DNA of 64,000 bases from Myxococcales bacterium (GTDB lineage Bacteria; Myxococcota; UBA727; JABDBI01): contig JAHFEF010000009.1 in assembly GCA_023248545.1 (NCBI GenBank), positions 1 to 64,000 of the forward strand, given 5' to 3'. Numbering within the stretch: position 1 is the first letter of the stretch; the number at the start of each line of letters is the position of its first letter. The position numbers were made by a program, and so were the translations under genes. The notes under the pieces are model-generated. The model saw only the letters and a list, made by a program, of their open reading frames with translations. It was not told the DNA's origin and made no database searches. Shown one piece after another: positions 1 through 64,000 of this stretch.

Positions 1-105
1 TTACTAATGGCCAGCGGGGTCGTGTTACACAAAATTCACACAATCGCAAGTGTCTCAATCCGACCTGCACTGGTCAAACACTCACAAACCTCGTAGGGCA
101 CATGG
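1..105. other. Window edge upstream of fabG, unassigned
   Basis: No gene can be identified here. A plus-strand frame is open from base 1 to a TAG at 94-96 (31 codons) and could be the tail of a gene cut by the window edge, but its peptide matches no family I know. A weak Shine-Dalgarno-like AGGGC lies just before the fabG start. Confidence 0.25.
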
Positions 106-831
106 ATGACAGCTTTACCCTGCACAAATCGCATCGCATTGATCACTGGAGCTAGTCGTGGCATCGGCCGAGCCATCGCACTCCAGCTTGCCCAAGACGG
201 CGCGCAAGTAATTTTAAATTATCACCGCAACGAGGCTGCAGCCCAAGAAACAGCCCAGGCAATCCAAGAGATCACTGGTCATACGCCTAAAATATTGCAG
301 TTTCATGTGGGTGATTCAGCCCAAGTGCACTCTGCTTTAAGCAAACTGCCGATTGATATTTTGGTGAACAACGCCGGTATTTCCAAAGACGGCCTATTGT
401 TACGAGCCAAAGACGCTGACTGGCAGGCCGTCTTGGATACGAACTTAAGCGGCGCATTTTATTGCTCCCGGGTATGTGCCCGTCACATGATCAAGCAACA
501 CTGGGGTCGAATTATTAATCTATCGAGCGTGATCGGACGAACCGGCAACGCCGGCCAGGTCGCCTATGCGGCCAGCAAAGCAGGAATTCTAGGCCTCACC
601 AAATCACTGGCATTGGAACTTGCCTCGCGGCAAATAACTGTCAATGCCATTGCCCCCGGCCTCATTAAGACCGATATGACAACTGGCATCGACATCGATC
701 AGCAAATTCCACTGGGTTATGCAGGGGAACCCGAAGACATTGCCCAGGCTGTCGCGTTCTTAGCCAGTGAAAAAGCTCGATATATTACAGGGCATACCCT
801 TGACATTAATGGAGGATTATATATGGTATAA
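106..831 (+). CDS. fabG: 3-oxoacyl-ACP reductase FabG (SDR family)
   Basis: Classical short-chain dehydrogenase of 241 residues. FabG performs the NADPH-dependent reduction of 3-oxoacyl-ACP in the cytoplasmic fatty-acid elongation cycle. Visible motifs are the cofactor loop TGASRGIG near residue 15, NNAG near residue 88, the catalytic Ser in NLSS near residue 140 and the YxxxK motif YAASK, followed by the IAPG segment and the C-terminal DINGG. The length is normal for FabG. An acetoacetyl-CoA reductase (PhaB-like) cannot be excluded because no other fatty-acid gene is visible beside it. The next gene starts 25 bases downstream and may be co-transcribed. Confidence 0.88.
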   Translation: MTALPCTNRIALITGASRGIGRAIALQLAQDGAQVILNYHRNEAAAQETAQAIQEITGHTPKILQFHVGDSAQVHSALSKLPIDILVNNAGISKDGLLLRAKDADWQAVLDTNLSGAFYCSRVCARHMIKQHWGRIINLSSVIGRTGNAGQVAYAASKAGILGLTKSLALELASRQITVNAIAPGLIKTDMTTGIDIDQQIPLGYAGEPEDIAQAVAFLASEKARYITGHTLDINGGLYMV

Positions 832-856
832 AAATTCGATTATTGGAGGCGCTATT

Positions 857-1816
857 TTGAAAACCAGTTGGTGCACAGCAGTCATGGTGCTTGCGTTTTC
901 TTATGATGGTTCGCTATATGCTCAAGAGCCTCCCTTCTGCCAAGACAGTTCTTTTTTTAATTCCTATATCTTTAATGTCTCAAATATTTATTGGCCGAGT
1001 GACACCTGTCCCACGGGAGCCAGCTTTGTACTCCCCGCCAACGTCATGTGCCCAGACAATGAACCCAATTGCTATGAACCTTCAAGCCGTTGGGATGTCG
1101 GTATTGCAGTTCTAAACGGTCCTTTAAAAGCCGCTAAGGCCCTTTATAAATATCGTAAAGACAACCAAGCTGCAGCGATGTCCGGTGTATTTAACGCGCT
1201 GGCTGACTCGGTGCTGATTGGGTTAAAAGGAGAAGCAACCCTTCAGGAAGCCGTCATATTTACCACACGTCTTGCTCGAGAATATCTGCGAGCCACTGAT
1301 TCAGCAGGTCCCACGTCAAGGGGAAGCTATGACGATTTACCGAACGCTGATGAAACTCCAAATCAAGCCAAGTTCCTCAAAGCTGTATTAAAAGTCCCGC
1401 TGATCATTGAGAAGAATCTAGATTGGGGAGATAACTCTACCTCAACCACCGCTTGGCTGGCCTCTTCGGCACCCGCGATGAGTCTTTCACTGCTGGAACA
1501 CTATGCTCGGTATTTTCGTCTCTTTACACTACGACCTGCCACTGGCCTTGCTCTCACCGCGATAGAAACCGTTAGTTACTGTTCAATGTGTACCCAAGCG
1601 CCTGATTCCGAAGAAGAAATCTACAAGAGCATACGGCAAGGAATGCGCGTTGGGCTGCACTGGCTCCAATACTTAGCTCTGTGGCGAGACCGCGAGGAAC
1701 CGAGCTCGCTCAAGTTTCGCCGGTTTACCTATCTAACCATGCTCGAGCACTTCCTAGTTTCGGCGGCTGATCTAGGCTACTACTATTGGTACTTACGGCC
1801 CAAACCAACCGCCTAA
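857..1816 (+). CDS. Secreted protein of unknown function
   Basis: Not recognised. I place the start at a TTG at 857 because GGAGG precedes it with good spacing and the peptide then begins with a signal sequence: one Lys, a hydrophobic stretch and a likely cleavage site after SLYA. The same frame is open further upstream into fabG, but those residues do not look like an N-terminus. The mature part (about 295 residues) has a Cys-rich start with about five Cys, then a mostly helical region rich in Leu, Ala and aromatic residues with one CSMC motif. It could sit in the periplasm or peripherally on the membrane. Confidence 0.6.
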   Translation: MKTSWCTAVMVLAFSYDGSLYAQEPPFCQDSSFFNSYIFNVSNIYWPSDTCPTGASFVLPANVMCPDNEPNCYEPSSRWDVGIAVLNGPLKAAKALYKYRKDNQAAAMSGVFNALADSVLIGLKGEATLQEAVIFTTRLAREYLRATDSAGPTSRGSYDDLPNADETPNQAKFLKAVLKVPLIIEKNLDWGDNSTSTTAWLASSAPAMSLSLLEHYARYFRLFTLRPATGLALTAIETVSYCSMCTQAPDSEEEIYKSIRQGMRVGLHWLQYLALWRDREEPSSLKFRRFTYLTMLEHFLVSAADLGYYYWYLRPKPTA

Positions 1817-1820
1817 ACCA

Positions 1821-1919
1821 CTATCTTTCCCGCTTCGCCCGTTTTTCAGCGCGTTTCTCTTTTTGGGTCTTCTGCGGTGCTTTCTTGGTTTCTCTGCGAG
1901 AGTCTTGTGATTTTCCCAT
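1821..1919 (-). CDS. Tiny highly basic protein (32 aa)
   Basis: A 33-codon frame runs from ATG at 1919 to TAG at 1821, filling the gap between two plus-strand genes. Of its 32 residues about half are Lys or Arg; it begins MGKSQDSRRETKK and ends in repeated KRAEKRAKR. Small Lys/Arg-rich proteins of this style (xxKKxPxKTxKEKRxxKRxKK) recur in bacterial genomes as hypothetical genes, which is why I keep it. No function can be assigned; nucleic-acid binding is only suggested by the charge. The Shine-Dalgarno signal is weak. Its 5' end overlaps the divergent promoter at 1905-1933. Confidence 0.5.
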   Translation of the reverse strand: MGKSQDSRRETKKAPQKTQKEKRAEKRAKRER

Positions 1920-1933
1920 GAGAGATCTATAAC
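1905..1933 (+). promoter_or_regulatory. Promoter for the APH-GrpB-Nudix gene
   Basis: -35 TTGTGA at 1905-1910, a 17-base spacer and -10 TATAAC at 1928-1933. The ATG lies 16 bases after the -10 box, which would leave a leader of about 10 bases with no clear Shine-Dalgarno sequence. Confidence 0.45.
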
Positions 1934-1949
1934 TCGAAGCAATCTAATT

Positions 1950-3803
1950 ATGCAACCCAAACCCTGGCAAGCTGAGCAAAGTGTCAGCCCCGAGCTAGCA
2001 ATTCAGCTCATCCAAACGCAGTTTCCTGCGTTGGCCCCCGTAACGCTCGAATTCTTGGGCGAAGGTTGGGACAATATTGCCTATCGAGCGAATCAAAAAT
2101 TTGTTTTCAGATTTCCCCGGCGCCAAATCGCTGTGGATTTGATCGAACTCGAGAGTTCTGTCTTGCCTCAAATCGCTGATAAACTTCCCTTGCCAATTCC
2201 CAGTCCAATTTTTTTAGGCAAGCCCAGTGGCGAGTATGCCTGGCCATTTTCAGGTTATGAGATCCTGCCAGGCCAAACAGCCTGCCGAGCGCGCTTAAGC
2301 CGTGAAGAGCGTTATGAACTCGCCAAACCCCTGGCGCAATTTTTGAAAGCCCTGCACGCGATTAAAACCGGCGCACCCGATGACAAAATGGGCCGCCTGG
2401 ATGTTGAGACGCGTTGGCCCAAGACACATCAAAATTTGACCCAAATTGCTCAACTTGGCTTATTGGCCGATACAAAGCCGCTGTTTGATCTATTGGACAG
2501 CCTACAAAATATTCGAGATCCGGGCCAACAGAAAGTTTTATGTCACGGCGACTTATATGCTCGGCACTTGCTGATAAACTCCGAACGCAAATTAGGTGGT
2601 GTCATTGATTGGGGTGATGTTCATGTTGGCAACCCCGCGGTTGATCTCGCAGTTATTTTTAGCTTTTTGCCGCCTGAAGCAAAATTTATTTTTCTAGAAA
2701 CCTATGGACCGATCGACGCCAACACTGAAAGATTGGCGCTTTTTAGAGCCCTGTTTAGCGCTTCAGTGCTTGCTCTTTATGCACATGATACGAACGATCA
2801 GGATTTGCTTGATGAAGCAATAACAGCGCTCGGATTTCTAATTAAACCGCCAAAATCCGTGTTGCCCTACGACCCCAATTGGCCCAAAGAATTTGAACAC
2901 GAGGCCAAAAAACTCAAAACTGTCTTTGGCGACCAGTTCATCGAAATCCATCATTTTGGCAGCACAGCAGTCCCTGGCCTCGCTGCAAAGCCAATTATTG
3001 ATATCTTGCTCGTGCTGCCTGATATCAAGCTCGCTGATCAGAAAATCAAAGAGATGCGTGAACTGGGTTATTTGCCCCTGGGCAGCTACGTGCACTCTAG
3101 GCATCGTATTTTCCAGATTCGGCGCAAGTTTCACGTACACGTCTTCGAAGCGGGAGACCCTGAAATCGCCTATAATCTGGCATTTCGAGACACTTTGCGC
3201 CAAAACCCTGCAGAAGCCGCGTATTATGCCCAGCTCAAAGCTGACCTGGCTGAGCGATATCCCTATGACAGCCGGGCTTATCGAGATGGCAAAGATTTGT
3301 ATGTGAAGCTGCTCAAATATCAGCCGACGGACAGCCATGAGCTTGCCTATAAAATCAGAATGCTTGAACTTTTCAAAACCAATCCCAATTGTTTTGAGCG
3401 TTCCCTAGAAGACGCGCATTTTACGGGCTCTTGCTGGCTCCTAGATAAGACTGGTGAGAAGGCGTTGCTGCTACACCACAAAAAACTCAACAATTGGTTT
3501 CAGCTGGGTGGCCATGCCGATGGAGACCCCAATTTACTGAGGGTGGCCATCAAAGAAGCTCAGGAAGAATCAGGCATTCAGAATATTATTGCCGTTCAAA
3601 ATGGCATTTTTGACATCGATATTCACCGCGTACCAGGACATGAGCATTACGACGTCAGGTTCTTATTGCAGGTAGCCAGCGACGAGCAAGCCCAGCAGAA
3701 CCATGAATCCAATGAACTACGCTGGATTGGCAAAGACCTCAAAGAGCTCCCAACACAAAGCGAGTCCGTGGTCAGAATGTTTAGAAAGTGGACTCACTCA
3801 TAA
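1950..3803 (+). CDS. APH-type kinase / GrpB / Nudix three-domain protein
   Basis: A 617-residue fusion of three normally separate domains. Residues about 20-290 form an aminoglycoside/choline-phosphotransferase-like fold with the catalytic HGDLYARHLL (the usual Asn of HxDxxxxN is His) and the Mg-binding IDWGD. Residues about 305-455 match the GrpB (UPF0157) nucleotidyltransferase-like family: YDPNWP, then HFGSTAVPGLAAKPIIDI. Residues about 475-615 are a Nudix hydrolase with GGHADGD followed by KEAQEESGI, close to the Nudix box. Each domain handles phosphorylated small molecules or nucleotides, so a multistep small-molecule kinase/hydrolase is plausible, but the substrate is unknown. The 3' end overlaps the convergent toxin gene by 10 bases. 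Confidence 0.85.
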   Translation: MQPKPWQAEQSVSPELAIQLIQTQFPALAPVTLEFLGEGWDNIAYRANQKFVFRFPRRQIAVDLIELESSVLPQIADKLPLPIPSPIFLGKPSGEYAWPFSGYEILPGQTACRARLSREERYELAKPLAQFLKALHAIKTGAPDDKMGRLDVETRWPKTHQNLTQIAQLGLLADTKPLFDLLDSLQNIRDPGQQKVLCHGDLYARHLLINSERKLGGVIDWGDVHVGNPAVDLAVIFSFLPPEAKFIFLETYGPIDANTERLALFRALFSASVLALYAHDTNDQDLLDEAITALGFLIKPPKSVLPYDPNWPKEFEHEAKKLKTVFGDQFIEIHHFGSTAVPGLAAKPIIDILLVLPDIKLADQKIKEMRELGYLPLGSYVHSRHRIFQIRRKFHVHVFEAGDPEIAYNLAFRDTLRQNPAEAAYYAQLKADLAERYPYDSRAYRDGKDLYVKLLKYQPTDSHELAYKIRMLELFKTNPNCFERSLEDAHFTGSCWLLDKTGEKALLLHHKKLNNWFQLGGHADGDPNLLRVAIKEAQEESGIQNIIAVQNGIFDIDIHRVPGHEHYDVRFLLQVASDEQAQQNHESNELRWIGKDLKELPTQSESVVRMFRKWTHS

Positions 3804-4057
3804 ACATCTTTTCGATGTTTGATGGCCACAATAACAACCGTTTGCGCCGAAACATCAATTCGATAAACCACCCGATACTCACCCACCCGCAATCGTCGAT
3901 GGCCTTTTAGGCTGTAACGCAGGGGCTTACCCAATCCAATGGGATCAACCATCAAACGCTCCTCAATCGCCCGCTTAATCAGGGTTCTCATGGACAATGG
4001 AAGCTCTGGAATATGTTTGGACACAACTTCTTCCAAATAACGAATCTGATAGCTCAT
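3794..4057 (-). CDS. RelE/ParE-family toxin
   Basis: 87 residues with the RelE fold pattern: N-terminal helices, then GKPLRYSLKGHRRLRVGEYR and VVYRI, ending with a strand around VVIVAIKHRKDVYE. RelE toxins cleave mRNA in the ribosomal A site, whereas ParE members poison gyrase. The basic KGHRRLRVGEYR segment and C-terminal KHRKDVY favour the RelE side. Its start overlaps the antitoxin stop as ATGA (4054-4057), giving translational coupling in the usual antitoxin-first order. The stop region overlaps the end of the preceding plus-strand gene by 10 bases. Confidence 0.82.
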   Translation of the reverse strand: MSYQIRYLEEVVSKHIPELPLSMRTLIKRAIEERLMVDPIGLGKPLRYSLKGHRRLRVGEYRVVYRIDVSAQTVVIVAIKHRKDVYE

Positions 4058-4275
4058 TTCCAGGCATCGTCATGGCTAAAGGTTTTGGCGCCGTCTTTGT
4101 CCAACTTGTCAGCCAGCTTGGCAAGATAGAAGTCCTCACGCATCTCCAAAGCTTCGAGGGTCAGCTCTTTAACAACGCTGGAAACAGACTTACGCTCCTG
4201 CCTTGCCATCTCAGTCAGCAACAGGGCCGTGTCTTCCTCAAATGTGGTATTAATCCTTGGATTTCTTGCGACCAT
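4054..4275 (-). CDS. Ribbon-helix-helix-type antitoxin
   Basis: 73 residues from ATG at 4275. The frame is open upstream, but that part runs through the promoter and the groEL terminator, so it is not coding. The N-terminus NPRINTTFEEDTALLLTEMA followed by ERKSVSSVVKELTLEAL has the strand-helix-helix pattern of RHH repressors, and the acidic C-terminus would wrap the toxin. It is expected to neutralise the downstream RelE-type toxin and repress its own promoter. No Shine-Dalgarno sequence is present; the -10 box ends 6 bases before the ATG, so the mRNA is predicted to be leaderless. Confidence 0.72.
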   Translation of the reverse strand: MVARNPRINTTFEEDTALLLTEMARQERKSVSSVVKELTLEALEMREDFYLAKLADKLDKDGAKTFSHDDAWK

Positions 4276-4281
4276 AGAAGG

Positions 4282-4311
4282 AGTGTACCACTTTGGTATC
4301 ACTTTTGTCAA
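4282..4311 (-). promoter_or_regulatory. Toxin-antitoxin promoter with overlapping operator
   Basis: Read on the minus strand: -35 TTGACA at 4311-4306, an 18-base spacer and -10 TACACT at 4287-4282, then 6 bases to the ATG. An imperfect inverted repeat at 4283-4302 (GTGTACCA, 3 bases, TGGTATCAC) overlaps the -10 box and is a natural operator for antitoxin autorepression. Confidence 0.65.
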
Positions 4312-4315
4312 ATTC

Positions 4316-4342
4316 AAAAAAAGCCCCCAAAACTGTGGGGGC
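4316..4342 (-). terminator. Rho-independent terminator of the groESL operon
   Basis: On the minus strand GCCCCC(ACAGTTTT)GGGGGC is followed by seven T residues. It lies 11 bases after the groEL stop. The T-tract runs almost directly into the -35 box of the toxin-antitoxin promoter. Confidence 0.85.
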
Positions 4343-4353
4343 CTCAAAAGATC

Positions 4354-6293
<1,940 letters not shown>

Positions 6294-6302
6294 GCCGCTA
6301 TC

Positions 6303-6521
6303 TTAAGCACAAAATTTGGAAAGACAAGCAGAGAGCGTTTTTTTGTTGAGGGTTCGAAGTGCACGGGTTGAAAGCGCAATGCGGATAAATCGGCCGGTTT
6401 CAACGTCGAATACACGCTTGGTTTGAATGTTGGCGCTGAGCTTGCGTTTGGTCTTAATGTTGGAGTGGGACACGCGGTTGCCATTCATCCAAGATTTGCC
6501 AGTGAGGGTACAAATTGCCAT
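6303..6521 (-). CDS. rpmB: 50S ribosomal protein L28
   Basis: 72 residues with the L28 signature GNRVSHSNIKTKRKLSANIQ, then KRVFDVETGRFIRIALSTRA. L28 is a small basic protein of the large ribosomal subunit. An AAGGAG Shine-Dalgarno sequence precedes the ATG. Unlike the usual rpmB-rpmG pairing, rpmB here leads directly into groES-groEL. Confidence 0.93.
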   Translation of the reverse strand: MAICTLTGKSWMNGNRVSHSNIKTKRKLSANIQTKRVFDVETGRFIRIALSTRALRTLNKKTLSACLSKFCA

Positions 6522-6542
6522 AAAAACTCCTTGAAGGCCCGG

Positions 6543-6570
6543 ACTGTAGCATTTTTCAGGAAATGAGCAA
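6543..6570 (-). promoter_or_regulatory. Promoter for rpmB-groES-groEL
   Basis: Minus strand: -35 TTGCTC at 6570-6565, a 16-base spacer and -10 TACAGT at 6548-6543, followed by a 21-base stretch that contains AAGGAG. This is a conventional leader, unlike the leaderless starts seen elsewhere in the window. No CIRCE inverted repeat is present. Confidence 0.45.
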
Positions 6571-6663
6571 GTCCTACTGGTTTTTGGAAGCTAGGATGAT
6601 CGCCTGACGCAGTAAATCACCTAACGACTTAACGTCCTCTCACCCTAAAGGAGGGCGACAAAA

Positions 6664-7041
6664 ATGAATCGTTCAACACGTGTTTCTTGTCTGTTTGCGA
6701 CCCTGTTTCTGCTAGGCCTACCTGTTTACAAACTAGCTGCGTGCGGTGAGGTTAACTACTACCCACCCCCACCCCAGCAATACATGGCTTTTGAAGGACA
6801 GTCCTGCTCCTATTATCCTGGCTATGGCCCGCAATGTGCACCGGGATTGCTCTGTGTTAATCCCGGCTTTAACGTCGGGTTTGGTGTCTGTCGCGCACAG
6901 ACTTGGGGCAATAATGGCGGTTGGAATAATGGTGGATGGAACAATGGCGGATGGAACAACGGTGGGTGGAACAACGGTGGGTGGCATGGCGGTTGGAACG
7001 GTAGAGTCTGCTACGGTCCAGCATGCGGATCCCCTCACTAA
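6664..7041 (+). CDS. Secreted Cys-rich protein with NNGGW repeats
   Basis: 125 residues, not recognised. A very strong AAGGAGG precedes the ATG. Residues 1-26 are a signal peptide ending near LAACG. The middle has a Pro-rich stretch (YYPPPPQQY) and a Cys-rich block with CSYYPGYGPQCAPGLLC and a later VC, resembling small disulfide-knotted domains. Five perfect NNGGW repeats follow, then HGGW and a final CYGPACG. The eight or so Cys imply a disulfide-stabilised exported product, possibly a T2SS substrate or surface adhesive. Glycine-tryptophan repeats are typical of structural or binding surfaces, but no function can be assigned. Confidence 0.75.
   Translation: MNRSTRVSCLFATLFLLGLPVYKLAACGEVNYYPPPPQQYMAFEGQSCSYYPGYGPQCAPGLLCVNPGFNVGFGVCRAQTWGNNGGWNNGGWNNGGWNNGGWNNGGWHGGWNGRVCYGPACGSPH
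6910..6984 (+). repeat. Five 15-base tandem repeats encoding NNGGW
   Basis: Five in-frame 15-base units of the form AAYAAYGGNGGNTGG, with a degenerate sixth unit (HGGW) after them. Units differ at third positions, so they have diverged at silent sites while the peptide stayed fixed. Confidence 0.85.
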
Positions 7042-7081
7042 TCTTTGAAATAAACTAGGACCCCTGACCCGTTGAAGCGGC

Positions 7082-7909
7082 ATGATGCCATGCCGTTTTT
7101 TGGTTTTGTGGTCCTTGTTCGCTCTCTCCACGCAAGCTCAAGAAAACTGCATGGATCCATTCTCTTTCAGTCACCAGCACTTCTATTTTGTGAGACAGAA
7201 TGAGAGTCAGATAGACTCCTCTTATATTGTCTCACCGACCAACAAAATCACCTATTCAGAGACAACCTATATAAAACCCATCTGCTCGGATCTCAATAAA
7301 ATCCTTTATCTTTATGACGGAACATATCATGTTTCCACACTGATCCTTCATAACACGATTGCTCAGTCATTATGGAGCAATGGCACAAAATGGGGAAACC
7401 AGCCTATCTATGAGCCGTGCACCAACAGCACGCCTTTCACGATCCAGACCGACCGTGGTTTTGCCAATCTATTTGATGATGGACTTTCGAGCCAGTACCG
7501 GATCTACACAGGAAACGGCCCAAACACTTATAGAAACCTGATCGGATACGTCGAACTCATGGAAGACGCTAACAACAGTGTCACCGTACGCGCACGCCTC
7601 ACGCATTCTATATTGGCGACGGGCGTTAAAGACAATTCATCCCATTCCTGGGAGGTTTGGAACAACTCAACGTTGCCGCCTATGGCACTCGCTTTTTTGA
7701 TCGGATTCAAAGTAACCAAAGATCTGGATTGCAGTGGGCCAGGGCCAGAACCGGCTCCACAACCTGTCTCATGGCCTTCAAAATATGCCGGCATTATCGG
7801 CGGGGGCGCAGCCCTTGCTGTAGCAGCATTTGTTGGGCTGGCTTGGTATCGGTATCACAATCATCAGCGCAGCGATGAAGAAGCGCGGCTCATTGTGCAC
7901 GCTCAATAA
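7082..7909 (+). CDS. Exported single-pass membrane protein, unknown
   Basis: 275 residues. The N-terminus (MPCRFLVLWSLFALSTQAQE) is a signal peptide. About 200 exported residues follow, rich in Asn, Thr and Tyr, with about six Cys, then a Pro-rich hinge (GPGPEPAPQP) and a C-terminal transmembrane helix near residues 234-255, ending with a short charged tail (HQRSDEEARLIVHAQ). It looks like a type I membrane protein anchored by its C-terminus. Two ATGs are adjacent at 7082 and 7085 and no good Shine-Dalgarno sequence is present. It may follow the NNGGW-repeat gene on one transcript (40-base gap). The stop region overlaps convergent proS by 7 bases. Confidence 0.68.
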   Translation: MMPCRFLVLWSLFALSTQAQENCMDPFSFSHQHFYFVRQNESQIDSSYIVSPTNKITYSETTYIKPICSDLNKILYLYDGTYHVSTLILHNTIAQSLWSNGTKWGNQPIYEPCTNSTPFTIQTDRGFANLFDDGLSSQYRIYTGNGPNTYRNLIGYVELMEDANNSVTVRARLTHSILATGVKDNSSHSWEVWNNSTLPPMALAFLIGFKVTKDLDCSGPGPEPAPQPVSWPSKYAGIIGGGAALAVAAFVGLAWYRYHNHQRSDEEARLIVHAQ

Positions 7910-9378
7910 GCTTTCGCAAAAATAATTCGCTGCGTACTGGGCTGTCCCGTAAACAAGCATTTTCCAGGCTCTTTGGGGCCCGCCAGTGGAATACAACGCG
8001 GCGTGACTTTGTGTTTGGCCAGCAACTCATGCCCAATGGCTGCTTCGTTCCAATGACACAGTGCAAAACCAGAATCTTTCTCAAAATAGGCCTCGAACTC
8101 AGCTTGCGTATTGATCTCACAGGTGTGCGCATCACGAAATGCCTCGGCCTTGGCGAGCAGACCCGTCTGCATATCTTCTAGCAGGCTACCAATTTGTTCT
8201 AAGAAAGCTTCGGGTGTGAGAAATTGCTTCTCAGTGTGCACTTTATCTCGACGAGCAACGACTATCTGGTTTTTGGCCAAATCTTTGGGGCCAATCTCTA
8301 CACGAACAGGCACGCCTTTTTTGATATGCGCCCAAGTTTTTTCGCCGCCACGCATGTCGCGCTTGTCAAATAAAACCCGAATCTCTTTGGCCCTCAGGTC
8401 TTTTTCCAAGCGTTCACAGGCCGCAAATACTTGAGATTGCTCCTCGGGGGTCTTATAAATCGGCAAAATCACCACTTGTTTGGGGGCTACTCGAGGAGGC
8501 AGCACCAACCCATCATCGTCGCTATGAACCATAATCAATCCGCCCACCAAACGAGTCGCTGCTCCCCAAGAAGTCGTCCAAGCAATTTGGATTTGACCAG
8601 CTTCGTCCGTGAACTTGATTTCAGATGCCTTGGCGAAATTCTGGCCCAGAAAATGCGAGGTGGCCGCTTGTAACGCTTTGCCATCCTGCATCATGGCCTC
8701 GATACAATAGGTGTCTACTGCCCCAGGAAAGCGTTCATCTGCAGTTTTCATGCCTTTAATCACTGGGAGAGCCAAATAATTTCGAGCGAAATTCTCATAG
8801 ACATCGAGCATCTTGAGCGTTTCAGCTTCAGCTTCCTGCTTCGTTGCATGAACCGTGTGCCCTTCCTGCCATAAAAACTCTGTGGTTCTCAAGAACATCC
8901 GCGTGCGCATTTCCCAGCGCATCACGTTGGCCCACTGGTTAATTAAAATTGGCAAATCTCGATAAGACTGCACCCACTTCGAGTAGGAGTAGCCAATAAT
9001 CGTCTCGCTGGTCGGGCGGATCACATAGGGCTCTTCGAGCAAGCCAGCCGGCCGGAGGCCGCCCTCGCCATCGGCTTCCAGTCTATGATGAGTTACTACG
9101 GCACATTCTTTGGCAAAGCCCTCTATGTGTGCTGCTTCTTTGGCTAAAAAACTCACGGGGATGAGCAGGGGGAAATAGGCGTTCTCGTGACCCGTGTCTT
9201 TGATCATCTTGTCTAGGCCTTGTTGGATCAGCTCCCAGACCCCATAGCCCCAGGGTTTGATCACCATGCAGCCTCGGACGGGGGAGTTTTCGGCCATATC
9301 AGCGGCTTTGATCACCTGCTGATACCATTCGGGATAATTTTCGGCTCGGGTCGGGCTAATCGCGTTTTGCTTGGACAT
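7903..9378 (-). CDS. proS: Prolyl-tRNA synthetase, short archaeal/eukaryote-like type
   Basis: 491 residues. It charges tRNA-Pro in the cytoplasm. The class II synthetase core is visible, with motif 2 around MRWEMRTRMFLRTTEFLWQE preceded by TSETIIGYSYSKW, and the anticodon-binding domain follows residue about 300. There is no inserted editing domain, so this is the short ProRS class, which occurs in archaea, eukaryotes and scattered bacteria, rather than the long E. coli type. It starts 4 bases after the AAA_14 ATPase gene and is likely co-transcribed with it. Confidence 0.95.
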   Translation of the reverse strand: MSKQNAISPTRAENYPEWYQQVIKAADMAENSPVRGCMVIKPWGYGVWELIQQGLDKMIKDTGHENAYFPLLIPVSFLAKEAAHIEGFAKECAVVTHHRLEADGEGGLRPAGLLEEPYVIRPTSETIIGYSYSKWVQSYRDLPILINQWANVMRWEMRTRMFLRTTEFLWQEGHTVHATKQEAEAETLKMLDVYENFARNYLALPVIKGMKTADERFPGAVDTYCIEAMMQDGKALQAATSHFLGQNFAKASEIKFTDEAGQIQIAWTTSWGAATRLVGGLIMVHSDDDGLVLPPRVAPKQVVILPIYKTPEEQSQVFAACERLEKDLRAKEIRVLFDKRDMRGGEKTWAHIKKGVPVRVEIGPKDLAKNQIVVARRDKVHTEKQFLTPEAFLEQIGSLLEDMQTGLLAKAEAFRDAHTCEINTQAEFEAYFEKDSGFALCHWNEAAIGHELLAKHKVTPRCIPLAGPKEPGKCLFTGQPSTQRIIFAKAY

Positions 9379-9382
9379 AAGA

Positions 9383-10723
9383 TTAGAGCGTTACCATACC
9401 AAGCACACGGCGCAACTGACCCATTAAATAAAACGGCAGGGATATCAATCTACAAGCATCATTGCTTTGCAGCGGCATCCCGGAGTAGATGCGTACTCCG
9501 ATACTCAGTTTTTTCAATGTCATCAATAAATGCAAAGATTTGAGTTTGCCAGTTGCACCCGCTTTGACCTCAATCGGAATCACCACGGGGCCATGCTGAA
9601 TCACATAGTCGACTTCCGCTTGGGACCCCTCTTCTTCCCTTTGCCAATAGAAAAGAGCCGGCTCAACATAAAATGGGTTCAGAGTACGCAGGAGCTGACC
9701 CACCACTTGCTCAGCGACAGCACCCGAATTAATAAGCGTTAAATCATCGATTCGATTTAGATCGGATAAGCTGAGTTCAAGTAACGCACAGGCCAACCCA
9801 ACATCTAGAAAAATCTCTTTGAAAAATTTTGCGCGCGTCTCTGAACCCAACGGAACCCCGTTAGAAGCGCTACATTGAACCCGGTGGCAAACACGTGCCA
9901 AGTTGAGCAGAGTCAGCGCCTGTTTAATGGCCCCAGAATGCACATCTGGATTTACGTTACTAAAAACAAACTTTTGGCCAAGAAAACGAGGCACTGCGAC
10001 CATTGTCTCTTCGAGCCTCTGTGTGTCCATTTTACCACTGTATTTTGAAAAATCATTCCGATAAGAAGCCAACAGGTCTCGGTGTATTTGGCTTAAAGAA
10101 TTCGTAGACTGCTGAGAAACCCAGTTCGCTACAGCGGCAGGCATGCCCCCTACCAGCGTATACTCTTTGAATAACCCCAGCAGTTGGTAATGCAAAACTT
10201 CTGGAATCTTCTCGCCGATTTCCCAGCCATTTAAATAATCAACAGAAGCTTGTTTACCATAAGCTTGTAAAAACTCTTCAAAAGACAGTGGCTCAATATG
10301 GGCGAAACTAATGCGACCCACCGGCATACTAAATGTATGATCTCTCAAAGCAAACTCAAGTAAAGATCCCGCTGAAATCACAGGCAACTCAGGCATTTCT
10401 TCAGCGAACCAGCGTAATTTCGCGATCAATTCCGGCACCGCCTGGATTTCATCTAGAAATAGAATGCTGTTGTTCACATCAATGCTTGTCTGCAAAACCG
10501 CCGCAAGCAACTTAATAATCTGCGTTGGTTGATTACTCTCAAAAACACTTTTCAAGGAGGGATCTTTTTCAAAGTTAAGTTCAATCAGTGTTTTACTATG
10601 GTTCCTAGCTAGCTCACGAACAAGCCAGGTCTTTCCAACCTGCCTAGCACCCCGTAAAATCAAAGGTTTTCGGCCCGGCGACAGGAACCATTCGTTCAAA
10701 AAATTGAAAGCATTTCTTTGCAT
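9383..10723 (-). CDS. AAA_14/DUF4143 ATPase
   Basis: 446 residues with an N-terminal P-loop ATPase domain (Walker A GARQVGKT near residue 25, Walker B SILFLDEIQ near residue 90) and a C-terminal DUF4143 region ending with a nuclease-like EVDYVIQHGPVVIPIEVKAG. Such proteins are common, often mobile and poorly characterised; the PD-(D/E)xK-like tail suggests DNA processing or defence. The promoter abuts the start codon and no Shine-Dalgarno sequence is present. It sits just upstream of proS, so its promoter probably also drives an essential gene, which is unusual for an accessory ATPase. Confidence 0.88.
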   Translation of the reverse strand: MQRNAFNFLNEWFLSPGRKPLILRGARQVGKTWLVRELARNHSKTLIELNFEKDPSLKSVFESNQPTQIIKLLAAVLQTSIDVNNSILFLDEIQAVPELIAKLRWFAEEMPELPVISAGSLLEFALRDHTFSMPVGRISFAHIEPLSFEEFLQAYGKQASVDYLNGWEIGEKIPEVLHYQLLGLFKEYTLVGGMPAAVANWVSQQSTNSLSQIHRDLLASYRNDFSKYSGKMDTQRLEETMVAVPRFLGQKFVFSNVNPDVHSGAIKQALTLLNLARVCHRVQCSASNGVPLGSETRAKFFKEIFLDVGLACALLELSLSDLNRIDDLTLINSGAVAEQVVGQLLRTLNPFYVEPALFYWQREEEGSQAEVDYVIQHGPVVIPIEVKAGATGKLKSLHLLMTLKKLSIGVRIYSGMPLQSNDACRLISLPFYLMGQLRRVLGMVTL

Positions 10724-10732
10724 ATCTAAAAA

Positions 10733-10761
10733 ATAATACCCTGTTTTCTCAGGTATGTCAA
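10733..10761 (-). promoter_or_regulatory. Promoter with inverted-repeat operator, ATPase-proS unit
   Basis: Minus strand: -35 TTGACA at 10761-10756, a 17-base spacer and -10 TATTAT at 10738-10733, then 9 bases to the ATG, predicting a leader of only about 3 bases. An inverted repeat (ATACCCTG, 6 bases, CAGGTAT at 10736-10756) fills the spacer and looks like a repressor site. Confidence 0.7.
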
Positions 10762-10782
10762 AAAAACAGACGGCTGTTTTTT
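10760..10782 (-). terminator. Terminator after the Lon-like protease gene
   Basis: AAAAAACAG, a 4-base loop (CCGT on the minus strand) and CTGTTTTTT form a stem with a T-tract on either strand. It lies 10 bases after the protease stop, and its last T residues merge with the TTGACA of the next promoter. Confidence 0.6.
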
Positions 10783-10791
10783 AGAGAAAGA

Positions 10792-13209
10792 CTAAAAATG
10801 AAGCTCCGGCTTCCCAATCTTCCTAAAATGCTCCAGCGTTTTCATGACTTCTTTGGACAGATTCTGATCCCAGTCTTGGCCTGTGAGCAGCTTGATGGCA
10901 TCTTGAAAAGTAGCCACTGTGTAAATCTCGAACTCCCCTTTGGAACAAGCTTCGACTACTTCGTCGTTTAAGTTAATATCTAGCGCATTACTGGCCGGGA
11001 TAATCACGGCGTGAACAGTCGCCCCCCCTCTGGCCTTGCAAACGTTGTAATAACCTTCGATTTTTTCGTTTACACCACCCACAGCCTGTATTTGGCCTCG
11101 CTGATCCATGGAGCCCGTGATCGCAAAACGCTGCGAGATAGGCGCATTGCCCAACACCGAAAACAAACTACAGGCTTCTGCCAACGTCGCTGAATCGCCG
11201 TCGATTTCACCGTAAGTCTGCTCCATGCATAAAATGGCATTAAAGCCCATGGGGATTTCTTTGCCAAAGCAATGTGCCAAAAATCCCCGAATAATCAGGC
11301 GGCCCTTCGTATGAATCGGCCCACCCTGCTCGGTTTCGCGCTCGATGTCTATTAAATCGCCTTTGCCACAAGTTACCCGGCAAGTGACTCGAAGCGGCAC
11401 GCCAAACTCGTAGCTGCCCAGCTCTACCACCGTCATGGCATTGGCCTGGCCAATCACAGCACCTTCGGTTTCGATCGATACTCGATTGTCCAGAATGTCT
11501 TCGATCATTTGGGTTTGCAAAAAGCCCTCGCGTTCGGCGTGGGCTTTCAAAGCTTTCTGAATATGACTGCGATCAATTAAACGCGACTTTTCTTTGCCAG
11601 CCCAATAATTTGCCTCGCGCACTAAATCGGCCATATCGCCAATGCGAGAAGTCAGTTTTTTTTGATTGCCAGACACCCGCACGGCCTGCTCGATCACCCG
11701 AGCAGCCCCTTCTGGGGTAAGCGCTCGCAGTTTCTCGTCGATACACAGGCCGCTTAGAAATTTGACATAGCGTTCAATGTGCTCGTCGGAGCGCAGCATC
11801 TCGTTATCAAAATCAGCTTTTACTTTAAACAGCTTGCTGAATTCGAGATCAGTTTTAGAAAGAACATAATAAAGCTCAGGGATTCCAATCAAAATAACTT
11901 TTATTTCGAGGGGAACGGGTTCCGGGCGCAAAGTAGCCACTGAAACCATGCGTCCTGGTTCACCAGGGTCATCCAGTTCGACGGCTCTGTTTTTGAGCGC
12001 ACGTTTTAAGCCTTCCCACGCCGCTGGGTCACGCAAAATATCTTGGGCTTCCAGCAACAAATAGCCCCCATTGGCCTGATAGAGCGCTCCAGCCCGAATG
12101 CGGGTATGATCCGTCATGGTTTCACCGCCACGCATGCGCTGCTCAATGCGACCAATCAAGTTGGACGATGTGGGATGTGTTTCCTGAACAACCGGTGCAC
12201 CAGAAGACTTGCTATGGGTCACCAAAACATTGACGCGGTATCTGATCAATGCCGGCTCGTCATAATCGAAATCTTCTTCGTCCTCGTGGATGCGCCTTTT
12301 TGGGTTATTATTCTCAGGGGTCTCTGTAGCTTGAACCCGATCGTCTGGAACCAGACGCCTTAAGCGGTTCAAAACATCTTCCTGACAGGCTTCTAGGTGT
12401 TCCAAAATACGAGGAAATGTCTTCCAATTGGTTTTGGCATTTTCAAAGAGCGGCGTTAGAATTGTATTGGCCGTTTTGCGCTCCAAAGCTTCGATGGCAT
12501 CTTCGGCTTCGCGTTCTAGGCCACGAATCCGACGAATCGAGTCTTCCAAGTGGGCTTCTAAGCGCTCGGCATGTTGTTCTAAAGTCTGTTTGGTTTTGTC
12601 GCTGAGGTGCTCAAATTCTTGTTCAGAAATAGGCTCACCCTTTTTATTGGCTGGTGTAATGGTCAACGCGGCTGTGGCGCGTTGAAGAACAAAGCCCTTT
12701 TGCTGGGCTTCCTCCTCGACCGCCGTCAAGATTTCATCCGTCATCACTTGACATTGGTCTTGTATTTCCTGGCGCTCGCCAATATGACGCTCTGACTCAA
12801 ATGTCTTTTCCAAGTCAATCAACATGCGTTCGACGAAGGAATCATATGTTTTTTTGAGTTTGGGTCCAAATCCGGGAGAGACACGAACAGCCAAAGGCCT
12901 GTCTCGATTTTCGAAATTATACAGTAAGACAATATCGTCAGGCGTGGGTTCTTTGACCGCTCGGTCTGACAAAAGTTGATTCACGGTTGAAGTTCGACCG
13001 GTGCCTGACTCACCCACGACGAAAATATTAAAACCGCGCTGCCGTATTCCTAGGCCCATTTCTAAAGCGGAGAGTGCTCTTTGTTGAACCATCGCGCCGA
13101 AGCGATCACTTTTGGCCTTGCGCCTGCGTTTGCTAGACAGTCCCGCACGCACCAGCGATAAGTCTTCGAACTGCCATCTGAGGGCCTCTGGCGCGATCTT
13201 CTGAATCAT
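10792..13209 (-). CDS. Lon-like ATP-dependent protease (AAA_32 type)
   Basis: 805 residues from ATG at 13209, chosen because GGAG precedes it; an in-frame ATG at 13257 would add 16 residues without a Shine-Dalgarno signal. The N-terminal part has a P-loop (GESGTGRTS near residue 70) and a long coiled-coil insert (residues about 140-290). The C-terminal half is an S16 Lon proteolytic domain with the catalytic Ser in DGDSATLAE and the catalytic Lys in GGVNEKIEGYY, 43 residues apart. This is the AAA_32 Lon-like family, distinct from canonical LonA, and expected to be a cytoplasmic serine-lysine protease. Its substrates are unknown. Confidence 0.92.
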   Translation of the reverse strand: MIQKIAPEALRWQFEDLSLVRAGLSSKRRRKAKSDRFGAMVQQRALSALEMGLGIRQRGFNIFVVGESGTGRTSTVNQLLSDRAVKEPTPDDIVLLYNFENRDRPLAVRVSPGFGPKLKKTYDSFVERMLIDLEKTFESERHIGERQEIQDQCQVMTDEILTAVEEEAQQKGFVLQRATAALTITPANKKGEPISEQEFEHLSDKTKQTLEQHAERLEAHLEDSIRRIRGLEREAEDAIEALERKTANTILTPLFENAKTNWKTFPRILEHLEACQEDVLNRLRRLVPDDRVQATETPENNNPKRRIHEDEEDFDYDEPALIRYRVNVLVTHSKSSGAPVVQETHPTSSNLIGRIEQRMRGGETMTDHTRIRAGALYQANGGYLLLEAQDILRDPAAWEGLKRALKNRAVELDDPGEPGRMVSVATLRPEPVPLEIKVILIGIPELYYVLSKTDLEFSKLFKVKADFDNEMLRSDEHIERYVKFLSGLCIDEKLRALTPEGAARVIEQAVRVSGNQKKLTSRIGDMADLVREANYWAGKEKSRLIDRSHIQKALKAHAEREGFLQTQMIEDILDNRVSIETEGAVIGQANAMTVVELGSYEFGVPLRVTCRVTCGKGDLIDIERETEQGGPIHTKGRLIIRGFLAHCFGKEIPMGFNAILCMEQTYGEIDGDSATLAEACSLFSVLGNAPISQRFAITGSMDQRGQIQAVGGVNEKIEGYYNVCKARGGATVHAVIIPASNALDINLNDEVVEACSKGEFEIYTVATFQDAIKLLTGQDWDQNLSKEVMKTLEHFRKIGKPELHF

Positions 13210-13264
13210 GTTGCTTCTCCAGCCAAAGAGCTTAGCGGAAAAGCAATTTGAAATCAAAATAGCT

Positions 13265-13825
13265 TTAGTAATCGAAGATTTTCATCAAGTCCAATTCTAG
13301 ATCTTCAAAGGGTGGCAGCTTCATCACACCGTCGGCATTTTCGACAGCCTGGATGATTTGATAGTGCTCGTTGCCTTTGGTTAAGACAAATATTTGGATG
13401 TTTTTTCGGATGGGATCTACGAGCCAATAATAGGGCACGCCATGGTGTTCGAGAATCACTCTTTTGGAAGGCGATAAAATTTCGCAAACCCAGAGAGGTT
13501 TCACCGTAATCGGGCCTCGTTCTGGAAGTTTAGGTAATTCTTTTCGGGAGAAACCAGCGATATCATGCACAAATGAGTTGTGCTCATCGTAATCTGTCCA
13601 GGCTTCCGGAACAATTAACCAAGAATCACCATCCGTTGGGCCTTTCCCATTTTTATCGTCACAGTAATTGCCAACTTTAAGGTGTAATCTGCCGAAGATA
13701 ACAGAATGCCTCGCTGCAGCAGGCGCCATCGCATAGATGACACCGTCGACTAATTCGGCCTTTGTATCTTCTGGCAAAGCGATTAGATCTTCAATAGTGG
13801 CTAAAGGTTCTTTTAATTGGTGCAT
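13265..13825 (-). CDS. Uma2-family (DUF820) endonuclease-like protein
   Basis: 186 residues. The pattern is that of the Uma2/DUF820 family, which has a PD-(D/E)xK nuclease fold: AELVDGVIYAMAP, a central GDSWLIVPEAW region, WVCEILSPS and HGVPYYWLVDP. Compared with typical members, the stretch between ILSPS and GVPYYW is about ten residues short, where a K/R-rich helix normally sits, so activity may be altered. The family is abundant and mobile, with unproven biological roles. The gene stands alone, 50 bases from its upstream neighbour. Confidence 0.82.
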   Translation of the reverse strand: MHQLKEPLATIEDLIALPEDTKAELVDGVIYAMAPAAARHSVIFGRLHLKVGNYCDDKNGKGPTDGDSWLIVPEAWTDYDEHNSFVHDIAGFSRKELPKLPERGPITVKPLWVCEILSPSKRVILEHHGVPYYWLVDPIRKNIQIFVLTKGNEHYQIIQAVENADGVMKLPPFEDLELDLMKIFDY

Positions 13826-13875
13826 GACTCATGGAAGCCTAGCTTGAAATCAAGGCTTCGTAAAGCTCCCAGGGC

Positions 13876-14208
13876 TCAGGCCGCTGCCCCAACCACCTGC
13901 AGGTCATGCGACACAGACTTCAACTCGTCTTCCAAATGGTGAACCTCTTTTCTAAGTTCATCGAGCTTCTTGGCCTGTTCTTTGTATTTGGCCTCGTTTT
14001 TCACGATGTCCGAGCGCATGTCTTTCGAGGGCCCATGACCTTTGGCTTTTTTGTCATGGCCATTCGAGCTGTGCTTCTCAGACTCGATCAAAGCACCCAA
14101 TTTGCGCTGTTCGGCGTCCATGCGAAACAACTCAGATTTTTTGCTGCTGACAGTTTGTGTTAATTCTTGCTTCTTATTTTGTAGTTCATCAACGAATGCG
14201 TCACTCAT
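13876..14208 (-). CDS. Coiled-coil protein of unknown function
   Basis: 110 residues from ATG at 14208 (MSDAFVDELQ). The frame is open 12 codons further up, but that extension would lie in the divergent intergenic region. Nearly the whole protein is charged and helical: heptad-like stretches at residues about 5-50 and 65-105, separated by a Gly/His/Lys-rich linker (SSNGHDKKAKGHGPSKD). This predicts a helical hairpin or dimer. No family is recognised. It is divergent from the sugar transporter gene. Confidence 0.55.
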   Translation of the reverse strand: MSDAFVDELQNKKQELTQTVSSKKSELFRMDAEQRKLGALIESEKHSSNGHDKKAKGHGPSKDMRSDIVKNEAKYKEQAKKLDELRKEVHHLEDELKSVSHDLQVVGAAA

Positions 14209-14224
14209 AATTACAGGATACAAA

Positions 14225-15607
14225 ATGATGTCAGATAAATTCAAGTGTCAGTCAAAGATTTTCTTAAAACTCCTATGCTACGCTCCCAGCATGGCACTCT
14301 TTCACTCAGTCTATTTTGTTTCTGGCTTGGCTGCGATCGCTGGCCTGCTGTTTGGTTATGACACGGGTATTATATCCGGTGCCATCCTATTTATCCGCAA
14401 GGATTTTGATTTATCGCCTGGGCAAGTTGGTCTGGTGGTCAGCGCGGTGTTACTGGGCGCTCTATTGGGGTCTGCGTTTTGCAGCAAAATCACAGATCGC
14501 CTAGGCAGACGTGGCTCACTCATGATTGCTTCTGGACTGTTCGTGCTGGCATCTTTGGGCGCGGCCATGGCTCAGAGTGCCCCCGATTTGATGTTCGCAC
14601 GTTTATTCATAGGCATCGCCATCGGAATTTCTTCGTTGACCGCACCGCTTTATTTGGCTGAAGTAGCACCTGCAAAAATACGAGGATTTTTGGTTTCGCT
14701 CAACCAATTGGCTGTCACGGTCGGAATCTTAGGCGCCTATGGCGTTAACTATGCGCTGGCTGGAAACGGCAGCTGGAGACTGATGTTTGGCTTGGGCGCT
14801 GTCCCAGGTGCCATTTTGGGCACAGCGTTGTTCTTCTTGCCAGAAAGCCCCAGATGGATGGTCTTACGCGGCAGAAAAGATACGGCCAAAGCAATCTTGG
14901 ATCAGCTTCGAGCCGGTGAAAACACACAAGTCGAGATGCTTGAAATTGAACAAAGTATCACCCACGAAAAAACCAGTTTCGCGTCGTTGTTTGCGCCCGC
15001 CATCAAACCAGCTTTGATCATTGCAATGGGACTGGCATTTTTTCAGCAAGCCACAGGGATTAACACGATTATTTATTACGCCCCGAGCATCTTTGAGCAG
15101 GCGGGTTTTGGCAGTGCCTCCCACGCCATCTTAGCCAGCGTATGCATTGGGGTCACCAATGTGATCTTTACGATCATCTCGCTGCCGTTGATTGACCGCG
15201 TTGGCCGACGGCCGTTACTAATTATTGGCATTACGGGCATGATGGTGAGCCTGGCACTCTGTGGCCTCGCATTTGGAATGACGGATCTACTCGGCATGCG
15301 TTGGATCGCGCTCTTATGTGTGCTGGCTTATATTGCGTTTTTTGCGATCAGCCTCGGGCCTATTATGTGGCTCATGATCTCCGAAGTATTCCCACTGCAG
15401 CAACGAGGCTTGGGAACCAGTTTAGCCGTCTGTGCTCAATGGGGCTTTAACATGATCGTCTCGAGTACGTTTCCTGTGTTGCTGCACGCAGCCGGATCTC
15501 GAATGACTTTTTGGTTTTATGCGTTTTTATGCCTGATCGGCTTGGTGTTTGTGCTCAAAAAAGTTCCAGAAACCAAAGGCAAGGTGCTGGAAGAGATTAA
15601 GTTCTAG
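14225..15607 (+). CDS. MFS sugar porter (sugar:H+ symporter)
   Basis: 460 residues from ATG at 14225, preceded by CAGGA at good spacing; an ATG at 14291 would give a 438-residue protein starting just before the first helix. It is a twelve-helix inner-membrane transporter of the sugar porter family. Family motifs visible are GYDTGIISGA in helix 1, DRLGRRG after helix 2, PESPRW after helix 6, QQATGINTIIYYAPSIF in helix 7, DRVGRRPL and the C-terminal PETKG. The likely role is proton-coupled uptake of a hexose or pentose. Its stop shares a CTAG with the convergent gspN stop. Confidence 0.92.
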   Translation: MMSDKFKCQSKIFLKLLCYAPSMALFHSVYFVSGLAAIAGLLFGYDTGIISGAILFIRKDFDLSPGQVGLVVSAVLLGALLGSAFCSKITDRLGRRGSLMIASGLFVLASLGAAMAQSAPDLMFARLFIGIAIGISSLTAPLYLAEVAPAKIRGFLVSLNQLAVTVGILGAYGVNYALAGNGSWRLMFGLGAVPGAILGTALFFLPESPRWMVLRGRKDTAKAILDQLRAGENTQVEMLEIEQSITHEKTSFASLFAPAIKPALIIAMGLAFFQQATGINTIIYYAPSIFEQAGFGSASHAILASVCIGVTNVIFTIISLPLIDRVGRRPLLIIGITGMMVSLALCGLAFGMTDLLGMRWIALLCVLAYIAFFAISLGPIMWLMISEVFPLQQRGLGTSLAVCAQWGFNMIVSSTFPVLLHAAGSRMTFWFYAFLCLIGLVFVLKKVPETKGKVLEEIKF

Positions 15608-16554
15608 CTTTCTTTTCCCCACTTCGGTGTCGGTGCCATCAGGCTACCAATCAGCGTAAAGTGAATGCGCCCATCGGCTTCTTCGGCGGCTTTAATATCG
15701 GGACTCAGCTCTAGCATCATCGCGATTTTTGGATTTGCTTTTTGGAATTCGGGTTTCAGCTTAAACCAGCCAGAGCCTTTCAGTGGGCTAAACAAAATAT
15801 TGTCGGCCAGCTCGACACTGGCGTTGATATGCGCCTCAATGTCGCCACCAGACAGTCTCAAATCTTGAATCTTTGCTTTGCCATGCTCAAAAGATGCTTT
15901 GCCCGAAAACACCCCCAGCTTAATGAGAGGCAATGTCAGCCCCCCAAAGCCCGCCCCGCCGGGGATCTCAAACACGCCAGGACCCACCGACAGGTTTTTG
16001 AAATTCAAATCCAACTTACCAGCGCCATCTTTGGCTGGATGTTGGCCCAGATTTAAATCTGCGTCCAGATTCACCTGGCCCGCCACTTTGAGACCCGTCT
16101 CACCCGCAGGGCCTCGCAATTTTTGCAAATCAATCTGGCTAATATCGAGCCACAAGGCTGACAAACTACCCTGAGAAGTCAGCGTGACAGCCCCACGCGC
16201 ACGGCCCGAGTAGATCCGCGAGTCAAACTCGATTTGTGGCTTGCCCCGAAGGCTGCTCAAAATTCCCAGGCGAATTTTGAGTGCCTCGAACTGCAACTTG
16301 GGGCCAGGCTCCACCGTTTCGCTGCCCATCTGAATCTGCACGTCGTGCATGGCCGCACCTGAGAAGCGCCAAAGCGAAAGCTCGCCAATGCTCACACGTG
16401 GGGGGATCACGAAATGCGCGCCCTGAGCCTCCCCAGACAGAGCACCCTGCATCTGTTTCTCCAAATACGGCCTCAACGAGTCCATAGGAAAAGTCAAATA
16501 GAGCGACACCACAAAACAAAAACCAAAAAATCCAATATACAACAGCTTTTTCAC
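15604..16554 (-). CDS. gspN: Type II secretion system protein GspN
   Basis: 316 residues from a GTG at 16554, one base after the gspM stop and preceded by GGAAGG. An N-terminal membrane helix (KKLLYIGFFGFCFVVSLYL) is followed by an all-beta periplasmic region of GspN/AsmA-like style. GspN is an accessory T2SS component found in only some systems. It is the last gene of the operon, and its stop codon overlaps the convergent transporter stop. Confidence 0.8.
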   Translation of the reverse strand: MKKLLYIGFFGFCFVVSLYLTFPMDSLRPYLEKQMQGALSGEAQGAHFVIPPRVSIGELSLWRFSGAAMHDVQIQMGSETVEPGPKLQFEALKIRLGILSSLRGKPQIEFDSRIYSGRARGAVTLTSQGSLSALWLDISQIDLQKLRGPAGETGLKVAGQVNLDADLNLGQHPAKDGAGKLDLNFKNLSVGPGVFEIPGGAGFGGLTLPLIKLGVFSGKASFEHGKAKIQDLRLSGGDIEAHINASVELADNILFSPLKGSGWFKLKPEFQKANPKIAMMLELSPDIKAAEEADGRIHFTLIGSLMAPTPKWGKES

Positions 16555-16555
16555 G

Positions 16556-17101
16556 TTAACTGGCCTTCCACGTTGCAACGGTCATCTGGACATCCAACAA
16601 ATCGGGTTGATCAAAACGGGTTTTAACTTGCAAACGCGTGATTTTCACCAAGCCATTGGCAGCAGACTTCTCTATGTCTTCTAAAAATGCCGTCAAACGA
16701 TCCATCGAAAGCTCTTTCACATTGACGATGACGCTGACTTGGGTCAAATTAGAATCCGAGAGTTCTTCTTTGCGTTCATTCAAATCGTTCAGTTTTAAAT
16801 CCAAACGCGTGGCTGAGTTCTGAATCAACGTAAACAACGCTACTTTGTTGGCGCGGATCTGGGCTTCACGCGCCTGTTGTTCCGCTTTGACTTTAAGATA
16901 CTGAACGGACAACGCGTCAATCTGTTTAAGCTCGGTGGTTAACCGGTTGACTTCGATATGACGACTTCTCACGGAGCTGAACGCCCCAAAAATACACAAA
17001 ACAATCAATAAAAAGCCAGCTCCCCCGGCCCCAAACAAAACTTTCCTTTTGTCTTGATTATTCAAGGCCTGAAAACGGTCCCACAAAGCTTCTAACTTCA
17101 T
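16556..17101 (-). CDS. gspM: Type II secretion system protein GspM
   Basis: 181 residues from ATG at 17101, overlapping the gspL stop as ATGA. One membrane helix near residues 22-40 (VLFGAGGAGFLLIVLCIFGAF) follows a short cytoplasmic segment; the rest is a periplasmic coiled coil plus a ferredoxin-like domain. GspM binds GspL and links the secretion ATPase to the periplasmic parts. Assignment rests on topology and its place between gspL and gspN. Confidence 0.8.
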   Translation of the reverse strand: MKLEALWDRFQALNNQDKRKVLFGAGGAGFLLIVLCIFGAFSSVRSRHIEVNRLTTELKQIDALSVQYLKVKAEQQAREAQIRANKVALFTLIQNSATRLDLKLNDLNERKEELSDSNLTQVSVIVNVKELSMDRLTAFLEDIEKSAANGLVKITRLQVKTRFDQPDLLDVQMTVATWKAS

Positions 17102-18426
17102 GATTGATCTCCACCACAATCAAAATCCATCGATATTTGGAAACTCACACCCGATTGGCCTTGTCTCGCACGCCCTTTATCCACGTTCTTAAAACAATGC
17201 GTTTTGGCCAACGCCGCCACCAATAAATCAACTGATTCAAAATCGGCCGTATCACCCGACAGTCTCACGCCATTGTTGCCAATATCCAAGTCTGTGAGTT
17301 TGACCTGGACATTCGTTGGCAGAGCCTTAGAGACTTCAAGATAGATATCTAAAGCACTCATATCAGGTATTTTGTCTTTTCTATCTTTTGCCAAGGCTTT
17401 TTTCATCGTGGACAAGCAAGCCGCTGCGCCGGTGACCTTATGGCACAACGCTTGTTCGTCCTGTTTGAGAACATCAATACGGGCACCCAAGAAATACCGG
17501 CGTGCGCCATAATTAACCACAATCAACCCTAATAAAATTAGTGCCCAAATACTCAACGTCCGCGTATGACCTGTGACAAATTGAATCTCAGAACGAAACG
17601 CAAACTCGTCTTTACGCAAATTAAAACGATTGTGCTTTTCATTCGGTGTCTGACCCATCAGCGCATAACTGGCCACAAGCGCCATCGACGGAGACAGTGA
17701 AAACGGATGCAAAACCCGAACCGGAATCCCTAACACACGACCAAAATCGGCTTCAATATTGGGTGCCAGTGCGCCACCCCCCACCAAAAATAGTTGCTTG
17801 ATGGGCTGATCGAGCGCCAAAAAAGTTTGTCGAACTTCACGTAATATCGAAGGCAGGTCAGACTTAAAAACTGACCTCGCCACCAACAACTTTTTGTCGT
17901 CGCCAATACAAATGCTGGTACTTGATTGGCCAATATCCACCAAAGCAGCCAATTGGGGCTCTTTCAACGTGTACCGAAGCAGCTCGTATAAGCCAGCGGC
18001 TTTCAACGTCAGGATTTTAGGATTGGCGCCAATTTTTTCCAGTGTTTCTAAATAAGAACGCACCGAGGCCTTCTTGGCGAACGCGGCTAGAATGCGTTGT
18101 TCACGATCTTTTTTATCGGTCTGTAAAAACCAAGACAGGACCAGATCGTCGATCTCCAACGGCAACTGCGCATCCAGCAAGCCGCCTAAAATCGCTTGGA
18201 TTTTTTTGGAACTTGAAAACGGCACTTCGAGCGACCGTACTTGCGCATCTGCCCCCGAGACTCCTGAAACCAAGACATCGCCGTCGAGCCAATCGCTGTC
18301 TTTAAGCGCCAACAATGCTTCTTCAGAATACGGAACTTCGTGCGTCTTTTTGACCTCCGAATTTTCCAGATGCAACACCTTGATGCTGCTTCCTCCGATG
18401 TCTAATCCGATAATGCGCTTTGCCAT
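17098..18426 (-). CDS. gspL: Type II secretion system protein GspL
   Basis: 442 residues from ATG at 18426; a GTG at 18432 is possible, but AGAGG is better spaced for the ATG. The N-terminal half is an actin-like cytoplasmic domain of the PilM/GspL type (IIGLDIGGSSIKVLHLE; later LVDIGQSSTSICIG). A membrane helix lies near residue 295 (LSIWALILLGLIVV), followed by a periplasmic PilN-like domain. GspL recruits the GspE ATPase to the inner-membrane platform. It overlaps or abuts both neighbours. Confidence 0.9.
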   Translation of the reverse strand: MAKRIIGLDIGGSSIKVLHLENSEVKKTHEVPYSEEALLALKDSDWLDGDVLVSGVSGADAQVRSLEVPFSSSKKIQAILGGLLDAQLPLEIDDLVLSWFLQTDKKDREQRILAAFAKKASVRSYLETLEKIGANPKILTLKAAGLYELLRYTLKEPQLAALVDIGQSSTSICIGDDKKLLVARSVFKSDLPSILREVRQTFLALDQPIKQLFLVGGGALAPNIEADFGRVLGIPVRVLHPFSLSPSMALVASYALMGQTPNEKHNRFNLRKDEFAFRSEIQFVTGHTRTLSIWALILLGLIVVNYGARRYFLGARIDVLKQDEQALCHKVTGAAACLSTMKKALAKDRKDKIPDMSALDIYLEVSKALPTNVQVKLTDLDIGNNGVRLSGDTADFESVDLLVAALAKTHCFKNVDKGRARQGQSGVSFQISMDFDCGGDQS

Positions 18427-18428
18427 GC

Positions 18429-19691
18429 TCACTGACCTCTAAAATAATAACGTTCCTGCTCACCCTTATTCACTCGCGCTACCAGTGTCAAAGTGCGGCT
18501 GACTCCATTGACGGTCGCTTGACTCTTTAAGGTAAAATTCTTCGATTCAACTCCCAGTATATCTTGGCAGTCTTTCTGGTTCACGGACAAGGGCAAAGTC
18601 TTTAAAAATTGCATAAACCCAGCTTCATTCACCGGCCCACCCCCCATTGTCTTATATTGCATCCACTTCTTGACCGCTGTATCCACCCAAATTTGTTGTT
18701 GCAGATTAGGTTCTAAATCATTCTGAGCACAATAGCGTATGAGAGGCTCAATAACAGGTTCTTTCGCCGATAAAATATTGATTTTCTGGCCTTGACCATA
18801 AATGGTCAGCGCATCTCCAAAAGCCTCCATATGCCTATCTGTAAAACCAGGGACAAGATTTAACTCTCCCAAGCTGTCAAAATAAGCGTTTTTAGGAAAA
18901 ACCCCCTTGGTACTCAGATACAAATCTCGCTCAGACCCACCAAACGGTGTTCCCCAGCTATCGCTTGGGGCATTCGGGTTGATGCGAACTTCGTCGACAT
19001 CCAAATAATCGTAGATATTGGCAATCAATTCGGCACGACTGACTTTCTTAAACAGCGGGTCATATTTGATCGGAACAAATAACGCGGCCAAAAGCTTTCG
19101 CGTCTTACTGCGATCAGCCTGAACAGGTTCTGCCGCCCAGGCCCGAAATGAAATTTTGCTTTCTTCGTCCGTCATCGCCACGTTGAAAGAACCTTCGAAA
19201 GCCCCAAAACCTCCCTCGGGCGGAATAAACAAGCCAGTCTTGGTGCGTGTTTTTTGCTCACGCTCTTTCATTTTTTCGTCGAGTTTTTTCTTTTCTTCCT
19301 CTTTGCGTTTCTTCACCGCTTCGCTGACGTCCATCCCCAGTGTGGTTGCCAAGTCACCCGAAATCAAGCCACCGAGCAAATTGCTATCGATGGACAACAT
19401 TTCCCAGACGGTATGCTTGGGGAGCGGAACCCCAAAGCTTGCAAATTGCGTAAAATAGCCTTGAATGGGCGCTTCAATGGTTAGGAACAACGACGCAATA
19501 TTAAGGCCACTTTCAGCCAACGCTTCGGCTTTGAGAGCATCGCGTTGACGCAACGCAACTTGATATTGCGATTGCTCTTCGACCAATAGATCCGTCACGA
19601 CAGCCGAAATCAAGGCCAGCGAGATGACCACCAACAAAAGAGCCATTCCACGGGCTCTTAGGGGACGATACGAACGGGTTTGTCGAGCCAA
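18429..19691 (-). CDS. gspK: Type II secretion minor pseudopilin GspK
   Basis: 420 residues from a TTG at 19691 with GGAG 8 bases upstream. The basic leader ends at ARG, and cleavage before MALLLVVISLALISAVV fits prepilin peptidase PilD/GspO; the usual Glu at position 5 is absent, as is typical of GspK. A large globular domain follows, with a charged EKKKLDEKMKEREQK segment near residue 135. GspK caps the tip of the pseudopilus. It overlaps gspJ by 34 bases. Confidence 0.92.
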   Translation of the reverse strand: MARQTRSYRPLRARGMALLLVVISLALISAVVTDLLVEEQSQYQVALRQRDALKAEALAESGLNIASLFLTIEAPIQGYFTQFASFGVPLPKHTVWEMLSIDSNLLGGLISGDLATTLGMDVSEAVKKRKEEEKKKLDEKMKEREQKTRTKTGLFIPPEGGFGAFEGSFNVAMTDEESKISFRAWAAEPVQADRSKTRKLLAALFVPIKYDPLFKKVSRAELIANIYDYLDVDEVRINPNAPSDSWGTPFGGSERDLYLSTKGVFPKNAYFDSLGELNLVPGFTDRHMEAFGDALTIYGQGQKINILSAKEPVIEPLIRYCAQNDLEPNLQQQIWVDTAVKKWMQYKTMGGGPVNEAGFMQFLKTLPLSVNQKDCQDILGVESKNFTLKSQATVNGVSRTLTLVARVNKGEQERYYFRGQ

Positions 19692-20287
19692 ATCTGTGTC
19701 TCCGTGGTAATCTTTTCAATGTCCTCGTCGTTTAATTTTGCACTGATTTCAATGCGCACACGAATAGGCAAAGTGACGGTCTGAATGGGCTGTCCTTCGG
19801 TTTTCCAAACGCTGTCCCAGGCGCTGGTCAAAACATTCCAATATTTGAGTTCGAGCTTGTCTACATCGGGGCACACCAATTTGGCTTTGCCTTCTTTCCA
19901 CAGCCGATTGCCTGGGTTGGCCTTTTCGCGACGCATGAGATTACCCTCTTGGATAAAATATGTAATTTCGCGCTCGCCGCTTTCTTGGGCGTCTTGTCTG
20001 TGACTGAGGCCACCGAAAGCCACAAAAGAGATCTGATTTTTGTCACCTCTTAATTGCGTGTCTACCACTAAGTGCACAGGATTTCGATTGGCACTCATAT
20101 AAGCCATGCTAAGTTCTGACGACATTCGAGCCAAGGCTTGGCGAATCAGGTGATGCCGACTCGAAATAGCCGTGGCCTTGTCTGTCACATCTAAAGAAGA
20201 AGTTAAACTGGTCATGAGGATCACGCCCATCATGCCCAGCAACGCCGCCGCAATCAGGACTTCAATCAAGCTGAATCCGCGTCTCAT
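19658..20287 (-). CDS. gspJ: Type II secretion minor pseudopilin GspJ
   Basis: 209 residues. The type III signal is very short: MRRG then FSLIEVLIAAALLG with Glu5 present. The C-terminal beta domain is as expected for GspJ. GspJ forms the tip complex with GspI, GspK and GspH. Its start overlaps the gspI stop as ATGA. Confidence 0.92.
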   Translation of the reverse strand: MRRGFSLIEVLIAAALLGMMGVILMTSLTSSLDVTDKATAISSRHHLIRQALARMSSELSMAYMSANRNPVHLVVDTQLRGDKNQISFVAFGGLSHRQDAQESGEREITYFIQEGNLMRREKANPGNRLWKEGKAKLVCPDVDKLELKYWNVLTSAWDSVWKTEGQPIQTVTLPIRVRIEISAKLNDEDIEKITTETQIWLDKPVRIVP

Positions 20288-20940
20288 TTGGGTGCCCCTG
20301 TCGGCCGCGGCGAAACAGCTCCTGGCTGCCCACCAGGTAACTTTTGCCCACCCAGGGCTTGACCTTGCGTCGTCAACAAACCGGCCAAATCAGCCATTGG
20401 CTTGCCATTGACCACATGCGTCACCACTTTCAAGTCCTCGTCAACTCCCTGTTCTGTCCACCGGACAATCAAGACCAACTCCCGAATCGAGTCTCCTAAC
20501 GTCGTCGAGATCAAGCTAAAAAAAGGCGCCAACATATTGGCCCCAAACTCCATGTTACCGGGCCCCCCTTGGCTGCCCGGCATAGAGCCTCCTTGCTGAA
20601 CCTTCATGGCTTTCGAAATCGCTTCTGGGCTCGGTGGCGGCATGTTGAATCTTAAACCGTGGCATTCCCACTTGTAGTCTTTGAAGCCTTCTTCTTCGAA
20701 ATTGCCATCACTGCCATAATCTGTCACGGAGAAGCCCTTTTTCAGCAGATCATATTTGCAATCGATGAGTTTCTTTCGGGCCAACTGCGTCGCGATGTTC
20801 AAGGCTCGGCCCTTGGCGGCCAGTTTCATCGAACGTGCTTGGGCTTCGAATAAATAAAGCAGCGATAAACCCATGATTGCCATGGCGATCATGACTTCAA
20901 GCAACGAAAATCCCCTGGGGTGAGGTTTACGATTTCTCAA
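20284..20940 (-). CDS. gspI: Type II secretion minor pseudopilin GspI
   Basis: 218 residues if translation begins at the TTG at 20940, giving MRNRKPHPRG before the cleaved FSLLEVMIAMAIMG; another TTG at 20961 in the same frame is possible, and neither has a strong Shine-Dalgarno sequence. Glu5 is present. The protein is longer than usual GspI (about 120-130 residues) because of an inserted region near residues 95-130 and a Gly/Pro-rich C-terminal tail (GGQKLPGGQPGAVSPRPTG). It overlaps gspH and gspJ. Confidence 0.85.
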   Translation of the reverse strand: MRNRKPHPRGFSLLEVMIAMAIMGLSLLYLFEAQARSMKLAAKGRALNIATQLARKKLIDCKYDLLKKGFSVTDYGSDGNFEEEGFKDYKWECHGLRFNMPPPSPEAISKAMKVQQGGSMPGSQGGPGNMEFGANMLAPFFSLISTTLGDSIRELVLIVRWTEQGVDEDLKVVTHVVNGKPMADLAGLLTTQGQALGGQKLPGGQPGAVSPRPTGAPK

Positions 20941-21526
20941 GTGGCAACTCTTGATCTTCAATCACGACTGCACCGGTGAGCGGCTCAACGACCAGGTCAT
21001 ATAAGCGCTTGCCCTCGGGATCGTCTGCAATCACAATCTGGGCTTCTTCGGTGTAGCCATCTGGGAAAAAATAGAGTGCAATTTGGCCTTTTCCGGCACG
21101 TTCTTCAAATCGGTCAATCCAAATGCTTCTGAAATAAACATCTTCCGGTAATTTCTGCTTTTCGCCCAACTCATCTTCAACGGCTTTAAAATCCGGATTT
21201 TTGACCGGCTTTCCGGTATCACGAGCTTGTTTTTCGTCTTCTTCTTCTTGTTTTTGGCTTTTGACTTTGACCGTGTCAGACGATTCTTCGACCCAGTATT
21301 CTCTTTTGTCCATGTCAAAAACAATACGACACGTCTTGCCAGACAACGACGCCCGCGCATACGTGTCACGAATCAAGCCCTGCAGCTGATTCGCTGTGCT
21401 TTTGAGTTTACTGCCGGTAATCGACCGAAACGTCGGTATCGCAATGGCCGTAAAAACCCCAATGAGGAGCAATACGACCAGGATTTCCAGCAGCGAAAAG
21501 CCTCTATTTTTCCCAGTTGCCAACAT
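20927..21526 (-). CDS. gspH: Type II secretion minor pseudopilin GspH
   Basis: 199 residues from ATG at 21526 (MLATGKNRG then FSLLEILVVLLLIGVF, Glu5 present). The frame is open further upstream inside gspG, but those residues are not credible. A charged insert (QKQEEEDEKQARDTGK) lies between the helix and the beta domain. GspH is the pseudopilus minor subunit next to the tip. The gene overlaps gspG by 23 bases. Confidence 0.88.
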   Translation of the reverse strand: MLATGKNRGFSLLEILVVLLLIGVFTAIAIPTFRSITGSKLKSTANQLQGLIRDTYARASLSGKTCRIVFDMDKREYWVEESSDTVKVKSQKQEEEDEKQARDTGKPVKNPDFKAVEDELGEKQKLPEDVYFRSIWIDRFEERAGKGQIALYFFPDGYTEEAQIVIADDPEGKRLYDLVVEPLTGAVVIEDQELPLEKS

Positions 21527-21878
21527 CGTCCTCTGTATCCGGAAGTCCATCGGGGCCATTGGAGTGTACATCGCAGCCTTTAGGGTTGTGAACGCCTGGA
21601 CAAACAAACGTGTACTCATTGCCCCACGGATCAACTGGCGCTTTTTCTAGATCGCCGTTTTTAATCAGGTCGTCCCAAGTTTCTGGGTTCTTGCGTCTTT
21701 CAGCTTTGAACATGATTAACTTCTGTGAAAGACCGTTTGCCTCGGTGCGAGTGGCGCTAATTTGGCCCTTGGATAACCCACCAAATGTCGCGACAGCAAT
21801 GCCACCGACGATCAAGCCAATCAAAGCCATGACGATCATGATTTCAATCAGCGAAAAACCCTTCAATCCTGTTTTCAT
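21504..21878 (-). CDS. gspG: Type II secretion major pseudopilin GspG
   Basis: 124 residues. MKTGLKG then FSLIEIMIVMALIGLIVGGI with Glu5; the C-terminal half has the GspG pattern KAPVDPWGNEYTFVCPG and DGLPDTEDDVGNW, which carries the calcium site of the family. Two Cys (VCPG, GCDV) could form a disulfide, which most GspG lack. It is the main subunit of the T2SS pseudopilus. Confidence 0.97.
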   Translation of the reverse strand: MKTGLKGFSLIEIMIVMALIGLIVGGIAVATFGGLSKGQISATRTEANGLSQKLIMFKAERRKNPETWDDLIKNGDLEKAPVDPWGNEYTFVCPGVHNPKGCDVHSNGPDGLPDTEDDVGNWEK

Positions 21879-21889
21879 ATCCTTCTCCC

Positions 21890-23134
21890 TTATTTTACGA
21901 GCGTATTCATTTGCATAATAGGCGTCAAGATTGCAAACACAATAAAACCAACACTGCCACCCATCAAAGCGATCATGACCGGCTCCAACAAGGCCGTCAG
22001 GGTCGTCACCCGGAGTTGCACTTGCTGTTCATAAGTCGTCGCAATTCGGGTCAACATGGTCTCGAGTTGCCCCGATTTTTCCCCGATGGCGATCATGTGT
22101 GTGACCATCGGAGGAAAGCAGCCACTGCGCTTTAAAGGCGTAGCAATGTCTTCACCTTCCCGAACAGCCTCTCGAACCGCATCGATGGCTTTCTCTAAAA
22201 CATCGTTTGAAACAATATTGCGAACGATCTCAAGACTCGCCAATAATGGCACCCCGCTGGCCAACAAAGTAGAAAGCGTGCGTGAAAATCGCGCGACCGA
22301 AACCAGCTGCGTAATACTCCCCAAGATGGGCACTTTCAATCTAAACTGATCCCAGGCAGCTCGGCCCTTGGGCGACTTTTTCCAACGCACAAAGCCATAG
22401 ATCAAGCCACCTAAAATAATAATTATCAGCCACCAGTAATTGCTGATCAAATCACTGATTCCAATCAGCATCCGCGTCATGATGGGCAACTGGACTTTGG
22501 CGCGAATAAATATCTGAGAGATTCGTGGCACCACGGTCGTCAGCATCAAAATCATGATCACAAACGCCACCGTGGCCATCACCGCTGGGTACACCATGGC
22601 ACTGATGACTTTGCTTTTCAGCTGCGCCTGGTTTTCCATGAAATCAGCCAGGCGCTCCAAGACGACTTCCAAAGCCCCGGAACTCTCGCCAGCTCGAACC
22701 ATGTTGATATAAATATTGCTAAAAATCTTATGCTTCTGCATGGCGTCGGCCAGCGAAGAACCTTCGTTGACCGAGCCGCGAATTTCAGAAAAAATGCGCT
22801 TTAATTTTTCATTGTCGATTTGGTCAATCAGGGCATTGAGCGAATCGACCATGGGGACGCCAGCCTGCAATAAAATGGCCATCTGGCGTGTAGCCTGAGC
22901 AATATCGCTCGTGCTCACACCTTTAAACAAAGCATCCAGTTTGATCTGGCGTTTCAAAAAGCTGGATTTTGACGTCGTTCCACTGACTAAAGCCCCTGAA
23001 GCTTCAAAGACATCCGTTGCTAAAATGCCTTCTTTTCGGAGCAAGACGCGCAAAGCTTTCACGCCATCGGCATCGCGAGAGCCCTTCACGCTCTTGCCTT
23101 TTTGATCGTAGCCCTTGTACTCGTAAATCGGCAT
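21890..23134 (-). CDS. gspF: Type II secretion inner-membrane protein GspF
   Basis: 414 residues. The N-terminus MPIYEYKGYDQKGKSVKG and the two repeated GspF domains (around residues 70-190 and 275-395) are standard; three membrane helices are visible near residues 170, 220 and 380. GspF is the platform protein coupling GspE to pseudopilus assembly. The start overlaps the gspE stop by one base. Confidence 0.97.
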   Translation of the reverse strand: MPIYEYKGYDQKGKSVKGSRDADGVKALRVLLRKEGILATDVFEASGALVSGTTSKSSFLKRQIKLDALFKGVSTSDIAQATRQMAILLQAGVPMVDSLNALIDQIDNEKLKRIFSEIRGSVNEGSSLADAMQKHKIFSNIYINMVRAGESSGALEVVLERLADFMENQAQLKSKVISAMVYPAVMATVAFVIMILMLTTVVPRISQIFIRAKVQLPIMTRMLIGISDLISNYWWLIIIILGGLIYGFVRWKKSPKGRAAWDQFRLKVPILGSITQLVSVARFSRTLSTLLASGVPLLASLEIVRNIVSNDVLEKAIDAVREAVREGEDIATPLKRSGCFPPMVTHMIAIGEKSGQLETMLTRIATTYEQQVQLRVTTLTALLEPVMIALMGGSVGFIVFAILTPIMQMNTLVK

Positions 23135-24876
23135 TATTCAGCATCCACCGCCAAGTTCTCTTCCCGCGTCACGCGAGTCACTTCTTCGACGGTGGTAATG
23201 CCCATTTTCACCTTGTGGGCTCCATCTTCCCTTAAAGTCACCATGCCTTGTTCGCGAGCTTTGTTCTTAATCGTAGCAGAATCGGCATTTTGTAGGATCA
23301 GTTGCCGAATATTTTCTTCCACCAACATGAGTTCGAAAATACCCTGTCGGCCCAAATAACCCGTATTTTGACAAGTCCCACAACCTTTTCCGCGCCACAG
23401 CTTGGAGGTCGTCTTCGGGTCAAGTCCTAATTCGTGCAGTTCTTCGGCTTTCGGTTTGTATTCTTCGCGGCAATCCGGACAAATGGTTCGCACCAAACGC
23501 TGGGCCAGCACGGCCATCAGAGAGCTGGCCACTAAAAATGGCTCTACTTGCATGTCTACCAGGCGCGTGATCGCGCCGGGTGCGTCATTGGTATGCACGG
23601 TCGAAAATACCAAGTGGCCTGTCAGAGATGCTTGGATGGCAATCTCAGCCGTGGTTCTATCACGAATTTCACCGACCATGATCACATCGGGATCTTGTCG
23701 CAAGAAAGCACGTAGGCCATTGGAGAAAGTCAAATCTATTTTGGTATTCACCTGCACTTGGCCTACACCCGGCAGCTGGTACTCGACGGGATCTTCGATG
23801 GTCAGAATATTTAACTCGGGCTTGTTGATCTTGGACAAGCAAGCATACAGCGTCGAAGTCTTACCCGAACCCGTAGGACCCGATACCAAGAAAATACCGT
23901 GCGAAGCCGTGATAATTTGATAAATCGCTTTGAGATTATGTTCTGAAAAGCCGATTTCACTCAAGCTTTTTAACACACTGGAGCGATCCAACAATCGCAT
24001 CACGATGCGTTCGCCATAGCCCGTTGGGATACTCGACACACGAATGTCAAAATCTTTCCCAGCAACTTTTAATCTAATACGGCCATCTTGAGGCAAGCGT
24101 TTTTCAGCGATATTTAAGCCGGCCATGATTTTCAATCGAGAGATAATCGAGTTCTGAAATCGCTTCGGCGGTTTTATAATTTCGTATAAAATACCGTCAA
24201 TTCGAAATCGCACGAGCAATTCGCGTTCAAAGGGCTCGACGTGAATATCGCTGGCCCGATCTTTGACAGCCTGGCTCATGAGTGAGTTCACCAGCCGAAT
24301 AATGGGCGCTTCGTCATCGCCCTCGATGTCCAGCAAGTCGACGACTTCGTCTTCCAAAACGCCCTTTAAGTCCGCTGATTCAGCATCTTCGAGCTCGGCA
24401 ACCGCTGTCTCAGCCTGACGGATCACGCGATCATAAGCTTTGTTAATCGCAGCAACAATCAGCTCTGGAGCGGCGATTTCCAGATCGAGTTCTTTGCCAA
24501 AAAGCAATCTCAGTTCATCGTGCGTTTCGATGTCTGAGGCATCGAAGCAAGCGAGCCTAATGTGGCCATTGGCAGCAACGCCTACTGGCAATATGCGATT
24601 TTGCTTCGCGAATGTAATCGGAATCAAACGCAATATCTCGGGGTCAATCTGGTCAACTTCGATTTTTTCGACAAAAGGCAAATCACATTGAGCAGCGAGT
24701 GCTTTGGCCAGCTGGGCGTTGGTGATCAGCTTGAGCGACACAAGAACTTCGCCCAACCGCCCACCTTTTTCGCGCTGCACCGCCAATGCTTGTGCAATTT
24801 GATCGGAGTTCAGTCCAAATAACGTCGAGGTCACTTCTCCGATGGGCTTTCCCCATAATGCCTGTGCAACACTCAT
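23134..24876 (-). CDS. gspE: Type II secretion ATPase GspE
   Basis: 580 residues. N-terminal MshEN-type domain, then the ATPase core: Walker A GPTGSGKTSTLY near residue 335, the Asp-box and His-box regions, and a tetracysteine zinc motif (CPDC then CGTC) near residues 455-490. GspE is the cytoplasmic hexameric motor of the T2SS. Its start overlaps the gspD stop as ATGA. A closely related motor of the pilus locus lies at 50187-51884. Confidence 0.98.
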   Translation of the reverse strand: MSVAQALWGKPIGEVTSTLFGLNSDQIAQALAVQREKGGRLGEVLVSLKLITNAQLAKALAAQCDLPFVEKIEVDQIDPEILRLIPITFAKQNRILPVGVAANGHIRLACFDASDIETHDELRLLFGKELDLEIAAPELIVAAINKAYDRVIRQAETAVAELEDAESADLKGVLEDEVVDLLDIEGDDEAPIIRLVNSLMSQAVKDRASDIHVEPFERELLVRFRIDGILYEIIKPPKRFQNSIISRLKIMAGLNIAEKRLPQDGRIRLKVAGKDFDIRVSSIPTGYGERIVMRLLDRSSVLKSLSEIGFSEHNLKAIYQIITASHGIFLVSGPTGSGKTSTLYACLSKINKPELNILTIEDPVEYQLPGVGQVQVNTKIDLTFSNGLRAFLRQDPDVIMVGEIRDRTTAEIAIQASLTGHLVFSTVHTNDAPGAITRLVDMQVEPFLVASSLMAVLAQRLVRTICPDCREEYKPKAEELHELGLDPKTTSKLWRGKGCGTCQNTGYLGRQGIFELMLVEENIRQLILQNADSATIKNKAREQGMVTLREDGAHKVKMGITTVEEVTRVTREENLAVDAE

Positions 24877-27392
24877 GGTTTATTGGGTTCCACTTGAATG
24901 GGCGCTGGTTCTGGAACTTGCGGCGGCGGACGATCTGTCACAATGGTCTCCGTGACGGGCGGTTGTTCAGGACTTGTTTTGTCTGCATCGCTCTCGTCTG
25001 AATCGGTCGGCTCCAGGGTCTGAACCTTATGTTTATCGACATCGTCATGTTCAGGAGACTTGAAGACGGTCTCTCCGGGCAACCCAGGACCCCCGTTTTC
25101 GGTCTTTTGCATCTCATACTGAACTTGGTCAATCAGGCGACCGAGTGGCCCTGATTTTTTGTCATAGTCGATATAGGGATCGAACTTGGTAATTTTGTCG
25201 CCAAAATAAAGTTTCGAAAACTCTTCGCGTTCCTTGGCTTTGCGCTCATAGATTTTTCTTAAATCACCCTCGTTACGAACCACATAGGGTGTCAGAATAA
25301 GCATGAGGTTTTTCTTGATTTTTACTTTACTGGTCGTCTTAAACAGATGCCCTAACAGGGGGATATCACCCAACCATGGAATCTTGCCTTCGGTCGTCTT
25401 GTAAGTCTCACCAATCAACCCACCCAGTACAACCGTCTGCTGATCTCTAGATGAAACAGTCGTCTTAGCAGTTTTCGTCGTAAACTTTGGATAGTCCACA
25501 TTATTTAACCTAATATTTTCACCCACATCCTGTATGTCCTGCTCGATTTCGAGGCGAACCTGATTGTCATCATTCACATGCGGCGTCAACGTAAACTTGA
25601 GCTTGGGTTCCTGATACTGGACATTCTGCAATGGAATCCCAATTCCGGCCGAACCAGTACCTAGCCCAACTGTCGATACACTGCCCAGCGTCGGAATTCT
25701 TTCACCCACTGACATCTCAGCCTTCTCATTATCCAATGTCATCAACGATGGCGTTGAAAGAATATCTACATTTGAATAGGTCTGAATAATATTTAAAATG
25801 GCGCCTATACCAGGTACATTGATTGTGGTGCCATTCAACGTAAGCGGTTGATTGGGACCAATAAAACCAATGGTATCTAAAAATGGCGCTAATCCCGCGG
25901 CAGCCACACCAGCACTATTGCCGCTGGCCAACGCCGTGCCAATTTTACCAAACACATCGGTGGCCAAACCCTTTCCGGCTGGGTTCGCCAAGATCATCGT
26001 TGAACCTTTGCCTAACACGTCCGGAATCCCCCCAAACGCTCCCAACCCAAAGTTATTTCTATCATCCAAGCTGATTTCCATGATCGCTGCCTCGACATAA
26101 ACTTGCGTGCGTTTCTTATCAAGCTTGGCAATCACTTGCAGCAATGCTTTATAGTCTCTGGGGCTTGCAACAGACACCAACGAATTAGTTGCTTCGTCGG
26201 CAGTGACTTTGATATCACCTTCAAACATGCTGTCGCCACGGGCATAGACACCCGGTGTCCCGCTGTTGGATCTCCCTGATTTGAGGCCCTGGACCAACGT
26301 CGACAGCGTGGTGGCAATCTTCTTAGAATCACCATGCTTGAGATAATAGACATAGATCTGGCCCTGCGTACCTGCCCCCGAAGACGGCACATCCAATACG
26401 TCGATCATCTCTTTGATGCGATCAAAAGCTCGGTCTGAAGCAATGACAATTAATTTATTGGTGCGCTCATCGGCAATCATTTTTTGTAGTTTGAAATTCT
26501 CAGGGTTTCCTCGAGCTCCTGGAAAGTCATCATACGGAGAACGCGACGATGAGGGTGCTGATGAGCCTGATCTGCCATTCAACGACGTGAAAATATCGTT
26601 TAACTTGGTCTGAATCTGAACCGCGTCGGCATGCACCAAGTCAACAATGTGAATGCGATTGGCAGCACCCGAAATATCGACTTTGCTCAAAATACTCATG
26701 ATGCGACGGATGTTGGACGAACCATCCGTAATCACCAAAAACGTCTCGCCAACAACGATCACATCGCCCACACGACTCACGAGGCCCTTCACCAAAGATT
26801 GCCCAACTTCTTTCTGGAGATGCTTCAAGTCATACAAATAAGTGACCATGCTTTCATCTTGAGGCAGAACCTCTTTTTCGTCGACCACTTGGATCGGCTG
26901 CCTGGGAGAATCCACTCGTTTGATGATCTTATAGTAATCGCCCGTTTTAAATAAACTGAGATCATTGGCCTCAAGCGTAGACTGGAAAGCCTGCCAAGCT
27001 TGTTTGATCGTAATTGGCGTTCGCGAAATAATCGAAATTTCTTGGGATGGCTTCACGCTGCTGGCAATAATAAAATTGCTGCACGTGAGTCGACTGATCT
27101 GGTCTACCAAATCGGATAACTTAGCTTTGTCTAAGTTCCAGGGGAACTTGCCTTTGGGCTTGACACACTTCGCAGGCATCACCTTCGTGATGTCACTGCC
27201 GCCGCTAGGCATGGAAGCCGATCGTGGTGGTGGTGGTGGTGCTGGTGGCGCCTGCTTCGATCCGTGAGCTGGATCATCGCCACCTCGCAAGGGCGACAGT
27301 GGCGGCTCTTCATCCGGTAAACCTTCTAAATGCTGAGCAACCAGCGCCGGGTGGACCAAAAGCAATAACAATAACAAAGAAAACTTATGCAT
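24873..27392 (-). CDS. gspD: Type II secretion outer-membrane secretin GspD
   Basis: 839 residues. A signal peptide (LLLLLLLVHPALVAQ) is followed by a Pro-rich stretch and then the N0-N1-N2-N3 domains (residues about 85-420) and the secretin barrel (about 430-700) with the hallmark VPGIGAILNI and VVLGGLIGE then IPWLGDIPLLGHLFK. The C-terminal tail of about 110 residues is long, acidic and Pro-rich (TDRPPPQVPEPAPIQVEPN); it may bind a pilotin or remain periplasmic. It forms the outer-membrane channel of the T2SS. Confidence 0.97.
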   Translation of the reverse strand: MHKFSLLLLLLLVHPALVAQHLEGLPDEEPPLSPLRGGDDPAHGSKQAPPAPPPPPRSASMPSGGSDITKVMPAKCVKPKGKFPWNLDKAKLSDLVDQISRLTCSNFIIASSVKPSQEISIISRTPITIKQAWQAFQSTLEANDLSLFKTGDYYKIIKRVDSPRQPIQVVDEKEVLPQDESMVTYLYDLKHLQKEVGQSLVKGLVSRVGDVIVVGETFLVITDGSSNIRRIMSILSKVDISGAANRIHIVDLVHADAVQIQTKLNDIFTSLNGRSGSSAPSSSRSPYDDFPGARGNPENFKLQKMIADERTNKLIVIASDRAFDRIKEMIDVLDVPSSGAGTQGQIYVYYLKHGDSKKIATTLSTLVQGLKSGRSNSGTPGVYARGDSMFEGDIKVTADEATNSLVSVASPRDYKALLQVIAKLDKKRTQVYVEAAIMEISLDDRNNFGLGAFGGIPDVLGKGSTMILANPAGKGLATDVFGKIGTALASGNSAGVAAAGLAPFLDTIGFIGPNQPLTLNGTTINVPGIGAILNIIQTYSNVDILSTPSLMTLDNEKAEMSVGERIPTLGSVSTVGLGTGSAGIGIPLQNVQYQEPKLKFTLTPHVNDDNQVRLEIEQDIQDVGENIRLNNVDYPKFTTKTAKTTVSSRDQQTVVLGGLIGETYKTTEGKIPWLGDIPLLGHLFKTTSKVKIKKNLMLILTPYVVRNEGDLRKIYERKAKEREEFSKLYFGDKITKFDPYIDYDKKSGPLGRLIDQVQYEMQKTENGGPGLPGETVFKSPEHDDVDKHKVQTLEPTDSDESDADKTSPEQPPVTETIVTDRPPPQVPEPAPIQVEPNKP

Positions 27393-28399
27393 CAGGGACG
27401 ATCCTTGATAGTTATGTCAGACGTAATGGAACCCCCACCACGCTTGTAATCAATGTTCAGCTGTTTGGCGGTAGAACGCATTTGATAAAGCTCTAACGCT
27501 TTATCCGGGCTATTCAGTTCATAGCCATTGATCTTGGTGATAATATCGCCATCTTGCATGCCGATTTTTGAGTAGACAGAATTCGGTGCAATGTTAAATA
27601 ATTTAAACCCAATTGATCTTCCTTCTTCAAATGCCGGCACAATACGGGCCTGTGAAGCAATCATGGCCAGATTACCCATCGTGGCGTCAAAATCTTTGGC
27701 ATCTATCTCATACGAATTGGGGCCTGTTTTTCGAAGCGTGCTCCCCAAATTTTCGCTGCTCGAGGCGGTTGGTGGCACAAACGGCTGCTGACTTGGCGGG
27801 ACCGGAACGAACCCTTCGTCCATGGCCAAATATTCATAGCGTCGATCGCGCTCATTATAAAATACCACGCGGTGTTCCTCGATGCGCTTAATCAAACCCA
27901 CGCTCATGAGCCGATTACAGGGCGCCAGAGGTTCGGTGACTGAGGGCCCGAGAATCTCGATGAACAAAGGATCCAGCGGAATTCGCGTTGTTTGGCATTC
28001 GTTGATCGAATAAGACTGGATATTGCCACCGGTTTCAATCGACGCCAGTGAATATTGGGGGAATGGAAACACGGCCGTCGCCACCAACCTGGCCCCCAGC
28101 GTTGTAGCGATAGCATCTTCCCACCGGCCCGCTTGGCCGGCACCTTCGTCAACTTCGAGCAGGCTTATTTTTTCGCGTTTGGCGCCGAACATATTGCGTT
28201 CATTCAGGGCGGTGAAGTCACGCTCTTTAGGTGATTTGTGTACCGGGCGTGGAGCAGCTTGTGAACTTTCAGTGGCCTTAAACGACTTTTCGATCTTGTA
28301 GCCTATCCAGAGATTGACAGTACTGGCCACGACAAAAGCACACACAGCCAAAAAAGCCAGTCGCGCCATCCAGAACTGCCATTTCAATCGCCACTTCAT
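27392..28399 (-). CDS. gspC: Type II secretion protein GspC with PDZ domain
   Basis: 335 residues. A short cytoplasmic segment, one membrane helix (residues about 10-34), the periplasmic homology region that contacts the secretin (LNERNMFG, then VATAVF), and a C-terminal PDZ domain (APNSVYSKIGMQDGDIITKINGYEL near residues 270-295). GspC recruits substrates and links the inner platform to GspD. It sits 25 bases after tsaD. Confidence 0.92.
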   Translation of the reverse strand: MKWRLKWQFWMARLAFLAVCAFVVASTVNLWIGYKIEKSFKATESSQAAPRPVHKSPKERDFTALNERNMFGAKREKISLLEVDEGAGQAGRWEDAIATTLGARLVATAVFPFPQYSLASIETGGNIQSYSINECQTTRIPLDPLFIEILGPSVTEPLAPCNRLMSVGLIKRIEEHRVVFYNERDRRYEYLAMDEGFVPVPPSQQPFVPPTASSSENLGSTLRKTGPNSYEIDAKDFDATMGNLAMIASQARIVPAFEEGRSIGFKLFNIAPNSVYSKIGMQDGDIITKINGYELNSPDKALELYQMRSTAKQLNIDYKRGGGSITSDITIKDRP

Positions 28400-28424
28400 G
28401 GTGTTTGGCTGTCTAGCACTAATT

Positions 28425-29420
28425 CTAACTGGCTTCTACAGGAAAATCGAAGGCAGCTCTTTCGCCTGCCCGAAATCGCCTCAAAGCCGCTTTGCCAATC
28501 ATCACGGCGTTGTCGACACAATGTTTTTTCGACGGCAGATAAATTTTTAGGCCTTCCCGCAAGCCAAGCTCCTCAGCAGCTGCCCGAAGGAGCGAATTCG
28601 CAGCGACCCCGCCCCCTAAGACCAGCTTCTTGATTTGAGTGCGCTCACAAGCTAGTTGCGCTTTGGCCAACAAAGCGGCCGCAACCGCTTTTTGCAAGCC
28701 GGCACAAAAATCGGCCCGGTCTTGCTCACCCAGTACTTGTTTTTCTATTTTTAACCTCGCCGCTGTTTTTAGGCCTGAAAAAGAATACTCAAGCGTATCT
28801 CGAGATCGAAGCGCAATTGGAAATTCAAAACGGTCAGCATCGCCCGTTTGTGCCAGCCGATCGATTTCTTTGCCGGCAGGGTAACTAAGACCCAAGAGGC
28901 GCCCGATTTTGTCAAAAGCTTCTCCAGCAGCGTCATCACGGGTCTGTCCCAGCGTTGTGATTTGATGGTCGGCATCGCACAGATACAGAGCCGAATGTCC
29001 CCCAGACGCAATCAACCCAATAAAAGGCGCTTCGGGAAAATCTGGTTCTCCCAAACCGGCCAACAAATGCCCTTCGATATGATGCACGCCGATAATTGGG
29101 ATTTGCAGCGCTTGTGCAAAGCCTTTGGCAAATTGCACGCCAACTAACAGCGATCCAATCAAGCCTGGCCGGTTGGTCACAGCAACGGCTTCGATGTCTT
29201 TGGCTTTCAAATTAGCTTCGCTCAATGCTTTTTGAACCATGCCAGCGATTCGACCCAAGTGCTGCCTCGAGGCTATCTCCGGCACGATTCCACCAAAGGG
29301 CGCATGCGGATCTATCTGAGAATAAATCACGTCAGCCAGAATTTGATTGTCGTGGCCTAAAATAGCAACTGCGCAATCATCGCAGCTGGTCTCAATAGCC
29401 AGCAGGTACTTGGGATTCAT
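28425..29420 (-). CDS. tsaD: tRNA t6A37 threonylcarbamoyltransferase TsaD
   Basis: 331 residues of the Kae1/TsaD family, which transfers the threonylcarbamoyl group onto A37 of ANN-decoding tRNAs. Visible motifs: AIETSCDDCAVAI at the N-terminus, the metal-binding HHIEGH near residue 110, ASGGHSALY near residue 140 and LGGGVAANSLLR near residue 275. It heads the T2SS operon, so a housekeeping tRNA-modification promoter appears to drive the whole secretion system. Confidence 0.97.
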   Translation of the reverse strand: MNPKYLLAIETSCDDCAVAILGHDNQILADVIYSQIDPHAPFGGIVPEIASRQHLGRIAGMVQKALSEANLKAKDIEAVAVTNRPGLIGSLLVGVQFAKGFAQALQIPIIGVHHIEGHLLAGLGEPDFPEAPFIGLIASGGHSALYLCDADHQITTLGQTRDDAAGEAFDKIGRLLGLSYPAGKEIDRLAQTGDADRFEFPIALRSRDTLEYSFSGLKTAARLKIEKQVLGEQDRADFCAGLQKAVAAALLAKAQLACERTQIKKLVLGGGVAANSLLRAAAEELGLREGLKIYLPSKKHCVDNAVMIGKAALRRFRAGERAAFDFPVEAS

Positions 29421-29426
29421 GCTGTT

Positions 29427-29455
29427 AGATAATCAGACTCACTGGCACCCAGCAA
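29427..29455 (-). promoter_or_regulatory. Promoter of the tsaD-gspC...N operon
   Basis: Minus strand: -35 TTGCTG at 29455-29450, a 17-base spacer and -10 TTATCT at 29432-29427, then 6 bases to the tsaD ATG. No Shine-Dalgarno sequence is present, so a leaderless message is predicted. This is the only promoter I can find for the 13.8-kb operon. Confidence 0.6.
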
Positions 29456-29460
29456 TCCCC

Positions 29461-29490
29461 TTGACACTCGATTTTGCAATTGCGAATCAT
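29461..29490 (+). promoter_or_regulatory. Divergent promoter for the exported orphan at 29498
   Basis: -35 TTGACA at 29461-29466, an 18-base spacer, a weak -10 AATCAT at 29485-29490, then 7 bases to the ATG. The -35 boxes of the two divergent promoters are only 5 bases apart. Confidence 0.4.
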
Positions 29491-29497
29491 TCTCAAT

Positions 29498-30031
29498 ATG
29501 AAATCACTATTTTTAGTCGCCATCCTTCTTTCATCGCAAGTTGATGCACACAGCCATGCCCCTATCAACAGCACCTTGGAGTCTGCAGCCGGCTGGTCTT
29601 CTTTGGTCTGGAACGGTGCTGAACTTGGGTTTCACGCGGCCGAATTATTCGGCTTTAAACCAGCACTCAAGCCGCCATGCACACACTCAAGTTGCAACGG
29701 GCATCCACACGTGGGTGGCGGCTCAAAAATTGCTCAGGCCTATCACATCGTTGAACTGACCACCCACGGCCTCAATTTATTCGACACAACCGCCAAAATG
29801 TTTGACTCGGTCTCAGAAACAATTGAAGAATATTGTCCGCCCGCGTTCATCTCTGCCAGTGCGTTTGCTTTTAACACAGCTGTAATTGCTTATCGAATAT
29901 TTGACGCCAAGAAATTACTTGAAGTCGCTCGATCAGAGCCGACAAACTTGGCAGCGTATGGGTTTACTCTGTGGGGCCTAATTGATGCGGTTGGACATGC
30001 GGCGAGTATATATATGGCGGCAAAAAATTAA
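29498..30031 (+). CDS. Exported protein of unknown function, His-rich
   Basis: 177 residues from ATG at 29498; an in-frame TTG at 29474 would only extend the N-terminus. Residues 1-17 are a signal peptide (SLFLVAILLSSQVDA), after which the mature protein begins HSHAP and has a His/Cys patch (CTHSSCNGHPHVGGG) near residues 61-75, a possible metal site. The C-terminal half has two hydrophobic stretches (FISASAFAFNTAVIAYRIF and [14 protein letters not shown]). Not recognised. Its last 54 bases overlap the convergent lamin-tail-like gene. Confidence 0.55.
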   Translation: MKSLFLVAILLSSQVDAHSHAPINSTLESAAGWSSLVWNGAELGFHAAELFGFKPALKPPCTHSSCNGHPHVGGGSKIAQAYHIVELTTHGLNLFDTTAKMFDSVSETIEEYCPPAFISASAFAFNTAVIAYRIFDAKKLLEVARSEPTNLAAYGFTLWGLIDAVGHAASIYMAAKN

Positions 30032-30712
30032 CAGCAGCACCAGCATGAATCCAGGCACCTCAACAGGCACCATCTGACACCCCGACGAAGCATGCCGTGC
30101 CGTTTGATGGGCAATCTGATGAGCAGCCGCTGCCTGAGCCTCGGTCTTAGCCTCAACGACAGGCTCAGGACATTCAGTCCACCCGGATTCTAAACCCTCT
30201 TTACAGAACCCATTAGGTAAACCTGGTGACGCCAAAAAGCCAGGTTTCAATTCACACTCCGCTTTCTCAGCCTTTTCGGGCTTTTTATCGCCGTCATCTT
30301 TGAAAAAATTATTCGATCGACCCTTGGGTGTTGCTTTCGAGTCGCTGATTCGCTTACAAACTTCTGGATCTTTCAGTGTTTTGACGCACAGCCTCTGCAC
30401 ACCCTCTGGCTTAAACCCAAAATTAGGGTCTTGAACCACCATGACTTGATGCTCAGAACATAAATTTTGCCCCAAATCTCCTCGAGCCGCAATAACAGCA
30501 TACTCGCCAGGGTCAATCACATAATCTTCTCCCGGCAACTCGATGGCCCAAATTTGTTCGGGTTCGCGCTCACCATCGACGCGCCGAACCATCGCCTTGC
30601 CAAGATTCACAGGCTCTTCGCCCGCGTTATAAATTTCGAACCATTGCTGCACACGCTGCACCTGTTTGGTTTCAGCCGCCCGAAAAAATACTTCGGTAAT
30701 ACGCAGCGTCAT
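29978..30712 (-). CDS. Lamin-tail-like protein with C-terminal TM-Arg tail
   Basis: 244 residues from ATG at 30712, which overlaps the hutU stop as ATGA. Residues about 1-90 resemble a lamin tail domain ([25 protein letters not shown]). A charged linker ([12 protein letters not shown]) and a Cys-containing segment follow. The C-terminus is [13 protein letters not shown], a hydrophobic helix ([10 protein letters not shown]), then basic RHIYTRR, the layout of MYXO-CTERM-type sorting tails. No signal peptide is visible at the N-terminus, which argues against ordinary export. The tail is coded within the overlap with the plus-strand gene. Confidence 0.6.
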
Positions 30713-32349
30713 CGTGGAATCTGAACCCCAGTCTGCCTGGCACACTCAATGGCTGCTTCATAACCAGCATCAGCGTGTCGCATCACCCCTAAGGCCGGGT
30801 CGCCAATTAATACACGTTCAATCCGAGCAGCCGCCTCGGGCGTGCCGTCTGCCACAATCACCTGGCCAGCATGTAAGCTGTACCCCATCCCCACGCCGCC
30901 CCCTTGGTGCACACTCACCCACGACGCGCCGTTCACTGCATTGACCAAAGCGTTCAAAATCGGCCAGTCAGCCACAGCGTCGGATCCATCTTTCATGTTC
31001 TCCGTTTCACGATTGGGGCTCGCCACTGAACCACAATCCAAGTGATCCCGGCCGATCACAATCGGGCCCTTCACACGACCTGTTCGAACCAACTCATTAA
31101 AAGCCAAGCCTGCCAAATGCCGCTCGCCCATCCCAAGCCAACAAATCCGAGCTGGCAGACCCTGAAACGCAATTTTATCACGCGCCAGTTTTAACCAGCG
31201 TTGTAAGTTTTTGTTTTCGGGGAAAAGCTCTGATACCACCTGATCGGTCACATAAATATCCTCGGGGTCTCCCGATAGAGCCACCCACCGAAAAGGCCCC
31301 ATGCCCAAACAAAACAAAGGCCGAATATACGCCGGCACAAAGCCCGGGTAATCAAATGCGCGCACTGCCCCGCCCTGCTTGGCTTCGGCACGCAAGTTAT
31401 TGCCATAGTCAAACACAGGCACACCCTGATCTAAAAAAGCCACCATGGCATTCACCTGCAGGGCCATGCATTCACGCACATAACTTAACTCGCGCCGGGC
31501 CGGATCCAAAGGCACGTAGCCATTCAACGGATCATGCGCCGAAGTTTGATCCGTCACCAAGTCGGGCCTAAATCCACGCCGAACCAACTCAGGAAACACC
31601 TGCGCAGCGTTGCCCAACAAACCGACACTTTTAGGAACACGCTTTTCTTTGGCCTCTAAGCAAATCTTGAGCGCTTCGTCTAAATTCGTCGTCATGGTGT
31701 CTAGATAACGCGTTTCTAACCGGCGCTTAATTCGAGATTCGTCCACTTCGACCGCCAAACAAACACCGTTACACAGCGTCACGGCCAAGGGCTGCGCACC
31801 GCCCATGCCCCCCAAACCTGCCGTTAGAACAATTCTGCCCGACAAATCGCCATCTGTTTTAAAATGCGTTCGAGCTGCCTGCGCGAAAGTTTCGTATGTG
31901 CCCTGCAAAATCCCCTGCGTACCAATATAAATCCAAGACCCAGCGGTCATTTGGCCATACATCATGAGACCCGCTTGTTCGAGCTGGTCAAAATGCTCCC
32001 AGGTCTGCCAACGACCCACCAAGTTGGAATTGGCAATCAACACGCGGGGCGCATCTGGATGCGTCTTCACGATTCCAACGGCTTTTCCTGATTGAATCAA
32101 CAGAGTTTGATTGTTTTCTAGATTTTTTAACGCCTTAATTATGACGTCTAAACAGTCTTTATTTCGCGCTGCTTTTCCGCGACCACCGTAAACAATTAAG
32201 TCGTCAGCATTTTCAGCAACGGCTGGATCCAAATTATTCAGCAGCATTTTTAAGGCCGCCTGCTGGACCGTTCCTTTACAATGAAAATCAAATTTCTCTT
32301 GTTTTGTCGAATTTGAGGTGATATGGGGTGAAAAATGGGTAGGACTCAT
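30709..32349 (-). CDS. hutU: Urocanate hydratase
   Basis: 546 residues from ATG at 32349 (AGGT just upstream); an upstream in-frame ATG at 32385 would overlap the divergent lipoprotein gene. HutU converts urocanate to imidazolonepropionate in histidine degradation, using tightly bound NAD+. Visible: [11 protein letters not shown], the NAD site [12 protein letters not shown] near residue 170 and the active-site Cys in [10 protein letters not shown] near residue 405. No other hut gene is in the window. Confidence 0.97.
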
Positions 32350-32383
32350 CTTACCTATAACCTTTATTTGATTGGGGATATTC

Positions 32384-32596
32384 ATGAAACGTAGTTATTT
32401 GTTGTTGACCGTTCTTTCCTTGGCTCTGTTTTCCATCTCTGCTTGCAGCAAGTGCAGCAAAAACACTGAAGAAGCTCCTGCTGAAATGGCTCCAGAAGCT
32501 GCTCCTGCTGAAGTTGCTCCGGCAGCCCCAGAAGCTGCTCCCGCTCCTGCAGCACCTGAAGCAGCTCCTGCTCCTGCAGCTCCAGAAAACAAGTAA
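32384..32596 (+). CDS. Small Ala/Pro/Glu-rich lipoprotein
   Basis: 70 residues from ATG at 32384. The signal ends in a lipobox (SISAC), giving a lipid-modified Cys and a mature chain of about 50 residues made of EAAPAPAAP-type repeats. The DNA repeats GCTCCTGC units, so the tail probably grows and shrinks by slippage. Such chains act as spacers or cell-wall-contacting lipoproteins, but no function is shown. A terminator follows at 32614-32655. Confidence 0.75.
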
Positions 32597-32613
32597 TTCT
32601 GGAAAAGAACGAG

Positions 32614-32655
32614 AAAACCCCCTTTTGGCACAATTGTTAAAAGAGGGTTTTTTTT
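32614..32655. terminator. Bidirectional terminator
   Basis: AAAACCCCCTTTT at 32614-32626 pairs with AAAAGAGGGTTTT at 32639-32651, and T residues run on to 32655. It separates the lipoprotein gene from the convergent minus-strand operon, whose last stop codon is at its edge (32654). Confidence 0.75.
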
Positions 32656-33142
32656 ATGGCAGTCTCGCCTTCAAGCCCTCTGACACACTCTCTCGAATGG
32701 TTTTGATCGACTGCGACACAAAAGTTTGACCCAAACGAAGCTCTAAAAACTGCGCGAATATCTTACCCAATGCATCTTCGATCTCGTCTAGATTGGACAT
32801 TCGAATCATGATATCAGCTTCAGCCGAATCGCCCATGCTTTTATCTAAGCCCTGTGTTTTTACGCCCGAGAGAGAACCGTCCAGGGCGTTCAGCGTGAAA
32901 CTATGAATCCGCTCGTCGATCACCAAGTCCAACGCCATCGATTCGACATGGGCACCGGCTCGGATTGCTTGCAAAAACTCGCCGCTGTCTTCCAGCTTCG
33001 GGCTCGCAATCATCACTTTTTGTTCTTCACTGTTTAACGGCTTCAGCGTCACGCGTCGCCCGATTGCGATCTTGGCAGGAATTTGATCCGTATGAAAATA
33101 CAGCCAGGTTAAAAACTCAGGCCCCAAAAATGACAGCTTCAT
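32654..33142 (-). CDS. RdgC-partner-like protein, downstream half
   Basis: 162 residues with its own GGAG 7 bases before the ATG, so it is a separate gene even though it overlaps the upstream one by 26 bases. Near the N-terminus it has FLGPEFLTWLYF, a motif I associate from memory with RdgC-like proteins of deltaproteobacteria. The remainder is alternating strand and helix with no recognisable catalytic motif. Together with the preceding 191-residue protein it would make about one RdgC-like chain. The function is uncertain. Confidence 0.55.
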   Translation of the reverse strand: MKLSFLGPEFLTWLYFHTDQIPAKIAIGRRVTLKPLNSEEQKVMIASPKLEDSGEFLQAIRAGAHVESMALDLVIDERIHSFTLNALDGSLSGVKTQGLDKSMGDSAEADIMIRMSNLDEIEDALGKIFAQFLELRLGQTFVSQSIKTIRESVSEGLKARLP

Positions 33143-33692
33143 TGAGATTCTCCAAAAGGCCTTGAGATCTAAGTGACACTTGCGAAGCCAACGCTATCTC
33201 TGGGTACGAGAGCTGCTTGATTCGCATCTGAAAAGTCTGTTCGAATAATTTTTCAAAGCGCTCCACCAGCCCCTGTCCTCGGGCAAACAAGCGCAGCTCT
33301 GAGCGAGACAGATCCCACAAAACTTCGACGATTTTACTCTTCGGCAAGATGCGCTGGCGTAACTCGCTGATGACAGCTGACTCCACAACTTGTCTATTTT
33401 TGTCTGGAAATTCTTTAAGCCTCAATTCAACCAAATCACGTAATAACGCTTTGGGGTAGCTAATTTTATCTTCGCGATACCCTAAAACCACGCGTTCTTG
33501 AAACAAAAATTGGTCGTTCAAGATTCGATCGTCATCCAAATAAGGATTTTGAACAGATACCCAGCCAGCCGTCTCGCTGTCTTTTCCTTCAGGGTGCAAA
33601 GGCACAAAACGTCGAACTGACAAAGCACGCTCGAAATTTTCGATTAAATTATTGGGCAGCGTGCCTACTACAGCAAACCGCAAATACGTCAT
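33117..33692 (-). CDS. RdgC-like protein
   Basis: 191 residues from ATG at 33692, overlapping the pgsA stop as ATGA. The segment AGWVSVQNP, then ERVVLGYREDKISYPKALLRD, KNRQVVESAVISELRQRILP and the strand-helix LRLFARGQGLVERFEKLFEQTF is the pattern of RdgC (recombination-associated protein, a ring-shaped DNA-binding regulator of RecA). It is shorter than E. coli RdgC (about 300 residues). The next gene seems to carry the missing part. Confidence 0.6.
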   Translation of the reverse strand: MTYLRFAVVGTLPNNLIENFERALSVRRFVPLHPEGKDSETAGWVSVQNPYLDDDRILNDQFLFQERVVLGYREDKISYPKALLRDLVELRLKEFPDKNRQVVESAVISELRQRILPKSKIVEVLWDLSRSELRLFARGQGLVERFEKLFEQTFQMRIKQLSYPEIALASQVSLRSQGLLENLNEAVIFGA

Positions 33693-34693
33693 TGATCCGG
33701 AAAGAATCGCCATGTGACCTCACGAGAAGCAACCCAACAAGCCCTGAGGCTCGCGACTATTAACAAAAGAGCCATGCCTTGAGTTTGGAAATAAGCGAAC
33801 ACACAGGCCATCAGGCCTGTGCCAATAAATAGCCTCAGCCTCAAAGATTTTTTTTCAGCAATCACAATATTATCAATCCCGCCAAGAGCCAATTCAAAAG
33901 AAATGCTGATTAAAACCGGGATAATTAAACCAGGGTGCACACTCGCGACAGACACCGCCAACACACTATGAGACAGCGCCCAAAATAGCCTGGCGAAATC
34001 ACGCCGATCCAGGCCTGAGCTGCGCAGGACACCATAGCTGGTCTTCACATAATCCAGCGCGCTGATCCAAGTCAGACCGACAATCACGATGCACTGACAC
34101 AAAACAGCGGTCCAAACCGAGCACAACTCCAACAACCAAAACCAGTATAGAAACGCTGCCGCCGTCGGCAACGCCCAATACGGTGCAGGGGCCCGTTTCC
34201 AGAAGGTATAATACGCCCAAACCACCAAGAAAAACGCCAACCAAAAAAGGGCTACGCCCAGCGCAATGCCGCGCCCCAAAAAGAGCGTCATGAAAATCGT
34301 CCCAAACCCACCCATCTGAACAATGGTTTTGATCTTGGCCAAAATGCTCGTTTTGACTTGCTTGCCCCTCAACGCGACGCTGCTTCTTAACACCGTGAGC
34401 AAAAATTCACGTGACAAAATAGCAGCCGGCACCCACACAGGAATCCAGCCGTTGCCAGCCAGCGACAACGTGATCGCCGCCATCATGATTTTGTCGGCCA
34501 CGGGATCTAATAAGCCACCCAACTTCGTGGGGCCTTCTCGACGGGCCATCATGCCGTCAATAAAATCGGTCATGCCCAAAAAAACAAACAGAAAAAACGC
34601 TACCCAATCCCAGTTGGAATCACCAAACAACAGCATGGCACAAGGAATCGGTAAGAGAGCGATGCGAGCAAGGGTGACTTGATTGGCGGTCAT
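33689..34693 (-). CDS. pgsA: CDP-alcohol phosphatidyltransferase PgsA, C-terminally extended
   Basis: 334 residues. The first 190 are a typical phosphatidylglycerophosphate synthase with the catalytic DGMMARREGPTKLGGLLDP...D motif near residues 46-68. The following 145 residues add about four more hydrophobic helices (VWTAVLCQCIVIVGLTWI, LIIPVLISISFELALG and others) that usual PgsA (about 180-200 residues) lacks. Function of the extension is unknown. It overlaps both neighbours by ATGA, giving the order rluB-pgsA-rdgC-like. Confidence 0.85.
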   Translation of the reverse strand: MTANQVTLARIALLPIPCAMLLFGDSNWDWVAFFLFVFLGMTDFIDGMMARREGPTKLGGLLDPVADKIMMAAITLSLAGNGWIPVWVPAAILSREFLLTVLRSSVALRGKQVKTSILAKIKTIVQMGGFGTIFMTLFLGRGIALGVALFWLAFFLVVWAYYTFWKRAPAPYWALPTAAAFLYWFWLLELCSVWTAVLCQCIVIVGLTWISALDYVKTSYGVLRSSGLDRRDFARLFWALSHSVLAVSVASVHPGLIIPVLISISFELALGGIDNIVIAEKKSLRLRLFIGTGLMACVFAYFQTQGMALLLIVASLRACWVASREVTWRFFPDQ

Positions 34694-35430
34694 CGTTTGG
34701 CCAGTGCTCGAAGTGAAGTCAGTTCTTTCTTGGACAAAGGCCTAAATTCTCCCGGCGACAAGCCATCAATAGAAATACCTGCAAAGTGCGTTCGAATGAG
34801 TTTTTGGACAGGATGTTCAATGCGCCAAAACATATTTTTGATCTGATTATTCTTGCCCTGGGTCAAGATCACTTTTAGCCAGGTGTTGACTTTGGCTTTA
34901 CCCAAGATCTCGATTTCGCTGGGTCCAGTGGGGCCATCGGGCAAATAGATCCCACGACGGAGTTTGTCTAACTGCTCTTCAGTCGGTGTGCCCTTCACCT
35001 TGACTTCGTACACTTTCGGCACGTGATATTTGGGGTGGATTAATTGGTTCGTAAGCTCACCGTCATTGGTCATGAGCAGAGCCCCTTCGGCATCGTAGTC
35101 CAGTCGACCCACCGGGTAGATTCTCCCGGCAGAGGCTCCCAGTACCAGATCCAAAACCGTCTTTCGACCGGCGGTGTCTTTGGATGTTGATACCACCCCA
35201 GCTGGTTTGTAGAGCAAGAAATAAACCCGCTCGGTGAGTTCTTCAGAAGCTGTATAGACGCGCTTTCCGTCGACATAAATTTCGTCTTTATCGGGGTCTA
35301 TGACCATGCCCTGTGTTTCGACACGGGCTTTATTGACGCGAACGCGTCCTTCCTCGATGATCTTTTCGACTTGGCGCCTAGAAGCGACTCCCGCTCGGGC
35401 GAGTGCTTTGTGAAGTCTCTCTTGTGACAT
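34690..35430 (-). CDS. rluB: 23S rRNA pseudouridine synthase RluB/RsuA family
   Basis: 246 residues from ATG at 35430; the frame is open 18 codons upstream, but those lack S4-domain character. N-terminal S4 RNA-binding domain (RLHKALARAGVASRRQVEKI) and the synthase domain with the catalytic Asp in VGRLDYDAEGALL near residue 110. RluB normally modifies U2605 of 23S rRNA. The usual GRNRQIR motif reads GKNNQIKN here. It is commonly beside scpAB, as here, though a plus-strand orphan now separates them. Confidence 0.88.
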   Translation of the reverse strand: MSQERLHKALARAGVASRRQVEKIIEEGRVRVNKARVETQGMVIDPDKDEIYVDGKRVYTASEELTERVYFLLYKPAGVVSTSKDTAGRKTVLDLVLGASAGRIYPVGRLDYDAEGALLMTNDGELTNQLIHPKYHVPKVYEVKVKGTPTEEQLDKLRRGIYLPDGPTGPSEIEILGKAKVNTWLKVILTQGKNNQIKNMFWRIEHPVQKLIRTHFAGISIDGLSPGEFRPLSKKELTSLRALAKR

Positions 35431-35528
35431 AGGCTCCCACTGTCGCTTGTTCCAGGGCCCTCGGCAATAGGGTCCAAGCACCAAAATGCCCAGCAGGCCG
35501 ATATCAATTCAGCACAGGAGATACACCT

Positions 35529-36083
35529 ATGAAACTCGGATTAGCCTTCATCACACTCATTTACAGCAGCTTCGCATTTTGCGGCTTGTTCATCTGCGTA
35601 GCCAAATTGCCCACTCAATACAGTGACGAACCTCTCACTGTCTCGTTGTTTGATGGGCGCGGCAGAGAGAGCGTATCACTCAGCAATTCCACGGGTGTTC
35701 GAGTCCTACCTGTCTTGCATGTTGAAGAAACCGATGTGGGCTTCATGGATCAGATTGGCAAGTGCATTCAGGCGGGCGTATGGGAAGATTCTTGCATTGA
35801 GACTTATTTTGAGGAAGGAACTTGGGTTAGAAATCAGGTAATTCTAGAAGCCGTCCAACTGCGCAATTCAACGCGAAGCTCTTGGTTTGCGTTTGATATC
35901 CTGCAAGCCAAGAAAGCCAAGAAATTTTTTATTACGACAACCCACCAAAAAGGCGCCGCTGGGCTCACCGAATACTATGACCTGAACCAAAACCTGATGG
36001 GCCGATTTTTCTCTCCCGGCGACGGCGTCATGGTCCCTTGTGTCAGCAAAGAACCCAAGAATGCGTTCGACGGCTTGCTATAG
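35529..36083 (+). CDS. Secreted protein of unknown function
   Basis: 184 residues. AGGAG lies 8 bases before the ATG. Residues 1-18 form a signal peptide (LAFITLIYSSFAFCG). The mature part is predicted mainly beta with an even number of Cys; no domain is recognised. It is a single plus-strand gene between the minus-strand rluB and scpB, and its stop overlaps the scpB stop region by 6 bases. Confidence 0.65.
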   Translation: MKLGLAFITLIYSSFAFCGLFICVAKLPTQYSDEPLTVSLFDGRGRESVSLSNSTGVRVLPVLHVEETDVGFMDQIGKCIQAGVWEDSCIETYFEEGTWVRNQVILEAVQLRNSTRSSWFAFDILQAKKAKKFFITTTHQKGAAGLTEYYDLNQNLMGRFFSPGDGVMVPCVSKEPKNAFDGLL

Positions 36084-36770
36084 AGTCACGTTGGTTTCGG
36101 CCAAAACCCCCAAAGCCCGGTCTAAATCTTCCAGGGCTTCTTGATTTTGCCGCTCGTTCTCAGCTGAGAAAAACTCTTTGTCTGAGAACAAGTCAGTCAA
36201 AGTCATATTTTCAGGCTCGTCAGCAGGCTCAGCCGCTGGCTTGTCTTTGCTCAAATCTTGATATTCTTTCAGTGACGGCAACTCATGCAGCGAGTTAAAC
36301 CCAAAAAACTCTAAGAACTCTTTCGTTGTGCCATATAACAGTGGCCGACCCATGCCCTGGGACTTACCCATAATCTTGACCAACTTGACCGTCAGCAAGC
36401 GTTTCAGCGCACTCGAACAATCGACGCCTCTAATATCCTCGATTTCTTGCCGCGTCACCGGCTGCCTGTAAGATACGATAGACAAACACTCTAATTGCGA
36501 AGCTGATAATTTCTGGGGCTTTTCTTGCAATAAAGCCCGAACAATCGGCCCATATTCAGGCGCCGTCCGATACACAAACCCACCCGCCGCTTCTTGAAGA
36601 GAAATCCCGGTTTGGCGCTCTCGCAAGGCTTCAAAAGCCTGTTTAATTTCTTCTTCAGAATACTCATAACCCTGGTTTTCAAATACCGTCACCAACTGCG
36701 TGAGAGAAATTGGCTCCGGTGACGCAAAAATCAACGCCTCTAAAGCATGTTCTAAGTTAAACATCGACAT
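36078..36770 (-). CDS. scpB: Segregation and condensation protein ScpB
   Basis: 230 residues from ATG at 36770; an ATG at 36764 is equally possible after GGGGG. ScpB is the winged-helix dimer that binds ScpA and SMC in chromosome condensation. Visible pattern: ALEALIFASPEPIS, then QLECLSIVSYRQPVTRQEI and IRGVDCSSALKRLL, GRPLLYGTTKEFLEFFG. The C-terminal 60 residues are acidic and poorly conserved. It overlaps scpA by 14 bases. Confidence 0.96.
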   Translation of the reverse strand: MSMFNLEHALEALIFASPEPISLTQLVTVFENQGYEYSEEEIKQAFEALRERQTGISLQEAAGGFVYRTAPEYGPIVRALLQEKPQKLSASQLECLSIVSYRQPVTRQEIEDIRGVDCSSALKRLLTVKLVKIMGKSQGMGRPLLYGTTKEFLEFFGFNSLHELPSLKEYQDLSKDKPAAEPADEPENMTLTDLFSDKEFFSAENERQNQEALEDLDRALGVLAETNVTL

Positions 36771-37617
36771 CCCCCAATTCCCCGTCAAATTCAGTGTCTA
36801 GCGTTTTCAAATTAATATCGGCCGAACCCGGCTCCTGTTTAATCTCAACTAATTTAAGCCGAGCCATTTCTAGAATCGCCAAAAAAGTAATAATCAAATC
36901 TATTTTTGTTTTGGCCCCGAAATAAAACAGCGCGTCTTGAAACAAGAAATTTAATTTGATCCGACTAAAATCAATCATCTCGGCCAGTCTGGCTCTTAGA
37001 TTGACTGCATCAAAAGAAACCGTGTGGCCCGTTTGAGGCTGCAAAGACTCCAGAATTTTCGCAAAGTTTTCGATGAGTTCAAACGCGTTCACCGGCGCCA
37101 GCAAGCGATCTTCCTGGGGCTCCAGTTCGAAGTCTTCGTAAGTACGCCCAAAAATATTAAAGCCCAGATAATCGCGCTGCGACAGCTGTTCGGCGACTTC
37201 TTTGTAGCGCTGATATTCTAGCAATCTTCGCATCAGTTCTGCTCTTGGGTCTACGCCCTGCTCTTCGTCTTCAGATAACTGCTCTTCTTGGGGCAGAAGC
37301 ATTTTGCTTTTGATTTGCGTGAGCGTCGCTGCCATGAGCAAAAACTCGCCCGCCAAATCTAATTCTAAGTTTTGAATTTCTTCCAGATATTTCTCGGTGA
37401 TAATCGCAATAGGAATATCAAAAATATCAAGAGAATGCTTTTTAATCAGGTGCAGGAGTAAATCCAGAGGCCCTTCGTAATTAGGCATCTCGACGTGAAG
37501 CTGTTCTGATTCTGGATTAGGGCTGTAATCTTTGGTATCTTGGTCTGTAAACTGGCCTCTGGCCTCGATGCGACATCGGTCGTCTCCCAGCGAAACAGCT
37601 GTTAAATCAGAAGCCAT
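36757..37617 (-). CDS. scpA: Segregation and condensation protein ScpA
   Basis: 286 residues from ATG at 37617 after GGGGA; a GTG at 37629 is an alternative start. The kleisin signature YEGPLDLLLHLIKKHSLDIFDIPI begins near residue 47. ScpA bridges the SMC heads with ScpB. The N-terminal 45 residues are a charged, poorly conserved extension. It overlaps the site-2 protease gene by 16 bases. Confidence 0.96.
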   Translation of the reverse strand: MASDLTAVSLGDDRCRIEARGQFTDQDTKDYSPNPESEQLHVEMPNYEGPLDLLLHLIKKHSLDIFDIPIAIITEKYLEEIQNLELDLAGEFLLMAATLTQIKSKMLLPQEEQLSEDEEQGVDPRAELMRRLLEYQRYKEVAEQLSQRDYLGFNIFGRTYEDFELEPQEDRLLAPVNAFELIENFAKILESLQPQTGHTVSFDAVNLRARLAEMIDFSRIKLNFLFQDALFYFGAKTKIDLIITFLAILEMARLKLVEIKQEPGSADINLKTLDTEFDGELGDVDV

Positions 37618-38255
37618 GACATTCCCCACAAGACCATTCTTACTCCATAGCCTACGATAGCTCCCCCTCCCACAAGCAAGCCAAAGAGCAAAAACAGTGA
37701 TAGCCGTGGCGCAAAAATCTCGTACTTATGGGCTGCTTCTCGGGGCAACAGGGCCAACAAAACTTTCGTGCCATCGAGCGGCGGCACAGGAATTAGATTA
37801 AAAACAAACAGCGATACGTTCAAAATAATAAATGGCTGAAAGAGACCTAAAAGAGAAAATCCACTATATTGGACAATGGCCATGCACACAAACGCCATGA
37901 CCAAATTAGAAAAAGGCCCCGCAATCGCCACAAGCGATTCAGCTGTTCTCGTCGACAACTGCTTTCCAAAAAATCGGCGTTTCAAATAATTAGGGTTATA
38001 GGGTGAGGGCTTGCCGGCTGCAAAAATCGGCATTCCACCAGAAGACATGGACGAGGCGATAATCAAAATCGCGGGCAGCACAACCGTCCAAAGGGGATCA
38101 ATGTGGCTAAAAGGATCGAGCGTAAACCGGCCCATCTGTTCACCTGTTTTGTCACCCAAAAAGCGCGCCATAGCCACGTGTGAAAACTCATGAATCGTAA
38201 TCGCGAAAATCAAAGCTCCCAGTGTCATGACCAGGTTTAGAATCAGATTATCCAT
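37602..38255 (-). CDS. Site-2 protease-family membrane metallopeptidase
   Basis: 217 residues with about five membrane helices. The zinc-binding HEFSH motif (HExxH) is near residue 22 in the first helix, and the second metal ligand lies in NLIPVPPLDGTKVL near residue 155. It is the short S2P class without a PDZ domain, which often sits beside scpA in bacterial genomes. Substrate unknown; intramembrane cleavage of a signalling protein is the family role. Confidence 0.9.
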   Translation of the reverse strand: MDNLILNLVMTLGALIFAITIHEFSHVAMARFLGDKTGEQMGRFTLDPFSHIDPLWTVVLPAILIIASSMSSGGMPIFAAGKPSPYNPNYLKRRFFGKQLSTRTAESLVAIAGPFSNLVMAFVCMAIVQYSGFSLLGLFQPFIILNVSLFVFNLIPVPPLDGTKVLLALLPREAAHKYEIFAPRLSLFLLFGLLVGGGAIVGYGVRMVLWGMSWLLI

Positions 38256-38260
38256 TGTGC

Positions 38261-39106
38261 TTAAGCCCTTGGGTGGTACTTGTCATATAACTCATGCAAC
38301 CGCTTCTGATCTACATGCATATAAATTTCGGTGGTTGACAAGTCCGCATGGCCCAACAAAGCCTGAATCCCCCGGATATCTGCGCCACGTTCTATCAAAT
38401 GGGTCGCAAAACTGTGCCTCAGTTGGTGTGGCGAAATCGACTTTTGGATGCCGGCCAACTTAGCGTATTTTTTGAGCAGCTTCCAAAATCCCTGCCGGGT
38501 CATTGGAAAGAGCCTTGCCTGCCGCAGCTTCAGTGAAGGCAGGTCTAGTGCCGCAATCGCCTTCTCACCAAGCGGCACCAAGCGTTCTTTGTTGCCCTTG
38601 CCACGAACTTTCACAAAGCCTCGCGACAAGTCTATGTCTTCTTGGGTAAGTGAAATCAGTTCAGACACACGCAAGCCCGTCGCGTAGAGCGTGCAAACCA
38701 TCGCGTAATCTCTGGGATCTTTAATCGCAGCCAATAGAGCATCTATTTCTTCCAGGCTCAAAAATTGGGGCAGTTTAGAAGGCATCTTGGGTAATTCTAA
38801 ATCAGCTGCCGGGTTTATTTTGAGCACCCCTTCACGCATCCAGAACTTAAAAAACTGCCTAATAGCCGAGAGATGCCGATTTTGACTTCGTACACCGATA
38901 CCTGAATCTGTGAATGCTTTTTGATAGGCGATTAAATCTTGTTTATTAAAAGCTTCGGGAGTTAGTCCTAGCCGATCAGCATACGCCGCCAAGCGCTCCA
39001 AATCGCGCCGATAAGACTCCATGCTGTTCATACTTAGCGCTTTTTCGACTTGGGCATAGTTGATAAAACCCGTAATGGCCTCGGGCCAGGAATTAAAACC
39101 GCTCAT
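38261..39106 (-). CDS. xerD: Tyrosine recombinase XerD
   Basis: 281 residues from ATG at 39106. N-terminal SAM-like core-binding domain, then the catalytic domain with Arg in TGLRVSEL near residue 150, Lys in GKGNKERLVP near residue 175, HQLRHSFATH near residue 245 and the nucleophile Tyr in TTEIYMH near residue 275. XerD/XerC resolve chromosome dimers at dif. A second Xer protein is encoded at 45157-46005. Naming as XerD rests on gene context beside scpAB. The start overlaps the hipA stop by 14 bases. Confidence 0.92.
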   Translation of the reverse strand: MSGFNSWPEAITGFINYAQVEKALSMNSMESYRRDLERLAAYADRLGLTPEAFNKQDLIAYQKAFTDSGIGVRSQNRHLSAIRQFFKFWMREGVLKINPAADLELPKMPSKLPQFLSLEEIDALLAAIKDPRDYAMVCTLYATGLRVSELISLTQEDIDLSRGFVKVRGKGNKERLVPLGEKAIAALDLPSLKLRQARLFPMTRQGFWKLLKKYAKLAGIQKSISPHQLRHSFATHLIERGADIRGIQALLGHADLSTTEIYMHVDQKRLHELYDKYHPRA

Positions 39107-40367
39107 GCAGCTCACCAATAAACTCAGTTATTTGAGCACCCAAGCCAGCTTGTTGCGCAAAATCTGGCCACTGCTTAACAACCTCAGAAACCTGCTTGAT
39201 GACCTGGTCAGCTTTGCCAATTCCAAACCGGTCAGCCAATTTCAGCAAATCTTGCGTTTCAAAATTTTTAAACTTTCCCGAAACCGACATCAAATGCTGA
39301 TGGGTCCATTCACCCTGAGGATTATGCGCAAAAGTGATATCATAAGCCGGGGCGAGCTCCCAGTTGCGACGGCCATGACGTAAAATAAACGCAAAATTTT
39401 TCGTATGGTCATCGCAATTTTTGGCCATGACATTAAAAACCATTCGACGAAAAGCCTCAACAAAACCATCGGGCCCCAAACCCAGCTGCTGCAGGGTTAA
39501 AAATAGCTGTTCATAGCTGTTGGTGGACTTTTTCTTGTAATCAAGATGACTCATCGCACACAGGCTTTGCACGTGATGTTTAAGCCCTTGCTCCCGGTCA
39601 AATCGTCGCGTCATGAAATGTGCGCGGCCATGTTCGGTCAATAAGCGACAGTCAGACATCTGAATGCCCGCAGCAAAGGCCATCAGGAAGTAGGCATACT
39701 CGATGCGACCATAATCTTGAGAAGCGCCCAGCTCTTGGTCTCTGCCAACGCCGTCAAATTTAAGCAACCAATGCTCAAACCCGGCAGGTGCCTCCAATTG
39801 ACCGGACCGAATCTCATGCGTGTGAGGATTCCAAGCGATGACTGCTTTGGCACGCGCACCGCCGGCCGACGTCCCCACTTCGATCATATTTTTGAGTGCC
39901 GCGTGGCTTTGCAGGTCTTCTTTAAAATGACCCTGAAGCGCTTGTCTGGCCAAGACCACCAATTCAGCCAATTCTATAGCGATTGACGTTTTGGCGTGAG
40001 CCCCTAACACCGGTTTAAATTCCAAAGCTCCCATTGACCGATCGCCCATGTAAGCTAGCCTATCCAGTGGCGTGATATCGGACGCCTTCACGCCCTGCTC
40101 AGCCATATAACGATCAATCAAAGCATTCCCAAAGTCATCCGGCAGCACGTCGGCCAATAACGCCGGCAAACGCCTGTAGGTCACCACCGGCAAGTCGGTA
40201 AAAACAAACGGCCTCGTGGCTTCACGCAAAGGCATTTGCAGAGGCGCCAGCTCTATCCCGTGTTTCACAAACTCAGCGTCATAGCTAAAAACATAGTATC
40301 CCAATGCTGGGTCAAGCGCGATAACCCCCACCAGCTCGCCCCAAATGAGAACCCTGACTGCATTCAT
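39093..40367 (-). CDS. hipA: HipA-family serine/threonine kinase toxin
   Basis: 424 residues. HipA kinases phosphorylate glutamyl-tRNA synthetase and induce growth arrest. The N-terminal subdomain has LPALLADVLPDDFGNALID near residue 67; the ATP site has TSAGGARAKA near residue 165; the catalytic NCDDHTKNFAF is near residue 315 and the metal-binding YDITFAH near residue 340. Its start overlaps the hipB stop as ATGA. Its 3' end overlaps xerD, so the toxin gene lies inside a transcript with essential cell-cycle genes. Confidence 0.92.
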   Translation of the reverse strand: MNAVRVLIWGELVGVIALDPALGYYVFSYDAEFVKHGIELAPLQMPLREATRPFVFTDLPVVTYRRLPALLADVLPDDFGNALIDRYMAEQGVKASDITPLDRLAYMGDRSMGALEFKPVLGAHAKTSIAIELAELVVLARQALQGHFKEDLQSHAALKNMIEVGTSAGGARAKAVIAWNPHTHEIRSGQLEAPAGFEHWLLKFDGVGRDQELGASQDYGRIEYAYFLMAFAAGIQMSDCRLLTEHGRAHFMTRRFDREQGLKHHVQSLCAMSHLDYKKKSTNSYEQLFLTLQQLGLGPDGFVEAFRRMVFNVMAKNCDDHTKNFAFILRHGRRNWELAPAYDITFAHNPQGEWTHQHLMSVSGKFKNFETQDLLKLADRFGIGKADQVIKQVSEVVKQWPDFAQQAGLGAQITEFIGELHERF

Positions 40368-40669
40368 AGGGGCCTCTTCTGTCGACTTGCGCGTTGTCTA
40401 TAAGGCTTATCCCGAACCATGTAGAGTGGGTTAATACTTACTTGCGGCGCCAATGCAAAAATCCAATCCTGACGCCCCAGCGTTCTGACTGCACGAATCA
40501 GCGTGTGCAGCGTTGCCCCGTGTCCACACTCTAGATTTCTGAGCGCCGTGAGACTAATTCCAGCGCGCTCGCAGACCGCTTGGCGCGTCAGATTTTTTTG
40601 AAGCCGAAGATTTTTAATCGCTTCGCCTAATTTTTGCTCCAACTCTGGGGTGGTAAACATGGATTCCAT
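40364..40669 (-). CDS. hipB: HipB-like HTH antitoxin
   Basis: 101 residues with a Xre-type helix-turn-helix (LGEAIKNLRLQKNLTRQAVCERAGIS and ALRNLECGHGATLHTLIRAV). It should neutralise HipA and repress their shared promoter. The C-terminus ends with a basic tail (YRQRASRQKRPL), longer than usual. The predicted -10 box ends 8 bases before the ATG and no Shine-Dalgarno sequence is present. Confidence 0.88.
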   Translation of the reverse strand: MESMFTTPELEQKLGEAIKNLRLQKNLTRQAVCERAGISLTALRNLECGHGATLHTLIRAVRTLGRQDWIFALAPQVSINPLYMVRDKPYRQRASRQKRPL

Positions 40670-40677
40670 AAAATATC

Positions 40678-40706
40678 ATCTTAAAGCATTTAAATGCCAA
40701 TTTCAA
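40678..40706 (-). promoter_or_regulatory. hipBA promoter with palindromic operator
   Basis: Minus strand: -35 TTGAAA at 40706-40701, a 17-base spacer, -10 TAAGAT at 40683-40678, then 8 bases to the ATG. A perfect 12-base palindrome GCATTTAAATGC at 40686-40697 fills the spacer, and a wider imperfect inverted repeat (AAAATATC at 40670-40677 with GATATTTT near 40725-40732) encloses it, consistent with HipB binding to nested sites. Confidence 0.65.
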
Positions 40707-40751
40707 GTCCAAATGTTTTAATAAGATATTTTAGTGCAAAGCTGTTTGAAA

Positions 40752-41111
40752 CTATGCCGGATCAATCACACTCACAACTCGATTCACAATTTCTAAAATC
40801 AGATCTGCATCGAGGGCCTCGATATAACGAGCCGTACCAGCCTGCACTCGAGCCTGAACATCAAAAGAACGCACCTGGTTACAAACAGCCACACCCGTCG
40901 TGTCATAGCCCATAATATGAACGGTTAGACCCATATTTCTGGCAAAAGCCCCACCAGAAGTAATCGGTACCGCCATCGCCACCCCCAAGGCGTTGATTTC
41001 CTGAGGCGTGATAATCACAAAACGATGACGATCTTTCATTTCACGGCCCGCGACAGGGTTTGGATCGATCCAATAAACATCGCCTCTTTGGGGGATTTTG
41101 CGAGCGCTCAC
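40752..41111 (-). CDS. MazF/PemK-type mRNA interferase toxin
   Basis: 119 residues from a GTG at 41111, overlapping the antitoxin stop as GTGA. The family pattern is clear: RGDVYWIDPNPVAGREMKDRHRF, then VVAVPITSGG and MGYDTTGVAVCNQVRSFDV, ending with an Ile/Val-rich helix. PemK/MazF toxins cleave single-stranded mRNA. It lies directly upstream of hipBA, on the same strand. Confidence 0.88.
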   Translation of the reverse strand: MSARKIPQRGDVYWIDPNPVAGREMKDRHRFVIITPQEINALGVAMAVPITSGGAFARNMGLTVHIMGYDTTGVAVCNQVRSFDVQARVQAGTARYIEALDADLILEIVNRVVSVIDPA

Positions 41112-41377
41112 GTAAGTTCTCTGCCAACAGGGGCACCTTCTCGCGCCCACTCAGTTTCAGCGTTAAGAGCCCGCATGTTTTGCTTCGTAGCCCCATCTAA
41201 AAGCTCGGCCAGCGTATAACGCTTGCGCTTGGTCTTGATGGGATGAGCCAACAAGGCATCTTTTTGAACCTCAAGTTCAAGCGTTGTCCCAATCTCCCAG
41301 TCCAGCTGCTTCAAGCTGGCACTAGGAATCGTGATCACTGCGGCTCCCCCTTGCTTTCTGATGTCTACTGCAACCAT
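41108..41377 (-). CDS. MazE/AbrB-type antitoxin
   Basis: 89 residues from ATG at 41377; the nine upstream codons in frame read through the promoter. The N-terminus is a SpoVT-AbrB swapped-hairpin DNA-binding domain (VAVDIRKQGGAAVITIPSAS), followed by RYTLAELLDG and an acidic C-terminus that would block the toxin. No Shine-Dalgarno sequence; the -10 box ends 6 bases before the ATG. Confidence 0.85.
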   Translation of the reverse strand: MVAVDIRKQGGAAVITIPSASLKQLDWEIGTTLELEVQKDALLAHPIKTKRKRYTLAELLDGATKQNMRALNAETEWAREGAPVGRELT

Positions 41378-41383
41378 GAGATA

Positions 41384-41412
41384 ATAATAGCACAAATGTA
41401 GCACTAATTCAA
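41384..41412 (-). promoter_or_regulatory. mazEF-type promoter with direct-repeat operator
   Basis: Minus strand: -35 TTGAAT at 41412-41407, a 17-base spacer, -10 TATTAT at 41389-41384, then 6 bases to the ATG. Two GTGCTA direct repeats 11 bases apart (one helical turn) at 41388-41404 overlap the promoter. The -35 box lies inside the last codons of the Hint gene. Confidence 0.7.
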
Positions 41413-42221
41413 CGGCTCAAACCGAACCATCTCAACCAGCCAAGCAGTGACAGGTCAGTCTCCGTGGGTGATTTTGAATCCAGAAATTTTCGCCCAAGAG
41501 CCTGTCGCTTGAGATAGAAATACCAGGAAGCGGCCACAGGGCTATTGGTATGGGCAAAGCAACTGGCTTTGACTTTTTGTGTTCCCACAGCCAAGGTCCC
41601 GCTCGCTGTCAGCGGCGCATAGACTCCTTCCGTATCGACTTCCATGATCATCCCAACTTTTATGCTCTTGCCTGTTTCGGCGTGAATCAAAGATTGGCCT
41701 AGGTCGATATCGCTGGCGAACTGTGACCCCATTCCATCGACAAACAAAATATGGTCCGGAGAAACGCGTAAAAACGGGGCGTTATCATCTTCACTGCTAT
41801 AAAACTCAAGCATACGAGACTTCTGCTGCGCATCCGCATGCAGGTAGCCCAGAAATTCAGTTCGTTGACCGTCACCGTCTAGCACAAAATCCCCGGGGCT
41901 CAGTTGAGTAATCGCCACAGGATTGGTTTCACCATCCGCACTCACCCGATACACCATCGTATCTTTCGAAAAACAGGATGTAGATTCACAGTGACCCGCG
42001 AATTGGGTGAAAGTAAGATACTGAGTGTTATTGCCAAGTGACGTCACTATCCCACCCGTCGGGTATTGCTTACTGCAATCGCTGCTATCTGTAACCACAG
42101 TACAAGTAAAATTAGTTCCACCCCGCTCATTGGTGCGGATTATCCCTGCCGCGCAATAATTGTAATTAGCCAATGCCGGCAAACTCAAAACCAAAATAAG
42201 AGAAGCAACCAACAATTTCAT
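41409..42221 (-). CDS. Secreted Hedgehog-type Hint domain protein
   Basis: 270 residues with GGAGG 5 bases upstream. Residues 1-18 are a signal peptide (cleavage after LALA or PALA). A small domain of about 64 residues with four Cys (23, 40, 49, 78) follows. From Cys83 the sequence matches the Hedgehog-type Hint fold: CFSKDTMVY, LSPGDFVL, the block with SPDH (His157) and LF, and GVYAPLTASGTLAV then KASCFA with Cys221. In Hedgehog proteins this domain cleaves itself at the Cys and transfers the released N-terminal part to a nucleophile. The 49 residues after Cys221 resemble the start of a lipid-attaching tail only loosely. Downstream of amiC by 48 bases. Confidence 0.85.
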   Translation of the reverse strand: MKLLVASLILVLSLPALANYNYCAAGIIRTNERGGTNFTCTVVTDSSDCSKQYPTGGIVTSLGNNTQYLTFTQFAGHCESTSCFSKDTMVYRVSADGETNPVAITQLSPGDFVLDGDGQRTEFLGYLHADAQQKSRMLEFYSSEDDNAPFLRVSPDHILFVDGMGSQFASDIDLGQSLIHAETGKSIKVGMIMEVDTEGVYAPLTASGTLAVGTQKVKASCFAHTNSPVAASWYFYLKRQALGRKFLDSKSPTETDLSLLGWLRWFGLSR

Positions 42222-42269
42222 CGAAACCTCCGTTAGGTCAACAAACTAAAGGAGTGAATGATTCCCGGT

Positions 42270-43316
42270 TTAACGCACTGCCAGTTTCTCTTCAGAGTAA
42301 CGCTGGATGCCCTTCACGATGCCCTCAGCCAGGGCGTCTTGATAGTCGTCGTCCTTCAGGCGCTTTTCATCGGTTTTATTCGAAATAAAAGAAGTTTCGA
42401 CTAAAATTGCCGGCATTTTGGCACCCATCAGGACATAAAACATGGCCTGCTTAAGTCCCAAATCTTTAATATCATCCCACTGTTCTAATAAATTGCCACA
42501 GAGGCTATCTTGAACCATACGACCCAGCCTCACACTGTCACTCACGCTAGATTTCATGGCCAAATCGGCCAAGATAAACTCCAAGTTCGATGTCTCTGAC
42601 TCGCTCATCGCGTTTTCCCGCGCAGCCAATCTGAGTGCATAACGGTCATGCGTAATATTCAAGTAATAAGTCTCGATGCCCTGAGTATCACGATTTGGCG
42701 AAGCATTCACATGCACAGAAACAAACAGGTCTGCTTGCATTCGATTCGCAAAATCTGTCCGACTTGGCAGCGCAAGCGTCTTGTCATGGTCCCGCGTCAA
42801 AAACACCTGCGTGCCAGGAATGCTTTTCTCAATCCAATTTTTGACGCGTTTGGAAACAGCCAAGGTCACGTCTTTTTCACGCAGCCCCCTCTTACCAATG
42901 GCGCCTGGGTCATCCCCCCCGTGTCCTGGGTCCAGCACAATTCGAAGAGGCTTTTTCTCTTCGGGTTCTAAAAGCTCACGCGGCAGTTGGGGCCCTGACT
43001 CTTTGGCAACTTGCTTCATCGACAAACGTGACTTGCCGTCAACCTCCGCAACAATTCGAACTGTATTTTTTGAATACTGAGCGATTCTGATCTTAAATAT
43101 ATTTTTGTCTTTAGAAGCCAGCACACTCGGCACTTTAGGCCCAAGTTTGGCTGGTTTAACATCAAAAATTATTCGTTTTTTTTGCTTCTTGGTCTTGGGA
43201 AGTTCGCTTTGGCTGATTTGAAGCTTGGCTTGGGATTCGATGTTGAACTCTGACCCCTTCAGATCGATTCGATCTATCTGGCCCACAAAAGCCAATGTCA
43301 ATACTAATGCAAACAT
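42270..43316 (-). CDS. amiC: N-acetylmuramoyl-L-alanine amidase (AmiC-type)
   Basis: 348 residues. A signal peptide (FALVLTLAFVG) is followed by an AMIN-like peptidoglycan-targeting beta domain (residues about 40-115) and an Amidase_3 catalytic domain: VLDPGHGGDDPGAIG with zinc ligands, then Glu in GLREKDVTL, FVSVHVNAS with a His ligand and the catalytic Glu in LVETSF. It cleaves the stem peptide from peptidoglycan during cell separation. The promoter abuts the ATG. Confidence 0.93.
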   Translation of the reverse strand: MFALVLTLAFVGQIDRIDLKGSEFNIESQAKLQISQSELPKTKKQKKRIIFDVKPAKLGPKVPSVLASKDKNIFKIRIAQYSKNTVRIVAEVDGKSRLSMKQVAKESGPQLPRELLEPEEKKPLRIVLDPGHGGDDPGAIGKRGLREKDVTLAVSKRVKNWIEKSIPGTQVFLTRDHDKTLALPSRTDFANRMQADLFVSVHVNASPNRDTQGIETYYLNITHDRYALRLAARENAMSESETSNLEFILADLAMKSSVSDSVRLGRMVQDSLCGNLLEQWDDIKDLGLKQAMFYVLMGAKMPAILVETSFISNKTDEKRLKDDDYQDALAEGIVKGIQRYSEEKLAVR

Positions 43317-43322
43317 GGTAAA

Positions 43323-43351
43323 AGTATGATCAAATTTTCAAAAAATCGCAA
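43323..43351 (-). promoter_or_regulatory. amiC promoter
   Basis: Minus strand: -35 TTGCGA at 43351-43346, a 17-base spacer, -10 CATACT at 43328-43323, then 6 bases to the ATG (leaderless). In the duplicate copy at 44117-44273 the corresponding boxes read TTGTGA and CACACT with an 18-base spacer, so only this copy looks functional. Confidence 0.55.
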
Positions 43352-43429
43352 TGCTCCTCACAGAATCTGTCAGTAATATCGCGTTTGGAGGCCACGGCGT
43401 TGTTCGTTTCGTGCCGTTTGTTTTGCCAG
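43351..43429 (+). pseudogene. Truncated copy of the rlmD 5' end
   Basis: ATG at 43351 opens MLLTESVSNIAFGGHGVVR, nearly identical to the rlmD N-terminus (MLITESVSN at 44177). Six residues are missing, then FVPFVLP, after which homology ends and the frame runs into unrelated sequence opposite the membrane-protein gene. It is a remnant, not a working gene. Confidence 0.85.
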
Positions 43430-43437
43430 TGGATTAT

Positions 43438-44016
43438 CTACAATGCAATAGCAGCGATATAAAGTCCTGGCACAACCCAACCTGCAGCCACAGATGCAAG
43501 ACCGATACCAAATGCAGCCTGCAAATTGGGTTCAGTGCTTCCGTATACCGGTGCTGTGGCATTTTGGAAAATATAGTAGTGGTTATCTTCTTTGGCATAG
43601 GCGACAATGCCCGCCACACCTGCGATCAATGATGAGAGAGCACCAGTGACTGCAACGGTCCCCGCCACTATTGCTGGACGTGTATGCCAATGATCAGGCA
43701 ACTCCCTAATAGCAAAGATTCCAGCCAAAGCAGAGACTGCAGTTAATCCAGAAGCCATTCCGAAAGTTACCTTGCTACACATCAAACTGTTGATGATACG
43801 GTGATATTCATTATAGTTTGGATCGTCATATTGTAACACGTGGTCTTGTGCTTGTTTCGATGTATAGGCACCCGCCGCGTACAGAGCCACCATCACAGGT
43901 GCCAGAAGTGTGGCAGCGATGGCAGCTTTTTTATTACGATAATAATTAGCCGACGCTGGCATGCTGAATATCAGCAACCCAAAAACAAGTGATATACTTT
44001 TGAACAGTCTAAACAC
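43438..44016 (-). CDS. Membrane protein of unknown function (insertion cargo)
   Basis: 192 residues from a GTG at 44016, with GGAGG 7 bases upstream. A signal-like N-terminal helix (ISLVFGLLIFSMPASANYY) is followed by about four further membrane helices (AAIAATLLAPVMVALYAAG, FGMASGLTAVSALAGIFAI, AIVAGTVAVTGALSSLIAG, AAFGIGLASVAAGWVV). The even spacing and Ala/Gly content suggest a compact polytopic inner-membrane protein. Not recognised. It lies exactly between the two copies of the amiC/rlmD duplication, so it looks like inserted cargo. Confidence 0.65.
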   Translation of the reverse strand: MFRLFKSISLVFGLLIFSMPASANYYRNKKAAIAATLLAPVMVALYAAGAYTSKQAQDHVLQYDDPNYNEYHRIINSLMCSKVTFGMASGLTAVSALAGIFAIRELPDHWHTRPAIVAGTVAVTGALSSLIAGVAGIVAYAKEDNHYYIFQNATAPVYGSTEPNLQAAFGIGLASVAAGWVVPGLYIAAIAL

Positions 44017-44116
44017 AACGATTCCTCCAAGACGACGTCACTCGATCGTATAACAGGTTAATACCTATAGGTATTCCTCGAAAATTTCTGCCAAATCCGG
44101 GCTGAAAACCAACAAA

Positions 44117-44273
44117 CTATCTAGCCCACAAAAGCAAACATGCTAGAAGTGTGATCAAATTTTCAAAAAAATCACAATGCTCATCACAGAATCTGTCAGT
44201 AATATCGCGTTTGGAGGCCACGGCGTTGTTCGTCATGAAGGCAAAGTTGTCTTCGTGCCGTTTGTTTTACCAG
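44117..44273. repeat. Duplicated amiC/rlmD start region, copy B
   Basis: Second copy. Here the rlmD start is intact and continues into the full gene, while the amiC part is decayed: about 17 bases of the amiC 5' coding region are missing and only a few codons remain. The two copies differ at scattered positions, so the duplication is not recent. Confidence 0.9.
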
Positions 44274-45184
44274 GCGAAAAAGTTGAATTTGAAATCACAC
44301 AGTCCAAAAAATCACACGCTTTCGGGCGTGCTCTGCGCATACTGAACGCTCACCCCGACAGAATCACCCCCAAGTGTGAATATTACGGCCGCTGCGGTGG
44401 ATGCCAGTTACAGCATGCCAGCTATGATTTGCAACTCAAACTCAAACAGCAATTTATTGAAGAGGCTTTGACGCGCATTGGCAAGCTGCAGAATATTCTT
44501 GTCAGCCCGATTATTGGCACTAAGCACCAGTGGGCTTATCGCCGACGCATCAAGCTACACAAACAAGGCGATCAACTCGGATTTATAGGCGTAGACAACA
44601 GCAGCTTTGTGCCGGTCACACACTGTGAGATTGATTCAGGCCAATCGCTCGATTTAGATCCGGATATTTTTGTGCAAGCACACCCTGAACAAAGCGAAAA
44701 GCTATATGGCGACTTGCTGAACCAGATTAAGCAGCTTGGTACCCCCAAAATACTAGACTTATATTGCGGCATGGGCATTCTGACAGCCAGGTTGGCCGCG
44801 CTCGGCTGCGAAGTCACAGGCATTGAATTAAATGCCAAGGCCATCGCCTGGGCACAAAAAAATCATGCGCACCCTATTCGCTGGGTAGTCGCAGACGTTG
44901 CCAAAGTCATGGCTGGTTATTTAAAACGAGATCGCCCTGCAGTCGTCCTGGTTAACCCGCCTAGAACCGGCCTAAACCCAGAAGTCACAAACGCGCTGGT
45001 CACATACAGGCCCAAACATATTTTTTATACTTCGTGTATGCCAGCAACTTTGGCGCGCGATTTGAAAATCTTGGTAGAAGCAGGTTATGTTATCGAACAG
45101 TGCCAGCCGTATGATCTGTTTCCGCAGACCACCCATGTTGAAACTGTAGTGACTCTATGCTTGAACTCATCCAAGACTTCCTGA
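44177..45184 (+). CDS. rlmD: 23S rRNA (uracil-C5)-methyltransferase, RlmD/TrmA type
   Basis: 335 residues. An N-terminal TRAM-like beta segment (residues 1-55), an iron-sulfur Cys cluster (CEYYGRCGGC near residues 73-82, with a later Cys in THCEID), and the SAM-binding methyltransferase domain (DLYCGMGILTARLA near residue 195; NPPRTGLNP near residue 258; the catalytic Cys in YTSCMPATLARDL near residue 283). The usual E. coli protein is about 430 residues; here the middle linker region is shortened. RlmC or TrmA activity cannot be separated by sequence alone. Overlaps xerC by 28 bases. Confidence 0.85.
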   Translation: MLITESVSNIAFGGHGVVRHEGKVVFVPFVLPGEKVEFEITQSKKSHAFGRALRILNAHPDRITPKCEYYGRCGGCQLQHASYDLQLKLKQQFIEEALTRIGKLQNILVSPIIGTKHQWAYRRRIKLHKQGDQLGFIGVDNSSFVPVTHCEIDSGQSLDLDPDIFVQAHPEQSEKLYGDLLNQIKQLGTPKILDLYCGMGILTARLAALGCEVTGIELNAKAIAWAQKNHAHPIRWVVADVAKVMAGYLKRDRPAVVLVNPPRTGLNPEVTNALVTYRPKHIFYTSCMPATLARDLKILVEAGYVIEQCQPYDLFPQTTHVETVVTLCLNSSKTS

Positions 45185-46005
45185 CTTACCTGGAACACAT
45201 CAAGCATGTGTCTGCTCATACACTCGATGCGTACCGCAATGACTTGACCCAATTTCGCGAATTTCACCCCAAGATAGCGCTCAAAGATCTCGATCACCGT
45301 CATATTAGAAGCTTTCTCGCGAGCGTTCGAAAAGACCACAAAGTCACTTCTGTGGCCAGAAAACTGAGCGCCATCAAATCATTCTTGCGCTGGTGCGCTA
45401 AAGAAGGCCATTTGCCTAACTCACCAGCCGAGATTGTTGAACACCCCAAATTGCCCCAATCGCTGCCCAAAAGCGTTTCGGTCGATGAAGCCTTTGCGCT
45501 GTGTGAGCCGCCCAATCAAGTGCGCGATCGAGCACTCATAGAACTGCTCTATGCATCGGGTCTCCGTGTGTCAGAGCTGGTCGGCTTGAACATCGAACAT
45601 GTTGATCTAAACAGCAAACTCGTACGCGTGATGGGCAAAGGCCAAAAAGAGCGCCTGGTACCGTTTCATGACACCTGTGCCGAGGCCCTCAAGCTTCTAA
45701 TCGTTGGACAGCCCGCGCAAATGCCGCTGTTCATAGGAGCCCACGGTGCCCGCATGAATGTCCGGGTCGTGCGCCGCCTGATTGGCCAATATGGCAAGAG
45801 CCTGGGGATTGGCGGCAGCGTGTTTCCCCATAGGCTCAGGCATGCGTTTGCCACCCACTTATTAGAAGGCGGCGCGGACTTGAAGGCCATCCAGGAAATG
45901 CTAGGCCATGCGTCGATTTCAACCACCCAACGTTACACAGAAGTCAACCTGGATTACCTGATGAAACTATATGATTCTGCTCACCCGCATGCAAAGCAGA
46001 AATAG
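45157..46005 (+). CDS. xerC: Tyrosine recombinase XerC
   Basis: 282 residues. Core-binding domain (residues 1-90) and catalytic domain with Arg in SGLRVSELVG near residue 145, Lys in GKGQKERLVP near residue 170, HRLRHAFATH near residue 237 and Tyr in TQRYTEV near residue 270. It overlaps the rlmD end, so it is probably translated by coupling. It is the second Xer recombinase in the window, about 6 kb from xerD; which is XerC and which XerD is inferred from neighbours. Confidence 0.9.
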   Translation: MLELIQDFLTYLEHIKHVSAHTLDAYRNDLTQFREFHPKIALKDLDHRHIRSFLASVRKDHKVTSVARKLSAIKSFLRWCAKEGHLPNSPAEIVEHPKLPQSLPKSVSVDEAFALCEPPNQVRDRALIELLYASGLRVSELVGLNIEHVDLNSKLVRVMGKGQKERLVPFHDTCAEALKLLIVGQPAQMPLFIGAHGARMNVRVVRRLIGQYGKSLGIGGSVFPHRLRHAFATHLLEGGADLKAIQEMLGHASISTTQRYTEVNLDYLMKLYDSAHPHAKQK

Positions 46006-46024
46006 TATATGATATATTTGTTTT

Positions 46025-46912
46025 ATGAACAAATATGAGATCAATAATATTGCTGGAAAAGTGAATCAATCGGGTGTTTTTACGGGTGTCGAAAAGTCAT
46101 CTGGGAAACGCATCGCGATCAAACTATTTTCAGGCGTCACAGAGTCACAAAAAGAAAATCTACTTCGTGATGCAAAAATTTTACAAAGCTTTTCGCACCC
46201 CCATATTGTCAAAATCTTGGACTCTGGAGTGGATGACGAAAACAATGTGTTTTACACGATGGAATATCTAGAAGGCACCCCGCTCTATGAGGTTGTTCCC
46301 AAAGATCGAGGCATGAGCTTTGAAGAGAGCTGGCCACTGATTGAAAAACCGGCTGGCGCGCTATCAGCCGTACATGAAATGGGCGTTCTCCACTTAGATC
46401 TGAAGCCTGGCAATATCCTGATGGTTTCAGGTGAACCTAAAATTATTGATTTTGGAATATTAACCCCGCAAAAGCCTGGTACTTTTAGGGGAACACCAGG
46501 TTATATCGCGCCAGAAGTGATTCTAGGCAGTAAACCCACGCTCCAATCGGACATCTATAGTTTTGGAGCCTTGTTGGCCTTCATATGGACCGGCCACAAA
46601 CTGTATCATGGGGATTCGGCCGAGAGCACACTCGCTCACCAACTGAAAAATCTGGGCACCCAGCTGGGCAATCCAGATTTGAGTCGCGTAATTGCACGCG
46701 CTACCAAGCAAGATGCTACTAAGCGTTATGCTAATTTGAGCGAAATGCTTAAGCCACTCAGTCTTTATCACCATGAGCAAGAGTATCGAGCTGAAGACCC
46801 AACGGAAGATCCCACCCAAACCAAATGGGGCCACTGGATCATTGGAAGCATTGTGATCACGTTGGTTTGTATTGCTGTGGGGATTTATTACTCGCTGCTG
46901 CATTCGATTTAG
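46025..46912 (+). CDS. Hanks-type Ser/Thr kinase with C-terminal TM helix
   Basis: 295 residues. Kinase domain residues 1-250 with Lys in RIAIKLF, HLDLKPGN (the usual HRD reads HLD), DFG in IIDFGILT and APE in YIAPEVI. The glycine loop is degenerate and the helix-C Glu appears as Asp (LLRDAKIL), so catalysis may be weak. A transmembrane helix near residues 270-290 (WIIGSIVITLVCIAVGIYYSL) leaves only a short tail, so there is no extracellular sensor. An AT-rich -10-like TATATT ends 6 bases before the ATG, but the -35 is poor. Followed by an ankyrin gene. Confidence 0.85.
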   Translation: MNKYEINNIAGKVNQSGVFTGVEKSSGKRIAIKLFSGVTESQKENLLRDAKILQSFSHPHIVKILDSGVDDENNVFYTMEYLEGTPLYEVVPKDRGMSFEESWPLIEKPAGALSAVHEMGVLHLDLKPGNILMVSGEPKIIDFGILTPQKPGTFRGTPGYIAPEVILGSKPTLQSDIYSFGALLAFIWTGHKLYHGDSAESTLAHQLKNLGTQLGNPDLSRVIARATKQDATKRYANLSEMLKPLSLYHHEQEYRAEDPTEDPTQTKWGHWIIGSIVITLVCIAVGIYYSLLHSI

Positions 46913-46921
46913 GGAATCGGG

Positions 46922-46940
46922 AAGGCACTTCAGTGCTTTT
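46922..46940 (+). terminator. Weak hairpin-T element after the kinase gene
   Basis: AAGGCACT, TC and AGTGCTTTT form a short stem followed by four T residues, 10 bases after the kinase stop. It is too short to be a strong terminator. Confidence 0.35.
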
Positions 46941-46962
46941 AAATGGGCATGGATAACTGCCC

Positions 46963-48576
46963 GTGACCCGAGTAACACAAGCACCCTACAGACCTCTTCT
47001 TGAACTCCGTGCGACAACCCCCACAGAACTTGAGATTCCATGGCTCGACCGGGATGTGGGTATTCAAACAGCCCCAGAGCCTCCTCCAAAAACCCGTCTG
47101 CAAACTATTTTAGAGCGCCCTAAATACCAAAACAAAGCGCTCACCCCATCAGATATCCGGGCCGTTCAACAGGAGCTCAACAAGGACCGCCCATTCAGAC
47201 GCCGATTCCCAAACTTTTCAGCAACTGTATTTGGCCTCGATGAGTTGGCACGCAGGCTCTACCATTCAGGCCGTTATCTGGATGCCGTCCGGCGTGGCGA
47301 AAATCCACCTGGCCCTGTTCCAACGGTTTTTGCTGAACAGGATGTCATGGCCAAAGGAGGTGAACAAGCCAGCACAGCACTCATCTTCGCTGCCAGGCAT
47401 GGCTTTACTGAGATAGCCCTCGCTCTGATAGATAGAATGACCCCAGCCGAACTCAGTTACCAGAACAAAGGAGGCTATTCAGCACTCACGTTTGCTGCCC
47501 GCGAAGGCCATCGCGCAATTTTCGAAGCCATCACAAAACGACTGTTGGCGCACCAGGTTTTTGCCCAAGTTCGGCCCGTGCTCAACTCGCAGTCCACGCA
47601 AGATTTGCTCAAAGCATATGTCGCAGCCGACCCCGATCGCGCCTACCCCTATTTTGTCAAGCCTAGCCCGGATCGAATCCAATTGCCTGAAACAGAACAC
47701 ATCCCGCCTATTTCAGACGAAGGAAAAACACAGATTTACGGCGCCCAAAACACAGAGTTGCTTGCCACCTATATTCTGGAACATACCCAATTTTTACCCA
47801 AAAAAGAACGTCAAAAATTAGAAGAAGTCCTAGGCAACGTCGAATCCCAAGAGCTGATTACATCGGTACCCAAAGATCCGGAAAAACGCGCCATTTTTTA
47901 TGCTTGCATGCGACAAAACCTAGAACATGTCTCGCTGAAGGTGGTCGATCCCGAAATTCCTGAAAAACTCAAAAAATCGGCTTTGTTTGGCATCTGGGAC
48001 AGCGCAGGAACTTGCGGAACCCAACAGTATCAACAAGTATCGCTGGCTCGAAAGTTGCTCACAGGGGATACTTCGAGCAATATAGAACAAACCCCCCTCG
48101 AAAAATTAGAGCATGTTTTGTTTCAGCTCCGCACTCAGATTATTAACCAAATTTCAGCACAATTAATGACCAAGAATCCACGTTGGAATCACGTTCATAT
48201 CTACAACGCCATTCTATCAAAAATTGGGAAAGAGGCCGGTGTCGCTGAGCCGATGGTCGACTATGCTGAAGACCCCCTCATGCCCAAGCTAGACAAAGAA
48301 GCGCTGCTCAAAGAATTTCAGAAGCACTACGAACCCTGCAAAATTATTGAAACACTGATCTCACAAATACCCGGCGTTTTGAGCGAGCTCATCGCGGGGC
48401 AAGAACAACCCGATCTGTTTTACAAAAACGTCGAGGACTCTGAATCACCGGATTATTATGCGCTGACCGATACCGCCATGCCTTCTTTGCTGATATCGCT
48501 GGGTATTTTTGAACTTCAAGAAATGCCAGGGTATGAAATGCCGCCGTTTTTGAGGCAGTTTGAAACCTCACCCTAA
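46963..48576 (+). CDS. Ankyrin-repeat protein of unknown function
   Basis: 537 residues from a GTG at 46963 that directly follows a hairpin (GGGCA...TGCCC at 46945-46962). No Shine-Dalgarno sequence. Two ankyrin-like repeats lie near residues 135-195 (TALIFAARHGFTEIALALI and SALTFAAREGHRAIFEAIT). The remainder is a long helical region without recognised domains, with a Pro-rich N-terminus (APEPPPKT). No signal peptide is seen, so it is either cytoplasmic or secreted by a signal-less route. Adjacent to a kinase, a regulatory or host-interaction role is possible but not shown. Its stop codon lies inside the REP-like element. Confidence 0.7.
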   Translation: MTRVTQAPYRPLLELRATTPTELEIPWLDRDVGIQTAPEPPPKTRLQTILERPKYQNKALTPSDIRAVQQELNKDRPFRRRFPNFSATVFGLDELARRLYHSGRYLDAVRRGENPPGPVPTVFAEQDVMAKGGEQASTALIFAARHGFTEIALALIDRMTPAELSYQNKGGYSALTFAAREGHRAIFEAITKRLLAHQVFAQVRPVLNSQSTQDLLKAYVAADPDRAYPYFVKPSPDRIQLPETEHIPPISDEGKTQIYGAQNTELLATYILEHTQFLPKKERQKLEEVLGNVESQELITSVPKDPEKRAIFYACMRQNLEHVSLKVVDPEIPEKLKKSALFGIWDSAGTCGTQQYQQVSLARKLLTGDTSSNIEQTPLEKLEHVLFQLRTQIINQISAQLMTKNPRWNHVHIYNAILSKIGKEAGVAEPMVDYAEDPLMPKLDKEALLKEFQKHYEPCKIIETLISQIPGVLSELIAGQEQPDLFYKNVEDSESPDYYALTDTAMPSLLISLGIFELQEMPGYEMPPFLRQFETSP

Positions 48577-48654
48577 ATCCCTCTCCAGCAACTGGAGAGG
48601 GACTTGAAATCCAATTCCCCTCTCCACAGGGTGGAGAGGGGTTAGGGGTGAGGT
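48566..48654. repeat. REP-like nested palindrome
   Basis: Outer arms ACCTCACCCTAA and TTAGGGGTGAGGT enclose two inner stem-loops, CCCTCTCC...GGAGAGGG and CCCCTCTCC...GGAGAGGGG. This is the layout of a REP/BIME or small MITE. It overlaps the 3' end of the ankyrin gene (supplying its last residues and stop) and reaches the rlmB stop, and could act as a bidirectional terminator. Confidence 0.8.
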
Positions 48655-49367
48655 CATGACCGCTGCCGCATGACTTCATACAGCAACACGGTCGCAGCGT
48701 CGGCTGCGTTTAAACTCATGTCCGGTGCACGCATGGGAATCTTCACGATTTCATCGCAGTGTTCCAAAACTTGGCGACGCAGGCCCTTTTCTTCATTGCC
48801 AATCACCAACGCAACCGGCTTGGTTAAATCGCATTTCCAAGCAGGTATTTTGGCCTGGTCACTGGTCCCAATGGCCCAGAGGCCCGCTTCTTTAAGCTGG
48901 TCTAAAGCTCGATTAATATTGGTCACCCGGGCAACCGGAATCCGCGCCAGCGTCCCCACAGAAGCTTTCTCTGCGATAGTTGTCACAGCAGCAGCCCGAT
49001 CTTTGGGGATCACCAACAAATCAGCCCCGAGTGCAAATGCCGATCTGGCTGCGCGACCCAAATTTCTGGGATCCTCGACGCTGTCTAATACGACACATAA
49101 ACTGGGCTTCTTGGACAGAGCTTGTTCGAGTTCAACATAAGGAAACTCTCCCACCACCAAACAAACACCCTGATGCACGGCGTCAGGACCGAATTTTTCT
49201 TGGAATTGTGCCTTGCCCCAAGTTTGAACCGGAAGCTTCAGCGACTTCGCCTTTTCGAGCACCTCCGGACGATCTAATTTTTCTTGAACCACCAGCTTCA
49301 TGGCTCTTTGAGGCTGATACCTGAGCGTCGCTAAAACAGCATGCGTGCCAAATACAAATTGCTCCAT
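48654..49367 (-). CDS. rlmB: 23S rRNA 2'-O-methyltransferase RlmB (SpoU family)
   Basis: 237 residues. N-terminal substrate-binding domain, then the SPOUT domain with DPRNLGRAARSA near residue 100, ALVIGNEEKGLRR near residue 190 and IPMRAPDMSLNAADAATVLLYE at the end. The usual SLNVSVA reads SLNAADA. RlmB methylates G2251 in E. coli 23S rRNA. It begins one base after a small gene, in the same direction. Confidence 0.92.
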   Translation of the reverse strand: MEQFVFGTHAVLATLRYQPQRAMKLVVQEKLDRPEVLEKAKSLKLPVQTWGKAQFQEKFGPDAVHQGVCLVVGEFPYVELEQALSKKPSLCVVLDSVEDPRNLGRAARSAFALGADLLVIPKDRAAAVTTIAEKASVGTLARIPVARVTNINRALDQLKEAGLWAIGTSDQAKIPAWKCDLTKPVALVIGNEEKGLRRQVLEHCDEIVKIPMRAPDMSLNAADAATVLLYEVMRQRS

Positions 49368-49580
49368 TTAAGGCTTGCCCTTTTTAAGCCGCGTCTTTTG
49401 CGAAACCACTTCGAGTTTGACACCTTTTTTCTCAGATGGAATCAACTTGATTTTAGCGTGAATTTCCAGCGTAGAGTCCGCAAAAAAAGCTTCCAAAAAC
49501 CCCCGCCACTCTTTGGCTAGGACCAAAAGCAGGTCTTGCTTGGTTTGGCCAGCTTTCTTTAACAAATCATAAATGTCCAT
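49368..49580 (-). CDS. Small conserved-looking protein, unknown (70 aa)
   Basis: 70 residues: a helical N-terminus (MDIYDLLKKAGQTKQDLLLVL) and a basic beta-rich C-terminus (KIKLIPSEKKGVKLEVVSQK). No family recognised. It abuts rlmB, so the two are probably one transcript. Its ATG is 38 bases from the divergent yqgE start. Confidence 0.55.
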   Translation of the reverse strand: MDIYDLLKKAGQTKQDLLLVLAKEWRGFLEAFFADSTLEIHAKIKLIPSEKKGVKLEVVSQKTRLKKGKP

Positions 49581-49582
49581 GG

Positions 49583-49612
49583 TTGCAGGCCTAGCAAACT
49601 TTATCCTATGAT
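49583..49612 (+). promoter_or_regulatory. yqgE promoter
   Basis: -35 TTGCAG at 49583-49588, an 18-base spacer, -10 TATGAT at 49607-49612, then 6 bases to the ATG. No Shine-Dalgarno sequence, so leaderless. Confidence 0.6.
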
Positions 49613-49618
49613 GCCACC

Positions 49619-50155
49619 ATGTTCCATTCCATCTCTCCCTGTCTGCTCATGGCACTCCCTGACACGGTCATGCTGCTCGCCATGCACCAGGAAGACAACG
49701 CCATGGGTTTTATTTTAAATCGCCAAACTAAACTCACTTTTCATGAGCTCATGCCTGATTTGGCCATCGAACCTAAAATACAAGATCGACGTGTTCTCTG
49801 GGGAGGACCGGTTTCTAAAAATTCTGGATTCTTGCTCTATGAACACGCCCCGAATAAGCCGTTGGATCAGGGGCTTAGTATTTCGGATAAAATCTCGATA
49901 TCGCCCTCTAAAAAACTTTTAGAACGCGCAGCACTCGGCGAACTTAAAGGCCGGTTTGACTTAATTTTGGGCTATATTGGATTTGGCCCCGGTCAGCTAG
50001 AGCGGGACTTAAACCAAGGCACCTATTTGCACACCGCGTTTTACGAAGAAATCGCGCTCAAGATTCCCCTGTCCGAACGCTTCGAACATGCTTTCGGGCA
50101 GCTGGGTGTCACTCCGATTGCCTTCATGAATGTTCAAGGTGGTGCACAAGCTTGA
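49619..50155 (+). CDS. yqgE: YqgE/AlgH family protein
   Basis: 178 residues of the UPF0301 family: AMGFILNRQ, RVLWGGPVSKNSGF and LGYIGFGPGQLERDL. The family is widespread; AlgH was named from alginate regulation in Pseudomonas, but its biochemical function is not established. Here it sits just before the pilus locus and ends inside the spacing of the pilB promoter. Confidence 0.92.
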   Translation: MFHSISPCLLMALPDTVMLLAMHQEDNAMGFILNRQTKLTFHELMPDLAIEPKIQDRRVLWGGPVSKNSGFLLYEHAPNKPLDQGLSISDKISISPSKKLLERAALGELKGRFDLILGYIGFGPGQLERDLNQGTYLHTAFYEEIALKIPLSERFEHAFGQLGVTPIAFMNVQGGAQA

Positions 50156-50181
50156 TCCCGCAGATAAGACCATGCGATACT
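50152..50181 (+). promoter_or_regulatory. Promoter of the pilus locus
   Basis: -35 TTGATC at 50152-50157, an 18-base spacer, -10 GATACT at 50176-50181, then 5 bases to the pilB ATG. It starts at the yqgE stop codon. Leaderless start predicted. Confidence 0.55.
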
Positions 50182-50186
50182 GACTT

Positions 50187-51884
50187 ATGTCGCTTCGCGC
50201 CCAAAACACCATTACCGTTGCCAGGGACCTAGCCAAAGCTGGCCAAATTTCTTCGGAGCAATTAGCCAACGCATTAGAAGCGCAGAAAAAAGAAGATAAA
50301 GACATCGGTGAATTTCTCGTTGAACAGGGGATCGTCACAGAAAAAGACTTCAATGACCGATTGGCTTCAAAAGCCGGCGTGCAGGCTATCTCTCTTGAAA
50401 ACTGGGTACCAGAACCCAATATTCTTAAAGCCATACCCCCGGATCAAGCCAGCAAGTGGAAGATTTTTCCGATCCAAGAAAAAAACGAAAAATTAACCGT
50501 CGCCATGGCCGATCCTTTTGATTTGGCAACCCTCGATGAAGCCCGCGGTGTCTTGGAGCGTGATTTAGATTGTGTTCTAGCGTCGAAAAAAGAAATCGAA
50601 GCGGCGATCTTAAAGCACTATGGTGAGGCCAAAAAAGCCAAGTCCGCCCCTCCCACTGGCTCAGTGGAAGTCATCAGTTACGATGTTCAACTCGGGCAAA
50701 CCAAAGTTGACGCTAAAACAGCCAATGCGTTGGCAGCCCAAGTGGTCTCATCTGTGGACCAACTGCTGCAGTCTGCCTTGCATGAGCGCGCCAGTGATAT
50801 CCACATGGAACCCACACGTGAGGGACTTAAAATCCGTTTTCGAATCGACGGCGTGTTGGAACCCTTTTTGATTTTGCCCCCGAACATGCAAGAAGCCATT
50901 CTTTCCAGAATTAAAATCATGGGCAGCATGGACGTCGCCGAACATCGAATCACCCAAGATGGCCGAACCAGACTTCGTATTGCCGACCGAGAATTTGACA
51001 TTCGAATTGCCACCTACCCAACCATGTTCGGTGAAGCTGCAGCCATTCGAATACTCACCAGAGACGACGTGATCACCCTAGACAGTCTCGGGTTTCTAGG
51101 AAAAGACCGCGATGTTTTTGAGAAGCTCATTCACCGGCCTCACGGTATTTTACTGGTTACTGGACCGACGGGTTCGGGCAAAACCACCACGCTCTATGCC
51201 GCATTGCAAAAAATCGACCGCGCTAAATGCCACGTTTTGTCAGTTGAAGACCCCATCGAAAATGAAATCGAAGGGGTTGATCAAACTCAGATCAATGCGA
51301 AAGCGGGTGTCACTTTTCCGACCGTCCTGCGTGCCATGCTCCGGCAGGATCCAGACGTCATCATGGTGGGCGAAATTCGTGACAAAGAAACCGCCGAAAT
51401 TTCACTCGGTGCCGCTATGACCGGCCACTTGGTGCTCTCGACACTGCACACGAACACGGCCATCGGGGCCATCGCGCGTCTCAATGATTTGGGCATCGAA
51501 ACTTATTTGATTTCTTCGACGCTATTAGGCGTCATCGCCCAACGATTGGTCCGCCGCATCTGTCAATCTTGCAAAGAACTTGTCACCGTTCCGCCAGAGC
51601 TCATCCGTGAGTTGGGCCCCAAAGGAGCCAGCATCAAGACCTACCATGGGCGTGGCTGTCAGGAATGCGAAGGCAGAGGCTTCAAAGGCCGCTTGGGCAT
51701 CTTTGAATTGGTCGAAATTGATGAAGAGTTTCGGGTTCTCGTAAACAACCATGCGCCCGATATTCGCCTTAAAGAAAAGGCCGCAGCAGCTGGCTTTCAC
51801 TCCATTTTAGAAGATGGAATCGAAAAAATAAACAATGGAATTACCACCATCGAAGAAGTCTTAAGAGTCTGTGGAGGCGAGTGA
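50187..51884 (+). CDS. Type IV pilus assembly ATPase (PilB/MshE type)
   Basis: 565 residues. N-terminal MshEN-type domain (residues about 1-150), ATPase core with Walker A GPTGSGKTTTLY near residue 325 and a tetracysteine zinc motif (CQSC then CQEC near residues 455-490). It powers pilus extension. It resembles GspE in the window but has its own platform protein next to it. No PilT-like retraction ATPase is visible. Confidence 0.95.
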   Translation: MSLRAQNTITVARDLAKAGQISSEQLANALEAQKKEDKDIGEFLVEQGIVTEKDFNDRLASKAGVQAISLENWVPEPNILKAIPPDQASKWKIFPIQEKNEKLTVAMADPFDLATLDEARGVLERDLDCVLASKKEIEAAILKHYGEAKKAKSAPPTGSVEVISYDVQLGQTKVDAKTANALAAQVVSSVDQLLQSALHERASDIHMEPTREGLKIRFRIDGVLEPFLILPPNMQEAILSRIKIMGSMDVAEHRITQDGRTRLRIADREFDIRIATYPTMFGEAAAIRILTRDDVITLDSLGFLGKDRDVFEKLIHRPHGILLVTGPTGSGKTTTLYAALQKIDRAKCHVLSVEDPIENEIEGVDQTQINAKAGVTFPTVLRAMLRQDPDVIMVGEIRDKETAEISLGAAMTGHLVLSTLHTNTAIGAIARLNDLGIETYLISSTLLGVIAQRLVRRICQSCKELVTVPPELIRELGPKGASIKTYHGRGCQECEGRGFKGRLGIFELVEIDEEFRVLVNNHAPDIRLKEKAAAAGFHSILEDGIEKINNGITTIEEVLRVCGGE

Positions 51885-51887
51885 CCA

Positions 51888-53099
51888 ATGCCCACTTTTA
51901 CGTTCAAAGCGCGAAACCAATCTGGCGAAGCTGTCGTGGGAGAGCTAGACGGCGACAGTGTTAACTCGATCAAAGAAGTGATCTCGGCCAAGGGCCTATT
52001 TCCAACCAATGTCCAAATCAAGGCCCTAGAAGTCTCGTCTTTCTCACTGTTTCAGAAAAAGCCAACCCCAAAAGATATTGCCAGCATGACCCGGCAGTTC
52101 CAAGCCATGTTCGCCGTCGGAACCCCTATGGATCGAATTTTATCGATCTTGGCGCGCCAACTGCAAAACCCCTCTCTCAAACAAGCCATGATTCGCATTC
52201 ATAAAGACGTCGCCTCAGGAACACGACTTTCCGTCGCGTTTCGGGCCTTCCCACAGTATTTTAGCCCTCTTTATATCAGCATGATTGAAGTCGGTGAAAC
52301 CGGGGGTGTGCTCGACAAAACCCTGCGAGAGATGGCCCTGATTCTCCAGAAAGAAACTGAGATCACTTCCAAAGTCAAATCTGCCATGCTGTACCCCAAA
52401 ATAGTCTTGTTCGTCCTGGGAGCAGTGATGTGGGGCATGTTGGCATTTGTGGTTCCGCCTTTTAAAACATTTTATTCACGTCACGGCGCAGAACTACCAA
52501 CGCCTACTAAAATCGTTCTCGCCATGAGCGAGCTAGCGACATCTTATTGGTATATTGCTTTATTCGGTGGAATTGCCGGTTACTGGCTTTGGAAACGCTT
52601 TTCCAAAACGGCTCTTGGGCAAGATTGGATTTCCCGCATCGCCTTCAAATTGCCCGTGTTTGGAAGACTCAACCGGCTCACAGCCAATGCTCGATTTGGG
52701 CACCTGCTATCCGGTCTGTACCGAGCCGGTGTACCCATTGCACACGCACTGGCTGTAGTAGCCAATACCATGAGCAATATTCACTATGCCAATGATGTCC
52801 TGGCCGTCAAAAAAGGCCTAGAACAGGGGAATTCGCTGTCCAAATGCATGGAACAAACAAAATATTTTGAACCGATGGTGCAGGAAGCTGTGTCAGTGGG
52901 TGAAAAAACAGGACAATTGGATGTTCTATTGGATGCCACAGCCACTTTTTATGATGCCGAAATAGACGATATTTTGAAAAACCTAGCAACCCTTATCGAG
53001 CCGATTTTACTTGTGTTTTTGTTCTCCGGAGTCACCCTACTGGCGCTAGCGATATACATGCCCATTTGGAATCTTTCCAAAGTAATTCTCCCAAAATAG
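51888..53099 (+). CDS. Type IV pilus platform protein (PilC/MshG type)
   Basis: 403 residues with the GspF-domain duplication (around residues 65-190 and 270-395) and three membrane helices near residues 170, 220 and 375. N-terminus MPTFTFKARNQSGE. It is the inner-membrane partner of the assembly ATPase, 3 bases downstream of it. Confidence 0.95.
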   Translation: MPTFTFKARNQSGEAVVGELDGDSVNSIKEVISAKGLFPTNVQIKALEVSSFSLFQKKPTPKDIASMTRQFQAMFAVGTPMDRILSILARQLQNPSLKQAMIRIHKDVASGTRLSVAFRAFPQYFSPLYISMIEVGETGGVLDKTLREMALILQKETEITSKVKSAMLYPKIVLFVLGAVMWGMLAFVVPPFKTFYSRHGAELPTPTKIVLAMSELATSYWYIALFGGIAGYWLWKRFSKTALGQDWISRIAFKLPVFGRLNRLTANARFGHLLSGLYRAGVPIAHALAVVANTMSNIHYANDVLAVKKGLEQGNSLSKCMEQTKYFEPMVQEAVSVGEKTGQLDVLLDATATFYDAEIDDILKNLATLIEPILLVFLFSGVTLLALAIYMPIWNLSKVILPK

Positions 53100-53131
53100 G
53101 TATATAGTGAAGAAAGAAGGGAGGGGTTTTC

Positions 53132-53566
53132 ATGTTATTCAGAGGGTTCACCCTCGTAGAGCTTTTGCTGGTGGTGGCTTTATTGGGGATACTGGCTGTC
53201 AGTGCATTGCCTGGGCTTTTTTCCACCAGTTTGACCAGTGCCCGATCAGCTTCCATGAATGCCACCATAGGTGCCGTGCAATCTGGGATCGCGACCTATG
53301 CAGCCACCCAGGCGGCCGGTGGAAATAATATTTCTTACCCAGCCAGCTTGGATGGTGCTGCGATTAACTCTACGGCCAGTCCAACCGTGCCCTTGTTTGG
53401 GACCGTGCTGCAAAATGGCGTGACCGCTCAATGGTTCAAGGTATCCAATACCTGCTATGTGTATGACACCAATGGCAGTGGCGCAAAAGATGCCAACCCA
53501 ACGGATACGTATGTCCAATACAGCGCAAACACAGGCACATTCGGCATCATCGTAGCTGGGTGTTAA
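53132..53566 (+). CDS. Major-type pilin 1
   Basis: 144 residues. The leader MLFRG is very short, with cleavage before FTLVELLLVVALLGILAVS and Glu5 present. The C-terminus has a Cys pair (CYVYDTNGSGAKD and final AGC), the disulfide loop of type IV pilins. AGGGAGGGG precedes the ATG. It is similar in design to the next gene (MshB-like position). Confidence 0.92.
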   Translation: MLFRGFTLVELLLVVALLGILAVSALPGLFSTSLTSARSASMNATIGAVQSGIATYAATQAAGGNNISYPASLDGAAINSTASPTVPLFGTVLQNGVTAQWFKVSNTCYVYDTNGSGAKDANPTDTYVQYSANTGTFGIIVAGC

Positions 53567-53581
53567 TATTTTAACTAATTT

Positions 53582-53610
53582 TTGCATTCCAAAAATATTA
53601 GGAGTAGAAT
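53582..53610 (+). promoter_or_regulatory. Promoter for pilin 2
   Basis: -35 TTGCAT at 53582-53587, a 17-base spacer and -10 TAGAAT at 53605-53610, followed by a 20-base leader with GGAGGGG. A conventional, strong signal for a highly expressed pilin. Confidence 0.55.
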
Positions 53611-53630
53611 GCAGGCTGGAGGGGATAGAA

Positions 53631-54077
53631 ATGGTTAAAGTAAAAGGCCTGTATGGCTTTACGCTCATCGAACTCGTACTCGTCATCGCAATCTTAGGAA
53701 TCTTGGCAGTGGTGGCTTTGCCGACACTGTTTAACACAACACTCACATCAGCCCGAGGCAACGCGGCCGCAATGACCGCCGCTTCAGTCCAAGAAGGATT
53801 GGGCATCTACGTGGGTGACCAAGTCGCTCAGGGCAAGCCTAAATCTTACCCAGCTGCGCTGGATGCCGTTGCGGATGGAACACTTGCCTCACCTGCAAAT
53901 GTTCTTTTCAAGACCATCTTGGAGGAAGGCGTGACGTCGAGCTGGATTAAAAAGGCTGGCACCTGCTACGTCTATGATAAGGACGGCAGCGGAACCGTTG
54001 GAACCACAGCACAAGACGATTTCTATGCTTATGATTCCGCGGCCGGGTCATTCTTGTTCATCGCTGCTGGATGCTAG
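53631..54077 (+). CDS. Major-type pilin 2
   Basis: 148 residues. The leader ends YG, then FTLIELVLVIAILGILAVVA with Glu5. The C-terminal loop has CYVYDKDGSGTVG and a final AGC. It has its own promoter and a strong Shine-Dalgarno sequence, so it is probably the main pilus subunit (MshA-like position). It shares with pilin 1 the CYVYD..GSG motif, which points to a gene duplication. Confidence 0.92.
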   Translation: MVKVKGLYGFTLIELVLVIAILGILAVVALPTLFNTTLTSARGNAAAMTAASVQEGLGIYVGDQVAQGKPKSYPAALDAVADGTLASPANVLFKTILEEGVTSSWIKKAGTCYVYDKDGSGTVGTTAQDDFYAYDSAAGSFLFIAAGC

Positions 54078-54088
54078 TCATGTAGGGT

Positions 54089-54535
54089 ATGCGAGGGTTT
54101 ACCGCAGTTGAGATCCTCTTAGTCACCTCATTGTTGGGGATTTTGGCTCTCGCTGTGGTTTTCCTTCTGCCCCCGGTCGCGGCAGTGACCCTGGAGGCTG
54201 CCGCCCACCAGGTCCGATCTGATATTGAATTCGCGCAACAAAACGCCATGATCACCGGCCAAACTTCGGGTGTGCAGTTTGTCAGCGCTGGTTCCTACAC
54301 GGTCTATCAGGGCACGACTGCAACCCCGTTAATGAGTCCGCTGACAGGCCAAAGCATGGTGATGACGCTGAGCGCAAGCTATGTTGGAACAGCTATCTCT
54401 GGCAACTACACGGTTGAATTTGACAGCATGGGCAAGCCCAGCACCGGCGGAGGAGGAAGCGTGAACCTCTCCAATGGGGGCGTCACCAGGACCATCGCCG
54501 TGACGGCCAATACCGGGAGGGTCACGATACAATGA
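54089..54535 (+). CDS. Minor pilin, FimT/GspH-like (MshC-like)
   Basis: 148 residues. MRG then FTAVEILLVTSLLGILALAVV with Glu5. A beta-rich C-terminal domain follows, with a Gly-rich GGGGS segment near residue 120. Overlaps the next gene by 4 bases as ATGA. Minor pilins prime pilus assembly. Confidence 0.82.
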   Translation: MRGFTAVEILLVTSLLGILALAVVFLLPPVAAVTLEAAAHQVRSDIEFAQQNAMITGQTSGVQFVSAGSYTVYQGTTATPLMSPLTGQSMVMTLSASYVGTAISGNYTVEFDSMGKPSTGGGGSVNLSNGGVTRTIAVTANTGRVTIQ

Positions 54536-54984
54536 CCCGAATTTTAGGATTCTCATTGTTAGACGCCCTGCTGGGCCTGGCGCTTCTCAGCGTCGGCCTC
54601 ATTGGCATGTTATACGCTTTTCAGGGTTCGGTCAGCTCATCGGGCTTGGCAGACCAAAGCATTATTGCCACCAATTTAGCGCGGGAAACCCTGGAAAAAA
54701 TCGTCGCGCAACGGGACTGCCAACTGGCGGGTTGCGGCTATGCATCGACGCTGACGTCTATTAATACCAATCATACTTACAATCAAAATCCCGTCGCTGG
54801 CTTCTCGGGCTACGCGATCACGGCTGTTGGACTAGAAGTAGACCCCGACTCTGACGGTGGTACAGATGATTTCTTAGATGCCAAATCAGGTTCTGGCTAT
54901 GCGCGCGTGACCGTGACAGTCACATGGAATAGCGCCGCCAATTCGATTTCGTTGGTGACACTGTTGGGGAGCTATGCGCCATGA
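54532..54984 (+). CDS. Minor pilin, PilV-like (MshD-like)
   Basis: 150 residues. The leader MTRILG is followed by FSLLDALLGLALLSVGLIG: position 5 is Asp instead of the near-invariant Glu. Cys-x5-Cys (CQLAGC, near residue 60) may form a disulfide. It overlaps both neighbours by 4 bases. Confidence 0.8.
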   Translation: MTRILGFSLLDALLGLALLSVGLIGMLYAFQGSVSSSGLADQSIIATNLARETLEKIVAQRDCQLAGCGYASTLTSINTNHTYNQNPVAGFSGYAITAVGLEVDPDSDGGTDDFLDAKSGSGYARVTVTVTWNSAANSISLVTLLGSYAP

Positions 54985-55484
54985 AAAAATTCAAAGCGTT
55001 TACACTCCTGGAGCTTCTATTGGCAATCACCATGCTGGCCGTCCTAGGCCTGGTAGTCGGTCCCGTTTTGGGAAACGCCGTGCTCGGTTCCAGCTTGGTT
55101 TTATCGAGACACGAGGCTCTTGCAGGAGCTCGAAACGGCATGGACCGCATGGTCCGCGAAATCAGACTGATCCCTAATACCGGCGTTCTAGCCAGCATCA
55201 CGGCCACCAACCTGCAATTCCAATATCCCGCTGGGACAGCCATTACGTACTCTCAGAGTGGTACAAACTTGCTTCGCAATTCGGATATTCTCGTCGACCA
55301 CGTCAGCGCTCTGGCGTTTACCTATTATAACGAGTCTGGTGCTACCACAGCAACGGCCGCGAACGTCCGCAGCATCGGCATTCAACTGAGTGTATTGGCC
55401 ACAGATGGCTCTACATTGACTCTGCGAACCCGGGTATTTTTAAGAAATACAGGACATGATTATGGAACTTTTACATCGCCTTAA
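54981..55484 (+). CDS. Minor pilin, PilW-like (MshO-like)
   Basis: 167 residues. MKKFKA then FTLLELLLAITMLAVLGLVV with Glu5, but the residue before the cleavage site is Ala rather than Gly. A beta-rich C-terminal domain. It overlaps the next gene by 23 bases. Confidence 0.8.
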   Translation: MKKFKAFTLLELLLAITMLAVLGLVVGPVLGNAVLGSSLVLSRHEALAGARNGMDRMVREIRLIPNTGVLASITATNLQFQYPAGTAITYSQSGTNLLRNSDILVDHVSALAFTYYNESGATTATAANVRSIGIQLSVLATDGSTLTLRTRVFLRNTGHDYGTFTSP

Positions 55485-56436
55485 GGGCTTCACAGTCGCC
55501 AGCGTCTTAATTGCCCTCAGCATTTTGGCTGCTCTGTCGGCGTCTGTCTTAGTAACCGTGGCGACGAATCAATCCACGCGCACCAACCAGCTCCACACCG
55601 ACCAGGCCTTTTATTCATCTCAAGCCGCGTTTGAGTTTGCCATGCAGCAGATCAACGTCGACGGCAACCCAAACCCAATTCCCACGCGCTATTTTATGGG
55701 ACAGCCGTTTGATATTTCTCGAACTTGCAGTAAAATCAACGTGACAACCACGGCGGGAACAGCCACGAGTACCTTCAGCATTGGAGATCCTGGTCAACTG
55801 TGTGCGGTTTCTGGCAGTGCAACAGTCACCTCCAATTCAATTGACTTCACAGGCCAGAGTATCCCAAAAGATGATTGGATTTGGTTCAACTCGAGCTTTA
55901 CGGTTTCTGGACTCGGTCAGACCCTCACCCATGTTTACGTAGAAACAGCCAATGTTCTTTTTACAGCCAATTCGGTCAACTACAACGTCGTCGTGCCCAG
56001 TGCGATAATTACATTCGACCCGGATGCCACCTGCGTATCGACAGAGTACATAGCCAACCAATGGCGAACCACGGTCCCAATTGCACAAAGTGGCAATATA
56101 CTTCTCTCAGGAGTTGGATTTTTGGTACCAGCTAACTTGCCTGGCAGCCTTAGAAATGTCACGTGGAATGCTGTCATTGCAGCTGACAAACCTGGAATAT
56201 CTTTCACCTGGCAATGGGGCGCAGCCATCTACACAACCAGCTTATCCAATTTGAATGGGATTGGCGTGAAAGCCAGTGATAGCAACACGTGTAACGACAA
56301 CAGCGGTTACAATGTAGCGACTCCAGAAAATGTGATTTCATACCATGTAAACGGTGGTACCGGGAGTGGCAATAGTTATAACGGTGAACGAAGTGGAACC
56401 ACTGGCTCAATAGCACCCTGCTTATCAGGCTGCTAA
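55462..56436 (+). CDS. Large minor pilin, PilX/GspK-like (MshP-like)
   Basis: 324 residues from ATG at 55462 with AGGA 7 bases upstream; an ATG at 55456 is possible. KG then FTVASVLIALSILAALSASV: Glu5 is replaced by Ser, as in GspK and PilX tip proteins. The long C-terminal domain has about six Cys and is Thr/Ser/Asn-rich. Last gene of the pilin block, followed by an 83-base AT-rich gap. Confidence 0.8.
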   Translation: MELLHRLKGFTVASVLIALSILAALSASVLVTVATNQSTRTNQLHTDQAFYSSQAAFEFAMQQINVDGNPNPIPTRYFMGQPFDISRTCSKINVTTTAGTATSTFSIGDPGQLCAVSGSATVTSNSIDFTGQSIPKDDWIWFNSSFTVSGLGQTLTHVYVETANVLFTANSVNYNVVVPSAIITFDPDATCVSTEYIANQWRTTVPIAQSGNILLSGVGFLVPANLPGSLRNVTWNAVIAADKPGISFTWQWGAAIYTTSLSNLNGIGVKASDSNTCNDNSGYNVATPENVISYHVNGGTGSGNSYNGERSGTTGSIAPCLSGC

Positions 56437-56519
56437 CCCATTGATTTTAAACAAATTCGTAAAAATTTAATCCAATAAATCAATCAATTACATAAGATAT
56501 GTTATAAAATATATTCAGA

Positions 56520-57158
56520 ATGTTACTGAAATTAAAAGCATTAAATTTAAGCCGTCGAAGCAAGATACTGCTCGGGATTCTGATGGCCGTAGTGATTGGC
56601 ATGGCTGGCCACCGGTTCGCAAAATCGACGTTTTTCCAAAAACCTGCAGCTGCAGTACCAGCCCCCAAAGCAACCCGTCAACCTCAGGAAGACCTGGACA
56701 CCGCGCTTCGTAAAGCCGAAGAACTGGTGTCCCAAAACCGACTGGATGAAGCCCTGCAGACCTATCAAGCCGCTTTGACCGCAAACCCAAACAATGCTCG
56801 GCTTCACAACGACATCGGGTATATTTTACTTGAAAAAAATCTTCTGGTAGACAGCGAAAAACACCTAATTTTAGCTGCCGAACTGAATCCAGACTGCTCT
56901 GAATGCGCCAATAACCTAGGAATCTTGCGAACTCGCCAGGGCAAGACCCTGGAGGCCGAAAAGCACTTCAAAGAAGCGATTATTCTCAACGAAACCTACC
57001 CGGAGCCTTATTACAACCTAGGCGTGCTGTACGAAAAAAATGGCGACACAGGAAACGCGGTAGTTTTATATAATGATTTTTTGCGTCATTCAACAGACAA
57101 GAAATCAATCGCATTTCTCCAAGTTGAAAATCGCATTTTGGTACTAGGAGGAAAATAA
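56520..57158 (+). CDS. TPR protein with N-terminal TM helix (MshN-like)
   Basis: 212 residues. A membrane helix near residues 13-33 (SKILLGILMAVVIGMAG), a Pro/Ala linker and then three to four TPR units (EELVSQNRLDEALQTYQAAL; ILLEKNLLVDSEKHLILAAE; ILRTRQGKTLEAEKHFKEAI; VLYEKNGDTGNAVVLYNDFL). It resembles MSHA-locus MshN. It starts a second pilus transcript after an AT-rich gap and abuts the next gene. Confidence 0.78.
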   Translation: MLLKLKALNLSRRSKILLGILMAVVIGMAGHRFAKSTFFQKPAAAVPAPKATRQPQEDLDTALRKAEELVSQNRLDEALQTYQAALTANPNNARLHNDIGYILLEKNLLVDSEKHLILAAELNPDCSECANNLGILRTRQGKTLEAEKHFKEAIILNETYPEPYYNLGVLYEKNGDTGNAVVLYNDFLRHSTDKKSIAFLQVENRILVLGGK

Positions 57159-58040
57159 ATGTCAAAATGCTCAGTGGGCATCGATGTAACGGCAAAAGAC
57201 GTCAAAATGGTCTGCCTGACCCAAAAGGCCGGGCAGGTTCATTTGGCTGACTATGCTGTGGCGCCACTGACCGACCCAGAAAGTGTCAAAAAAGCGCTTT
57301 TACACCCAGCCATACACCGGGGAACCACTCGATACTCGATTCACGATGGAACGATCAAAATTCGAAAGATTACCGTGCCAATTGTCCCTAAGCAGGAACT
57401 CGACGAAGTGATTCGATGGGCCCTGAAAGATGCCACAAAAACCAGTGTCGAAGGACACACCATTCGCTATTATCCTGTAGGTGGGGCTGGCGACAAGCAA
57501 CAGTCATATCTTGCCATGGCCGTCGAGCAAAAAAAGATACAAGATCATGTGATTGAGCTGCAGAAGATCGGAGTCGGGCAACCTCAATTGATTGAGCCAA
57601 GCGCTCAGGCCCTGGCCAACTGTGTGGGCCATAATTATGAGCTCAAGCTTACAGATCGCTGTGCAGCGATCCACTTGGATCCTTATTTGGCCTACTACAC
57701 AGTCGTATCCCCAGAGGGGCTTCTATTTTATAGAACTTTTTCCCGTATAGATGGGAACACCCGCACAGATTTAAGTCAATTTTTCTCGAAACTGACCGTT
57801 GAGATTCAATACTCCTGCGAGAATTATCTCGCTCAATTTCCGAATCAACCAATTACCCAAGCAATCCTGTCGGGAGAAGAAGCCGCATTGCCGGGACTCA
57901 AAGCACACATTGAAGAAACTCTTCAAGTGCCCACACAACAGTTAGAAGTATTTAAAAAAATAGAGCTCAGCGAGCAACAACGCGCTGGTTTGGGAGACAG
58001 CGCCATTTCGCATTGCATTGCAGTTGGGCTGGCTCTGTAG
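57159..58040 (+). CDS. PilM-like actin-fold pilus protein
   Basis: 293 residues with SVGIDVTAKDVKMVCLTQ at the N-terminus, the PilM/GspL actin-like cytoplasmic fold. GGAGG precedes the ATG. It should bind the N-terminal tail of the PilN-like protein encoded next and connect to the assembly ATPase. Lacks a transmembrane helix, as expected for PilM. Confidence 0.82.
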   Translation: MSKCSVGIDVTAKDVKMVCLTQKAGQVHLADYAVAPLTDPESVKKALLHPAIHRGTTRYSIHDGTIKIRKITVPIVPKQELDEVIRWALKDATKTSVEGHTIRYYPVGGAGDKQQSYLAMAVEQKKIQDHVIELQKIGVGQPQLIEPSAQALANCVGHNYELKLTDRCAAIHLDPYLAYYTVVSPEGLLFYRTFSRIDGNTRTDLSQFFSKLTVEIQYSCENYLAQFPNQPITQAILSGEEAALPGLKAHIEETLQVPTQQLEVFKKIELSEQQRAGLGDSAISHCIAVGLAL

Positions 58041-58049
58041 GAAATTGAT

Positions 58050-58550
58050 ATGGCAGCGAAACACGTCAATCTATTAGATATCTCATCTGCTGGACCCAGC
58101 CAGACTGAGCTGAACTATCTATCGATCGTCATTGTATCGGCTGTCGTTATTGTCGGATGTCTTGGGTTTGAATTTTGGCAAAGACACAATCTCAAATTGG
58201 CCCAAGGCCAGCTCGAGACCGTCACCACCGAAGTCACCAAACTCAATGAGTCGATCGGTTCAAAAACGAAGAAAGGATCCAATCAAGATATCCTATCGAA
58301 GCTCAATCATCCCATCTTCTGGTCGAACCTACTGAAAGAAGTCACGCACGTCATTCCACCCGCGATCCAATTGTCACAAATCACCGGCGCACTCACCAAC
58401 AATCGCAGTCTTGTTGTGATGGGAAGCAGCTCCGGTTTGCCCGCCATTTTTGCACTCAAAAATAGCTTACTCGACATTCCTGAATGCAGCCAAGTATCTG
58501 TCACGAATCTCAACCGATCAACCTTTCAAATTGAGTGTCAAATCCGATGA
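58050..58550 (+). CDS. PilN-like pilus protein
   Basis: 166 residues: KHVNLLDIS (the PilN NLL motif that binds PilM), a membrane helix near residues 24-42 (LSIVIVSAVVIVGCLGF), a coiled coil and a ferredoxin-like periplasmic domain. Overlaps the PilO-like gene as ATGA. Confidence 0.85.
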   Translation: MAAKHVNLLDISSAGPSQTELNYLSIVIVSAVVIVGCLGFEFWQRHNLKLAQGQLETVTTEVTKLNESIGSKTKKGSNQDILSKLNHPIFWSNLLKEVTHVIPPAIQLSQITGALTNNRSLVVMGSSSGLPAIFALKNSLLDIPECSQVSVTNLNRSTFQIECQIR

Positions 58551-59092
58551 ACTTAAATCTAACCCAACTTGATTTAAAGCAAAAACTCAACCAACGAGAG
58601 ACGGTTATCTTCCTCGCAACCCTCTTGGTGGCATTTCTAGGGTTTTATAAATCCTGCGTGGTTCCAAACCAACAGGCCCTCAGCGATACGAAAGAGCAAA
58701 CTCAAACTTTTGAAACTGAGCGAAACCGCTTAATCAAACAGGTGGCTGCTCAAAAAGAACCTAAACCACAAGATACCAGTCACAATCCATGGGTGGGAAC
58801 ACCCGATGCCCTCAATGAAACCATGGACTCATTGGGAAGACCGCTTCAATTAAAAGGCATTAGCCTGGTGGACCTGCAGCTCTCTGACATCCAGAAAAAA
58901 GAAGATCCCTTCAACCAAAAAGGCATTGTCCTGACGCTGTCTGGAAATTTCCAGGCCATTGGGCAATATATTGAGCATTTGGAGAACCTTCCGATACCGT
59001 TACTCATAGAGTCTTTTTCGATTGCACCTGACGGCAACCAATTAAGCACTGTTGTTGTCAAAATCCAAGGTGGTTTTTATGTTTCTAAGTAA
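58547..59092 (+). CDS. PilO-like pilus protein
   Basis: 181 residues from ATG at 58547, overlapping the PilN-like gene stop as ATGA. A short tail, a membrane helix near residues 22-38 (TVIFLATLLVAFLGFYK), a coiled coil and a periplasmic beta domain. It pairs with the PilN-like protein. Overlaps the next gene by 14 bases. Confidence 0.85.
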   Translation: MNLNLTQLDLKQKLNQRETVIFLATLLVAFLGFYKSCVVPNQQALSDTKEQTQTFETERNRLIKQVAAQKEPKPQDTSHNPWVGTPDALNETMDSLGRPLQLKGISLVDLQLSDIQKKEDPFNQKGIVLTLSGNFQAIGQYIEHLENLPIPLLIESFSIAPDGNQLSTVVVKIQGGFYVSK

Positions 59093-59435
59093 AATTTTTA
59101 TTTTGTTTCTAATTTGTTTTAGCCTACAGGCGGCAAGGCCTCTTTCTGGCCTCAACACCAAAGACTTTTTTGATGTTCAGAAGACGTTAACCAAGTGGCA
59201 AAACAACCCCTTCATTCAGCGGGGAGACACTGCCGGTATCGATGAGTTGGTTTTATTTGCCATTGTCTACAACAAAGACAATGCGGCTGCCTTGATTAAC
59301 AATCAAATTGTCAAAACGGGCGACAAAATAGGCTCTTTGGAAGTTGTTTCAATTGAAAAACAGCAAGTCATTTTGCGAAATGAAAACGGCGTTTTCAAAT
59401 TGTCGTTTAAGAGGAAGAAAAATGAAAAACTTTAA
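59079..59435 (+). CDS. PilP/MshK-like protein
   Basis: 118 residues from ATG at 59079 with AAGGTGG upstream. A signal peptide (IFILFLICFSLQA) then a small GspC/PilP-type beta domain (LVLFAIVYNKDNAAALINNQ and VKTGDKIGSLEVVSIEKQQV). Shorter than PilP (about 170) and closer in size to MshK. It should tie the inner complex to the secretin encoded next, with which it overlaps by 14 bases. Confidence 0.75.
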   Translation: MFLSKIFILFLICFSLQAARPLSGLNTKDFFDVQKTLTKWQNNPFIQRGDTAGIDELVLFAIVYNKDNAAALINNQIVKTGDKIGSLEVVSIEKQQVILRNENGVFKLSFKRKKNEKL

Positions 59436-60846
59436 TTTATTATTGTTTTTGATTTTCGTCATGGCTGCCAAGCAGTATTCCGTAGAAGCACGTGATGCAC
59501 CTGTCACCGATATGATTCGCTTGCTCGCCTCCATCGACAAAAAAAATGTCGTCGTGCCGGGAGACTTAACAGGATCCGTGGTCGCAAGTTTCCCCGAGAT
59601 CGAGCTGGGAGATGCCCTCAAATCCATTTTAGAATCCAACCAGCTGGTCGGTTCTGAAGCCAACGGCATCCTACAAGTGCTGACCAAGAAAACCCAAGAG
59701 AGCCTCGGAAAAGACTTATTCACAACAAGCTTCAACCTCAAATATGCCAAGGCCAAAGACATCGGAGCACAAGCCAAAGCTTTGATTGGCAATGCAGCTG
59801 GAGGTGGTGGTGCTGGCGGTGCTGGTGCTGGCGGTGCCACTGGAAAAGGCTCTATTCTCGCCGACGATAGAACCAACTCGATTACCGTTCGTGGCACGCA
59901 GGATCAAATCCAAAGCATTCGTGCCTTAATTGAGAACAACGATAAAATCGATAAACAAGTTTTAATCGAGGCCAAAATTGTCGAAGCTTCCAAAAGCTTT
60001 TCCAGAAATATTGGTGTTCAATGGGGCATTAATGGCAGCGTTGGGCCGCTGACAGTGGGTGGACTGGCTGGCACTGGCGCCGCTCAAAGCGGTCGGAATC
60101 TGAACGTGGGCGCTCCCAGTACCGATATGATTTCTGGAATTTCCGGTGCATTGGGTCCCTTCGGCAGCACGTCTATCGACGCACAAATATCAGCCGGTGA
60201 AGTGAACGGAACCCTGTCTATTCTTTCTCGGCCATCGATTGTGACGATGAATAATCAGCCGGCCACGATTCAAAGCGGTTTGCAGTTTTACATTCGAACG
60301 GCTGGAAGTGTCACCATTGCATCTGGCGGTTCTTCGAGTTCAGGTTCGAGCAGCACGGCTTCTACAGGCGCATCTGGTGGAGATCCCGCAGCCGGAGGAG
60401 GCTCTGGGGCGTCTTCAGGGGCCTCAACGGGGGGGAGCAATCTTCAGCAAATCTCGTCGGGCATTACGCTCGTCGTCACACCGCATATTACCCCTGACAA
60501 CAAGATTAGTTTGGCCATTAACGTTGTTTCTTCTCAAATCGACTTCTCCCAAATGGTCGCCGATATCCCGTCTATTAACAACAATACAGCCACAACCACT
60601 GTCTTGCTCGAAAATGGTGCCACCACGGTCATTGGGGGACTGGCTCAACGTACCAATTCGAAAAACGCTCATGGAATCCCTGTGCTCTCCAAGATACCCA
60701 TCCTCGGTTCACTGTTTGGTAATTCTTCCAAGGCCAAGTCGGATCGAGAGCTGCTTATTTTTATCACTCCGACCGTCGTCCAGGACGTGATCAAACAAAT
60801 GAGAGGATTCTCGAACAAGAATCTTACTCAAGATACTGAGAATTAG
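59422..60846 (+). CDS. Pilus secretin (PilQ/MshL type)
   Basis: 474 residues from ATG at 59422 with AGAGGAAG upstream. Signal peptide (LLLFLIFVMAAKQYS), two N domains (residues about 25-130 and 135-200) and a secretin barrel with LSRPSIVTMNNQPA and TTVIGGLAQR, IPVLSKIPILGSLFG. It has no AMIN domain and is short, as MshL-type secretins are. Two low-complexity Gly/Ser inserts occur near residues 130-145 and 300-335 inside the channel region. Its stop shares a TTAG with the convergent repeat-protein gene. Confidence 0.92.
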   Translation: MKNFNLLLFLIFVMAAKQYSVEARDAPVTDMIRLLASIDKKNVVVPGDLTGSVVASFPEIELGDALKSILESNQLVGSEANGILQVLTKKTQESLGKDLFTTSFNLKYAKAKDIGAQAKALIGNAAGGGGAGGAGAGGATGKGSILADDRTNSITVRGTQDQIQSIRALIENNDKIDKQVLIEAKIVEASKSFSRNIGVQWGINGSVGPLTVGGLAGTGAAQSGRNLNVGAPSTDMISGISGALGPFGSTSIDAQISAGEVNGTLSILSRPSIVTMNNQPATIQSGLQFYIRTAGSVTIASGGSSSSGSSSTASTGASGGDPAAGGGSGASSGASTGGSNLQQISSGITLVVTPHITPDNKISLAINVVSSQIDFSQMVADIPSINNNTATTTVLLENGATTVIGGLAQRTNSKNAHGIPVLSKIPILGSLFGNSSKAKSDRELLIFITPTVVQDVIKQMRGFSNKNLTQDTEN

Positions 60847-61991
60847 TGTCCTGCTGCGATTTCTATCAGCGATCCCTGAGGGACCTCGTCTGTAAACACA
60901 TACATGACCTGGAAGCTGGCCAAATTGAACTGGAACAGAACACCCGAGTTGTGAGTCCCCCCGGCAGCAGTCAAACCATAGAAATTACCGTCGCTCGCCA
61001 GAAACAGGGAATCCTGCGGGTTGGCACCATGAGTCCCATCGAAGTCATGTTTGTTTTGATAGATGGACGCGGCTGAATTATACTGGAACAGAACCCCCAA
61101 GTTGTTGGCCCCTCCGACGGTGGTTAAACCATAAAAATTCCCATCGGCACCCAGAATCAATGAACCCCGTGGACTGGCACCGTTGGTGCCATCGAAATCA
61201 TATTTGTCTGTATAGGCCGACGTGCTCGGATCAAATTGAAACAAAACTCCCTGACCATTTTTTCCACCCAGATACGTCAGCCCATACAACATGCCATCAG
61301 CACCTTGAATTAAAGACCCGTGAGGATGTGCTCCCGTGGGGTCATTAAAAATCCATTCGATGGTATAAATCGCTGTAGTCAAATCATATGAGAACAAAAC
61401 ACCTCGACCTTGATGCCCTCCTGTATAAGTCACCCCGTATAACTTTCCATTACTGGCCTGAACCAGAGAACCATACGGGTTGGTTCCGTCTTCCACCGTG
61501 GAGTTAAATTCATACCGAACTTGATAGCTGTTGGTTTCCGACGCGTATTCAAATAAAACACCGTTTCCTGAGGTGCCTCCAAACGTGGTGAGCCCATAGA
61601 ATTTGCCATTGGTCGCTTGAATTGAGGATCCCTTGTAGTAGGCCCCATTATTTGCCAAGAACAACCCATTGACCTGGGCCAGGGTAGAATCAGTTTGAAG
61701 ACTCGTTCCTCCGACGGGAATGCTAAAAATCCTGTTAGAAGTAAAGCCGATCAGTCTATCAATAGAACTGATCAGAGTAGAAGTAGGAGCGGGATTCGGG
61801 GCAACAGAAATAGGGCTCTGCTCAGGAGGAACGGCCGATAGCGGCGACTCGTCGATGCCACCCGCAGAACCAGCGTCCAACGCCGGCGCCCCGGAAACAG
61901 GGCTCTGAACCCCGCAGCTCAAACAGCCTGCTGCAAATATTCCAATTATCAACGACCGGATCCTGCCCAGCCTCCTCTTGTGAAACGCCAT
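60843..61991 (-). CDS. Lipoprotein with GloVer-type repeats
   Basis: 382 residues. A signal with lipobox-like AAGC near residue 22 (FAAGCLSCG) suggests a lipid-anchored protein. A Pro/Ser/Ala-rich linker follows and then about seven repeats of the Gloeo-Verruco type: SLIQGADGMLYGLTYLGGKN, GVLFQF and KYDFDGTNGA, each about 38 residues. These repeats form a beta-propeller-like surface of unknown ligand. It starts 2 bases after the upstream gene. Confidence 0.85.
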   Translation of the reverse strand: MAFHKRRLGRIRSLIIGIFAAGCLSCGVQSPVSGAPALDAGSAGGIDESPLSAVPPEQSPISVAPNPAPTSTLISSIDRLIGFTSNRIFSIPVGGTSLQTDSTLAQVNGLFLANNGAYYKGSSIQATNGKFYGLTTFGGTSGNGVLFEYASETNSYQVRYEFNSTVEDGTNPYGSLVQASNGKLYGVTYTGGHQGRGVLFSYDLTTAIYTIEWIFNDPTGAHPHGSLIQGADGMLYGLTYLGGKNGQGVLFQFDPSTSAYTDKYDFDGTNGASPRGSLILGADGNFYGLTTVGGANNLGVLFQYNSAASIYQNKHDFDGTHGANPQDSLFLASDGNFYGLTAAGGTHNSGVLFQFNLASFQVMYVFTDEVPQGSLIEIAAGH

Positions 61992-61993
61992 AG

Positions 61994-63478
61994 TTAGTCA
62001 TCCCCCTCGTGTTCACCATGATGATGTTTGCCACCGTGATGGTGTTTGCCACCATGATGTTTGTGACCGTGATGATGACCATCGTGATCATCGTCATCAT
62101 CATCGTCATTATCACCATGTGATGGCTTATGACCGTCTTTATCACCAGCACTTCGAATGTCTGAGATGGTACTCGGCACACACAAAGTTTGCTCTTGTGA
62201 GAAGCCAATGACCTCATTGATAAATTCGTCACTAAAGAACGTGCTGATAATCGCCGATAGCGTTGATGGAGCGATCTGATAGCAAACAAAGTTATTTTGC
62301 GCACTCAAATTAGCTGCATACTGCGTCACCGTATCGCTTAAAGTAACCGTCACCGGCACACAAAAACTCTGAGCTTTGCGCAGCTGATAACCCTGGTCAA
62401 CAATGTAATTGTTGCTCAGCCTCACGCTCACAAAGTCACGATGAAAACGCTGCCCGGAGTCTCTCTTATGATGTCTGTCATCCGAGTGAGCGGTCTTAGC
62501 CTCGGGGCATTTGTCATCAAACCCCTTATCAGACTCGCTACTCGTGTCGTAGCACAGGTAGAAAGTCGCATCAGGAATTTCTCCAGTCTCATCGATGATC
62601 GAAGTCCCAATGACACCGGGAACCAGGAGCAATTTAGGATTCCCGAGGGTTTTTTGACCCATCGCTTCAAACTCGTTCGAGTATTTGACGGTCTTTGATC
62701 CGCTGATTGTGCCCGATGCTGCGTAAGCGCTATAAAAGAGACCTCTGTCATTAGGATAAAACGTATTGGTTCCAAACACTTCTTGAGTTGGGACCAAGAA
62801 GTTGCTCAGGTCTCCTAAGCTAAACACCGTATTGATCCCAAAATCGCTGTTCACCAAAGTCACTGTCGTGCCACCGACCACGCCGTTGTTGCTGGTCTGT
62901 TCAGCGAAGACCATGAAGCGGTCTGGCTGGTCAGGCAGGCCAACAGAGTTTTGACCGACGTAGACCACACGATCGAGCCCCAAAATGCTTGGGAAGTTAC
63001 AGTCACCTTGGTTGGTGGAGATAGCGACCAGAGAGTAGGTCCCGGTCGTTTGGAAGGTGTATGAAAAAAATGTCCAGCCGGTATTTCCACTGTCAACACT
63101 CCCCGAAAAAAGCACGACGTTGTTGTTGTTGGGAAACTCAATCAAAACCGAAGCATTGTCATTGAAGGGGAGCGCATCTAAGGGTTCAAAATAAGCCCAG
63201 AACTGGATCTTGTCCCCTTGTATGGCGTCAAAGCTCTGTCGAAGGCTATTGCTACGGCAACCGCCCGGAATCGCGGCAAAATACTGTCCACCCACGGGGA
63301 GATAGCTATTGCTGCTTCTGACAATCACTAAGGAATCCTGGCCTATCAAATCAGGACTCGGCGTCCAACCCGTGAAGTCTCCCGTCTCAAATTCGCCATT
63401 GGTAATTATGTCCGCCGCCTGCAGCGTTCCCGCCCAGAGAATGCTCAAACCAAGAATGATTACATAGCGTCGAAACAT
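61994..63478 (-). CDS. Secreted protein with Asp/His-rich C-terminus
   Basis: 494 residues with AGGGAGG before the ATG. Residues 1-21 are a signal peptide. The N-terminal domain (residues about 22-190) begins ITNGEFETGDFTGWT, as in many secreted carbohydrate-binding-like jellyrolls. The middle (about 195-440) has several Cys and repeated SFCVPVTVTLS, LCVPSTIS-like segments. The last 50 residues are dominated by His, Asp and Gly (DDDDDDDHDGHHHGHKHHGG), a likely metal-binding region. Function unknown. Confidence 0.72.
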   Translation of the reverse strand: MFRRYVIILGLSILWAGTLQAADIITNGEFETGDFTGWTPSPDLIGQDSLVIVRSSNSYLPVGGQYFAAIPGGCRSNSLRQSFDAIQGDKIQFWAYFEPLDALPFNDNASVLIEFPNNNNVVLFSGSVDSGNTGWTFFSYTFQTTGTYSLVAISTNQGDCNFPSILGLDRVVYVGQNSVGLPDQPDRFMVFAEQTSNNGVVGGTTVTLVNSDFGINTVFSLGDLSNFLVPTQEVFGTNTFYPNDRGLFYSAYAASGTISGSKTVKYSNEFEAMGQKTLGNPKLLLVPGVIGTSIIDETGEIPDATFYLCYDTSSESDKGFDDKCPEAKTAHSDDRHHKRDSGQRFHRDFVSVRLSNNYIVDQGYQLRKAQSFCVPVTVTLSDTVTQYAANLSAQNNFVCYQIAPSTLSAIISTFFSDEFINEVIGFSQEQTLCVPSTISDIRSAGDKDGHKPSHGDNDDDDDDDHDGHHHGHKHHGGKHHHGGKHHHGEHEGDD

Positions 63479-63487
63479 AAAACCTCC

Positions 63488-64000
63488 CTAGGTGCAAGAA
63501 GAACAACCCGATAATGGACTGCCCAATTGCATAATGTCACTGACAAAGGCGTCGATAGGGGCCCCTGTTGAAAACGAATCACCGTCTTCTCCTTGAAGTT
63601 CGGCCTGGCTCAGGTAAGGGAACCCACCATTATGGTTGTTGCCACTCACCACGGTACCAATCCAAGACTGTGTAATTCCTACCACAGCCGCATGTGTTCG
63701 AGGGCACCTGCAACCCGGAGAACCTGTTCCGGCCATGCTAAATTGAACCAGAGCGGTCCCAAGCTCACGTAAATTTCTGCTTCCAAAAGCACTCGAAGAA
63801 TACGGCGCCGACGCGGTCGTAGTCGTAGCGCTGCTCAAACAGGTTGTGTAATCGATGGTTGGACCTGAAGCCCCTAATGCAAATTTGCTGACGAAAGCGT
63901 TTGTGCCCCCTGAGCGACACGCACCAAATCCGGCCGTCGCTCCGCTGCCTTGCGTCAAGTTACTTGTGGAGATAAACCCAGCCGGGCTGGTCAAACCCGT
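63488..64000 (-). CDS. SBBP-like repeat protein, 3' part only
   Basis: The minus-strand frame is open to the window edge, so the N-terminus is missing. The visible 170 residues include TGLTSPAGFISTS, NAFVSKFALGASGPTIDYTT and HAAVVGITQSW, the style of SBBP beta-propeller repeats (VTGxTxSxxF; DAFVxKLxxxGxxxxY). Two CRC/CSSC-type Cys groups lie near the end. Probably an exported repeat protein, in a minus-strand set with the two genes downstream of it. Confidence 0.6.
   Translation of the reverse strand, partial: TGLTSPAGFISTSNLTQGSGATAGFGACRSGGTNAFVSKFALGASGPTIDYTTCLSSATTTTASAPYSSSAFGSRNLRELGTALVQFSMAGTGSPGCRCPRTHAAVVGITQSWIGTVVSGNNHNGGFPYLSQAELQGEDGDSFSTGAPIDAFVSDIMQLGSPLSGCSSCT

Follow-up and report, generated by a model that had tools for sequence, protein, structure and literature searches.

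Hog proteins, as described by Burglin in 2008 (PMC2362128), consist of a signal peptide, a variable Cys-containing N-terminus and the Hog domain, and they occur in protists, algae, mosses and nematodes. That survey found Hog in eukaryotes only, placed the bacterial Hint proteins in a separate and divergent subgroup, and inferred an ancestral eukaryotic Hog gene whose prior origin was left open. According to one account (PMC7242414), Hedgehog is singular in that the protein becomes covalently linked to cholesterol. Asp46 (Asp303 in Drosophila) is the general base of Hedgehog, which activates cholesterol. The D303A protein keeps the cleavage induced by DTT or thiols and loses full cholesterol transfer (PMC9163320). 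D303H (D46H), on the other hand, keeps structure, pKa and cholesterolysis and accepts non-native sterols far better, so that activity is retained and the acceptor range widened (PMC9163320, PMC8529194). Neither Asp46, a residue of the transfer step, nor the downstream Cys of Hedgehog has a direct counterpart in inteins (PMC8529194). In SHH an HWY motif in the second helix of the SRR is needed for cholesterol ligation (PMC7242414).

The bacterial Hh/DD-peptidase proteins of Roelink 2018 (PMC6027127) have likewise been named 'bacterial Hedgehog'. They resemble the N-terminal signalling domain, whereas the protein described here resembles the C-terminal processing domain, and the two are complementary halves. 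No report of a bacterial Hog was found in the literature searched, which was covered in part, and unpublished database entries may exist.

Gene and domain organization

The window, which is the whole stretch of 64,000 nucleotides that was analysed, comes from a Myxococcales bacterium. It contains at 41409..42221 a gene for a predicted secreted Hog-type precursor of 270 amino acids, identified by its open reading frame, its translation, its match to PF01079 and a homologue. The open reading frame agrees with the preliminary description and lies on the minus strand, as do all parts of the gene given below. A Shine-Dalgarno sequence, GGAGG (42227..42231), stands 5 nt before the ATG.

Residues 1-18 (42168..42221) were read by eye as a Sec signal peptide without a lipobox, with the predicted junction between LPALA and NYNYC. 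The following 64 residues (19-82; 41976..42167), with Cys at 23, 40, 49 and 78, form the N-terminal payload. Both the signal peptide and the four-Cys segment had been noted earlier and are present. The name of a miniature Hedgehog, which had been given to the protein, is not borne out, as residues 19-82 have no Pfam match and in particular none to the Hedge (HH_signal) domain. No paralogues of this N-terminal domain were found in the family genomes. The payload is followed by a Hedgehog-type Hint domain (residues 83-223; 41553..41975) and by a C-terminal tail (residues 224-270; 41412..41552).

With the eukaryotic Hog proteins this protein shares the signal peptide, a short lineage-specific Cys peptide, a Hint domain with motif J (ASC[FY]A) and the C-terminal tail. 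As judged from these parts it fits Burglin's description of Hog closely, yet it is in a bacterium. The match to Hedgehog architecture that had been proposed holds for the Hedgehog-type Hint and its complete catalytic set; it does not hold for the N-terminal Hedge domain, and the whole fits the broader group of eukaryotic Hog proteins.

Among eight family genomes a homologue was found in one besides the window's own, and this genome belongs to another genus. The relative (P0002) is on contig JAESQZ010000144.1 of Deltaproteobacteria bacterium isolate NORP243 with bacterial genes around it, and it has the same order of parts, a PF01079 score of 65.7 bits and an identity of 33% in the genome search and 32% in the pair alignment. 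All statements on conservation compare these two sequences, which have 56 of 134 positions identical in the Hint domain, 12 of 44 in the tail (1 of 2000 shuffles was as good) and 11 of 58 in the payload (86 of 2000 shuffles were as good). The payload is fast-changing, with the processing unit kept.

Catalytic residues and proposed reaction

Cys83 (41973..41975) aligns to Cys258 of Hedgehog and is Cys1 of the Hint domain, the predicted scissile bond being Ser82-Cys83. An SPDH sequence (Ser154-His157; 41751..41762) takes the place of the TxxH motif in the alignments, with Ser for Thr. Cys221 (41559..41561), within ASCFA, corresponds to the Cys of motif J (C400/C143 of Drosophila Hedgehog). Cys83, His157, Cys221 and the blocks GVYAPLTASGT and KASCFA, on which the preliminary description relied, are all at the places given there. 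It had not mentioned His128, Ser154 for Thr in TxxH, Ser82 for Gly at position -1 or the conserved two-helix tail.

His128 (41838..41840) occupies position 46 of the Hint domain, the general-base position held by Asp303 (D46) in Drosophila Hedgehog, in HMMER alignments to 6td6, 6tyy and SHH and in a MAFFT alignment. In both bacterial proteins position 46 is a natural His, and in the alignments it falls on the His that was introduced by engineering into 6TYY. A new feature of the bacterial Hogs, as read from their sequences, is that at the general-base site of Hedgehog they naturally have the very replacement made in that mutant. The retention of a base at this position is the best evidence in the sequence for transfer of the peptide to a hydroxyl, beyond cleavage, and argues for it. 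Because the position-46 His is kept and has no intein counterpart, the reaction is more readily understood as transfer to the hydroxyl of a small molecule than as splicing.

With the C-terminal domain of Drosophila Hh and SHH the protein shares Cys1, T/SxxH, a base at position 46, the motif-J Cys, APLTxxGT and the Hint fold. Unlike animal Hedgehog, it has no Hedge domain, its base is His and not Asp, its predicted cleavage site is Ser-Cys, or Ala-Cys in the relative, where Hedgehog has Gly-Cys, and its tail is shorter and without HWY.

We favour the reading, with a probability of about 0.55, that this is a bacterial Hog protein whose Hint domain would form a thioester and then, aided by His128, transfer the peptide to a small hydroxyl acceptor. 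The precursor would pass the inner membrane through Sec, as the signal peptide suggests, and would fold in the periplasm, where the short N-terminal peptide may be held by disulfides. The conserved residues suggest that the Ser82-Cys83 bond would be moved onto the thiol of Cys83 with the help of Ser154 and His157, giving the thioester. His128, at the site of Hedgehog Asp46, would activate the hydroxyl of a small acceptor, which probably resides in a membrane and would be delivered by the hydrophobic tail with its two helices. Esterified to the acceptor, the 64-residue peptide could then be released, either membrane-anchored or ready for export.

Acceptor and alternative outcomes

In the PF01079 family the C-terminal tail (SRR/ARR) has a helix-loop-helix. 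The tail of the present protein is a candidate acceptor-recognition region. It has 47 residues, fewer than the Hedgehog SRR, and two predicted helices (228-241 and 254-265) in low-confidence models, pLDDT in the helices being about 40-55. Inspection of residues 224-270 showed no HWY motif. Terpenoid cyclase (PF13243) had no match in the family genomes searched, including the 93%-complete genome of the bacterium itself, in which squalene epoxidase (PF08491) also had no match. A home-made sterol is probably not the acceptor; another membrane alcohol or a sterol from outside is the more likely acceptor, if there is one. The earlier suggestion of attachment to a lipid is plausible; the tail without HWY and the lack of sterol-making enzymes among those searched speak against it.

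The same features would suit a self-cleaving propeptide, in which the Hog-type Hint forms its thioester and water serves as the acceptor. A free disulfide-bonded peptide would then be secreted and could act as a signal, a bacteriocin-like peptide or an adhesion peptide. The short tail, the missing HWY motif and the failure to find sterol-making genes agree with this, a small and fast-evolving Cys-rich payload suits a free secreted peptide, and the type II secretion cluster in the window (GspF, GspE and GspD at 21890-27392) could export a folded periplasmic product. Hydrolysis, however, needs neither His46, which is kept in both proteins, nor the tail, which is more conserved than the payload, and we regard this account as possible and somewhat doubtful.

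A further reading, which is unlikely, is that bacteria have true Hogs which use the chemistry of Hedgehog, with a natural His as the base, to join a secreted peptide in ester linkage to an alcohol of the membrane. If it were true, a eukaryotic partner might even supply a sterol as the acceptor, the genome being reduced and without sterol genes of its own, and the eukaryotic Hog family would have a source or a sink in these bacteria.

A bacterial Hog is a missing comparison, being encoded by a single, intron-free and easily expressed gene with which the question of the acceptor could be asked outside animals, and its natural position-46 His tests whether evolution actually uses the engineered D46H state.

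It could also be supposed that the Hint domain is decayed or structural, with cleavage lost, and the departures at Ser -1 and at Ser154 in TxxH would be consistent with decay. Against this, both proteins carry Cys1, His46, the His of TxxH and the Cys of motif J, although they are only 32-33% identical overall, and both genes have intact reading frames and good ribosome sites, which makes decay very unlikely.

Type of the Hint domain

PF01079, the Hedgehog Hint module, was by far the best Pfam match, with 67.7 bits and E=1.5e-18 against a cut-off of 29.7 bits. No Hint_2, PT-HINT (PF07591), BIL or intein (PF14890) family appeared in the Pfam search of the protein at E<=1. When the two bacterial sequences were combined into a profile and this was compared with the PDB, solely Hedgehog chains fell below E=0.1 (6td6, 5e-14; 6tyy, 2e-12; 1at0, 6e-11; SHH, 2.8e-7). 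Profile search and structure comparison, which had been proposed as checks of the Hint assignment, both place the region within Hint. A model of the Hint domain plus tail (mean pLDDT 67, with the Hint part mostly at 65-90) had as its best Foldseek match 6TYY, the crystal structure of the Drosophila Hedgehog D46H Hint, with TM 0.64 by target length. 1AT0 was also among the top structural matches, and it and the inteins were close behind 6TYY. The full-length model, with a mean pLDDT of 51, gave a similar but less clear picture. Sequence separates Hedgehog from intein, which fold alone cannot do.

Local-alignment z-scores of the Hint domain were 16.4 with Drosophila Hh and 12.9 with SHH, as against 0.1-1.9 with the pretoxin Hints that this genome encodes; the SHH sequence was entered by hand, and a C-terminal SHH fragment entered likewise matched PDB 7e2i except in a variable linker. 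A small Hint tree, drawn without protist Hogs and therefore giving no direction of transfer, put Hedgehog and the bacterial Hogs apart from PT-HINT and Hint_2; it had no firmly supported branch and was weakened by long branches. On these sequence comparisons the domain is assigned to the Hedgehog type and not to the intein, BIL or pretoxin types.

The genome of this bacterium also codes for two closely similar secreted proteins, at L042:640-1737 (-) and L045:1411-2505 (+), in which a PT-HINT domain is followed by a chitinase/lysozyme-like (GH19) domain. Their PT-HINT domains lack Cys1 and have a His-Asn end, and each gene is adjoined by a similar secreted gene. This suggests pretoxin-like release of a C-terminal cargo, with a polarity opposite to that of the Hog protein. 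Like these, the Hog protein is a secreted, stand-alone member of the Hint superfamily; unlike these, it has Cys1, no His-Asn end and no C-terminal cargo. The earlier view of a stand-alone gene, neither an intein nor a pretoxin insert, agrees with the different look of these proteins.

The presence of such proteins in the same genome, and the fact that inteins match the model as does the whole Hint fold, would be the grounds for supposing kinship with PT-HINT, BIL or intein proteins and the release or splicing of a C-terminal cargo. The Hint domain ends in ASCFAHTNS, without the His-Asn, +1 nucleophile and C-extein of an intein end, and at most 47 residues come after it, with neither a PF07591 match nor a C-terminal toxin domain. 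Together with the Pfam result and the low z-scores to the PT-HINTs of its own genome, this makes such a relationship highly improbable.

A congener, G001, contains two further secreted proteins, at L005:1264-2022 (+) and L044:1300-2049 (-), with a Cys-containing and hydrophobic N-terminus and a Hint_2-like (PF13403) domain. They share with the Hog protein the signal peptide, an N-terminus of about 75 residues, Cys1 and the terminal Cys, and their similarity to it is weak (z 3.7-8.6). In contrast to it, they are below the PF01079 cut-off, lack YAPLT/ASCYA and have a gap at position 46. They perhaps represent an intermediate type.

Distribution and genomic setting

Profile searches found a Hog-type protein in 2 of 195 genomes of the phylum. 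One scan of a genome contig collection with narrow peptide patterns found only NORP243, and the narrowness of the patterns leaves room for Hog genes in further bacterial phyla, where they may occur. No relatives were found in viral contigs, phages or plasmids, and carriage by any of these was rejected on that ground. PADLOC showed no defence system, and PHROGs gave matches at chance level only. Neighbouring genes are not common to the two loci. In NORP243 two long secreted or membrane proteins with no confident family match (L034:2710-5295, -) adjoin the Hog gene.

The source assembly has 1.78 Mb. The gene has a GC of 0.486 and a GC3 of 0.494, both in line with the adjoining genes, whose GC3 is 0.40-0.58. 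A co-directional AMIN/Amidase_3 cell-wall amidase gene lies 48 bp upstream, and MazE/MazF and an HTH/HipA pair lie downstream. Type IV pilus genes are at 50187-60846 of the window, and scpA/scpB-like genes were identified by eye on the contig. The contig is plainly bacterial and the Hog open reading frame is a genuine bacterial gene. Eukaryotic DNA binned into the assembly, which might be thought of as Hog genes were described from eukaryotes (PMC2362128), is scarcely credible in view of the flanking bacterial genes, the GGAGG, the matching GC3, the lack of an intron and the diverged homologue amid bacterial genes in an independent assembly.

Other features were observed in the window. A 617-aa open reading frame at 1950-3803 (+) has APH phosphotransferase, GrpB and NUDIX matches in series, which is an unusual fusion. 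A small open reading frame at 43351-43632 (+) is a broken repeat of the N-terminus (MLxTESVSNIAFGGHGVVR...FVPFVLP) of an RNA-methyltransferase-like gene at 44177-45184 (+), which suggests a partial duplicate or remnant of that gene. At 46025-48576 (+) a Ser/Thr protein kinase is followed by an ankyrin-repeat protein, in a bacterium with a small genome.

What the first reader, a model, noticed from the sequence alone, without database searches (positions are those of the whole stretch)
43274..44273. Membrane-protein gene bracketed by duplicated amiC/rlmD starts
About 155 bases spanning both divergent gene starts occur twice, on either side of the 43438-44016 gene. The outer partners are intact (amiC at copy A, rlmD at copy B) while the inner partners are decayed (18 bases lost in one, 17 in the other). 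This fits integration of a circle carrying the same region by a single crossover, or a tandem duplication with replaced middle.
Basis: seen in the sequence. Interest (0 to 1): 0.6.

Follow-up and report, generated by a model that had tools for sequence, protein, structure and literature searches.

The report
Gene inserted with duplicated flanking DNA
A bacterium gained a small membrane-protein gene between two back-to-back genes, and about 157 bases of the landing spot were doubled in the process so that both neighbours kept their starts; this type of insertion is already known from restriction genes, and here it carries a different kind of gene.

Summary
Copy A (43274-43429) and copy B (44117-44273) match at 131 of 138 aligned columns, with two 18-base gaps and one 1-base gap (score 206, against at most 38 in 2875 random window pairs). 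They bracket 687 bases whose only plausible gene is X, a 192-residue membrane protein. The same-genus genome G001 has one unbroken amiC-rlmD junction; G004 has unrelated genes there without repeats. Of ten differences between the copies, the six that relatives can polarise all lie in the inner, redundant halves.

Best reading: one insertion that duplicated its target, the geometry published as "insertion with long target duplication" for restriction-modification genes, here with an orphan membrane gene. In copy A the start codons are 34 bases apart and amiC has a conserved leaderless-type promoter, so keeping two copies spared both neighbours.

X belongs to a lineage-restricted family (5 members here, 3 in G006, none found in 6 other family genomes). 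Similar bracketing surrounds two toxin-antitoxin-like loci in the samples, but such pairs are not significantly commoner than in controls (P 0.44). The molecular step is undetermined; Ku was not found in G000 or G001, ComEC-like genes were.

The parts
42270..43316 (-). amiC-type N-acetylmuramoyl-L-alanine amidase (AMIN + Amidase_3), intact left neighbour
   Evidence: Pfam PF01520 E 1.2e-51, PF11741 E 4.5e-6
43274..43429 (.). copy A of the duplicated junction: first 43 bases of intact amiC, 34-base intergenic, stub of rlmD start lacking 18 bases
   Evidence: alignment; repeats; intergenic length
43323..43351 (-). amiC promoter-like element in copy A: TTGCGA, 17-base spacer, CATACT, then 6 bases to ATG; same geometry in G001 and G004
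   Evidence: sequences; family-wide excess of -10-like hexamers 6 bases before ATG
43430..44116 (.). inserted segment, 687 bases, single copy in the genome
   Evidence: bounded by the two copies; genome search
43438..44016 (-). gene X, 192 aa: signal-peptide-like N terminus and four predicted membrane helices; GTG start preceded by GGAGG
   Evidence: ORF; hydropathy; sequence; model with 8-row alignment mean pLDDT 69.1, pTM 0.65; paralogues
44060..44075 (.). perfect 16-base palindrome AATACCTATAGGTATT upstream of X, found at this one place in the genome with up to 2 mismatches; possible operator (untested)
44117..44273 (.). copy B of the duplicated junction: stub of amiC start lacking 18 bases and with a stop, decayed amiC promoter-like element (TTGTGA, 18-base spacer, CACACT), intact rlmD start
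44177..45184 (+). rlmD/rumA 23S rRNA (uracil-C5)-methyltransferase, intact right neighbour
   Evidence: NCBIfam TIGR00479 270.8 bits, cut-off 183.55; NF009639 232 bits, below its cut-off of 458

Best explanation
Gene X was inserted as a 687-base segment into the junction between the divergent genes amiC and rlmD in one event that also duplicated about 157 bases of the landing site, one copy on each side of X. The start codons in copy A are 34 bases apart and the element that starts amiC abuts the rlmD start, so most simple insertions there would be expected to damage a neighbour; one that leaves a full copy of the junction on each side spares both. Afterwards each inner, redundant half decayed. 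Shown: the duplication, the unbroken junction in the same-genus relative, the decay pattern, the conserved geometry of the amiC promoter-like element. Inferred: a single event, its molecular route (integration of taken-up or displaced DNA bridging two offset points on sister chromosomes, or fill-in of a widely staggered break), and the selective filter.
For: Two copies at 131 of 138 aligned columns with coterminous ends. G001, same genus, has a single amiC-rlmD junction of about 100 bases and no X. X by itself has no relative at E 0.01 in the other 96 of 97 genomes searched. Ten differences separate the copies; the six that G001/G004 polarise (by eye) all lie in the inner partner: five on the amiC side of copy B, one in the rlmD part of copy A. 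Three of the five break the amiC promoter-like element, which has identical geometry in copy A, G001 and G004. A comparable case in G001: a MazF-like toxin gene and its partner bracketed by 67/73-base copies of the start regions of divergent genes, a phosphopantetheinyl-transferase-like gene and a polyA-polymerase-like gene. ComEC-like genes are present in G000, G001, G004 and G006. Published precedent: target duplications of the order of 100 bp (PMC3874152 section 7).
Against: No strain with the empty site of this very species was available; rlmD is only 57% identical in G001 and 70% in G004. Self-comparison gives 6 flank-type two-copy pairs in 1.42 Mb of family sequence against 2 (one locus) in 0.745 Mb of controls, not a significant excess (P 0.44). 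Other occupied sites (amiC-rlmD in G004, the junction before the polyA-polymerase-like gene in G006) show no duplicated flanks. Ku, which classical end joining needs, was not found in G000 (92.8% complete) or G001. The rlmD promoter was not identified, so that half of the promoter argument is weak. Both large losses are 18 bases, unexplained.
Confidence: 0.66

Rival explanations
1. Two steps: a tandem duplication of about 157 bases (or a larger one, later trimmed) arose first, and X landed at or near the joint between the copies, or replaced the middle.
For: Tandem duplications occur at appreciable frequency in bacteria (PMC3784515 passages). The end state is identical to a one-step event.
Against: Needs two or more events, and X must land almost exactly at the joint, leaving no third partial copy (none seen). 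No relative with a bare tandem copy was seen (G001, G004 and G002 junctions looked at).
Confidence: 0.17
2. Single-crossover (Campbell) integration of a circle that carried X and the same amiC-rlmD stretch.
For: Gives the observed A-X-B order, and puts the circle's allele in the inner halves, where all six polarised changes lie.
Against: The circle would be about 843 bases with no replication gene and a broken amiC start. No relative of X in plasmids, phages or IMG/VR and no plasmid DNA match; absence from collections is weak evidence.
Confidence: 0.09
3. X is cargo of an unrecognised mobile unit, moved in trans by a recombinase, and the 157-base copies are its attachment repeats.
For: X belongs to a dispersed family (5 members on 4 contigs); a xerC-type gene lies beside rlmD.
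Against: The repeats are made of amiC and rlmD coding starts, not of element sequence. The recombinase gene beside rlmD is also there in G001 and G004, so it is resident. Repeat scans around the C35, C20, C172 and C180 family loci found only matches of 25-33 bases at 68-77% identity, those at C35 lying partly inside the two paralogues themselves (the C18 member was not scanned).
Confidence: 0.05
4. Assembly artefact of a draft genome.
For: The genome is a 41-contig assembly; no reads are available.
Against: The copies differ at ten places, so they are not one read set counted twice. X has paralogues in the same assembly, so it is unlikely to be a stray contaminant.
Confidence: 0.03

Closest known systems
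Insertion with long target duplication (Nobusato et al. 2000, Gene 259:99, PMID 11163967; the paper itself not read, described in passages of PMC3031569 and PMC1643837 and in section 7 of PMC3874152)
   Same: Segment without transposase bracketed by direct copies, of the order of 100 bp, of a target that is single in a relative; mechanism unresolved.
   Different: There the inserts are frequently restriction-modification genes, found between Helicobacter pylori strains. Here it is one orphan membrane-protein gene in a bacterial family with small genomes, at a divergent gene pair with a 34-base spacer, and the comparison is between species rather than strains.
Transformation-induced merodiploidy by interchromatid integration (S. 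pneumoniae, PMC3784515, passages read)
   Same: A taken-up fragment bridges two offset points on sister chromosomes and leaves a duplication.
   Different: There the repeat-mediated duplications are 107 to 936 kb and arise between existing repeats; here 157 bases, with foreign DNA at the joint and no known repeat.
Homology-facilitated illegitimate recombination (search listing and starts of abstracts only)
   Same: Integration of foreign DNA in competent cells with partly illegitimate joints.
   Different: No homologous anchor of X outside the target copies could be shown here.
Transposed genes with flanking repeats in Arabidopsis (PMC2869330, search listing and start of abstract only)
   Same: Single non-transposon genes that moved and are associated with flanking repeats.
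   Different: Plant genome; not compared in detail.

Membership tests
Insertion with long target duplication | Insert bracketed by direct repeats of the order of 100 bp | tested here: met
   156 and 157 bases, 131 of 138 aligned columns identical
Insertion with long target duplication | Repeat is a duplicated target that is single at the empty site in a relative | tested here: met
   G001 has one amiC-rlmD junction; relative is the same genus, not the same species
Insertion with long target duplication | Insert carries no transposase or integrase | tested here: met
   Only X and overlapping shorter ORFs in 43430-44116; no such Pfam match for X
Insertion with long target duplication | Insert carries restriction-modification genes (described as a frequent association, not as the definition) | tested here: not met
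   X has no match above a curated cut-off in Pfam or NCBIfam and none in PADLOC at E 0.01
Insertion with long target duplication | Mobility observed | not testable with these tools
   Needs strains or an experiment
Insertion sequence or miniature transposable element | Terminal inverted repeats and a short target duplication | tested here: not met
   None of the three inverted pairs found lies at 43430/44116 (arms of 12 bases or more); the duplication is 157 bases
Tyrosine-recombinase integrative element | Integrase on the element | tested here: not met
   No integrase ORF in the insert; the xerC-type gene beside rlmD is shared with G001 and G004
Integron gene cassette | attC site 3' of the gene | not tested
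   No attC model was run; X's stop codon begins 9 bases from the end of copy A, leaving no room for an attC in the insert there
Campbell integration of a circle | Donor circle carrying X joined to the same target | tested here: inconclusive
   No match in plasmids, phages or IMG/VR; absence from collections is weak evidence

The most novel reading that the evidence does not exclude
In this small-genome family, insertion with long target duplication is a general route by which small selfish or fast-evolving genes (toxin-antitoxin pairs, orphan membrane-protein genes) enter gene-dense chromosomes, and it is filtered by promoters: because neighbouring starts overlap and many genes look leaderless, chiefly insertions that duplicate the junction survive, so divergent gene pairs become recurrent landing sites.
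Probability: 0.2. Interest if true: 0.55.

Novelty: new member of a known kind. Interest (0 to 1): 0.33.

Why it matters
It extends a little-studied insertion geometry, described for restriction genes, to a plain membrane-protein gene and (in samples of the same family) to toxin-antitoxin-like loci. It suggests a concrete reason why long target duplications are kept: they spare two closely packed gene starts. The decayed inner halves record which copy is in use. It is one well-supported case, not a new type of element.

Tried and rejected
Circle or plasmid origin: protein searches of plasmids, phages and IMG/VR and a DNA search of plasmids found nothing. Annotating X: Pfam, PHROGs, NCBIfam and PADLOC gave no match above a curated cut-off (best Pfam ABC2_membrane 23.5 bits, cut-off 26.9); single-sequence model poor (pLDDT 50.4), 8-row model moderate, PDB fold search gives generic helical bundles with no match at E 0.001 or better; the 3-row profile has no sequence match in the PDB at E 1. 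The 3-row profile also gave weak matches (E 0.016 to 0.096, 27-66 positions) in six phylum-level genomes; I count these as chance. Copy B's amiC promoter driving X: rejected as the main idea, because that element is decayed and X has its own GGAGG. Classical Ku end joining: Ku found in 1 of 8 family genomes (G004), not in G000 or G001. Rate claim: flank-type pairs in the family not significantly commoner than in controls; rejected as evidence for a special mechanism.

Candidate pairs weighed in the scans: among the six counted, G004:C1:117886 looks like the starts of two neighbouring small secreted proteins, G001:C1:83269 is an ambiguous fragment of an AAA-ATPase-like gene (PF09820). Not among the six: G004:C2:851 (similar gene starts, 73%), G000:C35:10491 (36-base palindromic repeat, 3 copies), G001:C1:173054 (two Lcl_C proteins, paralogues), G001:C3:2887 (AAA-ATPase-like, a third partial copy exists), G000:C20:26865 (61-base copy about 2.4 kb from its partner; best ungapped piece 39 bases, too short for the filter; ambiguous). 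RNA families: none at gathering score in 42000-46000. Paper searches on leaderless genes in small genomes and on divergent promoters listed nothing used.

Full report
Observation. Copy A (43274-43429) and copy B (44117-44273) align with 131 identities in 138 columns, two 18-base gaps and one single-base gap; the score is 206 against at most 33.5 in 1000 shuffles and 38 in 2875 random pairs of window stretches. The repeat scan of the whole 64 kb recovers this pair; its other direct repeats are a 153-base tandem pair, a 36-base coding repeat and one weak 31-base pair. The copies lie 843 bases apart start to start. Copy A joins intact amiC to a stub of rlmD; copy B joins a stub of amiC to intact rlmD.

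Neighbours. amiC carries AMIN and Amidase_3 domains. rlmD passes the RlmD equivalog cut-off of TIGR00479 (270.8 bits against 183.55) but not that of the other RlmD model, NF009639 (232 against 458). A xerC-type recombinase gene and a protein-kinase-like gene follow rlmD, as in G001 and G004, so this recombinase is resident and not part of the insert.

Relatives. The one other genome of the genus that was held (G001) has amiC and rlmD divergent with about 100 bases between the called starts and nothing inserted. G004, same family, keeps the gene pair but has other genes at the junction: a DUF6036/AbiEii-like nucleotidyltransferase (weak, PF19502 E 0.0027, below cut-off), a NikA/antitoxin-like protein (weak, PF21983 E 0.0003, below cut-off) and a 255-residue protein without a family match; no repeats of 24 bases or more bracket them. 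The DNA query matches G000, G001 and G004 only, 3 of 8 family genomes; G002's rlmD has another neighbour. As a protein, X matches only itself among 97 genomes at E 0.01, and nothing was found in the genome-contig collection, viral contigs, phages or plasmids.

Which copy decayed. The copies differ by seven substitutions and three indels. Using G001 and G004 as outgroups (by eye), six can be polarised. Five fall on the amiC side of copy B: an 18-base loss, a new stop codon, TTGCGA to TTGTGA, one extra base in the spacer, and CATACT to CACACT. One falls in the rlmD part of copy A: an 18-base loss. All six are in the inner, redundant partner; the other four cannot be polarised. Both large losses happen to be 18 bases; I have no explanation beyond chance.

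Promoter logic. In copy A the start codons are 34 bases apart. On amiC's strand the sequence TTGCGA, 17 bases, a CATnnT hexamer, 6 bases, ATG is kept with the same spacing in copy A, G001 and G004 and is broken in copy B. Hexamers of the TANNNT type ending exactly 6 bases before ATG are enriched in all three genomes: 13 of 288, 13 of 331 and 37 of 478 ORFs against backgrounds of 1.1, 1.2 and 1.5% (P 2e-5, 2e-4, 1e-15), which fits leaderless transcription of some genes. The phylum-level comparison genome G048 (120 ORFs) shows no such peak at 6 bases (1.7%; highest 3.3% at 8 and 9 bases), and Shine-Dalgarno-like words are also enriched in all four, so leaderless starts are not the rule. ORF starts here are mechanical first-ATG calls. 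The amiC hexamer itself does not match TANNNT; the argument rests on position and conservation. I could not identify rlmD's promoter.

Gene X. X has a signal-peptide-like start and four predicted membrane helices. A weak own-genome hit led to two tandem paralogues at G000:C35 (pairwise 31% identity over 118 positions, E 1e-4, for one; the other is not significant against X alone, E 0.093). A 3-row profile then found members at G000:C20 and in G006, and a 7-row profile found a fifth G000 member at C18: 5 in G000, 3 in G006, none in the other 6 family genomes at E 0.01. X is 17-25% identical to its relatives over the full alignment while the flanking copies are 95% identical over aligned columns, so X did not come from a recent copy of these paralogues. 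X has its own GGAGG and a unique 16-base palindrome upstream. What X does is unknown; my best guess is an exported inner-membrane protein of a fast-turnover, lineage-restricted family.

Other cases. In samples of 355,513 (G000), 468,000 (G001) and 599,990 (G004) bases, a uniform filter finds 6 two-copy flank-type pairs. The clearest besides X: 76 bases at 96% around a pair of genes at G000:C20:30967-32412 matching a nucleotidyltransferase substrate-binding protein and a nucleotidyltransferase (PF08780 E 2.7e-43, PF18765 E 1.8e-16; that such pairs act as toxin-antitoxin is recalled), and 67/73-base copies around a MazF-like toxin gene and its partner at G001:C7:29608-30432 (PF02452 E 2.6e-22; partner only a weak MazE-like match, E 0.056), again between divergent genes, a phosphopantetheinyl-transferase-like one (PF01648 E 2.7e-10) and a polyA-polymerase-like one (PF01743 E 4.4e-18). 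Matches of the latter in G004 and G002 begin at query residues 30 and 32, so the start of the G001 frame is mostly duplicated flank. The corresponding junction in G006 holds a different MazF-like gene (PF02452 E 2.9e-29) with an AbrB-like partner (by eye, no Pfam match) and two orphan genes, without flanking repeats. No empty site was found for the G000:C20 case: the downstream gene is not found in G001, G002 or G006 and is 35% identical in G004. Of the remaining three pairs, one flanks a 125-residue lipoprotein-like gene in G004, one looks like neighbouring paralogues and one is ambiguous. Controls of 200,000, 195,000 and 350,000 bases (two genomes of the same phylum and E. coli K-12) give 0, 2 (one locus) and 0. 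The excess is not significant (P 0.44; 0.33 after dropping the paralogue-like pair and counting the control locus once).

Mechanism. The one-step geometry matches 'insertion with long target duplication', described for restriction-modification genes with target duplications of the order of 100 bp (PMC3874152 section 7 read; PMC3031569 and PMC1643837 passages). The original 2000 paper is known to me only through these citations and recall of its title. Ku was not found in G000 or G001, against classical end joining; ComEC-like genes are present in both, so DNA uptake is possible. In S. pneumoniae, taken-up DNA that pairs with both sister chromosomes creates tandem duplications (PMC3784515 passages); a small version of that, or fill-in of a staggered break, would give A-X-B. 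These routes cannot be told apart from the sequence.

Novelty. Literature searches on long target duplications, toxin-antitoxin genes and flanking repeats mainly list restriction-modification work; in what I saw (listings, starts of abstracts, passages of five papers) none describes an orphan membrane gene inserted this way in bacteria. I file this as a new member of a known kind. The bolder claim, that this is a general and promoter-filtered entry route in the family, is not excluded but lacks a significant excess.

Noticed in passing
window 39093-41404: Two toxin-antitoxin-like pairs side by side beyond amiC: HipA-like with an HTH protein (39093-40669) and PemK/MazF-like with MazE-like (40752-41404).
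   Followed up: partly
window 41409-42221 (-): 270-residue protein with a signal-peptide-like start and a Hint module (PF01079 E 1.5e-18) directly beyond amiC.
   Followed up: no
L102 11836-15277 (G001:C1:171836-175277): Reverse transcriptase gene (PF00078 E 8.1e-15) between two Lcl_C genes (PF07603) that share a 194-base, 78% identical 3' end; looks like a diversity-generating retroelement (label recalled, not tested).
   Followed up: partly
L167 1804-4522 (G006:C203) and L165 1946-3907 (G004:C2:671945-673906): The stretch before the polyA-polymerase-like gene holds two orphan genes of similar look in both G006 and G004, plus an AbrB/MazF-like pair in G006: perhaps a recurrent landing site.
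   Followed up: partly
L036 5559-9579 (G004:C4): The amiC-rlmD junction of G004 holds an unrelated three-gene insert, so this junction seems to have been entered more than once.
   Followed up: yes
G000, G001 and G004 samples: -10-like hexamers are enriched exactly 6 bases before ATG, suggesting leaderless transcription of some genes in this family.
   Followed up: partly
L074 6843-9958 (G000:C20:26843-29958): A stub of the 5' end of a 228-residue gene with a RING-like zinc finger (PF13639 E 4.6e-8) lies about 2.4 kb upstream of the gene, with three genes in between, one a second RING-like small protein below cut-off.
   Followed up: partly
window 46963-48576 (+): 537-residue protein with ankyrin repeats (PF12796 E 2.8e-7) next to a protein-kinase-like gene (PF00069).
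   Followed up: no
window 60918-61223: Tandem pair of 153-base units, 72% identical.
   Followed up: no
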